A stretch of 64,000 nucleotides of DNA. Origin: Zygnema cylindricum (taxonomy: Eukaryota; Streptophyta; Zygnematophyceae; Zygnematales; Zygnemataceae). The notes under the pieces were generated by a model. That model saw only the letters and a program-made list of their open reading frames with translations, ran no database searches and was not told the origin of the DNA. The position numbers were made by a program, and so were the translations under genes. Below, one piece after another: positions 1 to 64,000 of the stretch (position 1 is its first letter; every line of letters begins with the position of its first letter). The stretch spans positions 25,787-89,786 of the forward strand of contig JBBHKE010002188.1 of the NCBI GenBank assembly GCA_037447655.1, in the 5' to 3' direction.

Positions 1-483
1 ACTGTAGTGTACGTTACAGCTTGTTTCTATTTGGTTTTTTTCACACCTCTTAAGTATGAAACCAGTACTTGCACAGTTTGCCTTTAGCCTCTGTTTTGGG
101 GATAACATATGTCGGCGGAGGTCGATCTGCCGTATCAACGGAAATTCTTTAAGAAAAAATCCATTTTTTGCATACGACAAACAAGTTCGTACAGTACAGT
201 ACTGTACTGTACTATATATTTGCATTTCTGTGTAGAAAAACAAAAACGCACATGTGAAAAAACAGATAGGATCGTATTCCGCTACGGCGGCTTTAGTAAA
301 ACGTTATTTCGCCGGTCGGAACAAGTTCGCACAAAATTCAGGAGAAAAACATTTACTATCCAAGAGTCTCTTGTCCAAAAACAAAAAGTTTTTTTTTTTA
401 CGGGCTTTGGACCCTACAATAGAAAGTTTCAAATGTTGTTCGTGCACACTCACGCCATACAAAATCGTGGTGACATAGTACTA
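1..483. other. AT-rich intergenic DNA, no gene recognised
   Basis: No domain, splice pattern or codon signal convinces me here. An open frame at 109-555 has no recognisable motif and is low-complexity. A palindromic run of CAGTA/TACTG units lies at about 191-215; similar GTAC-rich runs recur near 34770 and 57530. Confidence 0.6.
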
Positions 484-701
484 CACCGCGCATCGTTATT
501 AGTGTCAACAACTCTAATTTGGGTTCTTAAAATCTTGATTTTTTTCCGCAATTAGTATACATGATTTTTGAAATTAAATTAGCAACTCTATTTAAGGAAG
601 TGGACCATAATCTGCCACGTTTCTGGCACTAAATTATAATCAATAACACTAATTATTTTATTACGCTATTTAAACTTTGACACTAATAACGATTCGCGGT
701 G
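484..701. mobile_element. MITE, family A (TA target, CACCGCG termini), short form
   Basis: The left end reads CACCGCGCATCGTTATTAGTG and the right end is its inverted complement with one mismatch (CACTAATAACGATTCGCGGTG). Both ends are flanked by TA (482-483 and 702-703), as expected for a Tc1/mariner-type target duplication. At 218 bp with no open frame it is non-autonomous. An internal motif resembling GACGTGGCAGATTATGGTCC recurs in relics near 9100, 33730 and 39410. The superfamily assignment rests only on the TA duplication. Confidence 0.8.
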
Positions 702-1039
702 TAGAGTTCCAAGTAGATGCAGTACAAAAAAAATCATTGTGGCTTTGGGCAGGCAGCAAAACATTTTGGATCGTAGATGATTTGCCGCCTAAAATGTTGT
801 GGAACTCCTTCCAACTAGCGGAATTTTTTTTACACATGCCACTGTTGTAAAATGATTACATATACGATTTCACATGTACTTATTTGTAATTTTACAAAAT
901 ATTACAAATGCCCTGTACAATTCATTTTGGCCTTTAAAAAATATCCCTTCTAAATAAGAGACAACAAAATTAAAGGCGCGCCAATAATTCAAATAAGCAA
1001 CAAACACAAAAGCAACATAGTTGGGTACCCAAAAAAACA
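702..1039. other. Intergenic, no gene recognised
   Basis: AT-rich sequence between the MITE and the decayed non-LTR element. No gene or clear repeat boundary is visible. The 3' end of the LINE relic may reach into 970-1040, where the sequence is A-rich on the plus strand. Confidence 0.5.
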
Positions 1040-3160
1040 CTACCTAACCAAACCATAACAAGGCTAAATATCTACTAAAAGCAACCCCCTAAATTCTCCA
1101 TGCTCGGGGCAGCACGCTACTTAACAGGTTGACGGTCCATAACAGCGTCACTAGATCGAAGGAGGGTACAAGCTTACACTTGCTCTAAGGCCACAGATAA
1201 GCGTTAACGATAAAAATAATTAGGACCAAAGCCGGACGACTCCCAGGGCCCCTTCTCTCGAAAGAGCGTAGACCACACGTATTGAGAAACACCTCTAAGG
1301 GAACCCCCAATTAACCGAATATGTGGACTGCCATCCGAATAAAGTCATCCATAGTATCAAGCGTGAATAACCTTGCTCCTTCTCGTCACGAGCGGCCACT
1401 CTGGCAACCACTCACTTCACCGACGACCGTATCCGAGGTAGGATTCGCCGACACAATGTCACCAAACACATGACTGGCACCAAATAGGCAATATAATATG
1501 AATTCGACTCGGAGGCATGATACGTGAAACCTCCCTTCAAACAAAGTATTCCCCATCCACAACCATAATCTCAGTGGCGTCACGAATAGTGTCATGTGCC
1601 TATATCATATCTCCCACATGAGAGCAACGAAGCAAATGAACGCCTTCAAATAAAAGACGTGGTCGCATGAGCAAACAAGAGAGTCAAGTAAAGGTCGACG
1701 AGGGAGGCGAAGCATCGACATGGCGGCTAAAGTGAGCACGCGTGGAACGTAGGAGAATAGGTGTAGCTAACAGGTAAGCTACGGAACCAGGCCCACCGCA
1801 AGCGCCTCGAGAAGCTCGGATCCGATAGGGCCGACAACCTGATTACAAGTCATTTCTTGCAGCCAGCACCATGTTTCGCAATTAGACTAGAGAGAACGAA
1901 CGTAGTTGCAAACGGAAAACAATAGTGGAGGGAATAAGGCATCAACTCTCTCAGCTGTCACCACCCGTGGTGTAGATATTACACCTAACCCTCCTACAAA
2001 GGTAGAAAGGGATGCTTAAACCCAAGTCGTAGGCCCAAAACCAAGTTCAAAAACAACACAACCTAACAAAATGTGGAGGACAACCATGAGGCAATCATGA
2101 AATGCAAAAAAAGTTGACGGAAATGTTGGACTGCGTGGGAAAGAACACGAGGCGGTGGGGGGAAACATCTTGTCAAAAGAGAAAAAACAAGTCATGGATC
2201 AAAGAGGGTCTTTGCAATCGTCTATATAGGTGAAATCAACGAGAAGATGCGAATTAAGAAACTGAGTTACTAAAGTATCCAAACCAAACAGGTAACCCAA
2301 TACACGGATGTTGTCGGATAGAGTAAGGGTCTAAGAACTTTGAGGGGGACTAAATGAAGGGATATAAAAAGGTTACTAATTGTCACGCTTATGAGGTTGA
2401 ACGTAAAGGTTGGGTTTGGCAAAAAGATCCCTCGAAAAAAATAACAACTTATAGGTTGACAAAACGTGGTCTACAAAACCGGTAACACGGGTGTCTACCG
2501 CCACCAAAGGAAAAAGGATGGAAAATAAAGTGGAAGCGTAAGCGCGAGGGGTGCGATAATGAGCCAGGGCAAACAAAGGTCCACCCAGAAGGGCGCCCTA
2601 ACGAGTGATGAGTGGTGGTTGTATAGCATAGAGGAACCAAATCAATATCAACAGAGAAAGAGAGGTGGCTAATAAAATATAAAAGGTTTGCACAATGGAA
2701 ATATTTGGACAATTTGGGAGGGGACGGCCACGAGCTCTCGAAAAACGACGCTGTGATCCTCCGTATTGAAGGCTTTAGATACAACAACCTAGAGGACTAA
2801 CCAATTTGGATGGAGATCCAACAATGCTTACATCTCGTGGACCATGCATCACCCCTTTAGTGGCCACTCCAAACCGATGAGGTGACAAAAAATTGTGAAA
2901 TGTGGGCTGGACTTAGATACAGATGGCAAAAACCACCAAGCAGTACAAGATTTTCCCCACGACGATGAGACGCATCCCCCCATTCCCTTTGGTGACAGCC
3001 ACGAGACGAGACGCCGTGAGAAGATCACAAATCCAAATTAGTATATTAACATTAATAATCAAGGGAGAAATCGAAAAAACTAATCAAAACCATGAGCACT
3101 TGATTGAGGGGGCAAAACTTTGTGAAAAAACTTGTAGGCCGTGTTAGATGGACCTGTAGT
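1040..3160 (-). mobile_element. Decayed non-LTR retrotransposon (RLE-type LINE), copy 2
   Basis: This minus-strand relic is colinear with the better LINE copy at 43003-45496. It shares the C-terminal endonuclease-like stretch (frame at 1386-1595, with the motif FGDIV-ANPTS) and the RT region (2376-2787, with FALAHYR). A block near 2811-2890 matches the 45131-45210 segment of the other copy. The catalytic FADD-type motif reads A-V-D here, so the RT would be dead even if the frame were open. Many stops and frameshifts are present. The outer limits are approximate; matching sequence may continue upstream toward 3300 or beyond. Confidence 0.7.
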
Positions 3161-5988
3161 GCCTTAAATAAAGCTTTTCAATCCCCAATAAGACAATTGG
3201 TTAGGAGCCGGTGGATGAAGTGCTCGAAAGACCTCGAATGTCTAAAAAGATTGAGGAGTAAGGGTGCATGGCTGGAGGGCCCGAACCGCCCCTGAAATCT
3301 TATCAACTCGACGCAATTAAATAACTCAGCGATAAGGGGATGGGACACTTACAGGCCTAGGTGGACCACATGGTGTAAATGAAGCACTAGCAACACGATC
3401 CTCGTGCTCGACATGGAGATCTTCCCAATCACCTATAAGAAAACGCTTGCAACGGGCCTAGTCTCACGAGCCCCATACCGCCCCCACGATCTGGTAAAAT
3501 AAGTACCCAGAGAGAAAATACAAGAGATGGAGGTTCGAGAGCGATATTTGTTGGACCTAGAAAAATATGAGATAAAGGGAGGTGAATGGGTCTTGTACCA
3601 AGTCCACTTGACTACATGGATATGATTTTACACTCTAAGACCATTGGATCCTAGATCGTAAGCCCTAGGACATCGAGATCACATACAAAAGCCCAATCCT
3701 CGTCCTTAGGACTAAATGGAAGGGTAATCAAAAGCAGTGGAGGAAAGATACTCGAAGAAGGATTGCCAAGGGCTACAAAGCGTTGCCAACTTAAGAAGAG
3801 AGAGTGAGAGATAAAAAGAAAAAAAAGAAAGAGGGAGCGAGAGAGAGAAAGGGAAAGAGGAGAGAGAGTGAGAGATAGAAAGAAAGGAAGAAAGAAGGAC
3901 AGCGGGGATAACCGACACCAGAAACAAAATGGTTTTGAGATCGTGTGGAATTTCCTTTACGAGGTGTGGGTGGAGGAGGTGGGAGAGGGATAAGGGACAG
4001 AGGAAGGTGGTAAACATGGCCAATGAATCAAAGGGAAATTTATGGAAAATAATTGGAGGAATGGAAGGGAAAACATATATTACAGATTGTTAGAGGGATG
4101 GTGTGGGAGAAAGCGAGAGTGGGTAGAGTGAGAGGGGAGAGGGAGAGGAGGGAAAAGGGAGATATGCGGAAAGTAACCAATGTTGTATTTTTTGAGGTTT
4201 TTATTGTATTGGGCCCTATTTGTTTTTTTTTTTTCGATGTATTGTTTGGTTTGTTTTTGTTTCCTTCGTTTGGTTTGCAAAAACATTTCCGTTGGTATAA
4301 AACTTCCCTTCGTCGATACATGTTTCCTCCTGTTTTGAATTTTTAATTGTAGGTTCAAAGCCTTTTAGGATTTTTTAGGGGATTTAATTTTTTTTAGAGT
4401 TTTTAGAATTTCCGGGTTTAAGTTTTCAAATGCAAATCTTTAAGGTTTCCATTATCGTTGCAGATGATGAAATTTGTCTTTTTGTGTCATTCCAAAGAGC
4501 CCTAACTTACAAGAGGTTCTATAAACCTTAACTAAACTAAGACATCAATAAAAATGACGGTGTACTCTAATTACCGTCAATTCTATTTCCAACTTGGAGT
4601 ACTATCAAAACCAGAATACCTGCCGGTTCAAGAATCACAAGTTGTAGGTTTCTATTTGATTCGGAATACTGCAATTTGTCCAGAGTCTAACATATTTTTA
4701 AATCATGTCTTTTAAATCATAGATCAAATAGTAGAAACAGCTTAGAAATGCATTTTTTTTTTTTTGCATTTATTATTATTAGTATTTTTTTTTTGTTTAC
4801 TTTTTAATAAAGTTGAAAGGTTGTATTTATATGACTATGATTAGAAATGGTCAAGTCGTAAATAAATCCATCTGACCATTTTTAACCGTTTAATTTATCA
4901 ACATCAATGGTTACAATCTTCAAAGTAAAAAGACATCGACAAAAGCACGTGTTCCAATGTATTTTCCAAACTCGGGCAAAGTATGCAATTTCTTGTGGCT
5001 TGCTTATCTCGACGGCTCATCTACCAATGTCACACAATAATTAGGCGCACAAACATAAATTATTTTAAGGGCGCAAAAGCTTTCCCTTCCACACCTGAAG
5101 TCGTGTTTACACACCCTTAACAACAGCTATCAAAATGCTTTTCTTTTCGTCCATCAAGAAGCAAAAACACAAATGCGTTGTGAACTTATCATCAATCTTA
5201 ATTAAAAACTACGAGGTGACAAATCAACTGAGACGTGGAAACATGACACGAGTTCAAACTATAGAAAGTCGACAACACTAGAAAAAACAAATGACAAGCA
5301 AAAGGACAAACAAAACACCCAATAAAGACACAAAATCAAGCCATCGAAGCTCTATTAAAGACAGAGAATAAACAGATAAAAACAAACTCAGAGTCCCCAA
5401 CCCATACCTAATTATGCTTCATAAATCAAGATTATGTGACAGAAATAGAGTGTAAAAGTGGTCAACACAAAGAGTTTATGGGAGAGGAACAAAAAGTAAC
5501 TTCATATTGATATTCACACATCATATTCACAAGGCACTGCCCTGATAAACAAAATCACAGGGAAACGAAGAGTAGTAGTACAATTGCAAAAAAAAACTGA
5601 ATCTCTATGTAATCAGTTTTGTTTCACATTCACAAAACTTATTACATTAAGACACGACTACTACACTAGAAACTATCCTCTCTCACCAATGTCCTAACCA
5701 ATCAAAAATGTATGTAATGTATGTACATTTTCTGACCTAAACTGAAGACGTTTAGTTATACATGTAAATCCCACTCTGTACAAAGAAATAACCTCTATGG
5801 GATTCTTCCAAAATAACACCGAAAGCCTCAAAACAAGACGAATATCATCGTTAACAACAGGAAAACCGACCGCTTAAAGTCCACACTAAAAACCCACTTA
5901 CTTCCAAACCCTAAATCGCTCCAATCTCATCTCGATACTACTCGAAAAACTCACCTACTTCCAAACCCTAACGGCTCCATATTATCTC
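3161..5988. other. Gene-poor DNA with GA-rich tracts
   Basis: About 2.8 kb without a supported gene. Purine-rich GAGA tracts occupy about 3798-3905 and 4108-4165, and poly-T runs lie at 4219-4230 and 4748-4766. The small frames here are shadows of these tracts. I looked on the minus strand for the next exons of the helicase that begins at 9942 and found none. The first part (to about 3300) may still be LINE 5' sequence. Confidence 0.5.
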
Positions 5989-5998
5989 NNNNNNNNNN
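5989..5998. other. Assembly gap (10 N)
   Basis: Ten Ns lie inside a GA-rich tract, in what should be intron 3 of the helicase gene. The true gap length is unknown, and the left flank need not be contiguous with the right one. Confidence 0.99.
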
Positions 5999-6060
5999 GG
6001 GAGAGGGAGAGGAAACGGAGGGAGACGGAGAGGGAGAGGGAGAGGAAACGGAGGGAGAGG

Positions 6061-6109
<49 letters not shown>

Positions 6110-6118
6110 GAGAGAGAC
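5999..6118. repeat. GA-rich microsatellite next to the gap
   Basis: GGGAGA/GAGA repeats run from the N gap to within a few bases of a helicase donor splice site (on the minus strand this is a CT tract just inside the intron). The repeat probably caused the assembly break. Confidence 0.9.
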
Positions 6119-6125
6119 CCCTTAC

Positions 6126-7410
6126 TTGTACTGCCACTCTCCTAGGCTGGGTGCAGCCAATGAGACGCCCTCCTGATGCCCATCCAGCTTCTACTAGGAA
6201 CTGGAAAAACCCCAGAAATTAAATTGTATTAATATATATTTATAATGGAAAAGTATAAATCAATTATTTCCTTTGTTCATTTTTGAAATTGTTATTGAAA
6301 TGCTCGGTCAGAGAGGGACATGGAGGAGACGGAGAGGGAGAGGGAGGCAAAGAAGAGAGAGAGGGAGAGGGAGGCAAAGGAGAGGGAGAGGGAGAGGCAG
6401 AGGGAGGCAAAGGAGAGGGAGAGGGAGGAGATTCTCCCTACTTTTTTCGTTCGGTTTTGTGATTTTTCTTTAAAGGGAAATGGAAAAAATGAAAATGGTT
6501 TCAGAAATTGTTGCGCAAATTGTCGTGTTTCACCAAGTTGTCAAATTGTTACATTGTTATAATTTTTTATTTTTTTGATTATTTTTCTTTTGATTTTAAT
6601 GATTTTATGATTTTTTTAATTTTACGGTTTTGTTATGGTTTTTGGAGAATCTAAGTTATGATCAATGATACACTAAATTTGAAATCCATTTAAAACCGAA
6701 ATCGAAATAATGTGACAATTTGAGGCACCTTTTTTAATTTATTTTTTTACACTGTTTAAGACAACTTATCCACTTTTGTGCAACAAAAAACCTACATGTA
6801 TTTACAACGATATGTATAGATATAAATACATATACATACATACACTTACAACAATATGTAGAGATATAGATACATACATACATATATTTACAGCGATATG
6901 TATATATATATGCATATATGATACATGTATGTGCATAAGTTTATCTTACGGCTATTATATTCTTATCCTGTGTACCAATATATATATAGATGTACATTTA
7001 TATGTATATCCGTGTTTGATAGGTAACTCCTAATAGTGCATACTACAAAAATAAAAATCAAGTGCCGTTCGTGTAAAATTAAGGGAGAGAAGAAAAATAC
7101 GGCGACTGAAAAATACCTGAGGGATTTGTGTACTTTTTCCACTCCCTGTCTCTCCCACAACAATTGTTGTGGCGTGATTCTCCACAAGGTATAAAAGTGC
7201 CATTCGTCTCTGACATATCGGCAACTTTTCTCGTTGTTTTTGCAAACCCGAACTGCAAATAGTGTGGATCCAAACACAAAAAAACCAACAAGGACAACAA
7301 CAAAATTTGAAAAAGAGACCACAGTTTTTTGTCTAATTGACAAAAAGTCGTGCAATGAATGCACGACTTATCTCTCTTTCTCGTGTCTTTCAATTCCCTC
7401 TATCTCAAAC

Positions 7411-7451
<41 letters not shown>

Positions 7452-9942
7452 TTTCCCGCTCCACTTGCTTAGTCTTTAAGATGTAAACCAAGAGAGACAG
7501 CCTGATGACCAAGGATTAAATTTCATCTTTAATTGTATAAAGTTATTTTTCTCTAAGGGTGGACTTCCATTAGCGAAAAAGTGGGGTTTTTTACTGACGG
7601 CCGTACCGTTTCGTACAGGTTCGTACATAATTTTTTTTTTTTCAACGAAAACAACATTACAGAAAATTGTCCAAGGTTGTAGGCGTAAACTAGGACCGTC
7701 GGATTCAATTGCACTTTTTATCCGTGAAGCCACGTCACTAACCCTACAGTTTGTTAGGACCGTGCACCGTGAGGACAGTTCTCGAATACAGAACGTGTAA
7801 AAATAGGCCGCGTGGAAAAGGTAAAAAGAATCCACGATGAGCGCGCGCGTATGTGTGTACACGTCGCAAGGGCCATGTGCCTTCCGCCAGGGTGGCTGCG
7901 AATCCGCCGAAATTATCCCGTCACGCTCCCACCATCAAAGTTTGCCGCCGCCTTTTTGTCGTTGCGTTTTGAAATTTTGGATAGTACATTTAATGCCCTC
8001 TGTACGAGTCATTAATTACCTTCGCTGGTACAGATATTATCTCCGCTGGTACAGATATTACCTCTGCTCGTACAGATATTGCGTTCTGACATTGCATTCA
8101 AAGATTCTTTCAAGATTTTAAGCATCGAATATTAACCTACGTGTTACCAACCAGAATGAGCCACGCAGGTTTACAGACGCTACCTAATGGAAGGCACGCC
8201 TTTCAGTAAAATTTTCCGTACAATTATTGGGACGCCTAATGGAAGTCCACCCTAAGAGTGACTGGAATTTTCAAATCCTTCATTTCACTTATGTACCGGG
8301 TTTTTTATAATATTAGAATAATGATTTCAGCCAAAAAGAAGCCCATAATTTTTTTTCTCTGTGGTATTTTCCCAACCGAAATTAAGAAACCCACTGCTGA
8401 ATTAAAATCATTTTTTCTTGTATCTACTTCTACTACTTTAAAACGACTTTACTTGGTTCACAGTTAGTAGATACATGAAATATTGTGGATGAAAATAGAT
8501 CTTTTGGTAATTAAACATTATTCGCACCTCAACCAATACATCAATTAGTGTGGATTAAAATAAGTCCTTTTGGTGCCTACTTCACTACTTAAGAAGACTT
8601 ACCATGGTTCACAAACAGTCAAAACATGAATTAGTGTAGATTACAACCGAAACACACTTCACATGATTAAGAGTGGATCCGAAATTTTACCTTTTTTACC
8701 ATTTTTACCTTTAACAAATAGACATAAATTATGTTAAGCAAGATGATTTTCGAGGTTTTGTCGATAACACAAGAAATTTCAGATACTTACTAGCATCCAC
8801 TTGTTGTATCAAGAATATTTCACTTAGTTTCAAATATTTCTTTAGTGGTTTCCATTGGTTGTTGAAATTTCCAAAAATTTACATTCCCCAAAAACAAAAT
8901 GTCGTAACTTGAATTCGAAATTTGAAAGTTTCTCATGGTTTCGATGAGATTCTGGAAATTCTATTGAATCAAAAAAAGTTCTATGAATATCCAGAAATTT
9001 ATAAGCTGCTTGCATATTTAGGATTTTTAGAGGTTTTTTTGGTTCCTTAGAGTATTTTCGGATTAAAATAATGTTAACAACACTATTTTAAGGGAATGGA
9101 ATACAATCTGCCACGTCACGTCTCCTCGCACTAAATTAAAAATGTATATTCTATTTCCACATTAACAATACTAAATCCTTAACCCTAATACCAATGAGCA
9201 GTATTGTTAAAAAGACTTAACTACAATGTAACAAAGACCACAAAAACGATGGTAAAGTATGAATATACAAAAATATAGTGTGGATTACATACACTTTAAC
9301 TCAAATTAGCCTCTCTAAAAATATTAATAGTGCATTCCTCCTTCAAACTGCTTGAAAACATGCCACAACAATCCACAATAATACATGTATAAAATGAAGT
9401 ACATAAGGTAAGTTCCGTTACCTCCCGGTGAGTCCAACCTCACAACAATCCACACTAATACATGTATAAAATTAGGTTTCAGTTCCTTTACCTCCCGGTG
9501 AGTCCAACCTCACAACAATCCACACTAATACATGTATAAAATTAGGTTTCAGTTCCTTTACCTCCCGGTGAGTCCAACCTCACAACAATCCACACTAATA
9601 CATGTATAAAATTAGGTTTCAGTTCCTTTACCTCCCGGTGAGTCCAACCTCACAACAATCCACACTAATACATGTATAAAATTAGGTTTCAGTTCCTTTA
9701 CCTCCCGGTGAGTCCAACCTCACAACAATCCACACTAATACATGTATAAAATTAGGTTTCAGTTCCTTTACCTCCCGGTGAGTCCAACCTCACATCAATC
9801 CACACTAATACATGTATAAAATTAGGTTTCAGTTCCTTTACCTTCCGGTGAGTCCAACCTCGTAGTCTCCGTCTCTGTCCACATCCATACTAGCGCCCGG
9901 AAATTCCGGACGACCGGCTCCAGGCTTCCAGAAGCCAGCCAT
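6126..9942 (-). CDS. DEAH-box RNA helicase, DHX35-like, 5' part (exons 1-3)
   Basis: Partial gene for a probable DEAH-box RNA helicase of the spliceosome-associated DHX35 group, which would act in the nucleus on RNA using ATP. Exon 1 is 9842-9942 (ATG at 9940-9942), exon 2 is 7117-7252, and exon 3 is 6126-6200. They join in phase to give 104 codons (101+136+75 nt). Exon 1 starts MAGFWKPG, the N-terminal FW-PG signature of DHX35 orthologues. Exon 2 contains QREKLP, then the Walker A motif GETGSGKST at 7129-7155. Exon 3 contains EAGWASGGR and motif Ia TQPRR. Donors are AAG/GTAAAGG, CAG/GTATTT and CAA/GTAAGG; acceptors are TTTGCAG behind a long pyrimidine tract and TTCCAG. The DEAH box and everything downstream are missing, cut off by the N gap or outside the window. 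Intron 1 carries a MITE and a minisatellite. The exon structure is read by eye without transcripts. Confidence 0.88.
6305..6432. repeat. GGGAGA-type purine repeat in helicase intron 2
   Basis: Imperfect GGGAGA/GGCAAA repeats. Open frames here would encode Arg/Glu-rich low-complexity protein and are not credible genes. A TA/TACA-rich stretch follows at about 6800-7010 in the same intron. Confidence 0.85.
7411..7450. repeat. CT microsatellite in helicase intron 1
   Basis: An uninterrupted (CT)n tract of about 40 nt, upstream (in gene direction) of the exon 2 acceptor. No other function is visible. Confidence 0.9.
7557..8252. mobile_element. Harbinger/Tourist-like MITE in helicase intron 1
   Basis: The left terminus GGGTGGACTTCCATTAG is matched by its inverted complement at the right end (CTAATGGAAGTCCACCC). 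Flanking TAA triplets (7554-7556 and 8253-8255) form a perfect 3-bp target duplication typical of PIF/Harbinger. The element is 696 bp and has no transposase. A block of about 20 bp with core TGGTACAGATATTA is repeated three times at 8022-8082. A related element with GGGTGGCG termini and TTA duplications sits at 37990-38728. Confidence 0.87.
9364..9861. repeat. 70-bp minisatellite made from the exon 1/intron 1 junction
   Basis: Seven head-to-tail units. The block CCTCCCGGTGAGTCCAACCT starts at 9421, 9491, 9561, 9631, 9701 and 9771, and the seventh at 9841 has one change; the period is exactly 70. Six units are nearly identical; the outermost (from 9364) is diverged and a few bases longer. On the minus strand each unit carries the last 20 nt of exon 1 plus about 50 nt of intron, so the donor AG/GTAAAGG is repeated. 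The copy at 9842-9861 is the real end of exon 1. Confidence 0.95.
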
Positions 9943-10730
9943 ATTTTCTAGGGCTTGAAGGTTTGGTATCGGAATTAGTGTAGATTTGTAAAGTTTGTCA
10001 AGAGCATGGTTTTAAATTTTTGAATTTGATTAGGTTATCTTTTTTAGTGCTGTATCGTATATATCATTCGGTACGATGCGATCTCTACGAGTGCCTAGAA
10101 AACTGTACAGCGATATAATATCGTACGATATTTTATTCGATACAAGATGTGCGATACGTGCGGGGTATTTAGTGCCGGAGGTCCGTTACCAGCAAAAGGA
10201 ACTGCTGACGGAAACAAAGAAAAAAGTGAAAAACAAAAGGATCCGTACAAAATGTGAAACGGGCCGGCGGACCGAACTAACGGTCACATCATTTGCGGGG
10301 TTCCCATTTAGAAAAAGGGGAAAACGGTATGGTATAAAAACGGTATTTTTTTTTGTCCGCCGTGAGCTGGCACGTGACGCTAGCTTACGTCAACTAGCGT
10401 GTCGTGATGTGAGCCACTTGTCGATATGAAAAGTAAACGCTTTGCGGCATATTTATCCTACTCGTACGGATTTGGACTTTTTCTCCGAAAACTACGTAGT
10501 ATTCGCGAATTTTATATATTTCGTAAAATTCGTTTAAATTTTGCTGTACGGAAAAATGTACAGAATTTTTAAAAAAGAGACGTTGCACTAATTGCGCGGC
10601 CGAAGTTTGAATTTGTTTAGAAAGGACCTCTGTGAACAGGAATTTTCCATTGAAGATGCAATAAAAGCGGCCAGTAAAGGTACCATTGGAACCGCCTTCG
10701 AAGCTTTCGCGGACCTCACCATAAGCATCC
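9943..10730. other. Upstream region of the helicase gene
   Basis: About 790 bp between the helicase start codon (minus strand) and a plus-strand hAT relic. It should contain the helicase promoter and 5' UTR. No TATA box can be assigned with confidence. GTAC and CGATA motifs are frequent at about 10045-10150. Confidence 0.5.
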
Positions 10731-12330
10731 ATGCCTAGAACTCGCGGAATAGAGTGGGAGCATGTTAAGGCTCCAGACGGAGGGCTACTTGGAAACAACC
10801 GAATATGTATCTGTATCTACTACAACTTTGAATACAATGGTCAAGCAACAAGGATTAGAAACCACCTTCTTGGGAATGTGAAGAGTGGAGGAATTAGAGC
10901 TTGCCATTTATGTCCGGACGAGGTGAAAGAGGAGTTTACTGCATCGGAAACTGAGAGAACTTCTCATGGCTCTCAGAAACGTGTCATATCTGTTTTGGAT
11001 GATCTCACCAAGTGTCTTGGTGGATCTAGCCAACCAATAAGGTGCAATGTGTTCAAACAAAAATAACAAAATTATTTCATAGGCATAACAAGAAAGAGGT
11101 AGATGTAGCATGGGCTAAGGCTTTCTTTGCCAACAACTTGCCGTTCCAACTATTAGATGACCCCTATTTTAAGGCAGCAGTGAAGAAGACCGGGGAGATA
11201 GGGGGTTCTTACAAGTTACCTCACCGGAATGCCATGAGAACTCGTCTCTTGGCAGAGACAAAGGCAACAGTAAAACAAGACTAGGGGAGCTACATGGAGA
11301 CGTTAGAAGCCACTGGTGCCTCGATCACATCAGATGGATGGACAGCAATTGATGACACGCCTCTCATTAACATTCTAGCTGTCACCCCCAAGGGTGACAT
11401 GTTTCTCACGGCGGAAGACACTAGTGGGCAAATTAAGGATGCTCATTACGTTTGTAATGTGTTAGAGAAGGGAGTTCTTGCGGTAGGGGTCGAGAATGTG
11501 GTGCAAGTTGTGACAGATTCTGCCCCTGTGAACAAGGCTGCAGCCTCGCTGCAAGTGAGTAAATACCCTACCCTTCGATCACCTGGACGCCATGCGCTGC
11601 CCACGTTTTGGACTTATTGTTGGAGGATTGGGGCAAGTTACCATTTATTTCAACACCTGTCCGAGAGGGAAAAGAGGTGCTTAAATTTATTACCAATCAT
11701 AACATGAGCTCTGCCATGTTCAACAAAATCTTAGCACTTCGGCTATTGAAACCTGGAGAGACGAGGTTTGCGACAAATTTCATCATGCTCCAAAGATTTT
11801 TACAAGTGAATGACAGCTTGGAGTGCTTAATGTTTGATGATAGTTACAAGCAGTGGATGGGTAAGGCTGCATACAAGATCGAGGGGCTAAAGATTAAAGG
11901 TCACATTTTGAGCCCAACGTTTTGGAAGAGAGTGACGAAGGTTGTGGCAGTTTCAGAGCCGGTGGTGTCGCTAATGAGGGAGTGTGACAAAGGGGCCCCG
12001 AACGTGGGAAAGGTTTATTATAGTTTTTATACCGTTGGTCAGTTTTTGCAGAAGTCATCCATTTATGGAGGTGAAAGAAATTATGAAGCCGTACTGGTAT
12101 TGGAAGAACTGAAGACATCGTTCATGAGCAGATGGGAGATGGCCCAAAGTCCTATACATGCCGCCGGCTTTGTACTAGATCCCGAGTACCAAAGTGCTAC
12201 CTATGGGCAGAATAAAAATGCAATAATAATGGAAGGCTTTGAAACAATGCTTGAAAAAATGTTACCAAACGTGGAGGAGCAGACAGAGGCTATCAAGCTC
12301 ATGTGCTTTTCAGGCATACCTATATATCAC
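10731..12330 (+). pseudogene. hAT-family transposase, broken (copy 1)
   Basis: Would cut and paste a hAT transposon in the nucleus. A degenerate BED zinc finger opens it (W-E-H-V near the start, HLLGNVKSGG, then CHLCPDEV). The first Cys pair seems damaged, with CIYY where CxxC is expected. Next come a DUF659-type block (TSDGWTA, PLINILAVTPKG, near 11330-11520) and a central hAT region (LLEDWGKL, KPGETRF, LDPEY, up to about 12330). Lesions: a stop at about 11282 before GSYMETLEATG and a frameshift between 11550 and 11600. The C-terminal dimerisation domain is missing; beyond about 12330 the sequence no longer resembles hAT, shortly before LTR sequence begins. The phase changes at 11042 could alternatively be an intron. 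Confidence 0.8.
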
Positions 12331-12499
12331 CAAGGATTTCCGGGCCTTTTTTACCCTGTACGGTCGTCAGAGTACGGAGGAGTGAGTGCACCAAGCCGGA
12401 GGAGATCCTTGTATTTCCTAAACCGAGCGGAACGCACTTTATTTGGCGCCAAACGGAGGCCGGATGACAAAGTTCTACCGTCTCAAAGATTGTAATTCC

Positions 12500-13490
12500 G
12501 TTATAGGGAACCATTTGCCACCAGCCCCCGTGGGGGGTTACATTGTGGATTGCCACGTAACTTTCCGGATTGGCATTTAGATTATGCTGGTAGCCGTCAG
12601 TAGAAATTTAGTTCAGCCCCATCTAACTTTTTGTCCATTAATTACGTTAGGTCAAAGTCTGGGAAGTTAGTGTCATTTTCAGGATTTTGTCTTATAATTG
12701 TGGACCGAATAAGTACTTCCGGCCGCAGATCTAGCTGCAGTCCGGAGCAGAACTTTTTGCCCCGAGCGTAGTACGGATTAATTTGTCTTTTGTCCGTTCA
12801 ATTACACTTGCTGGCCGCTCATTGGTGAATAGCGTAGCTTGACTTTTGAACTTGCAATTTGACAAACTTTGAGGTATAAGGCACTTGAGGTCGAAAGAGA
12901 CAAGTTGCTTTTCAGTACTGTCTCCTGCGAAAACCCTCAGAAATTCCAACAAACCTTCTTTTGGAGAATCTTTGTGTTATTTTTGACTTTATTGCCATCT
13001 TAGTTCGTGGATCTGTCTTGTGTGGAAATCAGAGTCCGGGCGGGTAGTTGGCACTATCTTCCTTTTTGGGTGATTTTGGGACTTTTTGCTGTTTGGAACC
13101 GGGAAGAGTCTTTTCGGTTTCGAGCAGCGGACATTGAAAGTTGCAGGAGTACCATACTTTTAACGAAACTCTCCAAGAGGGTTCTCCTTTCTCTAATTGT
13201 CATCGTTGATTGTTGGGGTATGTTAAGCTTGCTTCGCTACATTTCACATTTTCTATCTTTTATTCTCTTTCTGGGGCAGGGTAATATTGTTAAATCTGGA
13301 AAGCCAATCCTATATATTTATATATATATCTACGTGATAGTGCATTTGTGTCTTCATCTAGAGTTTTCTTTGCTTTGGAGTTACGGTTCCGGAGTAAACT
13401 GAAACCCCCTGGATTAGGACAATGGGTTTTGAGGGAACAAATGCTATAGACTTCCCGTAGACAACGCACAGTACTGAAAAGCCACCCTGT
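12500..13490 (+). repeat. Gypsy LTR copy in plus orientation
   Basis: This segment is the reverse complement of the LTR region at 24170-25240 along most of its length. Shared landmarks in the same order are GTATAAGGCACTTG, CAGTACTGTCTCCTG, GTAGTTGGCACTATC and a TTCTATCTTT block. It therefore belongs to a second element of the same family in the opposite orientation to the gypsy coding frames. The ends are approximate. A conserved TATAAGG (12875-12881) is a candidate promoter core. Confidence 0.75.
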
Positions 13491-14615
13491 CTTCTCGGAG
13501 TAGAGGGGATAGGAGCTTTCACTTTGGAAGTCCTCTTTTTGAAAGTGAGCTTTAGTTTCATTCACCACTTTTTCCCTCGACACCTCTTTCATCATTGGGG
13601 GAGGAGAGACTCCGGATAACGGGTCCTGAGAGCAAGGTCGACCGGATAAGCCCATGCCGGAAGGGAAATCTCTGAGGTCTAAAGAATCGGAGCCCATGGA
13701 GACTGTTTTTAAATCCCCAGCCAAGGAAACAGCTAGTGCTTCTCCTCTGTTAAAGGAACAATAGCGCACCACTGCACGCCACAATGCACAGCGAAAAACA
13801 CCAAGGATCTTCTCGTAGCAACAGTAGGAGTACACGCCACTGACAAACAAAGTTGCGTTTTATTACTTGAAAGAGAGTACAAGGTTGCGCTCGCTGCGTA
13901 GGTCTATTCAAAGAGTCTCCTATTCACTAAGCCTACCTGACTATTTAAACTAGCTAGCTGCTAGTCAACCTAGTACTGTACAACTGTACACGTGGACCTT
14001 CACGGTAAGCCGAGACAAATCCCCAAAATATCTTCTAGAACAATACCGTTCTATCTACATTCCGCGGCGTTGCCATACTGCTAAGCTGCGTTGCTCTGCT
14101 GCACTGCTATGCTGCTGCGCCACTAAGTGGCTATGTTGCTAAGCTGCTATATTGCTATGTTGGGCTGGTGCGGAATCGCAGCTACGCTGCTCTGACATCG
14201 GAACCATAGCAGCCTAGTTGCTAACTACTAAGTACCCAACTCCATAACCCTGTTAGAGTGCCTCCCACTAGGGGTTCAACATCCCGCTGAACCTTCTGTC
14301 TCAGGAAAACTGCAACTGCCGGAGTATACTGTACTTCTCTTCGCGGTACTCCTCGAATTCCTGTCGCAGGGTGTTGAGTTGGTTTTTGAGCTGCTCACAT
14401 CGGGTCTCCAGCAACGCAATATGATGGACTGCCGCTGCCAAACGTCTCCGAATGTTTCGCTCTCGCACTTGGTCCTTCCCCTCTTCCGGTACAGCCTCGG
14501 GACCCTCGGGTTGCGGCGGAATGGCCGACGGTGCAGGCTCCTCAGGTGCCAGAATTTGTGGTGATTCGGGTTCTACAAGTTGTTGTGCCTCTTCCGCCTC
14601 CTCTTCAGCCGGTTC
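13491..14615. other. Retroelement-derived DNA, class not resolved
   Basis: On the minus strand a candidate LTR-like start (TGTTGAACCCC) lies near 14275 and an AATAAA lies near 13860. At about 14070-14170 there is an imperfect repeat of short TGCTA/GCTGC words. A minus-strand frame at 13290-13850 has no recognisable domain. I could not fix element boundaries. Confidence 0.4.
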
Positions 14616-15098
14616 TCACCTAGGTACCTTCCTTAGCTTCAAGGACGCATGTTTCCTAGCAGCTCGGGCCCGCTGCAGAGCGTTCTTTCTGGCCAGCTTG
14701 AGTGCCCGTACTTCAAGGGTGACCTCTGCCCGAGCAATGATGTCATAGAGTCGAACATACCACCGATGATAACGGCGGAGTAACTCGGGAACATCCACCC
14801 TGTACTTGTAGTTATCCTCAACTACTTCCACCAACTGTAGGGCATGGGGGTTTAGCTGCACATAACCCTTGTGGTTGTTCCTGAGGTCCTTTGTTCTCAT
14901 AAAATTCCAGGCCAGGTGTGACGGTACGGTGGCGGGGATAAAGATAGGATCCCCAGGTTTTCCCGTACGCCACTCCTCGGGCAACTCTTTGGGATCCCAA
15001 TACAAGCGCTTCGCGAAGCTGAAGGCGAGATCCGGATGCTGTGTGTCGGCACGAAGTGGAAAGAGGTAATCAGGAATTTCCTCTCTCTGTTCACTCAC
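14616..15098 (-). CDS. Unidentified 160-codon frame within retroelement DNA
   Basis: Complete open frame, ATG at 15098, not recognised. The first half is neutral and contains short motifs such as LPEEW and HLAWNFM. The second half is highly basic (RALKLARKNALQRARAARK) and probably helical, suggesting nucleic-acid binding. It lies between two same-orientation copies of a 265-275-bp LTR segment (13192-13456 and 15204-15478) and is antisense to them. It could be the remnant of a gag-like or accessory antisense gene of an LTR element. No signal peptide or membrane segment is seen. Confidence 0.35.
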   Translation of the reverse strand: MSEQREEIPDYLFPLRADTQHPDLAFSFAKRLYWDPKELPEEWRTGKPGDPIFIPATVPSHLAWNFMRTKDLRNNHKGYVQLNPHALQLVEVVEDNYKYRVDVPELLRRYHRWYVRLYDIIARAEVTLEVRALKLARKNALQRARAARKHASLKLRKVPR

Positions 15099-15203
15099 CT
15101 CGGCCGTCTCCCTTTGGCTTTCTCAAAGGAGAAACACCTCGTCTCCACTAGGGTGTTGTGCTTCCGCATTTTTTTCCGATACTTTGACGATACTCTCGAA
15201 GGT

Positions 15204-15478
15204 TTCTCCTTTCTCTAATTGTCATCGTTGATTGTTGGGGTATGTTAAGCTTGCTTCGCTACATTTCACATTTTCTATCTTTTATTCTCTTTCTGGGGCA
15301 AGGTGATATTGTTAAATCTGGAAAGCCAATCCTATATATTTATATATATATCTACATGATAGTGCATTTGTGTCTTCATCTAGAGTTCTCTTTGTTTTGG
15401 AGTTACGGTTCCGAAGTAAACTAAAACCCCCTGGATCAGTTGACTAGGTTTTAAGGGAACAAATGCTATAGACTTCCC
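15204..15478 (+). repeat. Partial gypsy LTR copy, direct repeat of 13192-13456
   Basis: Nearly identical to 13192-13456, including TTCTCCTTTCTCTAATTG at the start and ATGCTATAGACTTCCC at the end. The two copies bracket a 1.75-kb block that contains the unidentified antisense frame. The high identity points to a recent event. Confidence 0.85.
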
Positions 15479-15502
15479 TGATTACCGAGACCCTAATCCC
15501 TT

Positions 15503-15539
15503 CCCCCCCCCCCCCCCCCCCACGGGTGGGGGGGGGGGG
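15503..15539. other. Poly-C / poly-G hairpin at an element junction
   Basis: A run of 19 C is followed by ACGGGT and then a run of about 13 G, forming a near-perfect hairpin. It lies exactly where a plus-oriented LTR fragment meets the truncated minus-strand integrase. It may be a real inversion scar or a sequencing/assembly artefact. Confidence 0.8.
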
Positions 15540-16255
15540 CTTCAAATTGAGACAACACTCTCTGCAAGAATGCGTCCGCGATTGCTTTGGACTCCTTTCG
15601 GGGAAGAACCACCAATTCAATCCACTTAGAGAAGTGTTCAATCATGACCAGAACAAAACGATTCCCCCTCCGGCTAGTAGGAAGTGGTCCTAGCAGATCC
15701 AGTGACCATCTGTAATACATCCCCCGGATGGGGAGGGAGTGAAGCTCAGTCTCACCCTTTTTGTCAAAAGTTGCTTTTACCCGGTCACAAGAAGGGCATG
15801 TCTGCACCACAGGATTGACCTGGGCCCGCAACCCATGCCACCAATACAACCGTGTGACTAGCGAGGTGGTTCGTTTCTATCCGAAGTGCCCGCACTGCTG
15901 GTGAAGCCGAACAATGAGTGTTTCTCGATCTGCCGGAGGGGGAACCACTTTCCTCGTCCCATGGCCCATTTTCGGAGAAGGATGCCTCGGTCCCTTTCGT
16001 AAGCCGCCATTCGGTTCTGAACACGGGACAGTTGACTTCCGGCAAGGTAGGATAGAGGAGAGCCCTTCTGGATAGATTGGAGGGAATCGCTGTCATTCCA
16101 TATATCATTTCGGCCGGCTCCAATAGGGGCCTGCCCCTCTACATCTGCAGCAAAAGTTGGCAGTCCTCCTTCGGCCCGAGGCAGCCAAATAAAAGCAGAG
16201 GAAGCCTGGATAAGTCCCACGCTGAGCTCAGGGTCTTCGTCATGTCGTGCCCCAG
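15540..16255 (-). pseudogene. Ty3/gypsy integrase, truncated
   Basis: Would join the cDNA to host DNA. The His-rich part of an HHCC zinc-binding domain is visible across frames (RLHQQCGH near 15890-15920), followed by YWWHGLRAQV and the Cys pair CPSCDRVKA (about 15780-15850). The first catalytic Asp follows in WSLDLLGPLP. The core continues through EHFSKWIELVVLPRKE and stops at QFEA, where the poly-C/poly-G junction begins, so the second Asp and the Glu of the DDE triad are absent. Frameshifts separate the pieces upstream of 15850. Confidence 0.8.
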
Positions 16256-16276
16256 TAGAGTCTGTGGTGGAAGGGT

Positions 16277-16402
16277 CCTCTCCAATTTCTCAGTGACTGC
16301 GACAAGTTTGAGAGTTGGAGAGAGAAGTTAGAGATAGACTGCCTCGACTTCTATATTTCTTTTCAGACCTAGAAAATACTAATAAAACCATTAATTTCTA
16401 CA
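16277..16402 (-). repeat. Copia LTR end inserted in the gypsy RNase H
   Basis: About 126 bp, closely matching the 5' end of the copia A LTR (27261-27387), starting with TGTAGAAATTAATGG on the minus strand. It interrupts RNase H immediately after the TDHQPLKWIMEN motif. No target duplication is evident. Confidence 0.75.
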
Positions 16403-19400
16403 CTTACTGTTCTCCATGATCCATTTGAGGGGCTGGTGATCCGTAATAAGGGTGAAGTGTACTCCATAGAGGTAAGGCCGGAAGTGCTGGATGGCCCAAA
16501 CAGCGGCGAGTAATTCCCCATGGTAACTGCTGTAATTCCCCTCGGCTCTGTTATTACTCCGGCTTGCGTAGGCCACTACATACTCTGCCCCTGCGTCGTC
16601 CAATTGAGCCAAAACCGCTCCCAATCCGAACCTGCTCCAATCTTTATAAATGAGAAAAGGCCGCTGGTGATCGGGCATCCGGAGCACAGGATGCTGTTTG
16701 AGGGAATCCTTCAGGAATTGTAACGCTATCTGCAGTTCTTCCTTCCACTGCCACTCATGGTCCTTTCGCAACAATTGGTTCAATGGCTGAGCGTGGCTAC
16801 TGAATTCAAGAATAAACCGCCGGTAATAGTTGGTAAGGCCTAGGAAAGTACGAAAAGCAAAAATGTCCTGCGGGGGTGGAACAGCATCTAGAGCTGCCAC
16901 CTTAACCATGTGGGGACCCACTGTCCCGGGGGTCTCCTCGTGACCCAGATAAATAATTTTCTGCACCCCAAATATGCCCTTCCCCGGTTGACACTTCAAG
17001 CCCGCTGTTTAGAGTGCCCGGAGAACGATCTGTATATGCTCCAAGTGTTCTTCAAATGTCTTGGAGAAAATGATAACATCGTCGATATAACACCGTGCGA
17101 AATCAATTCCTCGGAGAGCCTCGTCCACGGCCCGTTGGAATTTGGCAGGTGCATTCTTGAGGCCAAATGGCATGTACAGCCATTCATATAGCCTGGATCC
17201 AGCCCAAAAAGCAGTCCTCTCTCCGTATTTAGGCTCCATTGCATTCTGGTGGAATCCATTTTTCATATCCAAAGTGGAGTAAATGGTGGCCCCAGCAAGA
17301 GAGTCGAATATCTCTTCCGGGGTAAGCATAGGATAACGGTCGGAGACAGTTGCCGCATTAAGCATCCGATAGTCCCCACACATCCGGAAATCTACAGTTT
17401 TTCCGGAGGAGTCTTTCTTTGGCGGGAGCACGGTTGGTGAGGCGAACCCATGTAGTTCTGTACTCCCCTGAACCAGCCCAGCTTCCACCAAAGTCTGCAC
17501 CTTTGAAGTGATGAACTCTTTCTCCTTGAAACTGAGAGGGTACTGTTTCTGCCAAACAGTAGCCGTGTCGTCGATCAAGTCAATCCGAAAAGGAGTCCCT
17601 TTATAGATCCCTACATCGGTGTCAGACCAGGCGAACACCTGCCAGTTCTCTTCTAACAGCTAGGAGAGCCGGGCCTTATGCTGTTGGTCTAGCTGTTCAC
17701 CTATAGTCCAGTCCATCTTCCCGGGTTCCACTGCCGCGAATGCTTTCGGTGGTCTACCCAAGAGAGAGATGTTGAAGGTCAGCTCTACCTGTGGGTCGGT
17801 CCCTTGTTCGGCTGTTAAAACGCTCCTGCTGACAACTTCCTCTAAGCTGTCCTGTTCTGAGACTCTGTTCCCCCCCACTAAGGAAACTCCAAGGTCCAGT
17901 GTGCCATTGCTCCTGAATTTTTCCCTCCTTGTCTCTCTCCCCCCCTCGAGCTTTAGAGTTAATTGCATGGCCAACAATTTTGGAGCTTGAAGGTATGTTG
18001 TCCGTGATTTTGGAGACTGAAGGCTTGAGAATGCAAGAAAATGTTTCAGCACCCAGGAAATTGCATTTAAATCCATGCTTTGTCCGATTAAACTGCACCT
18101 TTTTGAGGCTGATACCCCTGGCGCAGCTGTGGTTCCCTGTTGAAACCCCATTGCTATTTCCCGTTCTGTAATATTCGTCGCTGTCCATGTGGCGGTTGTA
18201 TTGTCAAAGATCATTCCTGGTGCACCCTTCCGGTAAGCGTGGCTGTTAGGAAAAGATACCACAGTTGGTAGGGCCTTCCGTGGATATCCAGGCTTATTAC
18301 AACAGAAGAAGGGTGTTTTGTCGACTGTGATCACCGGTGTGGCTATTCGCCCCGGTCCAAGGATTTGTTGGACCGTGATGTTAAGATCCGCAACCTGTGT
18401 TCTGAACAGCTGTTGGAGGATTGGAAGGGGAACCAAGTTGGTCCAATATGCCCGAACTCTGTGGGCTCTCGATCCGATCTGAGCTGCATCAAAAACTATG
18501 GGAGTCCCTAGAACCTTGGTCACTTAGTTCCAACTGTTGACCACATGTTTTCTCTTATCATCTGTGGGGTGAACGTTCTCCAGGACGTACCCCAATGGTG
18601 TGTCCTGGCGTTCCTGTAACCCTGTTATTAGTCTGGTCATTTGAAAGAAAGTTTTGCTACGGACGTCCTGGTGTCCCTGGCCCTGTCCTGCTAACGAATA
18701 CCCTGGCATGGCCATCCAGCGACCACCAGGTCTACCCTTCCGAGCTTTTCCAAATGGGAATCCGTGATATTGTCCACATTCAAGGGAAGCGTGTGGTGAG
18801 AGTTGATCATGGCGGACACCGGGAGTTGTTGTGGGTAAAGTTGGAGCAGCTGTTGCAGGCGTTACTCACTGACTGCACGGGCGTCCGGGTCAATCTCTAC
18901 TGCCGAGTAAGTTTCTATTTGGTATCCAGCTTTCAGGACGGCTTCCAGATCGGAACTAATGCTAGAAAATAGGGATAGAATTCTAAGTCCTGAAAGCATG
19001 ATTTGTAGTGACACCAGTTGTCGATTAAAGTCTTTCCCTTTGTTAGGAACCGTTGGAAGTTCCGACCAGGGGACTTTTACTGCTCCGGGTTTTATTGCAG
19101 CCAAGCTCCTGTCCACTTCCCGACGAAGTGTGGCCATCTGTACCAATCGGTTCTGATACTCCTTTCCCCACCGCTTGGAAATAGAGAATTGCTAGATAGA
19201 ATCAGCGATATCGTTAGAGTATTTGAACAGCTGCAAGGGGGTTGAGGCAGAGAAGACGGGATAGCATCCAGACAGCGGAACACTCGTTTTTCCCCGGTTC
19301 CACAAATCCAAGGGGACCACCACTTTTGTTCCTTCCGGATCCTCAAGGTCTGAGAATGTAACTTGTTCCTTCCATACGCTCAACTCCATGTTCAACCTTG

Positions 19401-22074
19401 TCCACGTAGCCATACCCAGCAAAATTTCAAATTGCTTACCTTCCACCACTAGGAAGGGAAGCCGAATCTGCACGTGCTGGCCTGCGTCGTCAGCAAATTC
19501 GATTTCCATAGCTTTTATGATCCCATATACTGGTTAGGTGCCACTGTTGACGGTGCTCAAGCATATGTCACTTGGACTGATCTTTGGCCGGAGTTCCTCG
19601 GGCATTTGTTGTAACGCTGATGTAGTTATTAAGTTTGGAAGAGCTCCGGTATCCACCACTGCATCGTGGTACCCGCCGTATCCATTAAGTTTAAAATTTC
19701 CCGTCCTGTTGAGAATAAGAGCCACCGAAAGGGCTTTATAATCCCTATCTGCCATAGAGGTTTTTGGTTCTGCCGACATGAAGACTGTCTTGGGCGGTTC
19801 TGCCAACGCAACCCTTTTCCTCCTAGTGTGAATTTCTTCCCCTAATGCATGAATGAGGGTTTCTTCGGGCAGATTGTGGGAGGAAGCCAGCGTTTTGACA
19901 TGCGTCAAGGCGTAGGGCATTAAGTGTCATACTAGCATAACTGCCGGTTTGGAGGAAGGAGGGAGAGCTTTGGGCGATGAAATGGGTGAAACCTCGTCTT
20001 TTGATTTCTCGTGTTCCCCCCTCCCTGCTTTCTCACTCTCTGCATCAGAATTCCCCGTAGGAGGTGTAACTAGCGGATCTGTGGACGGTCTCTCAGCCAT
20101 GTATTTGTCGAACCACTCCTGATCTGTTTCAGTGGTTGAAGTTTTCATGTAATCTTCTAAACCGGGAGGAAGTTTCTTCGGAGCCGGAGGAGGCGGGTCA
20201 GTCGGCTTGAGTCCTAGTCCAATGTTACTGTTCAGAAGGATTGGTCGCGGGGTAAAGGATAAGAGACCTGTGGCTTTCCGACTGTGGTCCTTTTGTTCCA
20301 TCGGTTGTTTATCTTTTCTTTGGGAGGACGTTGTAGAGCGCAGTTGCCTAGGACTGTCCCCTACACCAACGTTCCATGCTCCGGACAGAAATGTTCAAGC
20401 ATGATGAACCTTTGGAGGCTCCATATCCCAACCCATCAGGTCATCATCATCTCCACCCACCGTGGTCTGCTGCTCCAGTTCTGCTAGCTTTTATAGCAGT
20501 TCTTGTTTTTGTTTCTGCAGTTTCTGTGCCGGCGTAAGAGGTTGGGGAGTGCGGGCAGAGGATCTCAGTCGGAGAGCGGCAAGTTCTGTTGCCAAAGCGG
20601 CCAACTGAGTGCTCTGTTGCTGAATGATATGTTCCGGTGTCAGTCTGCTGGGACCCGGTTCATTTGGAGATCGTCCCCAGGGATACAAAAGTTGCAGTGG
20701 CAGAGGATTAACTGCAGTTTCCCATTCGCCAGTAAAGAATGCATACTGCATCATCTCCTTCGGAACCCCATTTTTCCGAAAGCATTGCCCTTCTTCGTGG
20801 CCCATGAACCCACAAGCTTCACATTTTGACCCTTCAGTAGTGTACTTCCCCCTTAGCTCATTAGAGATTTGAGCGTCATCGAATTTCGGAAGTCGGATTT
20901 GTCTCAACTGGGATTGAGACATTTTGGCGGTTTCAGAACGTGGAGTAGGTTTATAGGTTTCCTTAGTGACCGGGGTTCGGTCTCCTCCTCCGCCTCCTTG
21001 CTTGCGTTCTTGCTGTTTCTTTGTTCTTTCCGCACGCTCCCTTTCAAACTCCTTCAGCTTGATGGCGAGTTCTGGTTTGAGCTTTCGGGGGCACCTCTTC
21101 CATCCGTGACCGGGCTGGTTACAGTTCAGGCAGTCGTAAAGAAAAACTTTTTCATCTCCTCTCATTGCAGGTTCTGGTCGGGCATCCGCTTCCTATTTCC
21201 CCTTAAGCTTCCGCAAAGCTTGCAGTTCTGTCTGTTCGTCGTGGCTGAGCGATGTTTCCCCGGCGAAACCTGCAAAGTTGGCTCTGGATTTCCCGGTAAC
21301 AGCCTTTTCTCGTGCCTCGCTTTTAACAAAATGATCATACAATTTCATAGCAGCCAATGAAATTTCTTGAGCTGTGGGATTTCGATTGTGTATAGCCTGA
21401 CTGGCACTCCAATTGTCCAAAGCTGCCTGTCCCGTTGGCCCGAAGGAATTTCGAACAGCGACATAATATTTGGTGGCCATAGCTGGTGTATCGATGGTGG
21501 ACAGTTTGGTCTTCTAGCAGAGGCTGGAGAGGCGGTTGAACAGCGTTTGGGGAGTTTCATTCTTCAAACAGCGGAAGTCTGTGAACTCCTTGATGGCAGT
21601 TTCGTTCCTTTCTGTGTAAAGGAGTCTCCAAGCGTCCAGAAGAGTGGTACAGGGATTAGGATTGGCAACCATCCGGGTGGCCGCTTCGGCTCCCCGTACA
21701 GCCTGGAGGTGGTTGACATAGGCCCTGCCTTGGGCCTGAAGTTTCATATCCATGGTGAAAGTGGGGGTGAGAGGGGCTGCGGCTGCGGCGGCCAGGTCGG
21801 CTGCTGCCTGAAGAGCCTCGGCGTCCAGATCCGGATCCGATATTTTGATACTGGGGGGCATCAACAAAGGTTGACGCTCCTTGTAATCGGCCAAAGCTCC
21901 TCCGGCTAGATAATTTACCATCATCGGAAACAGGGTTGTTTCAAAATCTGCTGGAATGGCCCCTCCCCTGTATTTGTTGATTTCAGATTGGGTGAACAAC
22001 TTCCACAGCAGTTCGAAATCAGAGAAAGCGATTCCCGAGCTATTCTTGTAAAGATCCTTACGTCCCCCATTCAT
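16403..22074 (-). pseudogene. Gypsy gag-protease-DNA methyltransferase-RT-RNase H polyprotein, decayed
   Basis: From 22074 the frame stays the same through gag and protease into the methyltransferase. After one single-base deletion near 18700 it resumes through RT and RNase H. Gag: capsid-like region (LLDAWRLLYTERNE, 21514-22074), zinc knuckle 1 (C-LNC-NQPGH-C, 21093-21137) and zinc knuckle 2 (CEACGFMGHEEGQC, 20781-20825). Protease: DTGALPN (DTGA at 19642-19653) and a later ILLGMATW. Methyltransferase: 18030-19005. RT: FRMCGDYRMLN, MPFGLKNAPAKFQ and YIDD at 17078-17089. RNase H: AYASRSNNRAEGNYS and TDHQPLKWIM. In-frame stops lie near 21512, 21193, 20491, 20402, 19927, 19534, 19192, 18862, 18524, 17660 and 17009. 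All are codons that one C-to-T step makes from Gln or Arg. Confidence 0.9.
18030..19005 (-). pseudogene. C5 cytosine DNA methyltransferase domain inside the gypsy pol
   Basis: Would methylate cytosine C5 in DNA using S-adenosylmethionine. Motifs appear in canonical order: motif I (LRILSLFSSISSDLE, 18945-18987, with Ser where the usual Gly residues sit), motif II (AVEIDPDA), motif IV with catalytic Cys (GWPCQG; PCQG codons at 18700-18711), motif VI (ENV, 18572-18580), motif VIII (QIGSRAHRVRAYW, about 18440-18490), a short target-recognition region, motif IX (EREIAMGF, about 18138-18178) and motif X (LIGQSMDLNAISWVL, about 18040-18106). At about 325 residues it is a catalytic domain only. It sits between protease and RT in the same frame. 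Two in-frame TAA codons (18862, 18524) and a one-base deletion right after PCQG inactivate this copy. It looks closer to DNMT3/retroelement methyltransferases than to DNMT1 or CMT, but I cannot place it without a tree. Confidence 0.88.
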
Positions 22075-22244
22075 TTTTCCTCCTCTGCAAGGTTGGTGAA
22101 CTGTAAAGAGGATGGTCCGGTTGGGCTAACAAACTAAACCGGTGAAATTACCCCTGGATCTGCGTCGTTTGGCTCGGGCGCGCCTCCTTCTCCGGTAGAG
22201 GGAGCGGTCTGACGAGAGATGGCACTCCCCCCCACTGAGAAAGT

Positions 22245-24143
22245 TTAGGTTACCAGTGGGATAGTGAGATGACCAGTATCTCCCTGGAGTTGACCCTTGG
22301 GAAACGAAGAGCTTATCACCTTAGGAAAAGCTGCCCGAAGTTCTGCTCCCCTATACCCAAGAGAGGCCCGTTCCTCCCAGTGAAGTGTTTCCACCGAGGG
22401 AATGTGGAGAATAGGTTTAGGCACCGATGGTACTTCAGGGATTGGTGGAGAAGGGGATGGAAATGACCGAGGACTACGAGGGAAAGGTGTCTGTCTCCGT
22501 GTACGCCTTTTGGAGGTTTTTGGTGGAGGAGTTCCTTCGCTGGAACCGGGAGAACGTCGGTAAGGAGGAGAGTTGGCAGGAACGTCGTACTTGTAGGGTA
22601 AGACGGGTGGTCCCGGTGACCCACGGACTGCAGCGGCAGGAGAAACAGAAGGCGAAGGAGAGGATGCCTGAGGTGGCGATGGAGGAGGAGTAGTAAGTCC
22701 CAGGGAAATGTGTAGTCTTTGGTCTGGTTGTAGCTGTACCACGGCCTCCACAGTAGAAGATCCCTTGACCGAGACAATGGTAGAGAGATCTGTAGCCGCG
22801 GTTACCGGATTACTCAGCAAATCTGCAACCAACCCCTTTTTGTTAGATCTTGTTGTTCCCCCCCCTTCCCGCTGAAGAGGGGACTCCGGTCTATGTTCCG
22901 AAGAAGTCTTGGGAGATGGAGTCCCAGTAGGGGCAGTCTGCTCGGTAGATTGTCTCTCAGCAGAGGGCCCTGTCTCTCTAGGAACAGATCCTGGTCCACT
23001 AAGGATTCCCCCTGATTTCCGTCTCGCCTCCCTAATTAGGAACATTTCTTGTTCTAGAGCCCTCTTCCGTTCTTCTTCTAGGGCCTCCCAATCTATGGTG
23101 ACGGGTCCAGCCCCCGCCGTAGCCTTACTCTGGGATCGGAGGATCTCCACCAGTTTTTGCGTGATGCTTACCACCCCCGAGAGATCCACAATCCCCAAAC
23201 CGGGTACCTCGGGGTCCGTAGGCCTCGAACGCCATAGTCCTTCGGATGGTCCGACATTTGGTGCGGAAGGAGACATAGAACTTGGGAAAATTGAGACAGA
23301 AGGAAAGAACGGCTCTTCTTTGACTAGGGGAGCAAATCGACCTTTGCTGTCCCGATGGTTGAACCAGAAATCTCTCTTGGGCTCATGTAACTTCCACTTG
23401 CTACTCCCTTCCTTGGTCCGGCCCCGAGAAGTTGCTCTGCCCCTAGAAGGTCTACTGGTGGCAGTTTTCTGAGATATGGTGGGCTGCGGGTAGTAAGTTG
23501 ATGGTCCTCCCAGTTGCTCCGGTGCTGAGGTTGGGGAGCCGCTCTCCGACGAACTACTCAGTAACTCGACTACACCTCCCACTGGGCGTACCACCTTGGC
23601 TCAGTCTGACCTGGCCACTCGCTGCACCAACTCTTTCTTAACCTTAAACTCATGGAGATTATGAAGGGCTAAGATTTCCTTGCGACCTGGCTGGTGAGGG
23701 TCAGACAGAATCTCTAGATCTATGTATATCTCTGTTATTGGTGCCTTGGACCTGGTAAAGCGACCAATTTCGGGAAGGGGACCAGGGATCGCTTCCTTGT
23801 GTGCCAACCCCTTTCTACGACTTTTAGGAGAAAGGGGCGGCCTCTCCGCCCTCTCCGCTGCCCGAGCCCGGGCTGACTCGAACATAGTTGGAAAGTTCTC
23901 GGGGGAAAAGACAGGTGGAGGTGGAGGAGAGGGTCGCCTCTCTGGCTGCGTTGGAGGAGTTTCGACTGCAACCTCCGGAGGCGTCTCTCCCCTAAGAAAC
24001 CACTCTACGTGTAAAGGGGAGCCAAAGGGGGGTACTTCCTCAGGCATCGGAGACTCTTCCTCTTGGGCCACCACTTCTTGTCTTTCCTGTTCTTCTGGAC
24101 TAACACTTGAAGGATCCCTATCCGAAGCGTCACCTCCGCCCAT
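22245..24143 (-). pseudogene. Gypsy upstream ORF, Pro/Ser-rich, one in-frame TGA
   Basis: Starts with MGGGDAS 30-40 bp after the LTR region. The frame is open for 632 codons apart from one TGA at 23601-23603 (flanked by RVARSD and AKVVRP). It is rich in Pro, Ser, Glu and Arg and looks disordered. One ordered-looking patch, ITEIYIDLEILSD, precedes the TGA. No zinc knuckle or enzyme motif is seen; those are in the next frame. It may be a Gag N-terminal extension or a separate accessory protein; the function is unknown. Confidence 0.6.
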
Positions 24144-24169
24144 GACTTACACGAGCAGATGAGCTAGAT

Positions 24170-25240
24170 CTCTCGGATAAAATACACCACCCTAAGCAGC
24201 TATCCTCTTAAACAAAAGGGGACAGTGGCTTTTTCAGTACTGTGGTACTCCGCAGGAAGCCCACAAAATGCCACACTCCCATCTACTCTCCAAAGAATAG
24301 GAAGGAAATGAGAGTCGTCCGATCCATTCCGTAAAACTCCGGACAAACCCAAAGATGACCACAAGAGTGTGCAAATAACTCCCACGCAAAAATATAGAAA
24401 TAACAAATATCGGCTTTTCAGATTAAACAATATCACCTTGCCCCAGAGAATGGAATTAAAGATAGAAATGAATGATAATGGTGAAGCGAATTCACATACC
24501 CCGGAGTGCAACGATGACCAAACTCAGCAGAAGAAAACCTCACCCAATGGCCCCGAAGTCAGGTATGAGTCTCCCTCAACCCTCCCGGTTCCACCGCAAG
24601 GATCCGACAAGACTCTTTTTAGTTTCAAACAGCGAAAGTCTAAACCGCCCAAAGAGGAGATAGTGCCAACTACCCACCTGTGCTACGGTCTCCACAAAAG
24701 ACAATCCAAAACAAAGATGGCAATAGAGTCAACTACACAATGCAACCGTTCTCCAACAGAAAGATTGATTTAATTCTCTGGGGGTTTTCTCAGGAGACAG
24801 TACTGAAAAAGCAGCCTGTCTCCTTCGGCCCCAAGTGCCTTATACAACCAGAGTTTGTCCTACTGCAAGTTCGAAAGTCAAAGCAATGTGACAAGCCAAT
24901 CAGTGGCCAGCAATTAGTATCGTACTGACATAAGACAAAACACACTTTACTACACTCAAGGCTAAAAATTAGACAACTGGTCCCGGCTGGATTAGAGGCC
25001 GAGGGTCCTTCTATCACACACAAAATGAAACAAAGTTCTGACTCGACATGAAACTGCCTAACTTTGTCCCAACGTCATAAATGCTTTGCCCGGTGGTTGG
25101 GCCTGAACTAACATCATACTGACAGCTAACAGTAAGATCTACGGGATAATCCCAAATGTTACGTGTCGTTGTCTAAGGTATCCCTCTACTAGAGCTACAT
25201 AGAACACACACTAAAATGGATCAGACACTTTGCACCGGAC
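24170..25240 (-). repeat. Gypsy 5' LTR / leader
   Basis: Defined by similarity to the inverted copy at 12500-13490. It ends just before the upstream ORF. Exact termini and primer-binding site could not be fixed, so part of the inner end may be leader rather than LTR. Confidence 0.7.
24838..24844 (-). promoter_or_regulatory. Candidate TATA box of the gypsy LTR
   Basis: TATAAGG in the context GTATAAGGCACTTG, conserved in the inverted LTR copy at 12875-12881. Conservation in otherwise diverged LTR copies supports a promoter role; transcription is not shown. Confidence 0.45.
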
Positions 25241-25269
25241 TAACTCCTCAGTTCGACCTCCGTTTAAGG

Positions 25270-26345
25270 TGAACTAAATTGCGTAGTGTTCCAGGATGAA
25301 AATAGAAAGATCTGATCCGGCTGATTGTCCTCTTCCTTCTCCCTAAGCTAGAGTCCGTACAAAGTGGAATGAAGCCCCAGAACTCCAAGGAGTGCAAATG
25401 TGCCGAAGATGCACACGCGCTTGACATAGTGCCCAGGTTTCTTACAAAAATGACATAAACCTTTGGGAGCGCTTGGTCCGAACTCGTCAGTCTGATTTTT
25501 CTGCTCCCTCCCCCCATAGTTTCCGACCAGTTTCCGAGAATATTTGTTCCTCCAATCGGTCGCAGTTGCTAAGGCTTGGCCACTCTTTCCTCCCCTTCGG
25601 ATCTGAATCCTATTCTCCCGAACGAGAATCATCCCTAACAGTGAGTTCCATATCCACCTTAAGTCTGGGAAGTCCAGCACACGGTTGACTATGTTTTCGA
25701 ACTCATCGGGTAACTTCATCAGTAAACAGTTAACCTTTTCCTTTTCAGTAAAATCTTTTCCCGCACTCTCTAGCTCCATGAACAGTGTAACAAGCTCATT
25801 GCAAAAATCCATTATCTTCCCCCCTCTGTATACATACTCCTTAACTTTCTGATCAGCCAACTGCTGTTGGTGAATCGTACCACTTCGGTACATCTCTATG
25901 AGAGCCATCCAAAGATCGGATGCCCTTTCTACCTACAAATGAGGACATGCAAGTCCTTGAGTGAGATGGCGTAGGATGAAGTGCTTTGCCGCCATATTGT
26001 TGAAGTCCCAGGTTTCACTATCATTCTCCTCGTTCCTCGGAATAGGTGACATGAATGCCGAACCAGTTGCTATTGGTGTGGTCGCCTCCTTCTCCTTTCC
26101 TTTGTCCACCACCTCTCCTTCTTTTGTTTCCTCCGTTGAAGGTGGATCTTGTTTCTTGGTGAATCTGCTTCCTCCAAACCCTGGAGGAATTCCTAGACTT
26201 GATGGACGCCCCGACCGTCCACTCACTATCCCCCAAAACCTTTTTTCGCATAGAGCTCTTATCATCATACTTTCCCATTATATGAAGCCAGTTCTATTAA
26301 AGATTGGTACCCTAGAGGGTGGGCCCATAACCTGAAACTCTAAGA
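25270..26345 (-). pseudogene. Copia element A gag, truncated
   Basis: Ty1/copia Gag that would package element RNA. It starts after its LTR with QVMGPPSRVP, then CEKRFWGIVSG, HFILRHLTQGL, KVKEYVYRGGKIMDFCNEL, LLMKLPDEFENI and a zinc knuckle (CHFCKKPGHYVK, then a Cys). It is interrupted by stops near 26285 and 25930. Similarity fades by about 25270, where gypsy LTR sequence begins, so no pol remains. It is paralogous to the gag at 28820-29903. Confidence 0.82.
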
Positions 26346-27387
26346 CCTCCATAAGTCCTCAGAGTGGACAACTTCCAAGAAGCCTCTAGGATAGCCCTGA
26401 CCCCTTGGTGTTTTAGCAAAAAGAACTGCCACCGTGGCAGACAATAACTCTGACCAACTTCACCTTTGTGAAGGCAAGACTCCCCTGATTCGATAGCAAA
26501 AAAAATCTCTGAATTTGCTCCTCTGAGCAGTAAGTTATGGAGGGTCAAAGTTGACCTTTTGTATAGAAGCTCTCTAGGAGAGAGGGTCCTATCTCCTAAT
26601 TTTTCTAAGTCATATCTCTCTCACAGACATTATCTACTAATGTACGGAGCCAATCAGAATATAGTTGCGTACACAAAAGTACAGGTGTCGGTGTACTTTC
26701 TGTACGAACACTGTACGACATGGCCTTAATGTCGACACGTGGTATGTTCGGATTCGCTCCCTTAATCCTCGGAGATGTCGCGATCCAATGTCATTTCGCC
26801 ACGTGTCATCCGATGTTGCGATGACCATAAACCGCCGAAATCCTCTTCTGCGATCTCGGCGTTAATTCCGGCTGTCCGATTAAATTCACATTTAATCGTA
26901 GCCGTAATAACTACATGCGCGGTATTCGTTTCATTAGAGAAATAAATGCGCGGTATTCGTTTCTTATCCCTACCGTAATCCGTACTTTTACAATACTAGA
27001 TCTATGTATCTCGTAAACAGTTATAGTTAAATGAATTATCCTATTTGATAATGTTTAATTAATTATCAAACCATATAGTACGTAACACTAGTTCTAGACT
27101 TAACGGCTAAGGCTACCGTCTACCGGCTGTCTGTCGACCGGTAGGTACCAGGATCAAATCCTGTGACCAGCATATACCTTTTAGTAAATAAACCCCAAAC
27201 TAATATATATTTCTCGTAAACCTCTGGATACCCTAGGTAGCCATGGCTCTAGCTCCCTCTCCAATTTCTCAGTGACTGCGACAAGTTTGAGAGTTGGAGA
27301 GACAAGTTAGAGGTAGACTGCCTCGGCTTCTTTCTATATTTTTATTTAGACCTAGAAAATACTTAAAATGGACCATCAATTTCTACA
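26346..27387 (-). repeat. Copia element A 5' LTR
   Basis: Begins with TGTAGAAATTGATGG at 27387 (minus strand) exactly where copia B integrase coding stops, so A inserted into B. A tRNA T-arm-like block lies at 27148-27163. The inner end is approximate. Confidence 0.75.
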
Positions 27388-28440
27388 CCCTGAATCTGCA
27401 ATCACGGTATCACTCATATCTTTTTCGGGAAAAACAGAGTTCTCCTCACTCTCGGACTCAAACGTGATTCTTATCTTCTTAGTATATTTAAAGGGGTTTA
27501 TTGACTTTCCTTCATCCATGACAACTAGGTGTTTTACCAGAATGATATCTTGCTTTGCCAAGTCATAAACTCTATATCCCTTAACATCCTCATCATATCC
27601 CAAAATATATCCAGGTTTTCCCTTAGCATCAAGTTTCGAGTTTTTCTTATCCGTATCTAAACTGTAAACTTGACTACCAAAAACTTTAAGGTGAGAGATA
27701 TCTGGTTTTCTTCCAACCCATCTCTCATAAGGTGTCATACCTTTGATTGCTGATGTGAGGACTCTATTTTTAATGTAATTGGCACAGTTCATGGCTTCTG
27801 CCCAAAATCTCTTTCTTATTTTCTTGTCAGCCAACATACTGCATACACTACCTACTAGTGTTCGGTTTAGCCTTTCTGCAACACCATTTTGTTCCGGATT
27901 ATGTGGTATAGTTTTCTGGTGTTGAACTCCCTCATCTCTTAAGTATTCCTCAAATTGGTTAGAGGTATACTCTCCCCCATTATCACTCCTTATTCTCTTA
28001 ATGGGGGTTCTATGCAACTTCTCACTCCAAGCTTTGTATTATTTGAAGTAAGTTGGTGTTTCTGACTTTGTTTTTAGAAAATAAACTCTAGAGTATTTAG
28101 ACCAATCATCAGTGATTGTCAACATATATCTTTTCCCTCCAACTGAGGGTACCATTGCTGGTCCCCAGATATCTGTGTGGATCAAATCTAGTACTTTTCC
28201 CCCCCTATATGTGGCGGCTTTGGGAAAAGGAAGTCAGTGAGTTTTTCCTTGGGCACAACCACTACAAATATCCACCATTTCATTATCACTGAAATGAATG
28301 CCTTCTACCACACCCAGCTTCTTCATCTCCCTCAACCTATCAAAATGCACATGCCCCAACCGCTTATGCCAAATCATCAATATTGGGCCACCAACATTGT
28401 AAGCATTCTTCTTTTCATTACTCATGTTAAGCCTAAACAT
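27388..28440 (-). pseudogene. Copia B GAG-preintegrase and integrase, truncated
   Basis: GAG-preintegrase motif WHKRLGHVHFDRL and CSGCAQGKTH (28234-28440), then the integrase core: first Asp in HTDIWGPAMVP (about 28170), second in IRSDNGGEYTS and Glu in NPEQNGVAERLNRT (27376-28017), giving all three DDE residues. The integrase C-terminal region follows (KPDISHLKVFG, KPGYILGYDEDVKGYRVYD). A frame change near 28020-28230 and the LTR A insertion at 27388 destroy it. It would integrate copia cDNA. Confidence 0.87.
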
Positions 28441-28538
28441 TCCTTAGCTACCCTTATCTGCAGTGAAGTAAACTTCATCCCTATACTTGGCTGTAAAAAC
28501 TCCCTTTCTAGTGAAAGTATCAAACTCTTTGTCATCTA

Positions 28539-29903
28539 TCACAGATGTAGAACAAGATTTTTACTCAGCTGGGGAATATAAAGCACATCTGAGAAAGTGA
28601 GAATAGAAGTCTTACCCCCCACTAAAACTTTCAGGTCAGTTGATCCCACTAGATCTGTAGTAACAACTCTCCCATCCCCATACTCTATTTCTACAGTAGG
28701 GATTTTCCTTAACTTAGTGAAAAGGTCCTTGTCACGACACATATGCATGGATGCACCTGAGTCGATGATCCATCCTTCCTGTGGAGCTTCCCGACTGCTC
28801 CAAGGGCACACTTTTGTCTCCGAGGGATCTCTTTCTCCTCCAGACTCTCGTCAAGAAGAAGCTCCCCATCCTCCTTAGAGGACTCGTCCTCGGTGTCTCC
28901 TATCACCTTTGTGAACAAAAGTGCCTTTTTCTTCCCTCCAGAAGAACCCCCTCTTTGGTTCTCTTTGAGCCTCAGCTCCGCCAGCTTGGCACAATCCGCA
29001 ATAAAGTGCCCTGGCTTTTTGCAAAAATGACATAGGCCCTTTGGGGGCCTCGGTCCTCTAGGTTGGACTCTTTCTCCTTTGTATGGTTTTTTCGGTTCCG
29101 GTCTCCACCTGTCCCCTCCGGCGGCTAGAGCTTGAACGCTCTTTCCACCTCCCTTGATCTCCATGGTATTTTCCTGCACAAGTATCATCCTGACCACTGT
29201 ATTCCACTTCCATGAACTATCAGTCATTTCTTGTACTCGGTACACTAAGTTCTCATACTCGTCTGGTAACTTCATGATGAGAGTGTTTACTTTCATTTTC
29301 ATTGTGCCTGTCCAACCAGCACTTTCCATCTCCATATACAAACAAGAAAGATCATTGCAATAATCTAACATCTTTCCTCCTTTCTACGTGTAACTCACTA
29401 GCTTTTGCTCAGCCAACTAGAGTTCTTGAATGGTACCAGCTCTATAGATCTCCACCAAACTCCCACAACTCCTCGGCCTTGTAAATATTAAGGTGAGAGG
29501 TGGCCAATGCTTCAGTGAGATGCCTTAGAATGAAGTTCTTGGCAGCCATGTTTATGTCTTCCCACATTTGAACATCGTTCTCCACTGTCTTCACGACCGC
29601 CGCTCTTGGTGCCATGGCAATAGGGGTGAGGGGTGTCTCCTTCCCTTTCCCCTTTTGAGACACACTACTGTCCCCATCATCTGCCTCCTCCGCGGAAGCA
29701 GTCGCTGTTGCAGAAAACCTTACTCCTCCAAATCCTAGCGGAGTTCCCGAAGGTGGACGTTTCACTTGTCCACTGACGATACCCCAGTATCGTTTTTCAC
29801 ACAAGGCTCCCATCATCATGGCTTCCCAATAGATGAACCCAGATCCATTGAAAGTGGGCACCCTAGAGGGTGGGCCCATAACCTGCAATTCTGTGTCCTC
29901 CAT
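28539..29903 (-). pseudogene. Copia B gag and protease, frameshifted
   Basis: Gag starts MEDTELQVMGPPS (ATG at 29903), with CEKRYWGIVSG, HFILRHL-type helices, LIMKLPDEYENLVYRV and a zinc knuckle CHFCKKPGHFIADC. Breaks lie near 29440 and 29371. Protease follows in another frame with GWIIDSGASMHMC (Asp of DSGAS is catalytic) and FSDVLYIPQLSKNL. A frameshift near 28800 separates gag from protease. These are classic Ty1/copia features. Confidence 0.87.
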
Positions 29904-29929
29904 TGGACTACAGAAATAGAGGAAGCCTC

Positions 29930-30912
29930 TAGATAATTGTTAACTAGCCCACTTTAACCCACAGCCACTGCTGCCCAAAAAGTCACACTGACAATTTGAC
30001 TGCACCCCTGTGCAGCCTAGACTCCACTGAGTCCGTAGCAAAAAGAATCTCTGAAAACGCCCAACCAGGTGATAAGTTATGAGGCAGTAAAAATGTCAAT
30101 TTGTACAAACTCTCAAAGGGAGAGGTGACTGCCTACCAAAATTTTCTAAGTCCTGATTTACTCTAATAACTTCTATCTACTGAAGTACGGACCAATCAGA
30201 TTACTGTACCGTACCAAAAAGTACTACTGCCGGTGTACCTTTTGTACGGCCTATGTACGACAAGACTATTAAGCGGACGCGTGTCTCCTTTTCACTCGTC
30301 CGTACATTCCTCGGAATTCCTATGACCGAATGTCATCTCTCCACGTGGCCCAAGGTCATGCCACGTCACTAAACGCCAAAGTAACTACTCCGGGATTTCA
30401 GCGATGATGTGCGCCGTTGGATTTGCAACGAGACGAAATCTTGGCCGTAATAAATACTTGCGCGATATTTGTTTCGTTGTCGAAACAAAATGCGTGGTAT
30501 CCGTTTTGAATTGGTACATTCATAAAACTGTATCCATGTACGCCGAACACAGTTTTCGTTAAATAGATTTGCTCCTTCCTAAATATATATATATATATCT
30601 ATCACATACTATAGCATTTAGCATTGGTCCTACTCTAGTAGGATAAAGCTGACCACTATCGGCCAGCTTGACGAACCGCAGGTACCAGGATCAAATCCCG
30701 GGTCCGTCAGGTATATTTTTAGTAGCCTTAAAAATATCTCCCTGTTGAACTAAGGCAGCCATGGATCAACCACTCTCTCTATCCTTCAGTGACTACAACA
30801 AGTATGGGAGCTAGAGAGAGGAGGTGTAGGCAGGCTGTCTGTCCTTTTCCTTTTTCTTTTATACTAACATTTTAAACCTATAAAATACTCTAGAAATCTA
30901 TTAATTTCAACA
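29930..30912 (-). repeat. Copia element B 5' LTR
   Basis: Nearly identical over its inner two thirds to the LTR fragment at 63210-63870. It contains a short TA run at about 30577-30600 and the T-arm-like block at 30685-30700. The inner border with the gag leader is approximate. Confidence 0.78.
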
Positions 30913-31220
30913 AGGGTGTTGTCTTAAAGTTTTATGAAAGGAAAAAAAAAAGGGAAGGGAATGTTCATTTATTTGTTTGTAAGAATTGAAAGGAAATAGA
31001 CTAGAAAATAACGGGAGTGTTGATAATTGAGTATTTTATAGGTCTTTATTAGGATAGGAAAAAGAGTAGATGCAGTCTGCCTCTATCTCCCTTCTCCAAG
31101 CCCCCACACTTGTTGTAGTCACTGAAGGTTGGAAAGGGAGTTAGAGCCATGGCTGCCTAAGCTCTCCAAAGAGACAAGAGTAGATAATGGTAGGTTTTAC
31201 TAAAATGGATCTTGACGAAC

Positions 31221-31237
31221 CCAGGGTTTGATCCTGG
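31221..31237 (+). promoter_or_regulatory. tRNA T-arm / B-box-like block in the copia LTR
   Basis: CCAGGGTTTGATCCTGG can pair as a T-arm stem and loop and differs by one base from the Pol III B-box consensus GGTTCGANNCC. The core GATCCTGG and flanks are conserved in all four complete copia LTRs (27148-27163, 30685-30700, 60446-60462). No tRNA body surrounds it. Confidence 0.5.
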
Positions 31238-31790
31238 TATCTGCCGTCCGTCAAGACTCTGACAGCCGGTGGCTTTTTCCTATAGTCTATGATCATTGCT
31301 AGATAATATAGGGTACAATAAATAAATAAACATTAATACGCAGCATCTTTCATTTAACTGATTACGGGACGGGCAATACACGTAAATGAATTAGTGCGCA
31401 CAAATTCCGGACAGCACAGAATTATCGAAACAACATTATTTTCGACGGCTATGATTAAATAGGGGTATTCATCGAACGGCCGTAGTAAGAGTCGAGATTG
31501 CGGATAGGACGTTTTGGCGTTTTTCGGACGCCACCACTCTTGATGACACGTGGCGACATCGTACGGGTTTGCGCACTTCTCGGAGTACAAGACAACAAAT
31601 CAAGATGTGACCGATGTCACCTGTATGGCCCTGTCGTACAGTTGCCGTACAAAAAGTACACCGGCGCCCGTACTTTTCAATACGGTACAGCGTTGTGATT
31701 GGCGCCGTACTTCAGTAGAAGGGGTTTTAGAGAGGGAATAGGACTTAGAATATTTCTGGTAGGTATTCGCCTATGTGAGAGAGCACCTTG

Positions 31791-31798
31791 TATAAAAG
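31791..31798 (+). promoter_or_regulatory. TATA box of copia LTR D
   Basis: TATAAAAG, matched by TATAAAAGG at the same place in LTR C (about 61015). It is the likely Pol II promoter core of the element. Confidence 0.6.
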
Positions 31799-32178
31799 AC
31801 TAACTTTGGGTAGCCATCTTTGGGTAGCCATAACAATCAATTTACTTGACCATTTTCAGTGATTCTTTTTGCTACGGACTCACGGAAGTCCAAGCTACAC
31901 AAGGGTGTAGTCCGTGAGTGTTTTTTGTTTTCCAGGGTGGCTTTATTTCGAAGGGAAAGTCAAAGTGGGTGAATGTGTCCAAACCTCATATTCTAACTTT
32001 GCATTTTGTGGTGGAACTAAGCACACAGAAAGTGTTTTTTCACAGGGGTGACGCTAGGTTGGGGTTTTGATTGTCAAGGGGTCTGTCATTTGGGTTTATA
32101 TCAAGTTAGGAGTCGGCACTATCTAGATTAACTTCTTTTGGATCTGCGATTTTGTGGGCAATGGAGCACACAGAGTTT

Positions 32179-33318
32179 CAAAAAGTTCGTAACACAACTT
32201 ATGATAGGACTTATGTCGGCGTTTTATTTTTCCGGGTTTTATTCTCGTGGAATGCTTTCCTACGCCATGTCAGTTCGCTAAAAAAATTTGTCCGGCGGCG
32301 TGCACTGTACTATGATGATACGTCAGATTCGTACGTTCGTACAAGAGTGTGCACAACGCACACAAATACAGTATGCCTACTTTGCGCGAGTTTTGTGGCG
32401 AGTTTTGTGCGCCTACCAAAGGCCTACCATAAAAATGCATATTTTTGAACTATAGTTAAAAGAGGTTCGTTTCAATTTGCGTCTAAATTCAATGTAACGC
32501 TTAGTTGACTAAATTTCAATTTTGCGGCCAAGTTTATATCGAACGTTCTCTCACCGTGGAGCTCACGTAACGACAAAAAGTGAGTGTCTGCAACACTTTT
32601 ATTTACATGTGGTTGCCGCAGTTTTATTACCGTAAACGTTCGCTGGCCGTGTGAATTGCTAATTTTATTATGACGGTTGACGTTCGCAAGCGCGGCAATA
32701 GTTTAAGCGGTTGAAACAATATTTTGAAAGTCAATGTTATCTAACCGATTGATCGTCAAATTTAGACTCAACAGTACTTTACTTGTACCATTGTGTACTT
32801 CAAACGTACAATCTTTCACAAAATGACGCAATTGACTGTGTGTAACCAAAATTGTCAGTGCCATCATCAATTCCCTAATTTTATTTCGATTTCAATGCTA
32901 TAATTTTGTCGTGTTTTCGCGCTTTTTTTTTTTAGTGCGTTTTATGACCCAAAACAAAGGAAGCGATGAACCGCAATAATGGAAACCCCATTTAGCTCAA
33001 TTATTGCGATTGTCGCTGAAAACCCGGTAGGCCAATCATATTGATACGCTGGAAAAAAATAAAAATCGTTTCACGAAAACTGCCCGTAAAAGTTTTGAGA
33101 ATTAATTCTCGGCGGCAAGAATAATAAATGATTCGTCCAATTTTGAGATTTGATCCAGTAAAACTTCCGAGACGCGTAGAAGAGCCGTGAAAATAAGTAT
33201 TCTCAAATGTTTTTCTTCTTCCGGATTCTCAGAATGCCGAAAATCAGACCGATACTTTCCATTTATTGTGCTTACGATCTGATTCTGGACCGTAGAGGCG
33301 ATCTGATGGAGCGAAACC
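32179..33318. other. Intergenic DNA with a dispersed inverted repeat
   Basis: No gene seen. Positions 32461-32876 match the reverse complement of 59289-59700 (roughly 85% by eye); this repeat family has no coding capacity that I can see. Confidence 0.6.
32461..32876. repeat. Dispersed repeat, inverted mate at 59289-59700
   Basis: Shared words in inverted order include TTTACATGTGGTTGCCG, TCACAAAATGA and GACGTTCGCAAGCGC-like blocks. No terminal repeats or target duplication were found. Confidence 0.7.
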
Positions 33319-34142
33319 AGAGGTCGCAAACGGTCAACCGAAACCGTGACTGACCGTTAACCGACTGCACGCGCCGGATCTGGAATGGATTCGGTTGCCA
33401 AATTTTGAGGGCCTGGCGGCTGCGGTCGGTTGATTCACTGGAAAAAAAAACGGTCAGTTACAGTCAATCAACCAAAAAACCAAAAAAATGAAAAATTTGT
33501 ATTGTCCATACAATCCAACATTATTGTACTTTGTACTATTTGGTATCGTGGAAGTACGTGACATCATGATTAACGTCGCAAATCTGCCTCAATTGTAACA
33601 CTATTTTTTTCGCAAATCTTAGGGAATGCGACAAAGCGTCGTAAATCTGACACGGTTCACTTCGAATCGTTTTTAGACTATAGAAATTATTAGAGTAAAG
33701 TAAAAAATAACGTCATTCATTCAAATTTAGTGTCAGGAGACGTGGCAGATTATGGTCCATGTCCTTAAATAGTGTAATTTGTTATGCTTAAGGTATTAAT
33801 GTCAAAATTTTGGGGTGCCGATATAGAGTACATAAGGACAATAACGATTCACAGTGTAGTTCACTATTCATTTCACAAATCTTAGGGAACGCGACAAATC
33901 GTAATTATTGGCTTATTCATACGTCGTACATTAGAAAATTTTGTACTTTTTCGGTTACGGGCGGGCACGGTTAGTCGCGAGAAATCGAGTTTCGGTTAAC
34001 TTTTATTTTCGAAAACGCCGGTCGGTTAACGGTTAACAATTTTGGAGCGTGACATAACCCGGTCGGGCGTCGGTTACTCAGATTTATAAAAAAAAAAAAC
34101 GGTCGGTTTCGGTTATGTAAAAATTTGACTTTTGCGACCTCT
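33319..34142. mobile_element. Non-autonomous hAT-like element
   Basis: Ends AGAGGTCGCAAA and TTTGCGACCTCT form 12-bp terminal inverted repeats of hAT type. Flanks GAGCGAAACC and GAGCCGAACC are similar but not identical, so a target duplication is only possible. Its two sides are the reverse complements of the ends of the larger hAT element at 37252-42570, which suggests it is an internal-deletion derivative. Confidence 0.65.
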
Positions 34143-34978
34143 GAGCCGAACCCTAATTTCTTGTTCACCGATTTATGTAGAGAGAGGATTTGTCTTATTC
34201 TAAAATTTATATCAAAGATAGATTTCATATTTGCTCCTTAATGCTAGACAAGTAGATTTGCAAAAGTTAAGTGCATGTTTTTTGTTTTTTTCTTAAATAT
34301 CATTGATCGTTATCCTTTTGAATCCGCGAAGATTATCAGATTATGTCTAGAGGGATTTGTGTCCGCATCATCAAATTTTGTCGTGTCCGCATCATCAAAT
34401 CTTGTCGTGTCTGCATTCATTCCTCAAAGGCTCAAACAAATTCAAAGCCGGAAATTATTTGTCGTTTTGTTTTGTGAATGTACTCGATACCCTTGGCCCT
34501 TTCAGACACATTTGAAAAAAACGTTGAACTTTTGCTTACGCCGTCATCAATCAGAAGCTGCCAGTAATTATACGGAAATACATACTGGCGTTAGTTTTCA
34601 GGCCAATTTTGAATTTTCCATAAAGTCGTGCCAGTAAACTACAAAACTGTATCCATTGAATACGTGTTTATTTGAGTGGTATGACGTAGGCTTGTGTTCA
34701 GCAACTCGAGATTCGGAAATTGTCAAAGATTTTTCAAAAGTACAATCTGAATGTAAGATTTGTACAAGGATACAGTACAGTACAGTACAGTAATGTACCA
34801 TCTCATTGTAGGAACGAAAAAAATCGCAACCTTAAAACAAAAAAAATGAGCCGGCAAATCACGAAATGACAAAAAGATTGCAAAGGGACTGTCAGGATAG
34901 TTTCCGGTAAAGATTTTTTAGTGGATTTTGGTGAGCTGGCATCCACCCCCTGTCTGAAGTCCCATGACGTGTAATGTA
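34143..34978. other. Intergenic, no gene recognised
   Basis: AT-rich; a GTAC-rich run of CAGTA units lies at about 34770-34790. Nothing else is supported. Confidence 0.5.
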
Positions 34979-35596
34979 CACCGCGAATCGTAATTAAAGT
35001 AAATAGCGCTAATTCGGTCGCTCGAAATTTCGACTCTTTCACGTCAAATAGAGTAAATGATTCTAATTTTTTCATTATTCTAATTTAGGTATGGTTTAAT
35101 TAGCGTAAACAAATCTAATATAGGTTCGTTTTAAATAGTGTGGATTACGGACGACGTCCGACCGTGCAAAATTGTACTTTTATCAGTAAAAAGGTACAAA
35201 TAATGATTTAATAGAATCGCGCTCGCACGTGAAATCGCACTAAACAAAAAATCAATCACATCGAAAAAAAGCCGTTCGCACAACTCTCGTCCGTCGACAG
35301 CATCGTCGTCAGTGTGAACATTAACTGACATTCAGCGCGACAAATAGTACTAACGTCATAATGACGTCAAAACTATACGGACTGACAGATTTTGTTCGTC
35401 TACGTAATTTAGTGTTCATAATTTCAGCGCGGATAATTATTGCCGACAAAACCCAATATAGAGTACTTAAATAAATTAGAGTAAACTTCCTCTGTGAAAA
35501 AGTTATATCACATAAATTAGAGTTAATTACTCTAATTGTTTTTTTTTTAGTTTTTTTACTCTAATTTTTTCATTACTCTAATTACGATTCGCGGTG
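34979..35596. mobile_element. MITE, family A, long form
   Basis: Termini CACCGCGAATCGTAATTA and its inverted complement, with TA at 34977-34978 and 35597-35598 inside a restored GTAC target. It is 618 bp. Subterminal foldbacks of AATTAGAGTAA type are present; there is no transposase. The interior is shared with 37867-39223 and 57562-58058. Confidence 0.88.
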
Positions 35597-36702
35597 TACT
35601 GCATACACATGAAACAAAATTCTATAATCCTGGTGTCAAGACCGTACAGGCTTGTAGCTACAGCACCCATCGTCCTCCTTGAGGGAGTTGGTCATCTACG
35701 GTAAGGAATGGAGCGATTGCTTTGTGGATGCGGAAACAAAGAAAATCAAACCGACCTACGTTTTTGTCTGGACACTTGGAGAATCCTGTCCGATTATTAA
35801 TAGAGGTGTTTCTTTTAGAAAACGAAAAATCAGACAGCACGAGATGGTACGGAACGTTCGGCACGCGGGTGTGGCATATGAAACCGATTCTTTGAAGTGG
35901 TACTGTACTTTGGATTTTACAGAAGATAATTCGTACGATTTTGCAGAGTTCCAATGTGCGAAAAATGAAATCGTACGTTTGACATGTGACGGTCGTAGAC
36001 GTAAGTGAAACATGTGACGGTTGAAGACGACTACGAAACTTTCGATAATCGGTGACGTCTACAAAAACAGCGACGGTTGTAGACGTTTACAACGCTGTTC
36101 GTTATTGGTGTTGAAGATTTCTCGTCACTTTACAAACATTTTTTTTCGTGCACAATTGTCGGGATGTCAATCGGAAACCGCCAATAAGAAGGTGAAAAAA
36201 AAAAAACTAGGATTTCCTTTTAGCACTTTAGTAATGTCATTCTTTTTTTTCAATAAAAAAATAATTTTATCGTCAATAGTTTGTCGGCATACTAAATCTA
36301 AAACTATTATTTGCTGTTCAAGTGATACTTTAACTAAAATCTCCTCGCAAGGTGTTTTTTGTTGAAGTTTTTTTATGAGCTGGATTCGCGTGCCCGTGGG
36401 TCGAAAAGATTGAAACGCCAAAATGAATACAAAAGATGACAAAATTGGAGTGTGTGGTGGAAGCAAGCTTTTCGTACGGAAAAACATTTTACCGTTGCGA
36501 AGTGAATTTTTGGTGACAACGACAAAAATATCATTTTACACGTGGGCACACCTCCTTAGCTTTACACGCACAAAATTGCTATTCTTATGTATTTCAACAT
36601 AAGCGAGTGGATTTTCATTGGATTGCATTAATGACACATACCATCGGACCGACGAAAAACTTGCTCCCCGTTGGAGCGACAACAAAGAAGTGTAAAAAAA
36701 TA
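35597..36702. other. Intergenic, relic of a family C MITE
   Basis: No gene. At about 36088-36195 there is a left end (TTCGTTATTGGTGTTGAA) and interior (GTCAATCGGAAACCGCC) of the family C foldback MITE, without a right end. Confidence 0.5.
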
Positions 36703-36892
36703 CACCGTTAATTATGCTAAAAAAACATCGCCACTCCGTGCACACATGCCGGAATATCAAACCGAAGCCGCCAATAGGAAGGTGCGAATCTTGCCTTCCA
36801 ATAGCAGCCATCGGTTGACAACCCAACAAGTGTGAATGGGAAAAAGATGTTTCAACGAGACAAAATATCAGCACTAATAACGATAGGCGGTG
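36703..36892. mobile_element. MITE, family C (foldback type)
   Basis: 190 bp with TA at 36701-36702 and 36893-36894. The ends CACCGTTAATTATGCT and its inverted partner AGCACTAATAACGATAGG are related to family A. The two halves pair (CCGCCAATAGGAAGG against CCTTCCAATAGCAGC), so the whole element can fold into a hairpin. Confidence 0.75.
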
Positions 36893-37866
36893 TAATATCA
36901 ATTACGATAATACGTTTGGCAGGGGTTCCTGAAAAAACGAATCGCAATACTGTAGAAATATTATTAGGTTAGAAAAAATTGGTGTTACTGACGCTCTTCT
37001 AAGTTCAATGACCTAAAGCTAACAAAACCTGGATACTTTTTAATGTAGTTGTGTATCGGTAGATTTCCCATTGTGAAAAAATCCTATCCGATATTATCAG
37101 GTTTCGAATGGTGAGGGGCCAAATATATATTTTTGGGATTTTTGACGATATGCCAAAGAGGGCTCACAATCTTGTTCATGAACAATAGTACAAGACCCGA
37201 ACGGATTTACCGCACTAATCTCTATTGGCATATCGATACAATACATTGGTCAGAGGTCGCAAAAGTCAAAATTTTACATAACCGACACCGACCGTTTTTT
37301 TTTTTTCAAAATATGAGTAACCGCACCCGACCGGGTTATGTCACGCTCCAAAATTGTTAACTGAACCGACCGGCGTTTACGAAAATACAAATTAACCGAA
37401 TCTCGATTTCTCGCGAATAACCGTGCCCCTCGGCAACCGAAAAAGTACAAAATTAACCAATGTACGACATATGAAAGCCAATAATTACGATTTGTCGCGT
37501 TCCCTAAGATTTGCGAAATGAATAGTGTACTACCGTGTCAGATTTGCGACACTTTGTCGTGTTCCCTATGATTTGCGAAATGAATAGCTTACTACAGTAC
37601 CGCGTCAGATTTGCGACGCTAATCATGATGTCACGTACTTCCACGATACCAAAGAGTACAAAGTATTATGACGTTTTCACTACCGATTTGTAAAAACGCA
37701 CTCTGCCAAAATGTACAGTTTCACGTCATTATGATGTTTGCACTACGCGGTTTGTGAAAACGCAGGTACATCATAACGACATTTATTACATCATTTTTTG
37801 TACTTTTTCCGATAATACAATACAGTTCTGTACGTTAGCCACACTATTTAAAATGGCACAATACTA

Positions 37867-39223
37867 CACCGCGAATCGTAATTAGAGTAAATTACTCTAA
37901 TTCGGTCTCTCGAAATTTCGAGTCTATCACATCAAATAGAGTAAACGATTCTAATTTTTTCATTATTCTAATTTAGTGAAGTTAAATTAGGGTGGCGTCC
38001 CATCAGGAAATTCTGTAATCGTACGAACAACATTACAGAATGCTACACTTTGAACGCTGTTCTCTCGCGGAGAGTCTGTAATCCACCTGCTTAAAAATGA
38101 GTGGTACCACGTAAGATAAGATCGTATATTGAAAATCGTCAAATATTTTTTACACCGACCAACTTCAACTCGAAATCTTCATTTGCATACCATGTACGTG
38201 CGGACCAGGGCATTGTACCACACACATTTTGTACTCTTCTCAAACGCTTGTCAGATGCCAGTTCATTATTTTTAGGGTATCTGCTTTTTCGCGTGACGAA
38301 TGAGTGCTTCCACAAATAGTGTGATGAATGGCCGGTAACAAAAATCGCGCGACGAAAGCTCGTTACGAGATCACTTTCGTGATTTCCGTTGAATTTTTTA
38401 ATGTATATATCATGTGCGATTTTTTTTTTTTTCCGTTGGTTGCGGACTTGACACGGACATTCATTATCCAACGTGTCGCGGCTCAATTTTTTCTGTAAAT
38501 GGTGATGTACCTCCTCGAGGTACATCATCATTTACAAAAACTTTCGAAGCGAATGCTTCTCGAAAAAACATCCAACGGTCACTGTTAACTCTCAGACCTT
38601 TGGAGAATATTGGCAAGATTCTCTGTAATGTTGTTCGCGTATAAAAACAAAATAAGAGGTACGCCATAGTACGAAGAAGTCCAGATTTCTGTAAACAACC
38701 TCACTTTTCGTCTGATGGAACGCCACCCTTAGCGTACAAAATTGTAATATAGGTTCGTTTTAAATAGTGTGGAATACGGACGACGTTCGACCGTGCAAAA
38801 TTGTACTTTTTTAAGTAAAAAGTTACAAATAATGATTTAATAGAATCGTGCTCACATGTGAAATCGCACTAAACCAAAAATCAATCACATCGAAAAAAAG
38901 TTGTTCGCATAATTCTCGTCAGTCGACAGCATCGTCGTCAGTGTGAACACTAACTGACATTCAGCGCGACAAATATTACTAACGTCATAACGGCGTCAAA
39001 CTTATACGGACTGACAGATTGTGTATGTCTACGTAATTTAGTGTACATAATCTCAGCGCGGAAATTTATTGCCGACGTAACCCAATATAGAGTACTTAAA
39101 TAAATTAGAGTAAACTTCCTCTGTGAAAAAGTTATATCACATAAATTAGAGTTCATTACTCTAATTGTGATTTTTGGTTTTTTTACTCTAACTTTTTTAT
39201 TACTCTAATTACGATTCGCGGTG
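37867..39223. mobile_element. MITE, family A, long form, split by a nested element
   Basis: TA at 37865-37866 and 39224-39225. Removing the nested 739-bp element and its TTA duplication leaves 615 bp, nearly the size and sequence of 34979-35596. Confidence 0.88.
37990..38728. mobile_element. Harbinger/Tourist-like MITE nested in a family A MITE
   Basis: Left GGGTGGCGTCCCATCAG and right CTGATGGAACGCCACCC ends are inverted, with perfect TTA duplications (37987-37989 and 38729-38731). No transposase. An internal hairpin with 20-nt arms and a 3-nt loop lies at 38494-38536. Confidence 0.88.
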
Positions 39224-39520
39224 TAGAGTCGTTAACGCTGATTCAAAGAGTACCTTGAATAATGTAAAGAAAAATTTAGAGTTATTTACTCTTTTTAAGG
39301 TTTTTGGGTCAAAATTTGTGGTGACGGAATTAGCGTTAATAACGCTAATTACGATTCGTGGTGTAGTGTAAATGGAAAATTATGATTAATAATACTATTT
39401 AATGCAAGGAGACGTGGCAGGTTATAGTCCACGTATTAAAATATTGTTGTTAACTATATTTTGTGATTTTCGGCTATAAGTAGTAGTGACTTATCAATAC
39501 TAATAACAATGATTGGTGTA
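39224..39520. repeat. Truncated family A relics
   Basis: A right end without a left partner stops at about 39363 (ACGATTCGTGGTG then TA). A second stops at about 39518 (AACAATGATTGGTG then TA) and holds the GACGTGGCAGGTTATAGTCC internal motif. Confidence 0.6.
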
Positions 39521-39974
39521 GTGGTACATCTCCCTTTGCAAAAAAACAGCTCGTGTACCTCTTCTTTTTACTATTTTGTCTTTTTGCAATCTCCCTTTAC
39601 GAATATTTTTTTTCCTCGACAATCACCTCCTTCAAGGGATTTGTTCCTAATTTTGCGTGTAACTCTTAGATTAATGCTTAAACCCTTATATTAATGTTTA
39701 TTCTCTCGCAAATCTATTTTTTTTCGCGACAATTTTCGGATGGTTTTTCTTTCGGCTACGATGCCATGTTATGAATTATGCAAAAAAGGTAATTTTTCAA
39801 TTATGTATGTTTAAAAAAAAAATCATAGTTTTCACATATAAAATCAATTGACAAAACACACATTGTGATGAGCAAAAAAAACAAAATAAAAAATTGTAGT
39901 ATCAAATATAGAAATAAACAAATAACAACCTCGTTATATTTTCGACTCTATTGTACAAATTCTCAACCTCAAAC

Positions 39975-41980
39975 TTAAAACTACACAAAAATCTATAAAT
40001 CTCTTTTTTTTTCCACCATTCAAGTATGTTAAAGTTCAATCTTTCATTATTGGTTAATTTCAAATCAAAATAACGTTTCATTTCGACGTTAACGAGCGTT
40101 TTTTTGTTGGTGGTAATAAAAACCTCATTTTCCTCTTCGCTCTCACCAAAAAAATTGTGGAAACCCTCTTTACTTTGCGATATTTTTCGTTTTTTTGTGA
40201 TACGTTGAGGACTACCGAAATCAACGTCATCACCGAGGTCGTTTGCGAGTTCTCAAAGTTTGACCCTTGCGCTTTCAATTTCGGTTTTCGATACCCCAAT
40301 TATTTCAAGCTTGTGTTTTTGTCGGGGATCTAAGAGAGCCGCGACAATATGATACTCATGAAGGCCCCACTTCGGTAGTGCAAATTTCACAAAAAATTGT
40401 TTCGATTTTTGCAAGTTTACGGAATCGGCGGGGCATTCTTTTTCACCGTCATTGTAAGATGTTTTTCTTATCTTACAATGGTTATGGAGAGACGATAGTT
40501 CAAACAAAACCAAATGTAAAGTTGGTTCTTTTAATTTTTCCAATTTTAGGGTCGCTTCTTGGAACCTTTCAAAAAATCGTATAAGTTCGGTAAGGTGAGT
40601 CTTATCGATACAAGGAAAAAGTATCAAAATTTTATTTTTGCTTGAGCGGTTGGTCCTGTCTCATTGAATGCATCGTAAATACTTTTAAGCATTCGGAGCA
40701 AAGAATTCCACCGCGTTGGGTTTTCTTGTTTTAAACTGTTTTTCAAAAGTTTTTGTAAATTACTCTGTTTGAAAAAAGTGACCAATGATTTACACTCGTC
40801 AATTAGATAAAAAAAATCAAGAACTTCCACATCGTATTTGCCTTTTTTAGAAGTTCCGCTCTTATTCAAGATCGTTGTCACAATTGTTGCAATTTTATAG
40901 TCCGCGCAAGGTATCCAAGTAAACATACTCGGTAGACTTTCAGTCGCACATATGTTAGAGCCACTATAAGTCACGACAACCCAAAGATAAAAATTAGACA
41001 TTTCAAAATAGGTCAAATTATGTTTGAAAGCCGTTAAAACATTTTATGCGGTGTGTGTTTCCTCCGAAAAATGATCAACTTTTAGCGTCCGTAACACTTT
41101 GTCAATAAAGTGAGCGGTTATTGACATGAATAAGGTTCTTTTTATTGTGTTGGTCCAGATATCGGTCGACAAAAATATTGTTATCGATATTTTCTTTAAG
41201 TTTTGGGATGATCAAACTACGAATATCTTTCGCAAAATATATAATGTAGTTTTTTACGCTATTGACGGACGGGAGTAGTTGGTCGATGTCAACACTTTTG
41301 TTGGACGAAACACCAACATCAAACAATGTTTGACAAAATGCTTGAAAACATGGGGAAAAAAAAACAATAAGAAAATATCATACAATTACTAACCATGACT
41401 AATAAAAAAGGTTTCTACCGAAATGATTATTTTTTTATGGAAAGACAAATAAAATCAACATCATGACAAACTAAGCTCAAATATATAAATTTATGAACAA
41501 AACAAGTTATAATGACATATGTACTAAAGCCATCTTAAATAGAATTTAGAATAAATCTCACCTGAACGTCTACTATCGAAAATGGTCGAAGGTCCTCACA
41601 ACACATCAACGCCACCATTTTCGCATTTTTTTTTCGGTCACTCGTTTTCGCATCCGTTTCTGAAAGAAACTTACGAATAAGTCCTTTTTAATTATCCATG
41701 TCCGCCAAATCTAAACATGTGTGAGTGTTGATTGTTAAGTACCGTTTGCTGACTTGTATTGATAAACTATGAAAAATGTATTAAAAGCCACAAAACCTAC
41801 CCCCTTTACCATGTATTTGTTTGATGTTTTAACTTCATATACATGTTCAATTTGTTTCCAACAATTTGAAGTGGCCTTGTTTTCTTTGACTAGGTAATAC
41901 TGAGCAATTTCACCATTTTTTTGTTTTTGAATTTCGTTTTGGATTTTAGTTTTAAGGGAAGCGAGGATGTTTTTCTCCAT
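39975..41980 (-). pseudogene. hAT-family transposase, broken (copy 2)
   Basis: Minus-strand hAT transposase. An N-terminal BED-like piece starts at 41980 (MEKNILASL, later NCWKQIEHVYEV) and ends at a possible donor (GTAGGT near 41800), so an intron is possible. Downstream: STDIWTNTIKR and SITAHFIDK (41040-41170), a central block with SLKQENPTRWNSLLRML (40624-41016), ALLDPRQKHKLEIIG (about 40320) and a dimerisation tail ending EMKRYFDLK, then ILEWWKKK (about 39990-40080). Lesions: a TAA in THTA-stop-NVLTAF near 41045 and several frame changes. It differs clearly from hAT copy 1 at 10731. Confidence 0.82.
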
Positions 41981-42570
41981 TTTAGTGTATGACTAAGTTT
42001 TGTTTGAATTGTGGTCTAGTTTCTCTAACTTAAATAGGAATTCAATTTATCGATTTATTGTGTGACACATGTGAGTAAGCCAATAATTATGATTAATCGT
42101 GGGAAATTGACGTAATAGTTTGTTGTTCACTAATTTACTAACCAATAATTACTACATGTCGCATGACATTGACATAATAATATGATATATTTGTGGAAAC
42201 ACAGTATAAAATGCATAATTATCACTTTGCAATAATGTACGACGTATGAATTAGCCAATAATTACGATTTGTCACGTCCCCTAAGATTTGCGAAATGAAT
42301 AGTGTTACTACAGTACCCTGTCAGATTTGCGGTGCTAATCATGATGTCACGTACTTCCACGATACCAAAGAGTACAAAGTACAAAAACGTTGGATTATAG
42401 GGACAATACAAAATTTTATTTTTTGGTTGAGCGACCATAACCGACTTTTTTTTTTCTTCTGGTGAATCAACCGACCGTAACCGCCCGACCCCCAAAATTT
42501 GGCAACCGAATCCTTTCTTGATCCGGTGCGGGCGGTCGGTCACGGTTTCGGTTGACCGTTTGCGACCTCT

Positions 42571-42898
42571 AATCAAAGGCCCCTTGCCGATATCGATATG
42601 TACTTAATTATGGATACCCGATAACTGATATCTCGCTTTGATATATCGAGAAGCTCAATGCCTTTATGTTTTCCAATATACCTACCGATATGTCTTAACC
42701 ACAATATATCGAGTCGACGTTAGTATACGGTCACATTATTTTCGGTCTACAGCTGTACGGACCCCCAACTTCCACCAAATATATCGCAATATGTTTTTTT
42801 GGTTCCGAAGCGATATATCAAACCCTCTACCCGTTCGATAATCGATACATAGAATATCGAACTTATCGCGAAGGTAATTTTGACTATATACAACATTA
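42571..42898. other. Intergenic, no gene recognised
   Basis: Rich in ATATCGA/CGATAT words resembling the interior of the TGTATCGG-ended repeats near 46231 and 37045. No ends can be defined. Confidence 0.45.
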
Positions 42899-43399
42899 CA
42901 CTGTGAATCGCAATTAGTAATAACGCTAATTCAACGCCCCAAATTTTGACCCTCGAACCTAGAATATAATTAATAATTATAATTGTTTTCTTTTGTTAAA
43001 ATGATTTTTTTTTAATTAAAAAGCACGATGGTAAACCATCAGAGTCTGAGGGTACAAAAGGGGTGGCATGGCCGAAACTGAAAAACTACCAGCAAGGGAA
43101 TAAAATAACAGCAGAACAAAAACAAAAAGGAAAACAACAAGGAAAATAAACGCACCCAAACGCAAAATGAAAAGCACGGCAACTGACTAAACCAAAACTA
43201 CAACCCCAACCCCAACCCAATTAGATAACTACGAAAAGCAACCACATAAGTCCCCCCATCCCGAGGGAGCACGTTGAGGGCGTTCCGGAACCCGACAACG
43301 ATCCATAGCTGTAACAATGGATCGGAGGAGAAGAGAAGCTTGCACTCGTTGTAAAGCCACAGATAAGCGTTGACGATAAAAAGAAGTAAGGACCGAAAG

Positions 43400-44536
43400 A
43401 GGATGGTTCCCAGGTCCTCAGCGCTCGAAAGCACGTCGAGCGCAAGTACGGAGAAACTCGTCCATTGCAACACCCAGACAACCAAAGATCTCGACCGCCA
43501 TTGGAATAAAGTCATCCATAGGGTCCTGGTGGGCATAATCACGCTCCTTCACCTTAGCGGCATCACGAGCCGCCACCCCAACATGTCGAGCCGCCTGACC
43601 AACAATTGTAGCTGAAGTAGGGTTCGCCAAAACAATATCACCGAAGATGCGACGGGCACCATCAAGCAAAACAGCATTGATCCGACGCTTGGGAATAATA
43701 TGAGAAACCTCCCGACGCACAGAAAAGCCCCCCTCTTAAGCGATAGTCGCAACGGCATCGCGAATAGTGTCGTGCGCCTGGATCAAATCTCCCCCATGGG
43801 AGCAACAAAGCAAGTGGACACCATCGGGCCCCAAGACGCGACCACAGGCACAAACAAGAGAGCTAAGTAAATGAGGATAGGGGAGGCCAAGGCGAAACCG
43901 GAGGGCGGTGGTGAACTGAGCCGGTGAGAATCGGAGAGTGGACAAAATCAATGTAGCCAAAAGCGAAGACCTAGAACCAGATCCACCACAAGAGAGAAGA
44001 CGGGCACGCGAAGAATCGGAGGGAAGCGGCTTGAAAAGATCGGATTTAATGGCGGCGACAACCCGATCAGAAATCGATTCATGGACACGCTCAACAGATT
44101 TTGTAACAAGAGTGAAGAAAATTTGCACATCCACTAGGTCATGGGGAGGAAGAGAATGTGACGCGTCCAATAGAGATCGCTGGAAGGCGAACACACCGTG
44201 TGAAACCCGGGGGATAACAGTAGCTAGAACGGGGTTGTCCCCATCCAAGAAACAAGAAACAAGAGTGGAGGCAATAAGACACCAACTTCCCAAATAAGCA
44301 GCAAGAGCAACACGAGCAGTGGATAATAGACCCAACCCCCCAGTAGAGACGGGGAGGGATGCCTGAATGCGAGCCGATGGCCCAGACTCGTGATCAAATG
44401 CCCCACGACCTAATAGAGTGTGGAGGATGTCCATGAGGTGATCGTCAAAAACCAAGAGAGAGGAGATAAATGTCGGAGTGGGAGGGGAAGTACGAGTAAG
44501 GTAAGAAGGGCGGTGGGGAAAACACTTGGTTAACAT
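43400..44536 (-). pseudogene. LINE C-terminal region: zinc-binding and restriction-like endonuclease
   Basis: Contains SLPVSTGGLGL, then a Cys/His cluster (CACGRVLGPDGVHLLCCSHGG followed by HDTIRDA at 43736-43870). After a TAA at 43736 it continues with RRINAVLLDGARRIFGDIVLANPTS and AKVKERDYAH, then FIPMAVEIFGCLG (43418-43720). The D...K-x-K-x-x-Y arrangement and FxPxAVExFG fit the restriction-like endonuclease of R2/R4/Dong-type LINEs, which nicks the target DNA. Some catalytic residues may be altered. Confidence 0.75.
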
Positions 44537-44579
44537 AGCAAAAGCAACTTGGGGATCAAGAAGGTGAGGAAGATCGTCT

Positions 44580-45470
44580 ACTTGGGCCAGATCTGTAAAG
44601 CATCATGAAGGAATTGGGTCACGAAAGTATCCGAACCAAGGGGGCAACCAAGCACCCGAATGCCATCGGAGGGAGAAGGGGTTTGAAAACCAAGAGGGGG
44701 AGTAAACGAAAGTGGAATATCCTAAGGAGACCAAATAACACACTTTGACGGTTGGACTGAAAGGTTGAGTTCGGCTAACGTTCCTTGAAAAAATCATAAG
44801 CCAACACGACTTGTTCTCTGGGCCCAATAATGTGCGTATCATCTGCGACCGAAGGGAATGTGGCTGCGAAGGCGCGAAGGGCCCGGTAATGGGCGAGGGC
44901 GAACAAAGGTCCGCCGAGAAGGTCGCCTTAGCGAGTGCCAGTAGCAGAGGAGAGAGGAATGAGATCACCATCGGCCGGGAAGGAAAGGCTGCTTGTCAAA
45001 GAATAGAAAGCCCTCACAAAGGGGGATAATTGGACAATCGGAGATGGAGCCGCCATAAGCTCTGAAATAATCACGTTCCGATCCACCGTATTAAAGGCAT
45101 TGGAAACGTCGACCTGAAGGACCAACCAATCCGGATGTACATCCAACAAAGCCCGAATCCCATGGACCACGGCCTCACAACCCCCTTTCGTGGCCACTCC
45201 AAACTGATGAGGAGAAAAATAATCATTGAAAGCTGATTGGAGCTGGAGACATATCGCACGAGCCACCAATCTATATAAAACCTCTCCCACGGCGATAGGG
45301 CGGATCCCACCATTAGGTTTGGCGACTGCCACTAGGCGGGACACCGTGAGAAGATCACAAATCTGAGGGGGAACATCCCCACTAGCAATAATAGAACATA
45401 CTCGAAAGAACACATCAAACCCTCGGGCACCCGATTCAGGGGGCAAAACATCACGAAACAACTCATACAC
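44580..45470 (-). pseudogene. LINE reverse transcriptase, broken
   Basis: RT motifs in order: PNGGIRPIAVGEVLYRL, HQFGVATKGGCEAVVHG, motif A with Asp (LQVDVSNAFNTVDR), the region before and in motif B (TGTR, stop, GDLLGGPLFALAHYR) and motif C (PSVADDTHIIG, 44822-44850). Lesions: TAA where Gln is usual before GDLLGG (about 44931), a one-base frameshift after FFKER (about 44780) and another stop after CVIWSP (about 44723). It would copy LINE RNA at the nicked target. Confidence 0.87.
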
Positions 45471-45925
45471 TGTGCCCGAGGGGCCCCCCGCTATTATGTT
45501 AAAATAGGTACTGTTTAATTAGCGTTAATAACTATAACTTGAACGGTTTTTAAATAATGTAGTGTACGAAATGTGTCAATCCGTACTAAAACTGCTCGTT
45601 ATTCCGAAAAATATATAGAAATACTGTCAGATGAAGGCGTCGACACGCGAAAGTGAGTGCGTCTACACGGAAAAGCGCACTCAGATTTGATTCCCAGAAA
45701 TAAACTCGGGGAGAAATCACGCGTACCTGTTCTCAGACGTTCAAACGTCGACAATGTGAACACAGGCTATACCGGCTACACTATGCGGAAAATGTACCCA
45801 AATTAGAATTTATGCATAAATTAGAGTTATTTTTTTCTTGGCGAAAGGTCGTTAAACCCGAATTAGAGTTAATAACACTGTTATTTACACTAATTATTTT
45901 TTAACGCTATTAGCAATTCACGGTG

Positions 45926-46012
45926 TAGCTAACATAACTAGAACCCCTTAAAACCCCCCATGTCGGTGGAGCACATCGAGGGAGGTCCAAATAAAGACCA
46001 CTATCCTCAATG
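45926..46012. other. Short spacer between two TIR elements
   Basis: Contains a fragment resembling LINE sequence (ACCCCTTAAAACCCCCCATG at about 45942-45961). No gene. Confidence 0.4.
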
Positions 46013-46226
46013 CACTGTTCATCGCTATTAGTGTGGATGTTTCTTTTGCCACTTAAAACATATTTTCGCCGTGCACACGTGTCTGATTGCCAATCGGAGG
46101 CTGCCAATAGGAAGTTAAGAATCTTGCCTTCCAATAGCAACTATCGGATTGACAATTAGTCAAGTGTGCACAAAAAGATGTTTTAATTGGCGAAAAAACC
46201 ATTAACACCAATAACGATGGGCGATG
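46013..46226. mobile_element. MITE, family C (foldback type)
   Basis: The right end CCAATAACGATGGGCGATG is followed by TA; the left end is CACTGTTCATCGCTATTAGTG, flanked by TG rather than TA. The interior halves pair (GTGCACACGTGTCTGATTG against CAATTAGTCAAGTGTGCAC). 214 bp, no coding capacity. Confidence 0.72.
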
Positions 46227-46230
46227 TAAT

Positions 46231-46488
46231 GTTGTGTATCGGTAAATTTTTTGTTGCAATGAATCCGATAGCCGATATCGTCGTTATGGGTAAGGAAAGC
46301 AATACTTCGTTATTGTTATCGGTAAGGGATAATCGGACAATCAAATGCATTATAACCAATACTCAATATAACCCTGGGGGGAAAGGGTTTTGAACAAAAA
46401 ATAGTTGCAGAACTTCCTGCATATCGATTATCGGTAGGTCAAAAAAGGTTCATATTTTTTACCGGGAAAAAGGCTACTGATACACAAC
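46231..46488. mobile_element. Short TIR element with TGTATCGG-type ends
   Basis: GTTGTGTATCGGTA at the left and its near-perfect inverted copy (TACTGATACACAAC) at the right, 258 bp apart. It starts 3 bp after the family C MITE. No target duplication is evident and no gene. Similar words occur near 37045 and 42590. Confidence 0.5.
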
Positions 46489-47849
46489 ACTACCAACAGC
46501 CATAGCAGCAATAACAAATCGAAGAAGTACGGATGCATGCATACGCTGTGTATACAGATAACCCTGATAGTAAAAAGAAATGAGTCATTTTTGCAAAAAA
46601 TGCGATGATGGTAAAACCAGTTGTGATGGTCAGAAGGTGGAGGGGAAATATCAACATAACAACGCTGCAGTAAATTAACAAAGACCTCACAGCAACATAC
46701 TAACAACATACCAACATACACTCCAACCAGCGCCGATCAAAAGAACGGGAGAGACTTATCCAATGGCCAACCAATCAAAATCTCCATCGCCATAATAAAA
46801 TAATTATCCATTGCATCTTGGCACGACGAGGTTGAGCTCCAGGATATTATAAAAACCAGTGAGATAGGTCAATGACCATTTATAGGTGGGTTGCTAAACC
46901 AGTCTGTTTTTTCATTTTTTGTCTCTCCTCTTTGCTGAAGGACTTTTAGTTGTCATCCTTCGAAATTCAACAACATGAAGAATCATATAACCAGAAAGTT
47001 CATAATTTGCTGGATTGACAAAAACCATCAGTTATTTAAATCCTACAGGCATGGCTGACTTCTTTTGAAGGGTCATCGGCTTTAGAGGATACTATCTCAC
47101 CACATGGCTGACTTCTTTTGAAGGGTCATTAGCTTTAGAGGATACTATCTCACCACTACACCGCCGGTGGTTATTAGAGTTAAACATTTGTCACGCAGAA
47201 AGGCATTCTAACTCTGTGATGGATCGTCGGATTTTTTTTTCTGAGGCAAGCAATCAAAAGGTAACGGTCGTTCCTTTCGATCGAGGTGTCAATATGCGAC
47301 TGCCCGGAAAATGTTTACCTCCAAAAACAAATGGGTGGTGTAGTCAATTTTTCACCAAGTTTATTTATATTTTCTCTTTACGCGCTCATTATCATCAATT
47401 TCACATACATGATCTATTCCTGCGACAACTTAAATTACAGTAATTGTATAATTTTCTGTGCTTATGCACACCACACTTGTGCATCCAATATTTTTGACCA
47501 ATGACAGAGCCTTTATTAAAATATTGCCACTCCCACATCAATTGGTACACCAACCGTTGTAACAAAAACCACTAGTGCCCAGTTTTCTAAAAACATATCC
47601 TAAAAACCCAAAAAAAAAAAAATGTATATATATATATCAAGGATTTACTCTCATAAAGTTCCAACCCATCATTCACCTACATGAACCATAACCATAAAAC
47701 AGGACAGTGACTACTCTGTTACTAAACGAGATTAGTGCAAATATATAAGATCCTACCTACAACTTATGTTAAATCCCCATACCAACTCCTCTTAAGTTTA
47801 TTCCTTCCTTCATACTGAAAAACTTCGTACACAATCGTCCTATTAAGAC
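46489..47849. other. 3' flank of the transporter gene, no gene recognised
   Basis: AT-rich DNA with a 53-bp tandem duplication (see 47051-47156), short A-rich runs and a TA run at 47623-47637. The transporter 3' UTR and polyadenylation site should lie in about 47600-47849, but no site can be assigned. Confidence 0.55.
47051..47156. repeat. 53-bp tandem duplication (two copies)
   Basis: ATGGCTGACTTCTTTTGAAG starts at 47051 and again at 47104; the units differ by two bases. It does not look coding. Confidence 0.9.
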
Positions 47850-50800
47850 CTACTGGTAAAATTCATAAGTAGATGCCTCGACAATAATCTGACGAAGACC
47901 ACCGATGCAAGACGTAATCATAAGCAGAAATCCGAGAACGATGCAGATCTGCAAATCAAACAAACAATTACGATTAAGAAAATGAAATGAAGTTATTGAT
48001 GTGTGTCAAAAGAGAAGGGAACAATTAAGAACATGAAGTCAGATTGTTAATGAGAATGCTCAGAGAGAAGAGAAAATAGCTTCCAGAAGAAACAGAAGAA
48101 GGAAACAGAAAAAGGAAATAGAAGAAGGAAATAGGAGAAGGAAATAGAAGAATGAAATAGAAGAAGGAAATAGGAGGAAATAGAAGGAAATTGGGGTAGC
48201 GTACCCAGTTAACGGTCCAGGAAAGACTAAACATTTTCGGCTTGTGGATACAAAGCCAAAGGATGCACGGCATGAAATATGTCGTTGGGGCAAAAGCGAA
48301 ACCTCCAAAGAATCCAAGAAGAGCTGTTTTGACAAAAAAATGTCCATTGTGGTGAGCCATTTTGGTTTCTAGTTCTATTTTCCATTTGAAGTTCCAAATA
48401 AAAAGGGATTGAATGGGAACAGGTTCACAACTACCAAATGCTCTCTGCTCTTAAGACATTCATAGAAAGCAACTTAAGATTTGGATACAATCACCGTAAA
48501 AGAGAAAACAAACTAAAAGCAAGAGCTTTTGGGTAATTGGACCAGAGATATGACCAAAACGTTAATTTCAGCGATGATACGACCCTTACTGCCAACACAT
48601 TAGTATTAAAAAAAAAACAATAGGACTACCAGCTCAGCGATTCTGGAACACTTTTGGGTATACAATCATACCTCCAAAGAAGGGAATCGTGCAACCGACG
48701 AAGCACGTGAAAGCTGAAACAAAGGAGGAGAAAAAATTGTACAATTTAGCATTGAACTGGGAATACATTATACTGGTGGAGATAGGAGCTGAGCTGTACT
48801 AAGATTGCAATGTGTTCGGTACCAGAATATATAGTAGGCAAAAAAATAAGATCGGAACAACAGATCTGACAATGGCGTAAGAACAACAACACCTTCGAGA
48901 GAGTAGAGACTTTTTTGTTTAGGAAGCTTAATATAAACAAGGGTAGTACAAAAAGATCCTTACCAACATATAGGGTTCGTTCCACGATGCGAAGAATAGC
49001 TCCAGGCATGAGCTTCAGCTTCATAATAAGAACATACTCGATCATATCAAACACCGGCATGGAGTATATCTGTTGCCAGAGAGTTAAGGCATAAAGATTT
49101 TTATAAAAGTTAAACCATTATTTAGAAAAGAGGAAAAAAAAGGGGAGGTCGGGGGATCATAAAACTGAAAATATAGACATAATAATCGAAGGTGAACAAC
49201 AACTACAATTCAGACGTAACAAGAACCCAATTTTCTGTGAAATAGGAAAGATCTATGCACGAGCACCAGTAAAAGTACAGACCAAAAAGAGCCTGATAAA
49301 AAATATCAACCATATTCCACACGAGAAGATACTAATTCAAGGAGAGAAACAGGAGAGGAAGGAACAACTAAGAGGAGGGAGACAGTAGGAAGGAGGGAGG
49401 GGAAGAGGGAGGAAAGGGGAGAGAGTAGGAGAGGAAGAGAGAAGCATTCTGCTAAGAAAAACAAACCTGATAGCTCCCGAGTACATGAATAAACACCATA
49501 AAGTTGCCCACAGCAACAATCCATCTTGGCTTTCCGACTGTTAACAATACGTTAGACCCAACCTTGTTTCCAAAGGCCCAATAACCGGCAAAGGCAACAC
49601 AGAAATAGCAGTAAGCGACAAGAATATAGGCTAGAACCACTCCTCTCCACATAGGTTTTTTCGAAGGTCTGTCTTCAGTTGAAGGACTGCAGGCGAGATC
49701 AAGAAAGATAACCATGATGTCAACTGAAGTTTATGGCAGTTTGGCCTAGAAATGGGGTAAAAATTGGAACTAGTTCGAGGTTGATTGAAGTAGGTGGTTA
49801 GTAATTGGTTAGAAGTTGGTTAGAAATCAATAGAAATTTGTTTGGAATGCTCTTTACGGTTACATCACATATTTTCATTGCTAGGCGTTAGGAGTTTTCA
49901 AGGATGCCTTAGAATCGCTGTAAATTATTTGTTACAGATGTATTTGCTATATATTTTCATCTATTAGAGAATGGTGACTCAAGATGTGAGAGTGTATGTT
50001 TGAAGTCAAAATGAAAGTTTTATAGAATAGAAAACATAATCTAAATACTCCAAAGAAAAAAGTGCTGTCCAAATCAACAAAAAAAAAAAAAAAAAAAACA
50101 AATGCCTTTCCAACTTTCAGTTTTCAAACGATCTCTTCAGCGACGAACTCACCGAATTAGTGCATTATTTCTCATTCAAAATAAATAAACAAATAATGAA
50201 GAAAAACGAACAGGAGCATAACTCACATTGTCGCTTGAATTTCAAGGACCACATTATGACCTGCATAAGCGAATGCTACCGTCCCAAGCGCGTTAAATAC
50301 TCCAAAAACATTGTCAGGCGTACTATTTTCTGGTGGTAAATGGTAACTAACATCTTCGATCTTTCCTTGATTTAGAGATGTGCCAAAGGCTATGGTTGAA
50401 TATCTGCAAAACATTGTAGTCAAATTGTCTGGATTACTAAGGAATTTTGAAATCATACCGGAAGATGATAGCACAATCAGAATATCAACAGCAGTACTGA
50501 GAAACATCAAGCAAGAAAATGTGTGTTTTCTTTGTTAAAGAATTTGCGGGATACTAGGGAGCAAATTTTTGTTAAATGTATAAACCACACGCTGGAGCAA
50601 TAAGTGCCCAACTGCCACAGAAGAGTTTCAAAAGTACGATTTTGAACAGATAAATAAGAGTGTGTGAGGTCACTCACGCGATAGACATAACCGCAGCTGC
50701 GAAGGAAATGAAGGAAATAGAGTTGAAATTTGGAAGCTGAAACATAAAAGACAGGTAATTTCCATCTGTCAGTTAGCTCTTAAAGCAAAAAAAATACTTA

Positions 50801-53800
50801 AGAATTAATTAAAGATCTTTATCTAAGATCTAACACAGCTTCCATTCATTCAACTCCGACAAACACTTAATAGGGTAATTATCCGAGCGCTATCACTGGC
50901 GTTACTGACCAGTAATCACAGTCATCGTACACAAACTGTACCATTTCTACAAAATCATAATCCTTTTCTGTGCCATTACCAGTACCGCCAGTGATAGCGC
51001 TCGTATAATCACCCTATTGTGTACACAAACTTCTTCTCTGTTTAATCAAGGCACCCAAATGAAAGGTTGAGTAGCGAAGAGCTTACCTGTGACAAAAATA
51101 CCTGAATAGCTCCAAAAACGATAATCCATTTGGTTAGGCTTATTTCAGTGCAGTCATGACCAACGCATACTAAATCATAAAACCGTTTAAGAGACGATCC
51201 TCCAGTGACCATGTATACAATTCCAATTCCGACCTCCACGATCAGTTGCTGGGGAACCAAGATCCATAGCCCAAGTCTTGGACCTGAATTAAAAAAATCC
51301 CCGATATATTTAGAACATCAGTTCTCCATAGTTGCGTGAGAGAAACCATGGCAATAACAGAACCAAGCACAGCAACCGAAAAATCGGCAAAAAGAAAACG
51401 AGTTCTACAGAAAGTTGTTGATATCAGCATTGAGTGAAGCAAAAAAATTGAAATAAAACCTGGCGACAGACGTAAAAAACTAAGATTAATCATAAAGATA
51501 TCCATCCTTAGACCAGAGCACCAGAATCAGGAGCCGAACCAACCAAATAAACACAGTGAATAAGGTAAAAGGAAGATAACTGTAAAATTTAGATTGTATT
51601 AAAAAAAATGATTGCACCAGAAAGTAGTGCACGAAATATGGAGATTACCTAAGGCGTACTGGGCCAATTCATGATATCGATCAAATCGTTTACCAGGAAC
51701 CATCTCATGCATTTCTACCATTTGCCACAGAGTGAAAAGCGTTATCGCCCATGAAAGGACGAGAACGACAGTTCCCCAACCCCTGTACATACATTACAAA
51801 AAATACAAGAGTTATTTGTTGCTTATTGCTCACATAGTCATCTCAACGGTATTCATCCAGAATTGACAAGCAACTGTTAATGATACTTACAATAATTTAA
51901 AGTAATTTCATTTCAGGCACAGTTCGTAAAATTTTAATATAAGATTATACAGCAACACAACTTGTTCAAAAAAAGAAAAGAGAAACAAAAATTAAAGTAA
52001 ACATTTGAATAACATATGCAAGTACAAGGAGATGAAGATAAAGAAATTACATTTTTAAAATTACTTGTCAAACACAAATGCCCGGAAATTCATTGATTGA
52101 AATGAATGGCATCTAGATATAGAGTCATCGCACAAATTATACCTTTACAAATAACATGAGGCCAAGCGCACACACTACTCTAAAAAGACCACACAACCAC
52201 TGACTAAACCAAAGCCTCTCAATAAACCACACTCACCACTCTAAATAAACCATTGCACTGGGAAGGCCCAAAACTCCCGCCCCCACCATGGCGGTAATAT
52301 TATGGAAGGCCGAATACCACCATTTGGCGTTTCTCGAGCCCGTGACTGGAAGCCAATCCTCCGGCCTTTTGCTTTTTTCAACATCTCCATAGACCTGCAA
52401 ATGCAAGAGCACAGAACCAAGCAGAAATATAAGTACTACGTTAATTTTGATAAGAAGAAAATTAGTATTTGGTATATCGCCTTCAATCAACTTTGTTTTC
52501 ACACTAAAATTAAACCCAGTCGCGACTTCTCGACTATAGCTTTGGATTTCTGTATATAAAAAACCAGAAATTGGTTCCACGTGTACGTTTCAGTTGATAC
52601 TTTCCAACGCCGTACAAAACTGGTTTTCGTCGTTTACGGCTTTGTAATTACGTCACGGGTGACTCCAGGATCTTATGGCCGTCTAATTTGTTTTTTCGGA
52701 CGGCCAAGCCTTGGCCCTCTCACGAGCAAACTCATGTGCAATGACGTTGGCGGCTTTAGGAGTTTTTCATTCGTTTGCCAAACAGTACTTTGGAAACTTT
52801 TAAAAGTAAAAGAACAAAACTTTCCACACTCAAGAACAAAGCAAACCAAATTTAGGAACTATGGGAGTACCGGCATTGTGATGGGAAAAAAATGTCAATT
52901 TTCAAATTTGAATGGAAGAAAGCCATTCGAAGGTCACAGATATGCAAAATCGTCTTCATAAAACCAGGCGATACCCAAACACGACAAGATAATTCAGCTG
53001 AGTCAAGTTCATAGCAGAATCAAAGCTAGAGAACCGAAGAATTTCACAAGAAAATGATATAACTGAATCAAAAATCAATAAATTAATAATAATGGTACTT
53101 TATGTTGGAATTCGTAATTCCACTATACTATTGAATCACTTTTTTTCGTACGATACTTCATGACATTTAAGTCCTTGAACACTAAGTCTTAAGTGTATCA
53201 TTTTATTTAGTGTTCCTGTACTTGTTTGTACATAATGATGTTGCGTAGAAAGATTCCCACTAAAACATTTAGAATCTTTCTACCTAGCTGTAACTCCACT
53301 TCTAGATGTACCTTGATTAGTCAATAGTTCCACTTATTAGATGTACCTAAATTAGTTGTACCTTCCTTAGTTTTACCTCCACTTAGTATAGTGCGTCGTA
53401 CACGCTTGAGTTCATCTATAAAAGTCAAGCGTCTCACAATGTCTATTATTAAAAAATTCTTTTAACATTTTGAACTTAAGTTCACGACAGTCTTTTTGTC
53501 CTTGCTGTCCTTTTACTTTTGTACTTTGTACTTTTTTCTTGTTCTGTACCTTTAAATCATTTTCTTTGTTATGGCCGCTAATTTATTACTTTATAAGATG
53601 CAAAATAAGGAAATTAGATGAATTAGTAAAGAAAACAATTGGTTATCGGTACAGAAAAACAAAATTATAACTAGCACCATGAAAAAACTGATCTCAAACA
53701 TCTGAGACAAGCCAAAGACAAAATTTACGAGTCAATGATAAGAACTGACAAGCCATTTGACTGGTTATACAGAAGCTTGGAAACAATTAAAGAATACGGA

Positions 53801-53855
53801 AAAATTAAAGAAAAAACAAAGCAAAATTGCAACAGAAGATTACCTCATCTGCCAT
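47850..53855 (-). CDS. Lysine/histidine-type amino-acid transporter (LHT, AAAP family)
   Basis: Complete gene for a plasma-membrane proton/amino-acid symporter of the plant LHT class (AAAP family). Exons: 53844-53855, 52237-52394, 51649-51782, 51087-51283, 50678-50736, 50227-50403, 49467-49686, 48964-49069, 48672-48713, 48205-48323, 47850-47948. They join in phase into 1323 nt, 440 residues plus TAG, close to the usual 440-450 of LHT proteins. All introns are GT-AG. Exon 1 codes only MADE; I chose it because its GAG/GTAATC donor joins in phase to the VYGDVEK exon. Family signatures: [89 protein letters not shown] and [13 protein letters not shown]. About ten hydrophobic segments fit the fold. 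No lesion is seen, so it is probably functional. Substrate range cannot be told from sequence. Confidence 0.95.
48078..48195. repeat. GGAAATAGAAGAA-type minisatellite in transporter intron 10
   Basis: Eight or so imperfect purine-rich units of about 13-15 bp, ending 10 bp from the exon 10 donor at 48205. On the coding strand it is a pyrimidine-rich tract. Confidence 0.85.
49326..49450. repeat. GA-rich tract in transporter intron 7
   Basis: Purine-rich (GGAGAG/GGAAGG) on the plus strand, hence CT-rich in the pre-mRNA, lying 17 nt inside the donor end of the intron. Confidence 0.8.
50873..51014. mobile_element. Small MITE in transporter intron 4
   Basis: Left GGGTAATTATCCGAGCGCTA and right TAGCGCTCGTATAATCACCC ends are inverted with two mismatches; the inverted repeat runs for about 30 bp inward to CACTGGCG. 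TA flanks both ends (50871-50872, 51015-51016). 142 bp, non-coding, 72 bp downstream of the splice acceptor side of exon 4 in plus coordinates. Confidence 0.82.
53104..53471 (+). repeat. Possible solo LTR in transporter intron 1
   Basis: Begins TGTTGGAATTCGTAATTCCA, contains CTATAAAAG at about 53417 and ends near TTTTAACA, the layout of a copia-type LTR. No target duplication and no second copy in the window, so this is tentative. Confidence 0.35.
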
Positions 53856-56397
53856 GGCCGATATAAAAACGAAAGTGAAGAGTCGGCAGTTCGAAAAGTT
53901 TCGGTAACTTCAAGAGTTAAAAATATATGTTAGACAAAAAGACAACCGTAAAAACTGTTGCTGCAATGCACAAAGACGAAATTCAAATAGACAGTAGAAC
54001 GAAATCCACAAAATGAAGTCCTTCCGTAGGATAATTCCGGAGAGAAAGAAAATACAATACGAATTCGGAGCAAAATACTGCAGCTATCTCTGTTAAGCTA
54101 CAGCTTTTGCTAGCAATTTTTACTGTTAATTTCCTTGCAATAACTCTACTGTAACTCGACAGCCAAGAATCTCCGGAAGCAAATCAATCAGCTTGCTAAG
54201 CTAGTTCGAGGTCGCTTAATCAAAGTCACAGACCGTGTTGCAATCTTATAAGCGACGGAACGATCTTATGTACTGGCCCAAGACTAGGTTTGGACATGCA
54301 CGTTCACATAAGGCTCGCTTTTTACTAGCTCGTTTCTGTTTCCTATGTGTGAACGCGGAACATGCAATTCGTACAGATATAGTACGAGTGGATCGTTATT
54401 AGCGGCAATGCTTTTTTTCGCCGCTTAGATTTACTTCTAATATGTGCAAGCTTTGTCAGGTTTTTGTCTGACCGTTTGGAACAAAAAGTTGGACTTTTCC
54501 TTCTGATTGGCGGTCTCCAAATGGAAATCTGACATGTGTGCCCAAAGATAAGCTGGTTGAAGTGGAGACATCCACGCTGGTCACTACAAGACATCCGTAC
54601 ATATGTGCAGAAACGGGATGTTGACAGTTTGATAATCATTAAAAGCTATGACAAATTAGCACAGAGTCAACCGTCATGTCAGAATTTCAAAATTTTGACT
54701 TCGGATTTTTTTACCGAAAAGGATAACAATTTACTTTTAACTTCCTTTTTTGGATTTTTTATTTTTTTTTGTCTTTGTTGTTTCCATTGTACTTTTTAGG
54801 GATGATTGTTGAAAGTTGAAATCGCAGATCAAAGGTGCAGTTATATATACGATTAGCTCAAACCCTTAAAGCGTTAATAATCATTGGAATTTTCCAAGCT
54901 ACTCTAAGAATGACGATATACCATTTTTGGATTTAACTGAAGAATTGTTATTTACGTTAGTATGTTATTTTGTTTTAGTTATATACTTTTTTATTTAAAT
55001 GTAGCGTTACTTACATGTAGGAATTGTAAGATCCTTACATTCTACTAGTTCAAACAGATTTGTATGATAGAATCTAACCAAACTATATTTTAAACCTCCA
55101 TAAAATAAATTTTAACAAACTAAAACCCCTTTAGCTTACTTTGGTTCGGTACACTCCAAACCGGGCCGAGTGTTAATCGTGACAAATAGGGCAAGTAAGA
55201 CATATTGTGAGTTGTTTCCATTATGTGGTAAATTGGAATGTAGAGATGTTCCATTGGAATATATAAAGGAAATTTTTATACTATATGATATTGCACCATT
55301 TTGTAATTCGTTTTGACGTACCGAACATGTAAGTACAAGTTCAAATGGTGATATGATTAACATAAAAAACATTTAGACCATACACCGCCTATCAGATATC
55401 GAATGTATCGTGTGTTATATTAGATCAAGGTATAAATATAAGCTTTCAAGGTACAATGCATTTTCCGTGTATTATACAGCTTTGATATTTTACTATAATT
55501 TGATGTGAAACACATCTATGAACATTGGCAAAAATAGCGAAATTGTTGTGAATTTAGAAACAGCCGCAACATCTTGTATTAGTAAATACAATTATATTTT
55601 TACAATGTATCATTGTGATAATGATGTGTTGTCTTTGGCAACATACATTATTATTAAAAGTATAAATATTAAGATGTTTTGATTATTCTCAATTAATCTA
55701 CCATTTTTTTTTTTACTGTTTTACACAAACATTGTTTGTTGTGAGTAGTGAGATATTCATCACACGAATTGAAACAATTTCAATTGCGAATAGGGTAACT
55801 GATGAAAATAATGTTTTTTATGGAGCAGTCAATGTTTTGGCGATCTAACATTTTTATTTACATTTACAAAAACAGCTGGCATAACCGCATTTTTCTCATT
55901 GTCATATGGTCAAATGTATAAAATGATTCAATTGTCAATTTTATATCATAGTACGAATAGTTTTAACGAGATGTATCGACTTATCATACACTGGATTGAT
56001 GAAATACTAAAAGTGACACTATGCACACAACTGTGACAATGTATTAATTTAAGCTTAAAGTTACCATCCAATTTGTTCAGTATCGGCGGCATCAACGTTG
56101 CGGGCAAACTTTTTTGTTGTTTGAAGGCTATACGTTTTTACTTAATTTCCGCCCTAATTAGGAAATTTTCCCAATTCTTCAAATTTAAACTAAAACTTTA
56201 ATAAAAGTTTAGTTTGTTCACACATTTGTACGCGTAGTCATTGTAACTTGGAGTGTAATCGTACGTGTATTTTGAGGGTACCCAAAAACATGCGAATCTT
56301 GGACTCAAGCGAAAACCATAAAGATTACTCATTGAAACAAAATAATAAAAATATAGGCCGCTTGTTTACATTTCAACTTTGTATTTGGTGGTTAAGA
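53856..56397. other. Upstream region of the transporter and gene-poor DNA
   Basis: The transporter promoter and 5' UTR should lie in about 53856-54340. A weak family C relic (GATCGTTATTAGCGGCAATG) is at about 54391. The rest is AT-rich and without a supported gene. Confidence 0.5.
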
Positions 56398-56452
56398 ATG
56401 AGGAAATTGGAAATTAGCTTGTTGCTTATCCAATTTATTTGCATCGCCAAAG
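56398..56452 (+). CDS. Candidate signal-peptide exon (tentative)
   Basis: ATG at 56398 opens MRKLEISLLLIQFICIAK, a basic start followed by a hydrophobic core like a signal peptide, and is followed by a perfect donor AAAG/GTAAGT. A possible second exon begins after the TAG acceptor at about 56910 (A-DCTRLSDGSLVLSL) and ends at TGA, giving only about 36 residues. No family is recognised. It may be chance; the open frame also extends upstream. Confidence 0.2.
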
Positions 56453-57561
56453 GTAAGTATGACTGGGCCGAAGATGTTTTGCATAGAGAACTAATAACAA
56501 TTTTGGCTCATTTATTTGACACAAATTAAGTTTTAAAAATAATCAAACATGCCCAAACAGTTGGACACAATTATAATTATTTATTAGAAATCTGTAAAAA
56601 ACAACACCATAAAACAAAAAAACGAAAAACCATATTCAACCTTTAGAAAAGTGTGAAATTGGGGGTTAAAACGTGCAAACCGCCTCTAAGCGGTTTATGC
56701 TTTAGGGGTGTCAACTTAAACTCAACACTTGTGGCAGTGGGTTCACATAACGAAAAAGAAAAGAAAAGAAAAGAAAAAAATTACAAACGGAAAAGCAATT
56801 TCAAATGTTAAACTTCAATTTCTTAGGAAAACATTTTGCAACGTTTTCTTTCCTGCCCGAACTGTCTTTCCGTACGTTTGGCTTCTTTTCAATCTTTATG
56901 CCAGTGTAGCTGATTGTACAAGGCTTTCTGACGGTAGCTTAGTACTTTCTCTGAACATTCAATGAACTAAAACGGTAAGAATTCGAAAAAGCCAATCATA
57001 AGACGACAAATGGGGAGCTGCAGTACAAAACTGTTGCACGCCCGTATCCGACTATCCGAGTGACAATGTGATCCCCGCCCGGTGACGTTTTCGGCGTGGC
57101 GACGCGAGACCGTCAATGGCAATCAGGAAACCACAAAAGATCCAAACAGTACAGTGGCGCAATAAACCGATTAGAGTCATGACACGTGCCAATCAAAGAC
57201 GCAGCATTGATTCTCATCCTGCCACGTTAATTCTTCGAGCCGCTAGTCAATACGATAGGTTCTCGACGAATCAAAAAACCCGAAATGACGATGCTAAATC
57301 GCGGAGCATGTGTGCGCTGTTTACTGCGGAAAAGCAGCACCTGACACTTGAGATATTTGTGTTATAAAGACTACAGGCTATATGTGCACGTCACGATCTC
57401 TCCCATAGGTGGAGGGAAATATATTATTTTGTCCCTCGTAACCGTACGACCCTCGCAGCTCGAATGGATCTAGGATTTGAAAATTGAAACCGAACCGCAA
57501 CCTAACCCAGCGAGGTTCCGCATGGCGACTACAGTACAGTACTTGCCTGTACTGTACAGTA
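56453..57561. other. Intergenic, no gene otherwise recognised
   Basis: A GC-richer patch lies at 57030-57360 without a recognisable domain. A GTAC palindrome run precedes the MITE at 57530-57560. Confidence 0.45.
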
Positions 57562-58058
57562 CACCGCGCATCGTAATTAGAGTAAATTACTCTAATTCGG
57601 TCGCTCGAAATTTCGACTCTATCACATGAAATAGAGTAAACGATTCTAATTTTTTCATTTTTCTATTTAAGGTAAAATTTAGCATTTTTAATTCTATTAT
57701 AGGTTCGTTTTAAATAATGTAGAGTACGGACGGTGTCAGACCGTGCAAAATTGTACTTTATTAAGTAAAAAAGTACAAATAATGATTTAATACAGGCCGT
57801 TATCATGTATCTGCGTTTTAACAAACCGCGTAGTGCAAACATCATAGAGACGATAAACTGTACGTTTTGCCAAATTCTGTACGGATACCTTATTTACAGT
57901 AGAGGATATTACAGTGCCAAATTAGAGTACTTAAATAAATTAGAGTAAACTTCATAGTTGAAAAGGCTCTATCACATAAATTAGCGTTAATTACTTTAAT
58001 TGTTTTTTCCAGTTTTTGTACTCTAATTTTTTCATTACTCTAATTACGATTCGCGGTG
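57562..58058. mobile_element. MITE, family A, long form (497 bp)
   Basis: CACCGCGCATCGTAATTAG at the left and the inverted complement at the right, TA at 57560-57561 and 58059-58060 within a GTAC target. The interior matches 34979-35596 with an internal deletion of about 120 bp. Confidence 0.88.
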
Positions 58059-60242
58059 TACTTTACTGTAGTACAGTAGACGCATGTGTAAATCTATTAT
58101 TTCCTCCATATATAGTACCCTTAAGGCTGCGCTCCATTGGCTCATAAATCGCCCGTATCGTGTCACATAACGCACATCTACGTGATGATCAACTATTGCT
58201 AGATCTGGGTCATGATTACAAGGTAAAAAAAAATGCGTGAAAAATCTTCTGTATCCAGAGGTTTTACGCGTCAAAATTTTATTCTAGGATCAACTTCCGG
58301 ATTGGACGAATCAGGATCCTTTTTACGACAGCGAATAATATTTTTCGGAATTTTCACGTGAAATTTCAGCGAATCGTGCTTCCTCTTTCTTTAGAGCTAT
58401 TAGGGTACTTTCGCATGTAACCGAAACTTAGTCTTGTTACTTTGTTTTTAGCGAAGATTATCCTTACAGCTTTCACATCATTCGGATGTAAACGCAAATA
58501 ACTTGTTACTTAAAAAAGTGACTTACGCAGACGTGTACGAAACAATGTGACAGTTGGTGGTACCACAAAATGAGGCAAAACTTCCACTCGCCTTCAATTT
58601 GAGGCGTCTCTCCGCACGCTGTACAATTTTTATGACTTCGTAATGTCCGTACGCCACATTGTCGACGTGTCGAAACCCTAAATTACCTTTCGCTGTCGCA
58701 TAGAAATGCGTTTCCGTTTTTCGTATTTCGTTTTCCCAACTTCCCGACAGGTGCCCAATGTTTTTCACTTTTTCCTTACGCCTTATGTTTGAAGGACACG
58801 TGTGTTTGAGAGAGACGACCCCTTTACGGAATTCAACGCACGTAAAACAGTACGCACAGACTGGAAACGTGCAGTGTGATTCTTTTTTTGTACTCCGCGC
58901 ACAAAAATTGTAAAAAACTTTTGACACGTGCGACAACGTCTGCCTATTCGCTCACCTTATTGGACTTTATTTAAAATCACCTGAAAATCACCTCGCGAGG
59001 TGACTTGGTGTAAAATTTGAACATGTGCTGAAAGGACGCGAAAGTGGGCGAAATGCGTTAGATGACAAATTGCATCGCGCTAGACGACTAACTACTGTAC
59101 GTATAAAGTTTCAAGGAAACGCAACTTGTACGGTGGTAATTTCTATTTTTTGGTACGGCTGAGGATTTTCTCGTTTTTTCCTAAGTTATAGAGGAAAACG
59201 ATAAAAAATAAATGTAACTTTAGCATATGCGACCGTACAAGGGGAAATTACACACGTAGAAATAGAAAGATCTTTATAATTTTAGGGAATTGATCATGCC
59301 AGTGACAGTTTTGGTTGCGCACAGTCACTTACCTCATTTTGTGAAAGATTGTAAGTTTGAAGTACACAATGGTATAAGTAAAGTACCATTGATTCTAAAT
59401 TCGACGGTCAATCGGTTCGATAGCTTTGACTTTAAAAATATTGTTTCAGCCGCTTAAACTTTTGCTGCGCTTGCGAACGTCGACCGTCATAATGAAGTTA
59501 GCAATTCACACGGCCGGCGAACATTTATGGTAACAAAACTCCGGCAACCACATGTAAATAAAAGTGTTGCGGACAGTCACTTTTTGTCGTTACGTGAGCT
59601 CCACAGTGAAAGCGTGTTGGATATAAACTTGGACGTAAAATTTAAATTTAGTCGTCTAAGCGTTACATTGAATATAGACGCAAATTGAAACGGAACCTCT
59701 TTAAACTGAAGTACCGTCAGTCTAGTACAGAAATATGTAAATGCACAAAACGAAATTTCGTTGTAAATGTAAAAATGTTGATTCGTAGATAGTCTGGCTA
59801 AATTTCGTCGCGAGTGACGACGCACATTTTTTTCATTTGATTTCAATTGATATTTTCACGGCGCTCGTTTTATTATAATTTACAAAGTTTATTTCGTTTC
59901 GTGCGTTTTAATATTTACGTACAAGATTGATAGTACTTCAGTTTAAAGCATAGTTTAAAAGTAGGTGAAAGTAGGCCCATACAATATACCTATTGTACGC
60001 AAAACATACAATATGGCCTTAAGACCCATATTGTATTGGTCGCGAAATTAAAAATAATAGTATCAGGGTTGAGTTGTACATCAATCAATAGAGAATTAAA
60101 CGTCATGTCTAAATTTTGAAAAACATTCGGACAAATTTTTATTTTTTCGTGAGTTTTTAGTTATTTTTTATTTAAACTGTCAGATTTGGAGGATCGGACT
60201 ATCGCTGGTCAAAGTAGCGATCTAAGAATATCACATGAAAAG
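58059..60242. other. Gene-poor DNA with a dispersed repeat
   Basis: A 137-codon minus-strand frame at 58523-58936 has no known domain and no intron support. The repeat at 59289-59700 is the inverted mate of 32461-32876. Nothing else can be supported. Confidence 0.5.
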
Positions 60243-61373
60243 TGTTGATATTTCAGTATCTTCTAGGTCTTTATTAGGATAGGAAAAAGATTAGAGGCAG
60301 TTTGCCTCTAACTCCCATCTCCAAGCACCCACACTTGTTGTAGTCACTGAAGGCTAGAAAGGGAGTTAGAGCCATGGCTGCCTAAGCTCTCCAAAGAGAC
60401 AGGAGTAGATAATGGTAGGTTTTACTAAAATGGATCTTGACGTAACCAGGGTTTGATCCTGGAATCTGCCGTTCGTCAACACTCTGACAGCCGGTAGCTT
60501 TATCATATAGTATAGGATCATTGCTAGACAATATAGGGTAAAATAAATAAATAAACATTAATACGCAACATCTTTCATTTAACTAATTACGGGACGGGCA
60601 GTACACACAAATGAATTAGTGCGCACAAATTCCGGACAGCATAGAATTATCGAAACAATATTATTTTCGACGGCTATGATTAAATTGGGGTATTCATCGA
60701 ACGGCCGTGGTAGGAGCCGAGATTGCGGATAGGGCGTTTTGGCGTTTTTCGGACGCCACCACTCCTGATGACACGTGACGACATCGTACGGGTTTGCGGA
60801 ATTCCTGAAGTAGAAGACAACAAATCTGGATGTGACAAATGTCACCTGTATGGCTCTGTCGTACAGATGTCGTACAAAAAGTACACCGGCACCCGTACTT
60901 TTCAATACGATACAGTCGTGTGATTGATGTTGTACTTCAATAGAAGGGGTTTTAGAGAGGGAATAGGACTTAGAATATTTCTGGTAGGTAGTCGCATGTG
61001 TGAGAGAGCACCTTATATAAAAGGCTAACTTTGTGCAACCATAACAATCGATGTACTTGACCATTTTCAGTGTTTCTTTTTGCTACAGACTCACGGGAGT
61101 CCAAGCTACACAATGGTGTAGTCGGTCAGTGTTTTTTGTTTTCCAGGGTGGCTGCATTTCTAAGGGAAAGTCAAAGTGGGTGAATGTGTCCAAACCTCAT
61201 ATTCTAACTTTGCATTTTGTGGTGGAATTGAGCACACAGAAAATGTTATTTCACAGGGGTGAAGCTGTGTTGGGGTTTTGACTGTCAAGGGGTCAGTCAT
61301 TTGGGTTTATATCAAGTTAGGAGTCGGCACTATCTAGATTAACTTCTTTAGGATCTGCGATTTCTGTGGGCAA
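60243..61373 (+). repeat. Copia element C LTR and leader (plus strand)
   Basis: Begins TGTTGATATTTCAG and is very close to 31018-32160. It has the T-arm-like block at 60446-60462 and TATAAAAGG at about 61015. It is followed directly by gag. Confidence 0.82.
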
Positions 61374-62630
61374 TGGAGCACACAGAGTTTCAGGTTATGG
61401 GCCCACCATCTAGGATGCCTATATTCGATGGAACAAACTTCATTTTTTGGGAGTTTACGATAGAGGGATAGCTTTTCGAAAAGCACTTATGGGGAATTTT
61501 TTCGGGACAAGTGAGGTGTCCGCCACCGAGATTTGGTGGAACTCACTACGGCGGTTCATCTGGGGCTTCCCATGAAACCAACCGTATTTGAGATGCAACA
61601 GTAGGTGAAGGGAAAATTATTGCCATGGAAGGGGGAAGTGGGGAGAAGGAAAAAGAGACACCTATGGTGAGGGGAGCTAAGCTCTCCGCCACTGCTCCAC
61701 TTAGAGGGGTTATAAGTAAAACTGAAGAAAATGATAGTAAAATCTGGGAGTATAAAAACACTATAATTAAACATCTCATACTTAGAAATGTGTCTAAGTC
61801 CATAGCTATCACTCTTTTGAATCTAACCAAGTGTTCGGAAATTTGGGAAACACTAAGTCAGATTTATAAGAGTGAGACTATTCAGAGGCAACAAATAGTA
61901 AAACAAGAAATAGAGGCCTATGTTTATAAAAGCGGTAGCATGATAGACTTTTGCAATGATATTGCTGCGTTATATGTTGAGCTTGTAGTGCGAGATATAT
62001 AGAATCTGAGGAGAGGAAGATTTATACACTACTCATGAAACTCCTAGATGAGTACGAAAACATAATTTGTCGTATGCACGCAATGGATGGCTCCTCATGG
62101 ACTTGGAGCTTTACCATGGGGATAATTCTTGTGAGGGAAAGCACTTTGGAGCTTCGTAGGAGAAGTGACAAGGTGAATGCATTTACAATTGGTGGTGATT
62201 GGCGGAAGCGTGATGAGAGGAACGGGAGTAACGAGCGGAAGCTTGATGAAAGGAAGAAAGACAAAGGTAAACCTTATCGGAACTTTGGTATAAAGAGAGG
62301 GAGGGGAAAAAAAATGGGAGCTTTAAAAAAAGGGGTTTGCTTCTTTTGTATGGAACTGTGTCATTTTATGGAGAAATGCCCTTGTTTGGAAGAACTTAGA
62401 AGTTAGAATGTGGATGAGGAGGAAAAAGGGGAAGAGGAGAAAGAGGATGAAGATATGTTGGAGCTTCTCCGCATCTATAGTAGGGGGAAGAGAGAAAAGC
62501 ACACAGAAATTCCACGGAAGCAACAGTGTGCTTTTGGAGGTATAACGGAAGTTAAGAGAGGGGAGATATTTGAGCCAGTTCAAAATATTGAGGATAGTTT
62601 CATAGATATTTAGGAAGCAGAAAACTGGTC
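61374..62630 (+). pseudogene. Copia element C gag, decayed
   Basis: Starts MEHTEFQVMGPPSRMPIF (ATG at 61374), with stops at about 61470 and 61590. It then has HLILRNVSKSIAI, VYKSGSMIDFCNDI, LLMKLLDEYENI and a zinc knuckle CFFCMELCHFMEKC, followed by an acidic tract. A stop lies at about 62001 and others after the zinc knuckle. It is clearly the same family as the gags at 25270 and 28820 but diverged. Confidence 0.82.
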
Positions 62631-62786
62631 GGAAATGGAGACTTCAACGGATTCCGAGGAAACGAGAGAATTCATTCGAGAGGGGGTTTTAAAAGATAGG
62701 GGAGAAGATGAATATTTAATGAAAGGTTTAGGGGAGGATAAATATTTATTGGGAATAAATTAGAAATTGATAGTGGAAAGAATTCC

Positions 62787-63171
62787 ATGGGAGAGAGTGA
62801 AGAAAGTTCAGAAAATAGGGTAATCATCATGGATATGAGCTTGGAAGTTGTAGATTTTATGGGGAACTTAGTGAGGACTCTTGATTTAACGATAAATTTT
62901 GGGGGTAATGGTTTTGACATCACTAATGGGAGTGATGTCATCTATGAAGGTGTACCCGTAAAAAGGTTAGCTTCTGGGTGTGTGTTGCACATTGGAGATG
63001 GGGCTGGATGGTTGAATTGCAAGCGGGGAATTAGCTTTTGTAGGGATGGAAAAGAGATGAGGTGGATAATGTCTTTGCTCGGATATATGAAAAGTGGGAT
63101 GCTAAATAAAATGTATGATCAGCAAGATGGAATGTTTACTTCAGCTCAATTAATGGACCTTTTAAAATATG
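62787..63171 (+). CDS. Unidentified frame downstream of copia C gag
   Basis: Open from 62787 to the junction at about 63172 (it reads on to 63224 by chance). It starts MGESEESSENRVIIMDMS and includes FGGNGFDITNGSDVIYEG and GCVLHIGDGAGWLNC. The position is where copia protease should lie, but no DSG or DTG is seen. It may be a decayed protease/linker or foreign sequence. Confidence 0.3.
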
Positions 63172-63173
63172 AG

Positions 63174-64000
<827 letters not shown>

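Follow-up and report, generated by a model that had tools for sequence, protein, structure and literature searches.

A Ty3/Gypsy element of Zygnema cylindricum with a Dnmt3-like methyltransferase in its polyprotein

The element in the window

The window (the whole 64,000 nt stretch of Zygnema cylindricum DNA analysed here) carries on its minus strand a Ty3/Gypsy element with a cytosine methyltransferase (MTase) in its polyprotein. This confirms the observation of the first-pass annotation, whose span of nt 15540 – 25240 was nearly right, as the element runs from nt 25426 to 15536. All of its pieces lie on that one strand, in the order gag, protease (PR), MTase, reverse transcriptase (RT), RNase H (RH) and a broken integrase (IN):

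nt 24246 – 25426, minus: repeat A1, the 5' terminal repeat (starts TGTCAAGCGCG), with 93.7% identity to repeat A of copy C1374 and 93.2% to its A2
nt 22245 – 24146, minus: N-terminal coding region 5' of gag, two open stretches split by a stop, collinear with copy L025
nt 20491 – 22125, minus: gag-like region with a CCHC knuckle at its end (recognised by eye in this copy and from the motif in its relatives)
nt 19195 – 19926, minus: aspartic protease, DTGA motif, one internal stop (PF13650 0.19 here and 2.1e-4 in L025, below cut-off)
nt 19192 – 19194, minus: in-frame TAG, then CAATTC, at the PR/MTase border; candidate readthrough stop (all 18 family B loci that contain the junction have a stop here, TAG in 17)
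nt 18031 – 18990, minus: Dnmt3-type cytosine-5 MTase domain (class taken from relatives), disrupted by a one-base deletion at ~18700 and by stop codons at 18862 and 18524
nt 17009 – 17659, minus: reverse transcriptase of Ty3/Gypsy type (PF00078, 1.7e-21; the L025 counterpart matches Ty3 RT at 1e-53)
nt 16391 – 17008, minus: RNase H (PF17919, 2.5e-31; PF17917, 1.5e-29)
nt 15536 – 16278, minus: N-terminal part of integrase, truncated (H2C2, 7.3e-8; start of rve, 3.4e-5, below its cut-off)

A Pfam scan of part of the gag-like region (nt 20491 – 21192) gave no match. The window copy is dead: it contains several stop codons, motif IV is frameshifted and the 3' end is missing. It begins with repeat A1 and breaks off within the integrase, so that the remainder of this domain, a PHD finger and the B1-A2-B2 repeats are absent. 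A one-base deletion had been described as the only break in the frame; the deletion is real (at ~18700, directly past PCQG), but stops also occur at nt 18864 – 18862, 18526 – 18524 and 17662 – 17660, where the open copy L006 has sense codons, and still others lie upstream of these three. Around 120 bp at nt 16278 – 16402 are foreign to the element at that place. A DIRS-1-like reading of the window's inverted repeats was rejected, these being separate, diverged repeat pieces in opposite orientation at nt 12554 – 13327 and 15221 – 15349.

Class, recurrence and conservation of the methyltransferase

Motif I of the window MTase lies at nt 18990, PCQG at 18711 – 18700 and ENV at 18580 – 18572, which bears out the claim of a C5-methyltransferase between protease and RT on the same strand. 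The piece spanning motifs IV – VI matches PF00145 weakly (E=0.0088, below cut-off), and Pfam gave no PF00145 match to the two neighbouring pieces. Copy L006/L025, to which the window domain is 91 – 92% identical, is open through MTase-RT-RNase H-IN and matches the profile at 8.2e-13. For the domains of L006/L025, L021 and L024, the best match is DNMT3A (1.8e-14, single sequence) and the nearest solved C5 methyltransferases are DNMT3A/3B; profile scores are 66 bits for DNMT3A against 34 for HhaI, 28 for DNMT2, 25 for DRM2 and 12 for DNMT1. The motifs follow the order I, IV, VI, VIII, IX, X and are not rearranged as in DRM. By these comparisons the enzyme is classed as Dnmt3-like. A bacterial or phage origin was also considered. 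The viral collection held 26 relatives (28 – 46% identity over the best segment), all inside residues 2 – 151 of the 321-residue query, and of 72 pattern matches in the prokaryotic genome collection tblastn confirmed none as a relative; a phage origin is not favoured because DNMT3A/3B score well above HhaI. As separate observations, L007 is a chromomethylase exon whose best matches include structure 4fsx, which we take to be maize ZMET2, and a DUF3444 gene was found; both indicate a streptophyte host. A search for the rbcL family gave no match.

At least 123 PF00145 matches occur in the genome, most of them without their context having been read. Among the 34 MTase loci that were read, RT lies downstream on the same strand and in the same order in 31. 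They form two families, A and B, with 42% identity between them in the MTase. In L021 the whole series gag-PR-MTase-RT-RH-IN-PHD is in one frame, and Pfam recovers the order PR-RT-RNase H-IN with a DDE integrase in L021, L024 and L025. A profile match was thus found, and the domain occurs in other copies in the same orientation and frame, the three points on which the first-pass annotation had staked its reading. The catalytic Cys and LEN are retained in 34/34 copies. Motif IV reads PCQG in all 19 family B copies and ECQG in all 15 of family A; the Pro of this motif is, to our knowledge, nearly invariant.

The MTase is under purifying selection. Pooled dN/dS is 0.21 (A) and 0.28 (B) for the MTase, 0.19 in both families for RT, and 0.19 (A, 11 pairs) and 0.29 (B, 4 pairs) for the PHD finger; wrong-frame controls gave 1.0 – 2.4 for MTase and RT, and one for the family B PHD finger gave 0.44 on 3 pairs. 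The MTase-RT linker stands at 0.76 in family B, and family A medians (linker 0.27, MTase 0.30, RT 0.13) show a linker constrained as much as the MTase. Together with the shared order and orientation, this selection upholds the proposal that the MTase belongs to the polyprotein, here that of a multicopy family. The A/B split is present in both MTase and RT trees and several subclades match, so the two largely agree, with the exception of L012, which is placed differently in each and is 73% identical to L025 in the MTase and 91% in RT. Given this disagreement, either the parts of L012 have recombined or its MTase has evolved faster.

A conserved stop codon, a PHD finger and split repeats

The TAG at nt 19194 – 19192 is a conserved feature of family B and not damage. 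CAATTC follows in 15 of the 17 loci with TAG, and the one remaining locus, L017, has TAA without CAATTC. In a deep clade the DNA 16 – 63 nt past the stop is identical at only 20/48 positions, yet TAG-CAATTC is kept. A conserved stop at this border was looked for in family A and none was found. In two closely related deep-clade copies a hairpin lies 6 nt 3' of the TAG (z -3.5 and -4.0); in L025 and in the window copy the fold past the stop is unremarkable (z about -1). TAG-CAATTC is probably a readthrough signal. That the TAG is conserved for another reason, with the MTase-Pol frame started separately or the stop just separating two proteins, would fit the TAA of L017; it is rather unlikely, as the frame is maintained across the stop, TAG-CAATTC is retained where neighbouring DNA has diverged, and family A joins its PR and MTase parts in one frame. 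Since family A has ECQG throughout and no conserved stop, neither the Pro of motif IV nor readthrough is required by all of these elements.

The polyprotein of the relatives ends in a PHD finger, a histone reader, which scores below the Pfam cut-off in family B. This domain, the in-frame TAG and the ECQG family were overlooked at first reading. Two identical flanking LTRs were sought in the four copies with both flanks fetched and were not found; these copies have split repeats instead, on the plan A-coding-B-A-B in two and A-coding-B in the other two. One of four copies has a candidate target-site duplication (TTGG), and in one copy A1 and A2 are 100% identical, indicating recent mobility. 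The Pfam-scanned pieces gave no match to a tyrosine recombinase, and an rve integrase is present instead.

Role of the enzyme and comparison with known systems

Transposons are commonly silenced by cytosine methylation, which makes it paradoxical that an element should encode such an enzyme, and the cases published so far did not settle what the enzyme does. In the present genome the MTase has been kept by selection in two old families, both of which also have a histone reader, and one adds a probable translational signal tying MTase to RT. The architecture, its recurrence, the broad co-inheritance of MTase and RT, the purifying selection and the conserved TAG are directly supported. The best explanation of the whole, to which we give a probability of roughly 60%, is a degenerate copy of a Gypsy element that captured and kept a Dnmt3, with a leaky TAG, self-methylation and docking by the PHD finger. 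Capture by this Ty3/Gypsy group would most simply have happened once, before the A/B split, and been maintained since. In family B, ribosomes would mostly yield Gag-protease and would only sometimes leak through TAG-CAATTC to give MTase-RT-RNase H-integrase-PHD in lesser quantity; the MTase would then be packaged at the same level as RT and integrase. It would most likely add de novo methylation to newly made element DNA, or to chromatin just after integration, and the PHD finger may dock the integrase on histone H3 tails. Methylating the new copies of its own element is, by inference, the probable function of the MTase. A fuller version, which we consider less likely, is a self-contained epigenetic retrotransposon, with a Dnmt3 writer before RT and a terminal PHD reader, in which the leaky stop of family B ties writer dose to RT, each new copy is methylated and, as it integrates, given a selected state of chromatin, and the ECQG of family A reflects altered control or target.

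Rather than shielding cDNA, the MTase might silence the element's own copies and so lower copy number and lengthen persistence, as de Mendoza et al. proposed (main text of PMC5890265). Such action at the level of chromatin would fit a polyprotein that also includes a histone reader, but the many copies and one very recent insertion speak against strong self-restraint, and CpG decay is equivocal. CG-to-T changes exceed CH-to-T changes 1.3 – 2.1-fold, but transversions at CG are elevated as well (1.9 – 2.3-fold), so there is no clear mark of deamination, and this sequence proxy for heavy methylation of the element is itself equivocal. Self-restraint is on balance unlikely. We regard as improbable a non-catalytic module for DNA binding or structure, like mammalian DNMT3L, aiding RT or integrase with cDNA; selection cannot tell catalysis from binding and ECQG replaces PCQG throughout family A, but the catalytic Cys and LEN are universal and family B retains PCQG. 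A target in RNA (the element's genomic RNA or primer), whose methylation would protect or mark the transcript in the particle, gains some weight from the Dnmt2 branch of the fold, which methylates tRNA. RNA methylation was also raised for LINE enzymes by de Mendoza et al., and the enzyme from Klebsormidium nitens left yeast DNA unmethylated, a result its authors call inconclusive (main text of PMC5890265) and one that counts likewise against self-methylation here; the closeness to DNMT3A/3B and the low DNMT2 score make an RNA target unlikely. The broken window copy with its weak PF00145 score might on its own suggest that a methyltransferase pseudogene of the host had landed by chance in a single Gypsy copy; this is rejected on recurrence, purifying selection and the broad agreement of the trees. 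The domains and the signal kept by the two families offer concrete points to test, namely the timing of DNA methylation, the enzyme responsible for it and the destination to which the PHD finger steers the integrase.

The principle of a Gypsy-borne Dnmt3 in a charophyte is already published, the precedent to which the first-pass annotation had correctly pointed and which is closer than it had supposed. KnitGypsy-Dnmt3 of K. nitens (de Mendoza et al. 2018, main text of PMC5890265) is a Gypsy element with a non-rearranged Dnmt3 in an intronless Pol ORF under purifying selection and with DIRS-like repeats (A-coding-B-A-B), features that the present element shares. The annotation was right about a polyprotein enzyme, to which the multicopy family is now added, and, given this precedent, too strong in calling the arrangement a distinct system. 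By description, the present element differs in its two families, the conserved PR-TAG-MTase border, the C-terminal PHD finger and ECQG. The words PHD and readthrough are absent from that main text, and TAG-CAATTC in the window's family, the PHD finger and ECQG throughout the second family, not found there, are apparently new relative to it. Kinship of the two elements is inferred from the architecture described for each. The K. nitens genome, at about 104 Mb, is smaller than the present assembly of 352.8 Mb.

Chromoviruses, which are Gypsy elements with an integrase chromodomain, likewise carry a domain that reads histones at the C-terminal end of the integrase; the present element has a PHD finger instead, plus the MTase. 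A PHD finger has been reported in a non-LTR retroelement, by a title cited in PMC5408684, whereas the present element is a Gypsy. In the main text of PMC5890265, SymbioDIRS-Dnmt3 and SymbioLINE-Dnmt of Symbiodinium are also retroelement-borne cytosine methyltransferases; SymbioDIRS shares the repeat plan seen here and, when tested in yeast, its enzymes methylated CG, but these elements use a tyrosine recombinase (DIRS) or an endonuclease (LINE). DIRS elements with Dam-like methylases, mentioned in the same text, also place a methylase in a retroelement, but one of adenine type and unrelated structure, in an element with a tyrosine recombinase. The acquisitions of cytosine methyltransferases by these retroelements of Symbiodinium and K. 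nitens are there termed independent.

Layout and decay of the window copy

The first-pass annotation had described a Gypsy element with a cytosine-5 methyltransferase (MTase) domain between protease and reverse transcriptase (RT), and this element is real. It lies on the minus strand of the window, its parts following one another as gag, protease, MTase, RT, RNase H and integrase.

Features of the window copy
25426-24246, minus: repeat A1, 5' end of the element
24146-22245, minus: long N-terminal region
ends 20491, minus: gag, CCHC knuckle
19926-19195, minus: protease
19194-19192, minus: in-frame TAG
18990-18031, minus: cytosine-5 methyltransferase
17659-17009, minus: RT
17008-16391, minus: RNase H
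ends 15536, minus: broken integrase

This copy is dead. The TAG aside, its frame is interrupted by stops at 18862, 18524 and 17660, by one inside the protease and by more upstream; a single base is deleted directly after the PCQG of the MTase, and the 3' end is absent, the PHD finger part being lost. By itself the MTase piece scores under the Pfam cut-off (PF00145, 0.0088); its identity is settled by the 91-92% identity it shares with L006/L025, a copy whose frame is open from MTase through integrase. Runs of C and of G occur at 15504-15540, where the integrase breaks off, and an assembly join is possible there.

A Copia-type stretch (25348-29939, minus; gag regions, rve and an SH3-like integrase part) adjoins and slightly overlaps the start of the Gypsy 5' repeat, and diverged pieces resembling repeat A lie in opposite orientation at 12554-13327 and 15200-15478. 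Segments 13178-13456 and 15200-15478 match each other at 95% over 279 bp. An unnamed, ORF-bearing repeat is present both beside the window copy (13751-14970) and inside the 3' end of the copy on stretch C1374 (L044), the two being ~80% alike. The window also holds a tandem array (9411-9861; a 70-bp unit repeated 6.4 times with 99% matches), a DUF659-like fragment under the cut-off (11563-12495, plus) and an RT fragment (44928-45518, minus; PF00078, 7e-10).

Copies in the assembly and their ends

In the assembly searched (352.8 Mb, 2,689 contigs), where 123 of 782 first-look candidates were scored, PF00145 matches above cut-off number at least 123, a lower bound because the window's own copy is missing from the list; at least one match (L007) is a host gene and not an element. 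Thirty-five places were examined, namely the 20 top-scoring matches, 20 with long open frames (6 shared with the first 20) and the window, a sampling biased toward well-kept copies. The element's MTase is present in 34, while the remaining one is a host chromomethylase exon (L007, 1501-1749); chromomethylases are described as plant-specific and earliest in charophytes (PMC6453930). L075 is a host DUF3444 gene. Both genes mark the host as a streptophyte.

As for other copies with the same domain order, 31 of the 34 MTase loci have RT on the same strand, downstream of the MTase, the match being short in L003 and L018 (36 and 57 residues). This multicopy pattern rules out the MTase as an accident of a single copy. 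RT was not found in the ~1.2 kb covered downstream of the MTase in L001 and L017, nor in 3.7 kb in L039, a broken or rearranged copy. The 34 loci form two families, A (n=15; L021-L023, L026-L031, L033, L036-L040) and B (n=19, window included), about 42% identical to each other in MTase and 46% in RT. A Gypsy element without MTase adjoins at L038 (minus strand), its RT match beginning ~200 codons past the protease motif.

On stretches C1344 and C1374 the terminal repeats are arranged A-coding-B-A-B, with GC between B1 and A2, a TGTC start and a GACA end. On C1344, A1 and A2 show 100% identity over 931 bp, which makes at least one insertion very recent; on C1374 they are 97.8% identical, and 3.7 kb of other sequence separates two copies of the B1 region. 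C783 and C544 have an A-coding-B layout, with no A2-B2 found in the 1.9 kb examined past B1, a form that B1-B2 recombination would produce. Of four copies examined, one shows a 4-bp target duplication (TTGG).

Class, constraint and descent of the methyltransferase

Against solved structures, the L006 domain matches DNMT3A at 1.8e-14, HhaI at 5e-5 and DRM2 at 0.002, and a three-copy profile gives 66 bits for DNMT3A, 34 for HhaI, 28 for DNMT2, 25 for DRM2 and 12 for DNMT1. Its motifs stand in the normal order, which makes the enzyme Dnmt3-like as opposed to DRM-like. All 34 copies retain the catalytic Cys. The proline of motif IV is nearly invariant in such enzymes; the motif reads PCQG in 19/19 family B copies and ECQG, catalytic Cys included, in 15/15 of family A.

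The MTase is an integral part of the element. Pooled within each family, dN/dS comes to 0.21 (A) and 0.28 (B) for MTase, 0.19 in both families for RT, and 0.19 (A, 11 pairs) and 0.29 (B, 4 pairs) for the PHD finger. Wrong-frame controls on the same alignments (two frames) give 1.0-2.4 for MTase and RT; those for the family B PHD finger, 1.49 (8 pairs) and 0.44 (3 pairs), have too few pairs to use. By medians the MTase (0.30 in A, 0.24 in B) is somewhat less constrained than RT (0.13 and 0.18). The MTase-RT linker stands at 0.76 in family B and at 0.31 in family A, no different from the MTase there.

The A/B split has full support in both the MTase tree (34 rows) and the RT tree (29 rows), which also share several subclades, L033+L038, L023+L029+L036 and L011+L032 among them, many inner forks being without resolution. 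L012 departs from this agreement and looks mosaic: against L025 its MTase is 73% identical and its RT 91% (protease and MTase ~68-73%), so either elements recombined or its MTase evolved faster. A single capture before the A/B split is the simplest reading, one that an RT tree built without MTase-free elements does not prove.

CpG observed/expected is 0.58-0.66 in four family B stretches, 0.81-1.07 in eleven family A stretches (most including some flank), and 0.82 (left) and 1.02 (right) in the remainder of the window. When L025 is compared with four family B copies, CG-to-T changes are 1.3-2.1x as frequent as CH-to-T, yet CG transversions are also raised 1.9-2.3x, a pattern that would fit either with or without heavy methylation.

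Border stop, PHD finger and known systems

The protease-MTase border is present in 18 of 19 family B loci (absent from L010), each time with a stop: TAG in 17 loci and TAA in L017. CAATTC follows the TAG in 15/17, CAATTG in L032 and TAATTC in L034. The deep clade (L003, L011, L018) matches L025 at 9-10 of the 12 bases directly after the stop, and at 20/48 of those following. CAATTC agrees at 5/6 places with CARYYA, named as a readthrough motif in PMC3441728. A hairpin begins 6 nt past the stop in L003 (z -3.5) and L018 (z -4.0), and the fold is ordinary in L025 (z -1.0) and the window (z -1.3). In family A (15 copies, as far as aligned) no conserved stop was found at the border, four copies having one stop each in different places; L021 stays open for 2,395 codons. 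The family B TAG is a likely recoding site, which would be read through.

The C-terminal end of L021 is a PHD finger (PF00628, 1.5e-9, above cut-off). Family B counterparts fall under the cut-off (0.0044 in L025, 0.00024 in L024) and are alignable with it. The finger occurs in 12/15 family A loci (not found in L026, L033, L040) and in three of six family B loci searched (L024, L025, L035; not found in L034, the short L002 or the 3'-broken window copy). Its top matches among solved structures include PHF12, BAZ2B, KDM5B, WSTF and ATXR5, several of which read unmodified H3K4; by this analogy we would guess that it aims integration.

The identity and architecture of the MTase-bearing element are hardly in doubt. 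More tentatively, its MTase might methylate the element's own new DNA, at a dose that TAG readthrough would set. Taken as one statement, a Gypsy group with a captured Dnmt3-type MTase, its readthrough and self-methylation has a probability of roughly 0.6.

Among the titles, abstract openings and excerpts covered, no Dnmt3-bearing retroelement was reported with a PHD finger, with readthrough or from another streptophyte; PHD domains are recorded in CR1-like non-LTR elements (a title cited in PMC5408684). Retroelement-borne Dnmt3 is already known, and the Zygnema element is a variant of it. A 2025 paper (PMC12344493) places Dnmt3 elements, termed Copia and DIRS, in streptophytes and dinoflagellates. 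In Klebsormidium nitens, de Mendoza et al. 2018 (PMC5890265) describe KnitGypsy-Dnmt3, a Gypsy element with Dnmt3 in its Pol ORF, Ka/Ks < 0.2, DIRS-like repeats and an inconclusive yeast assay. Likened by description, it and the Zygnema element are perhaps close relatives.
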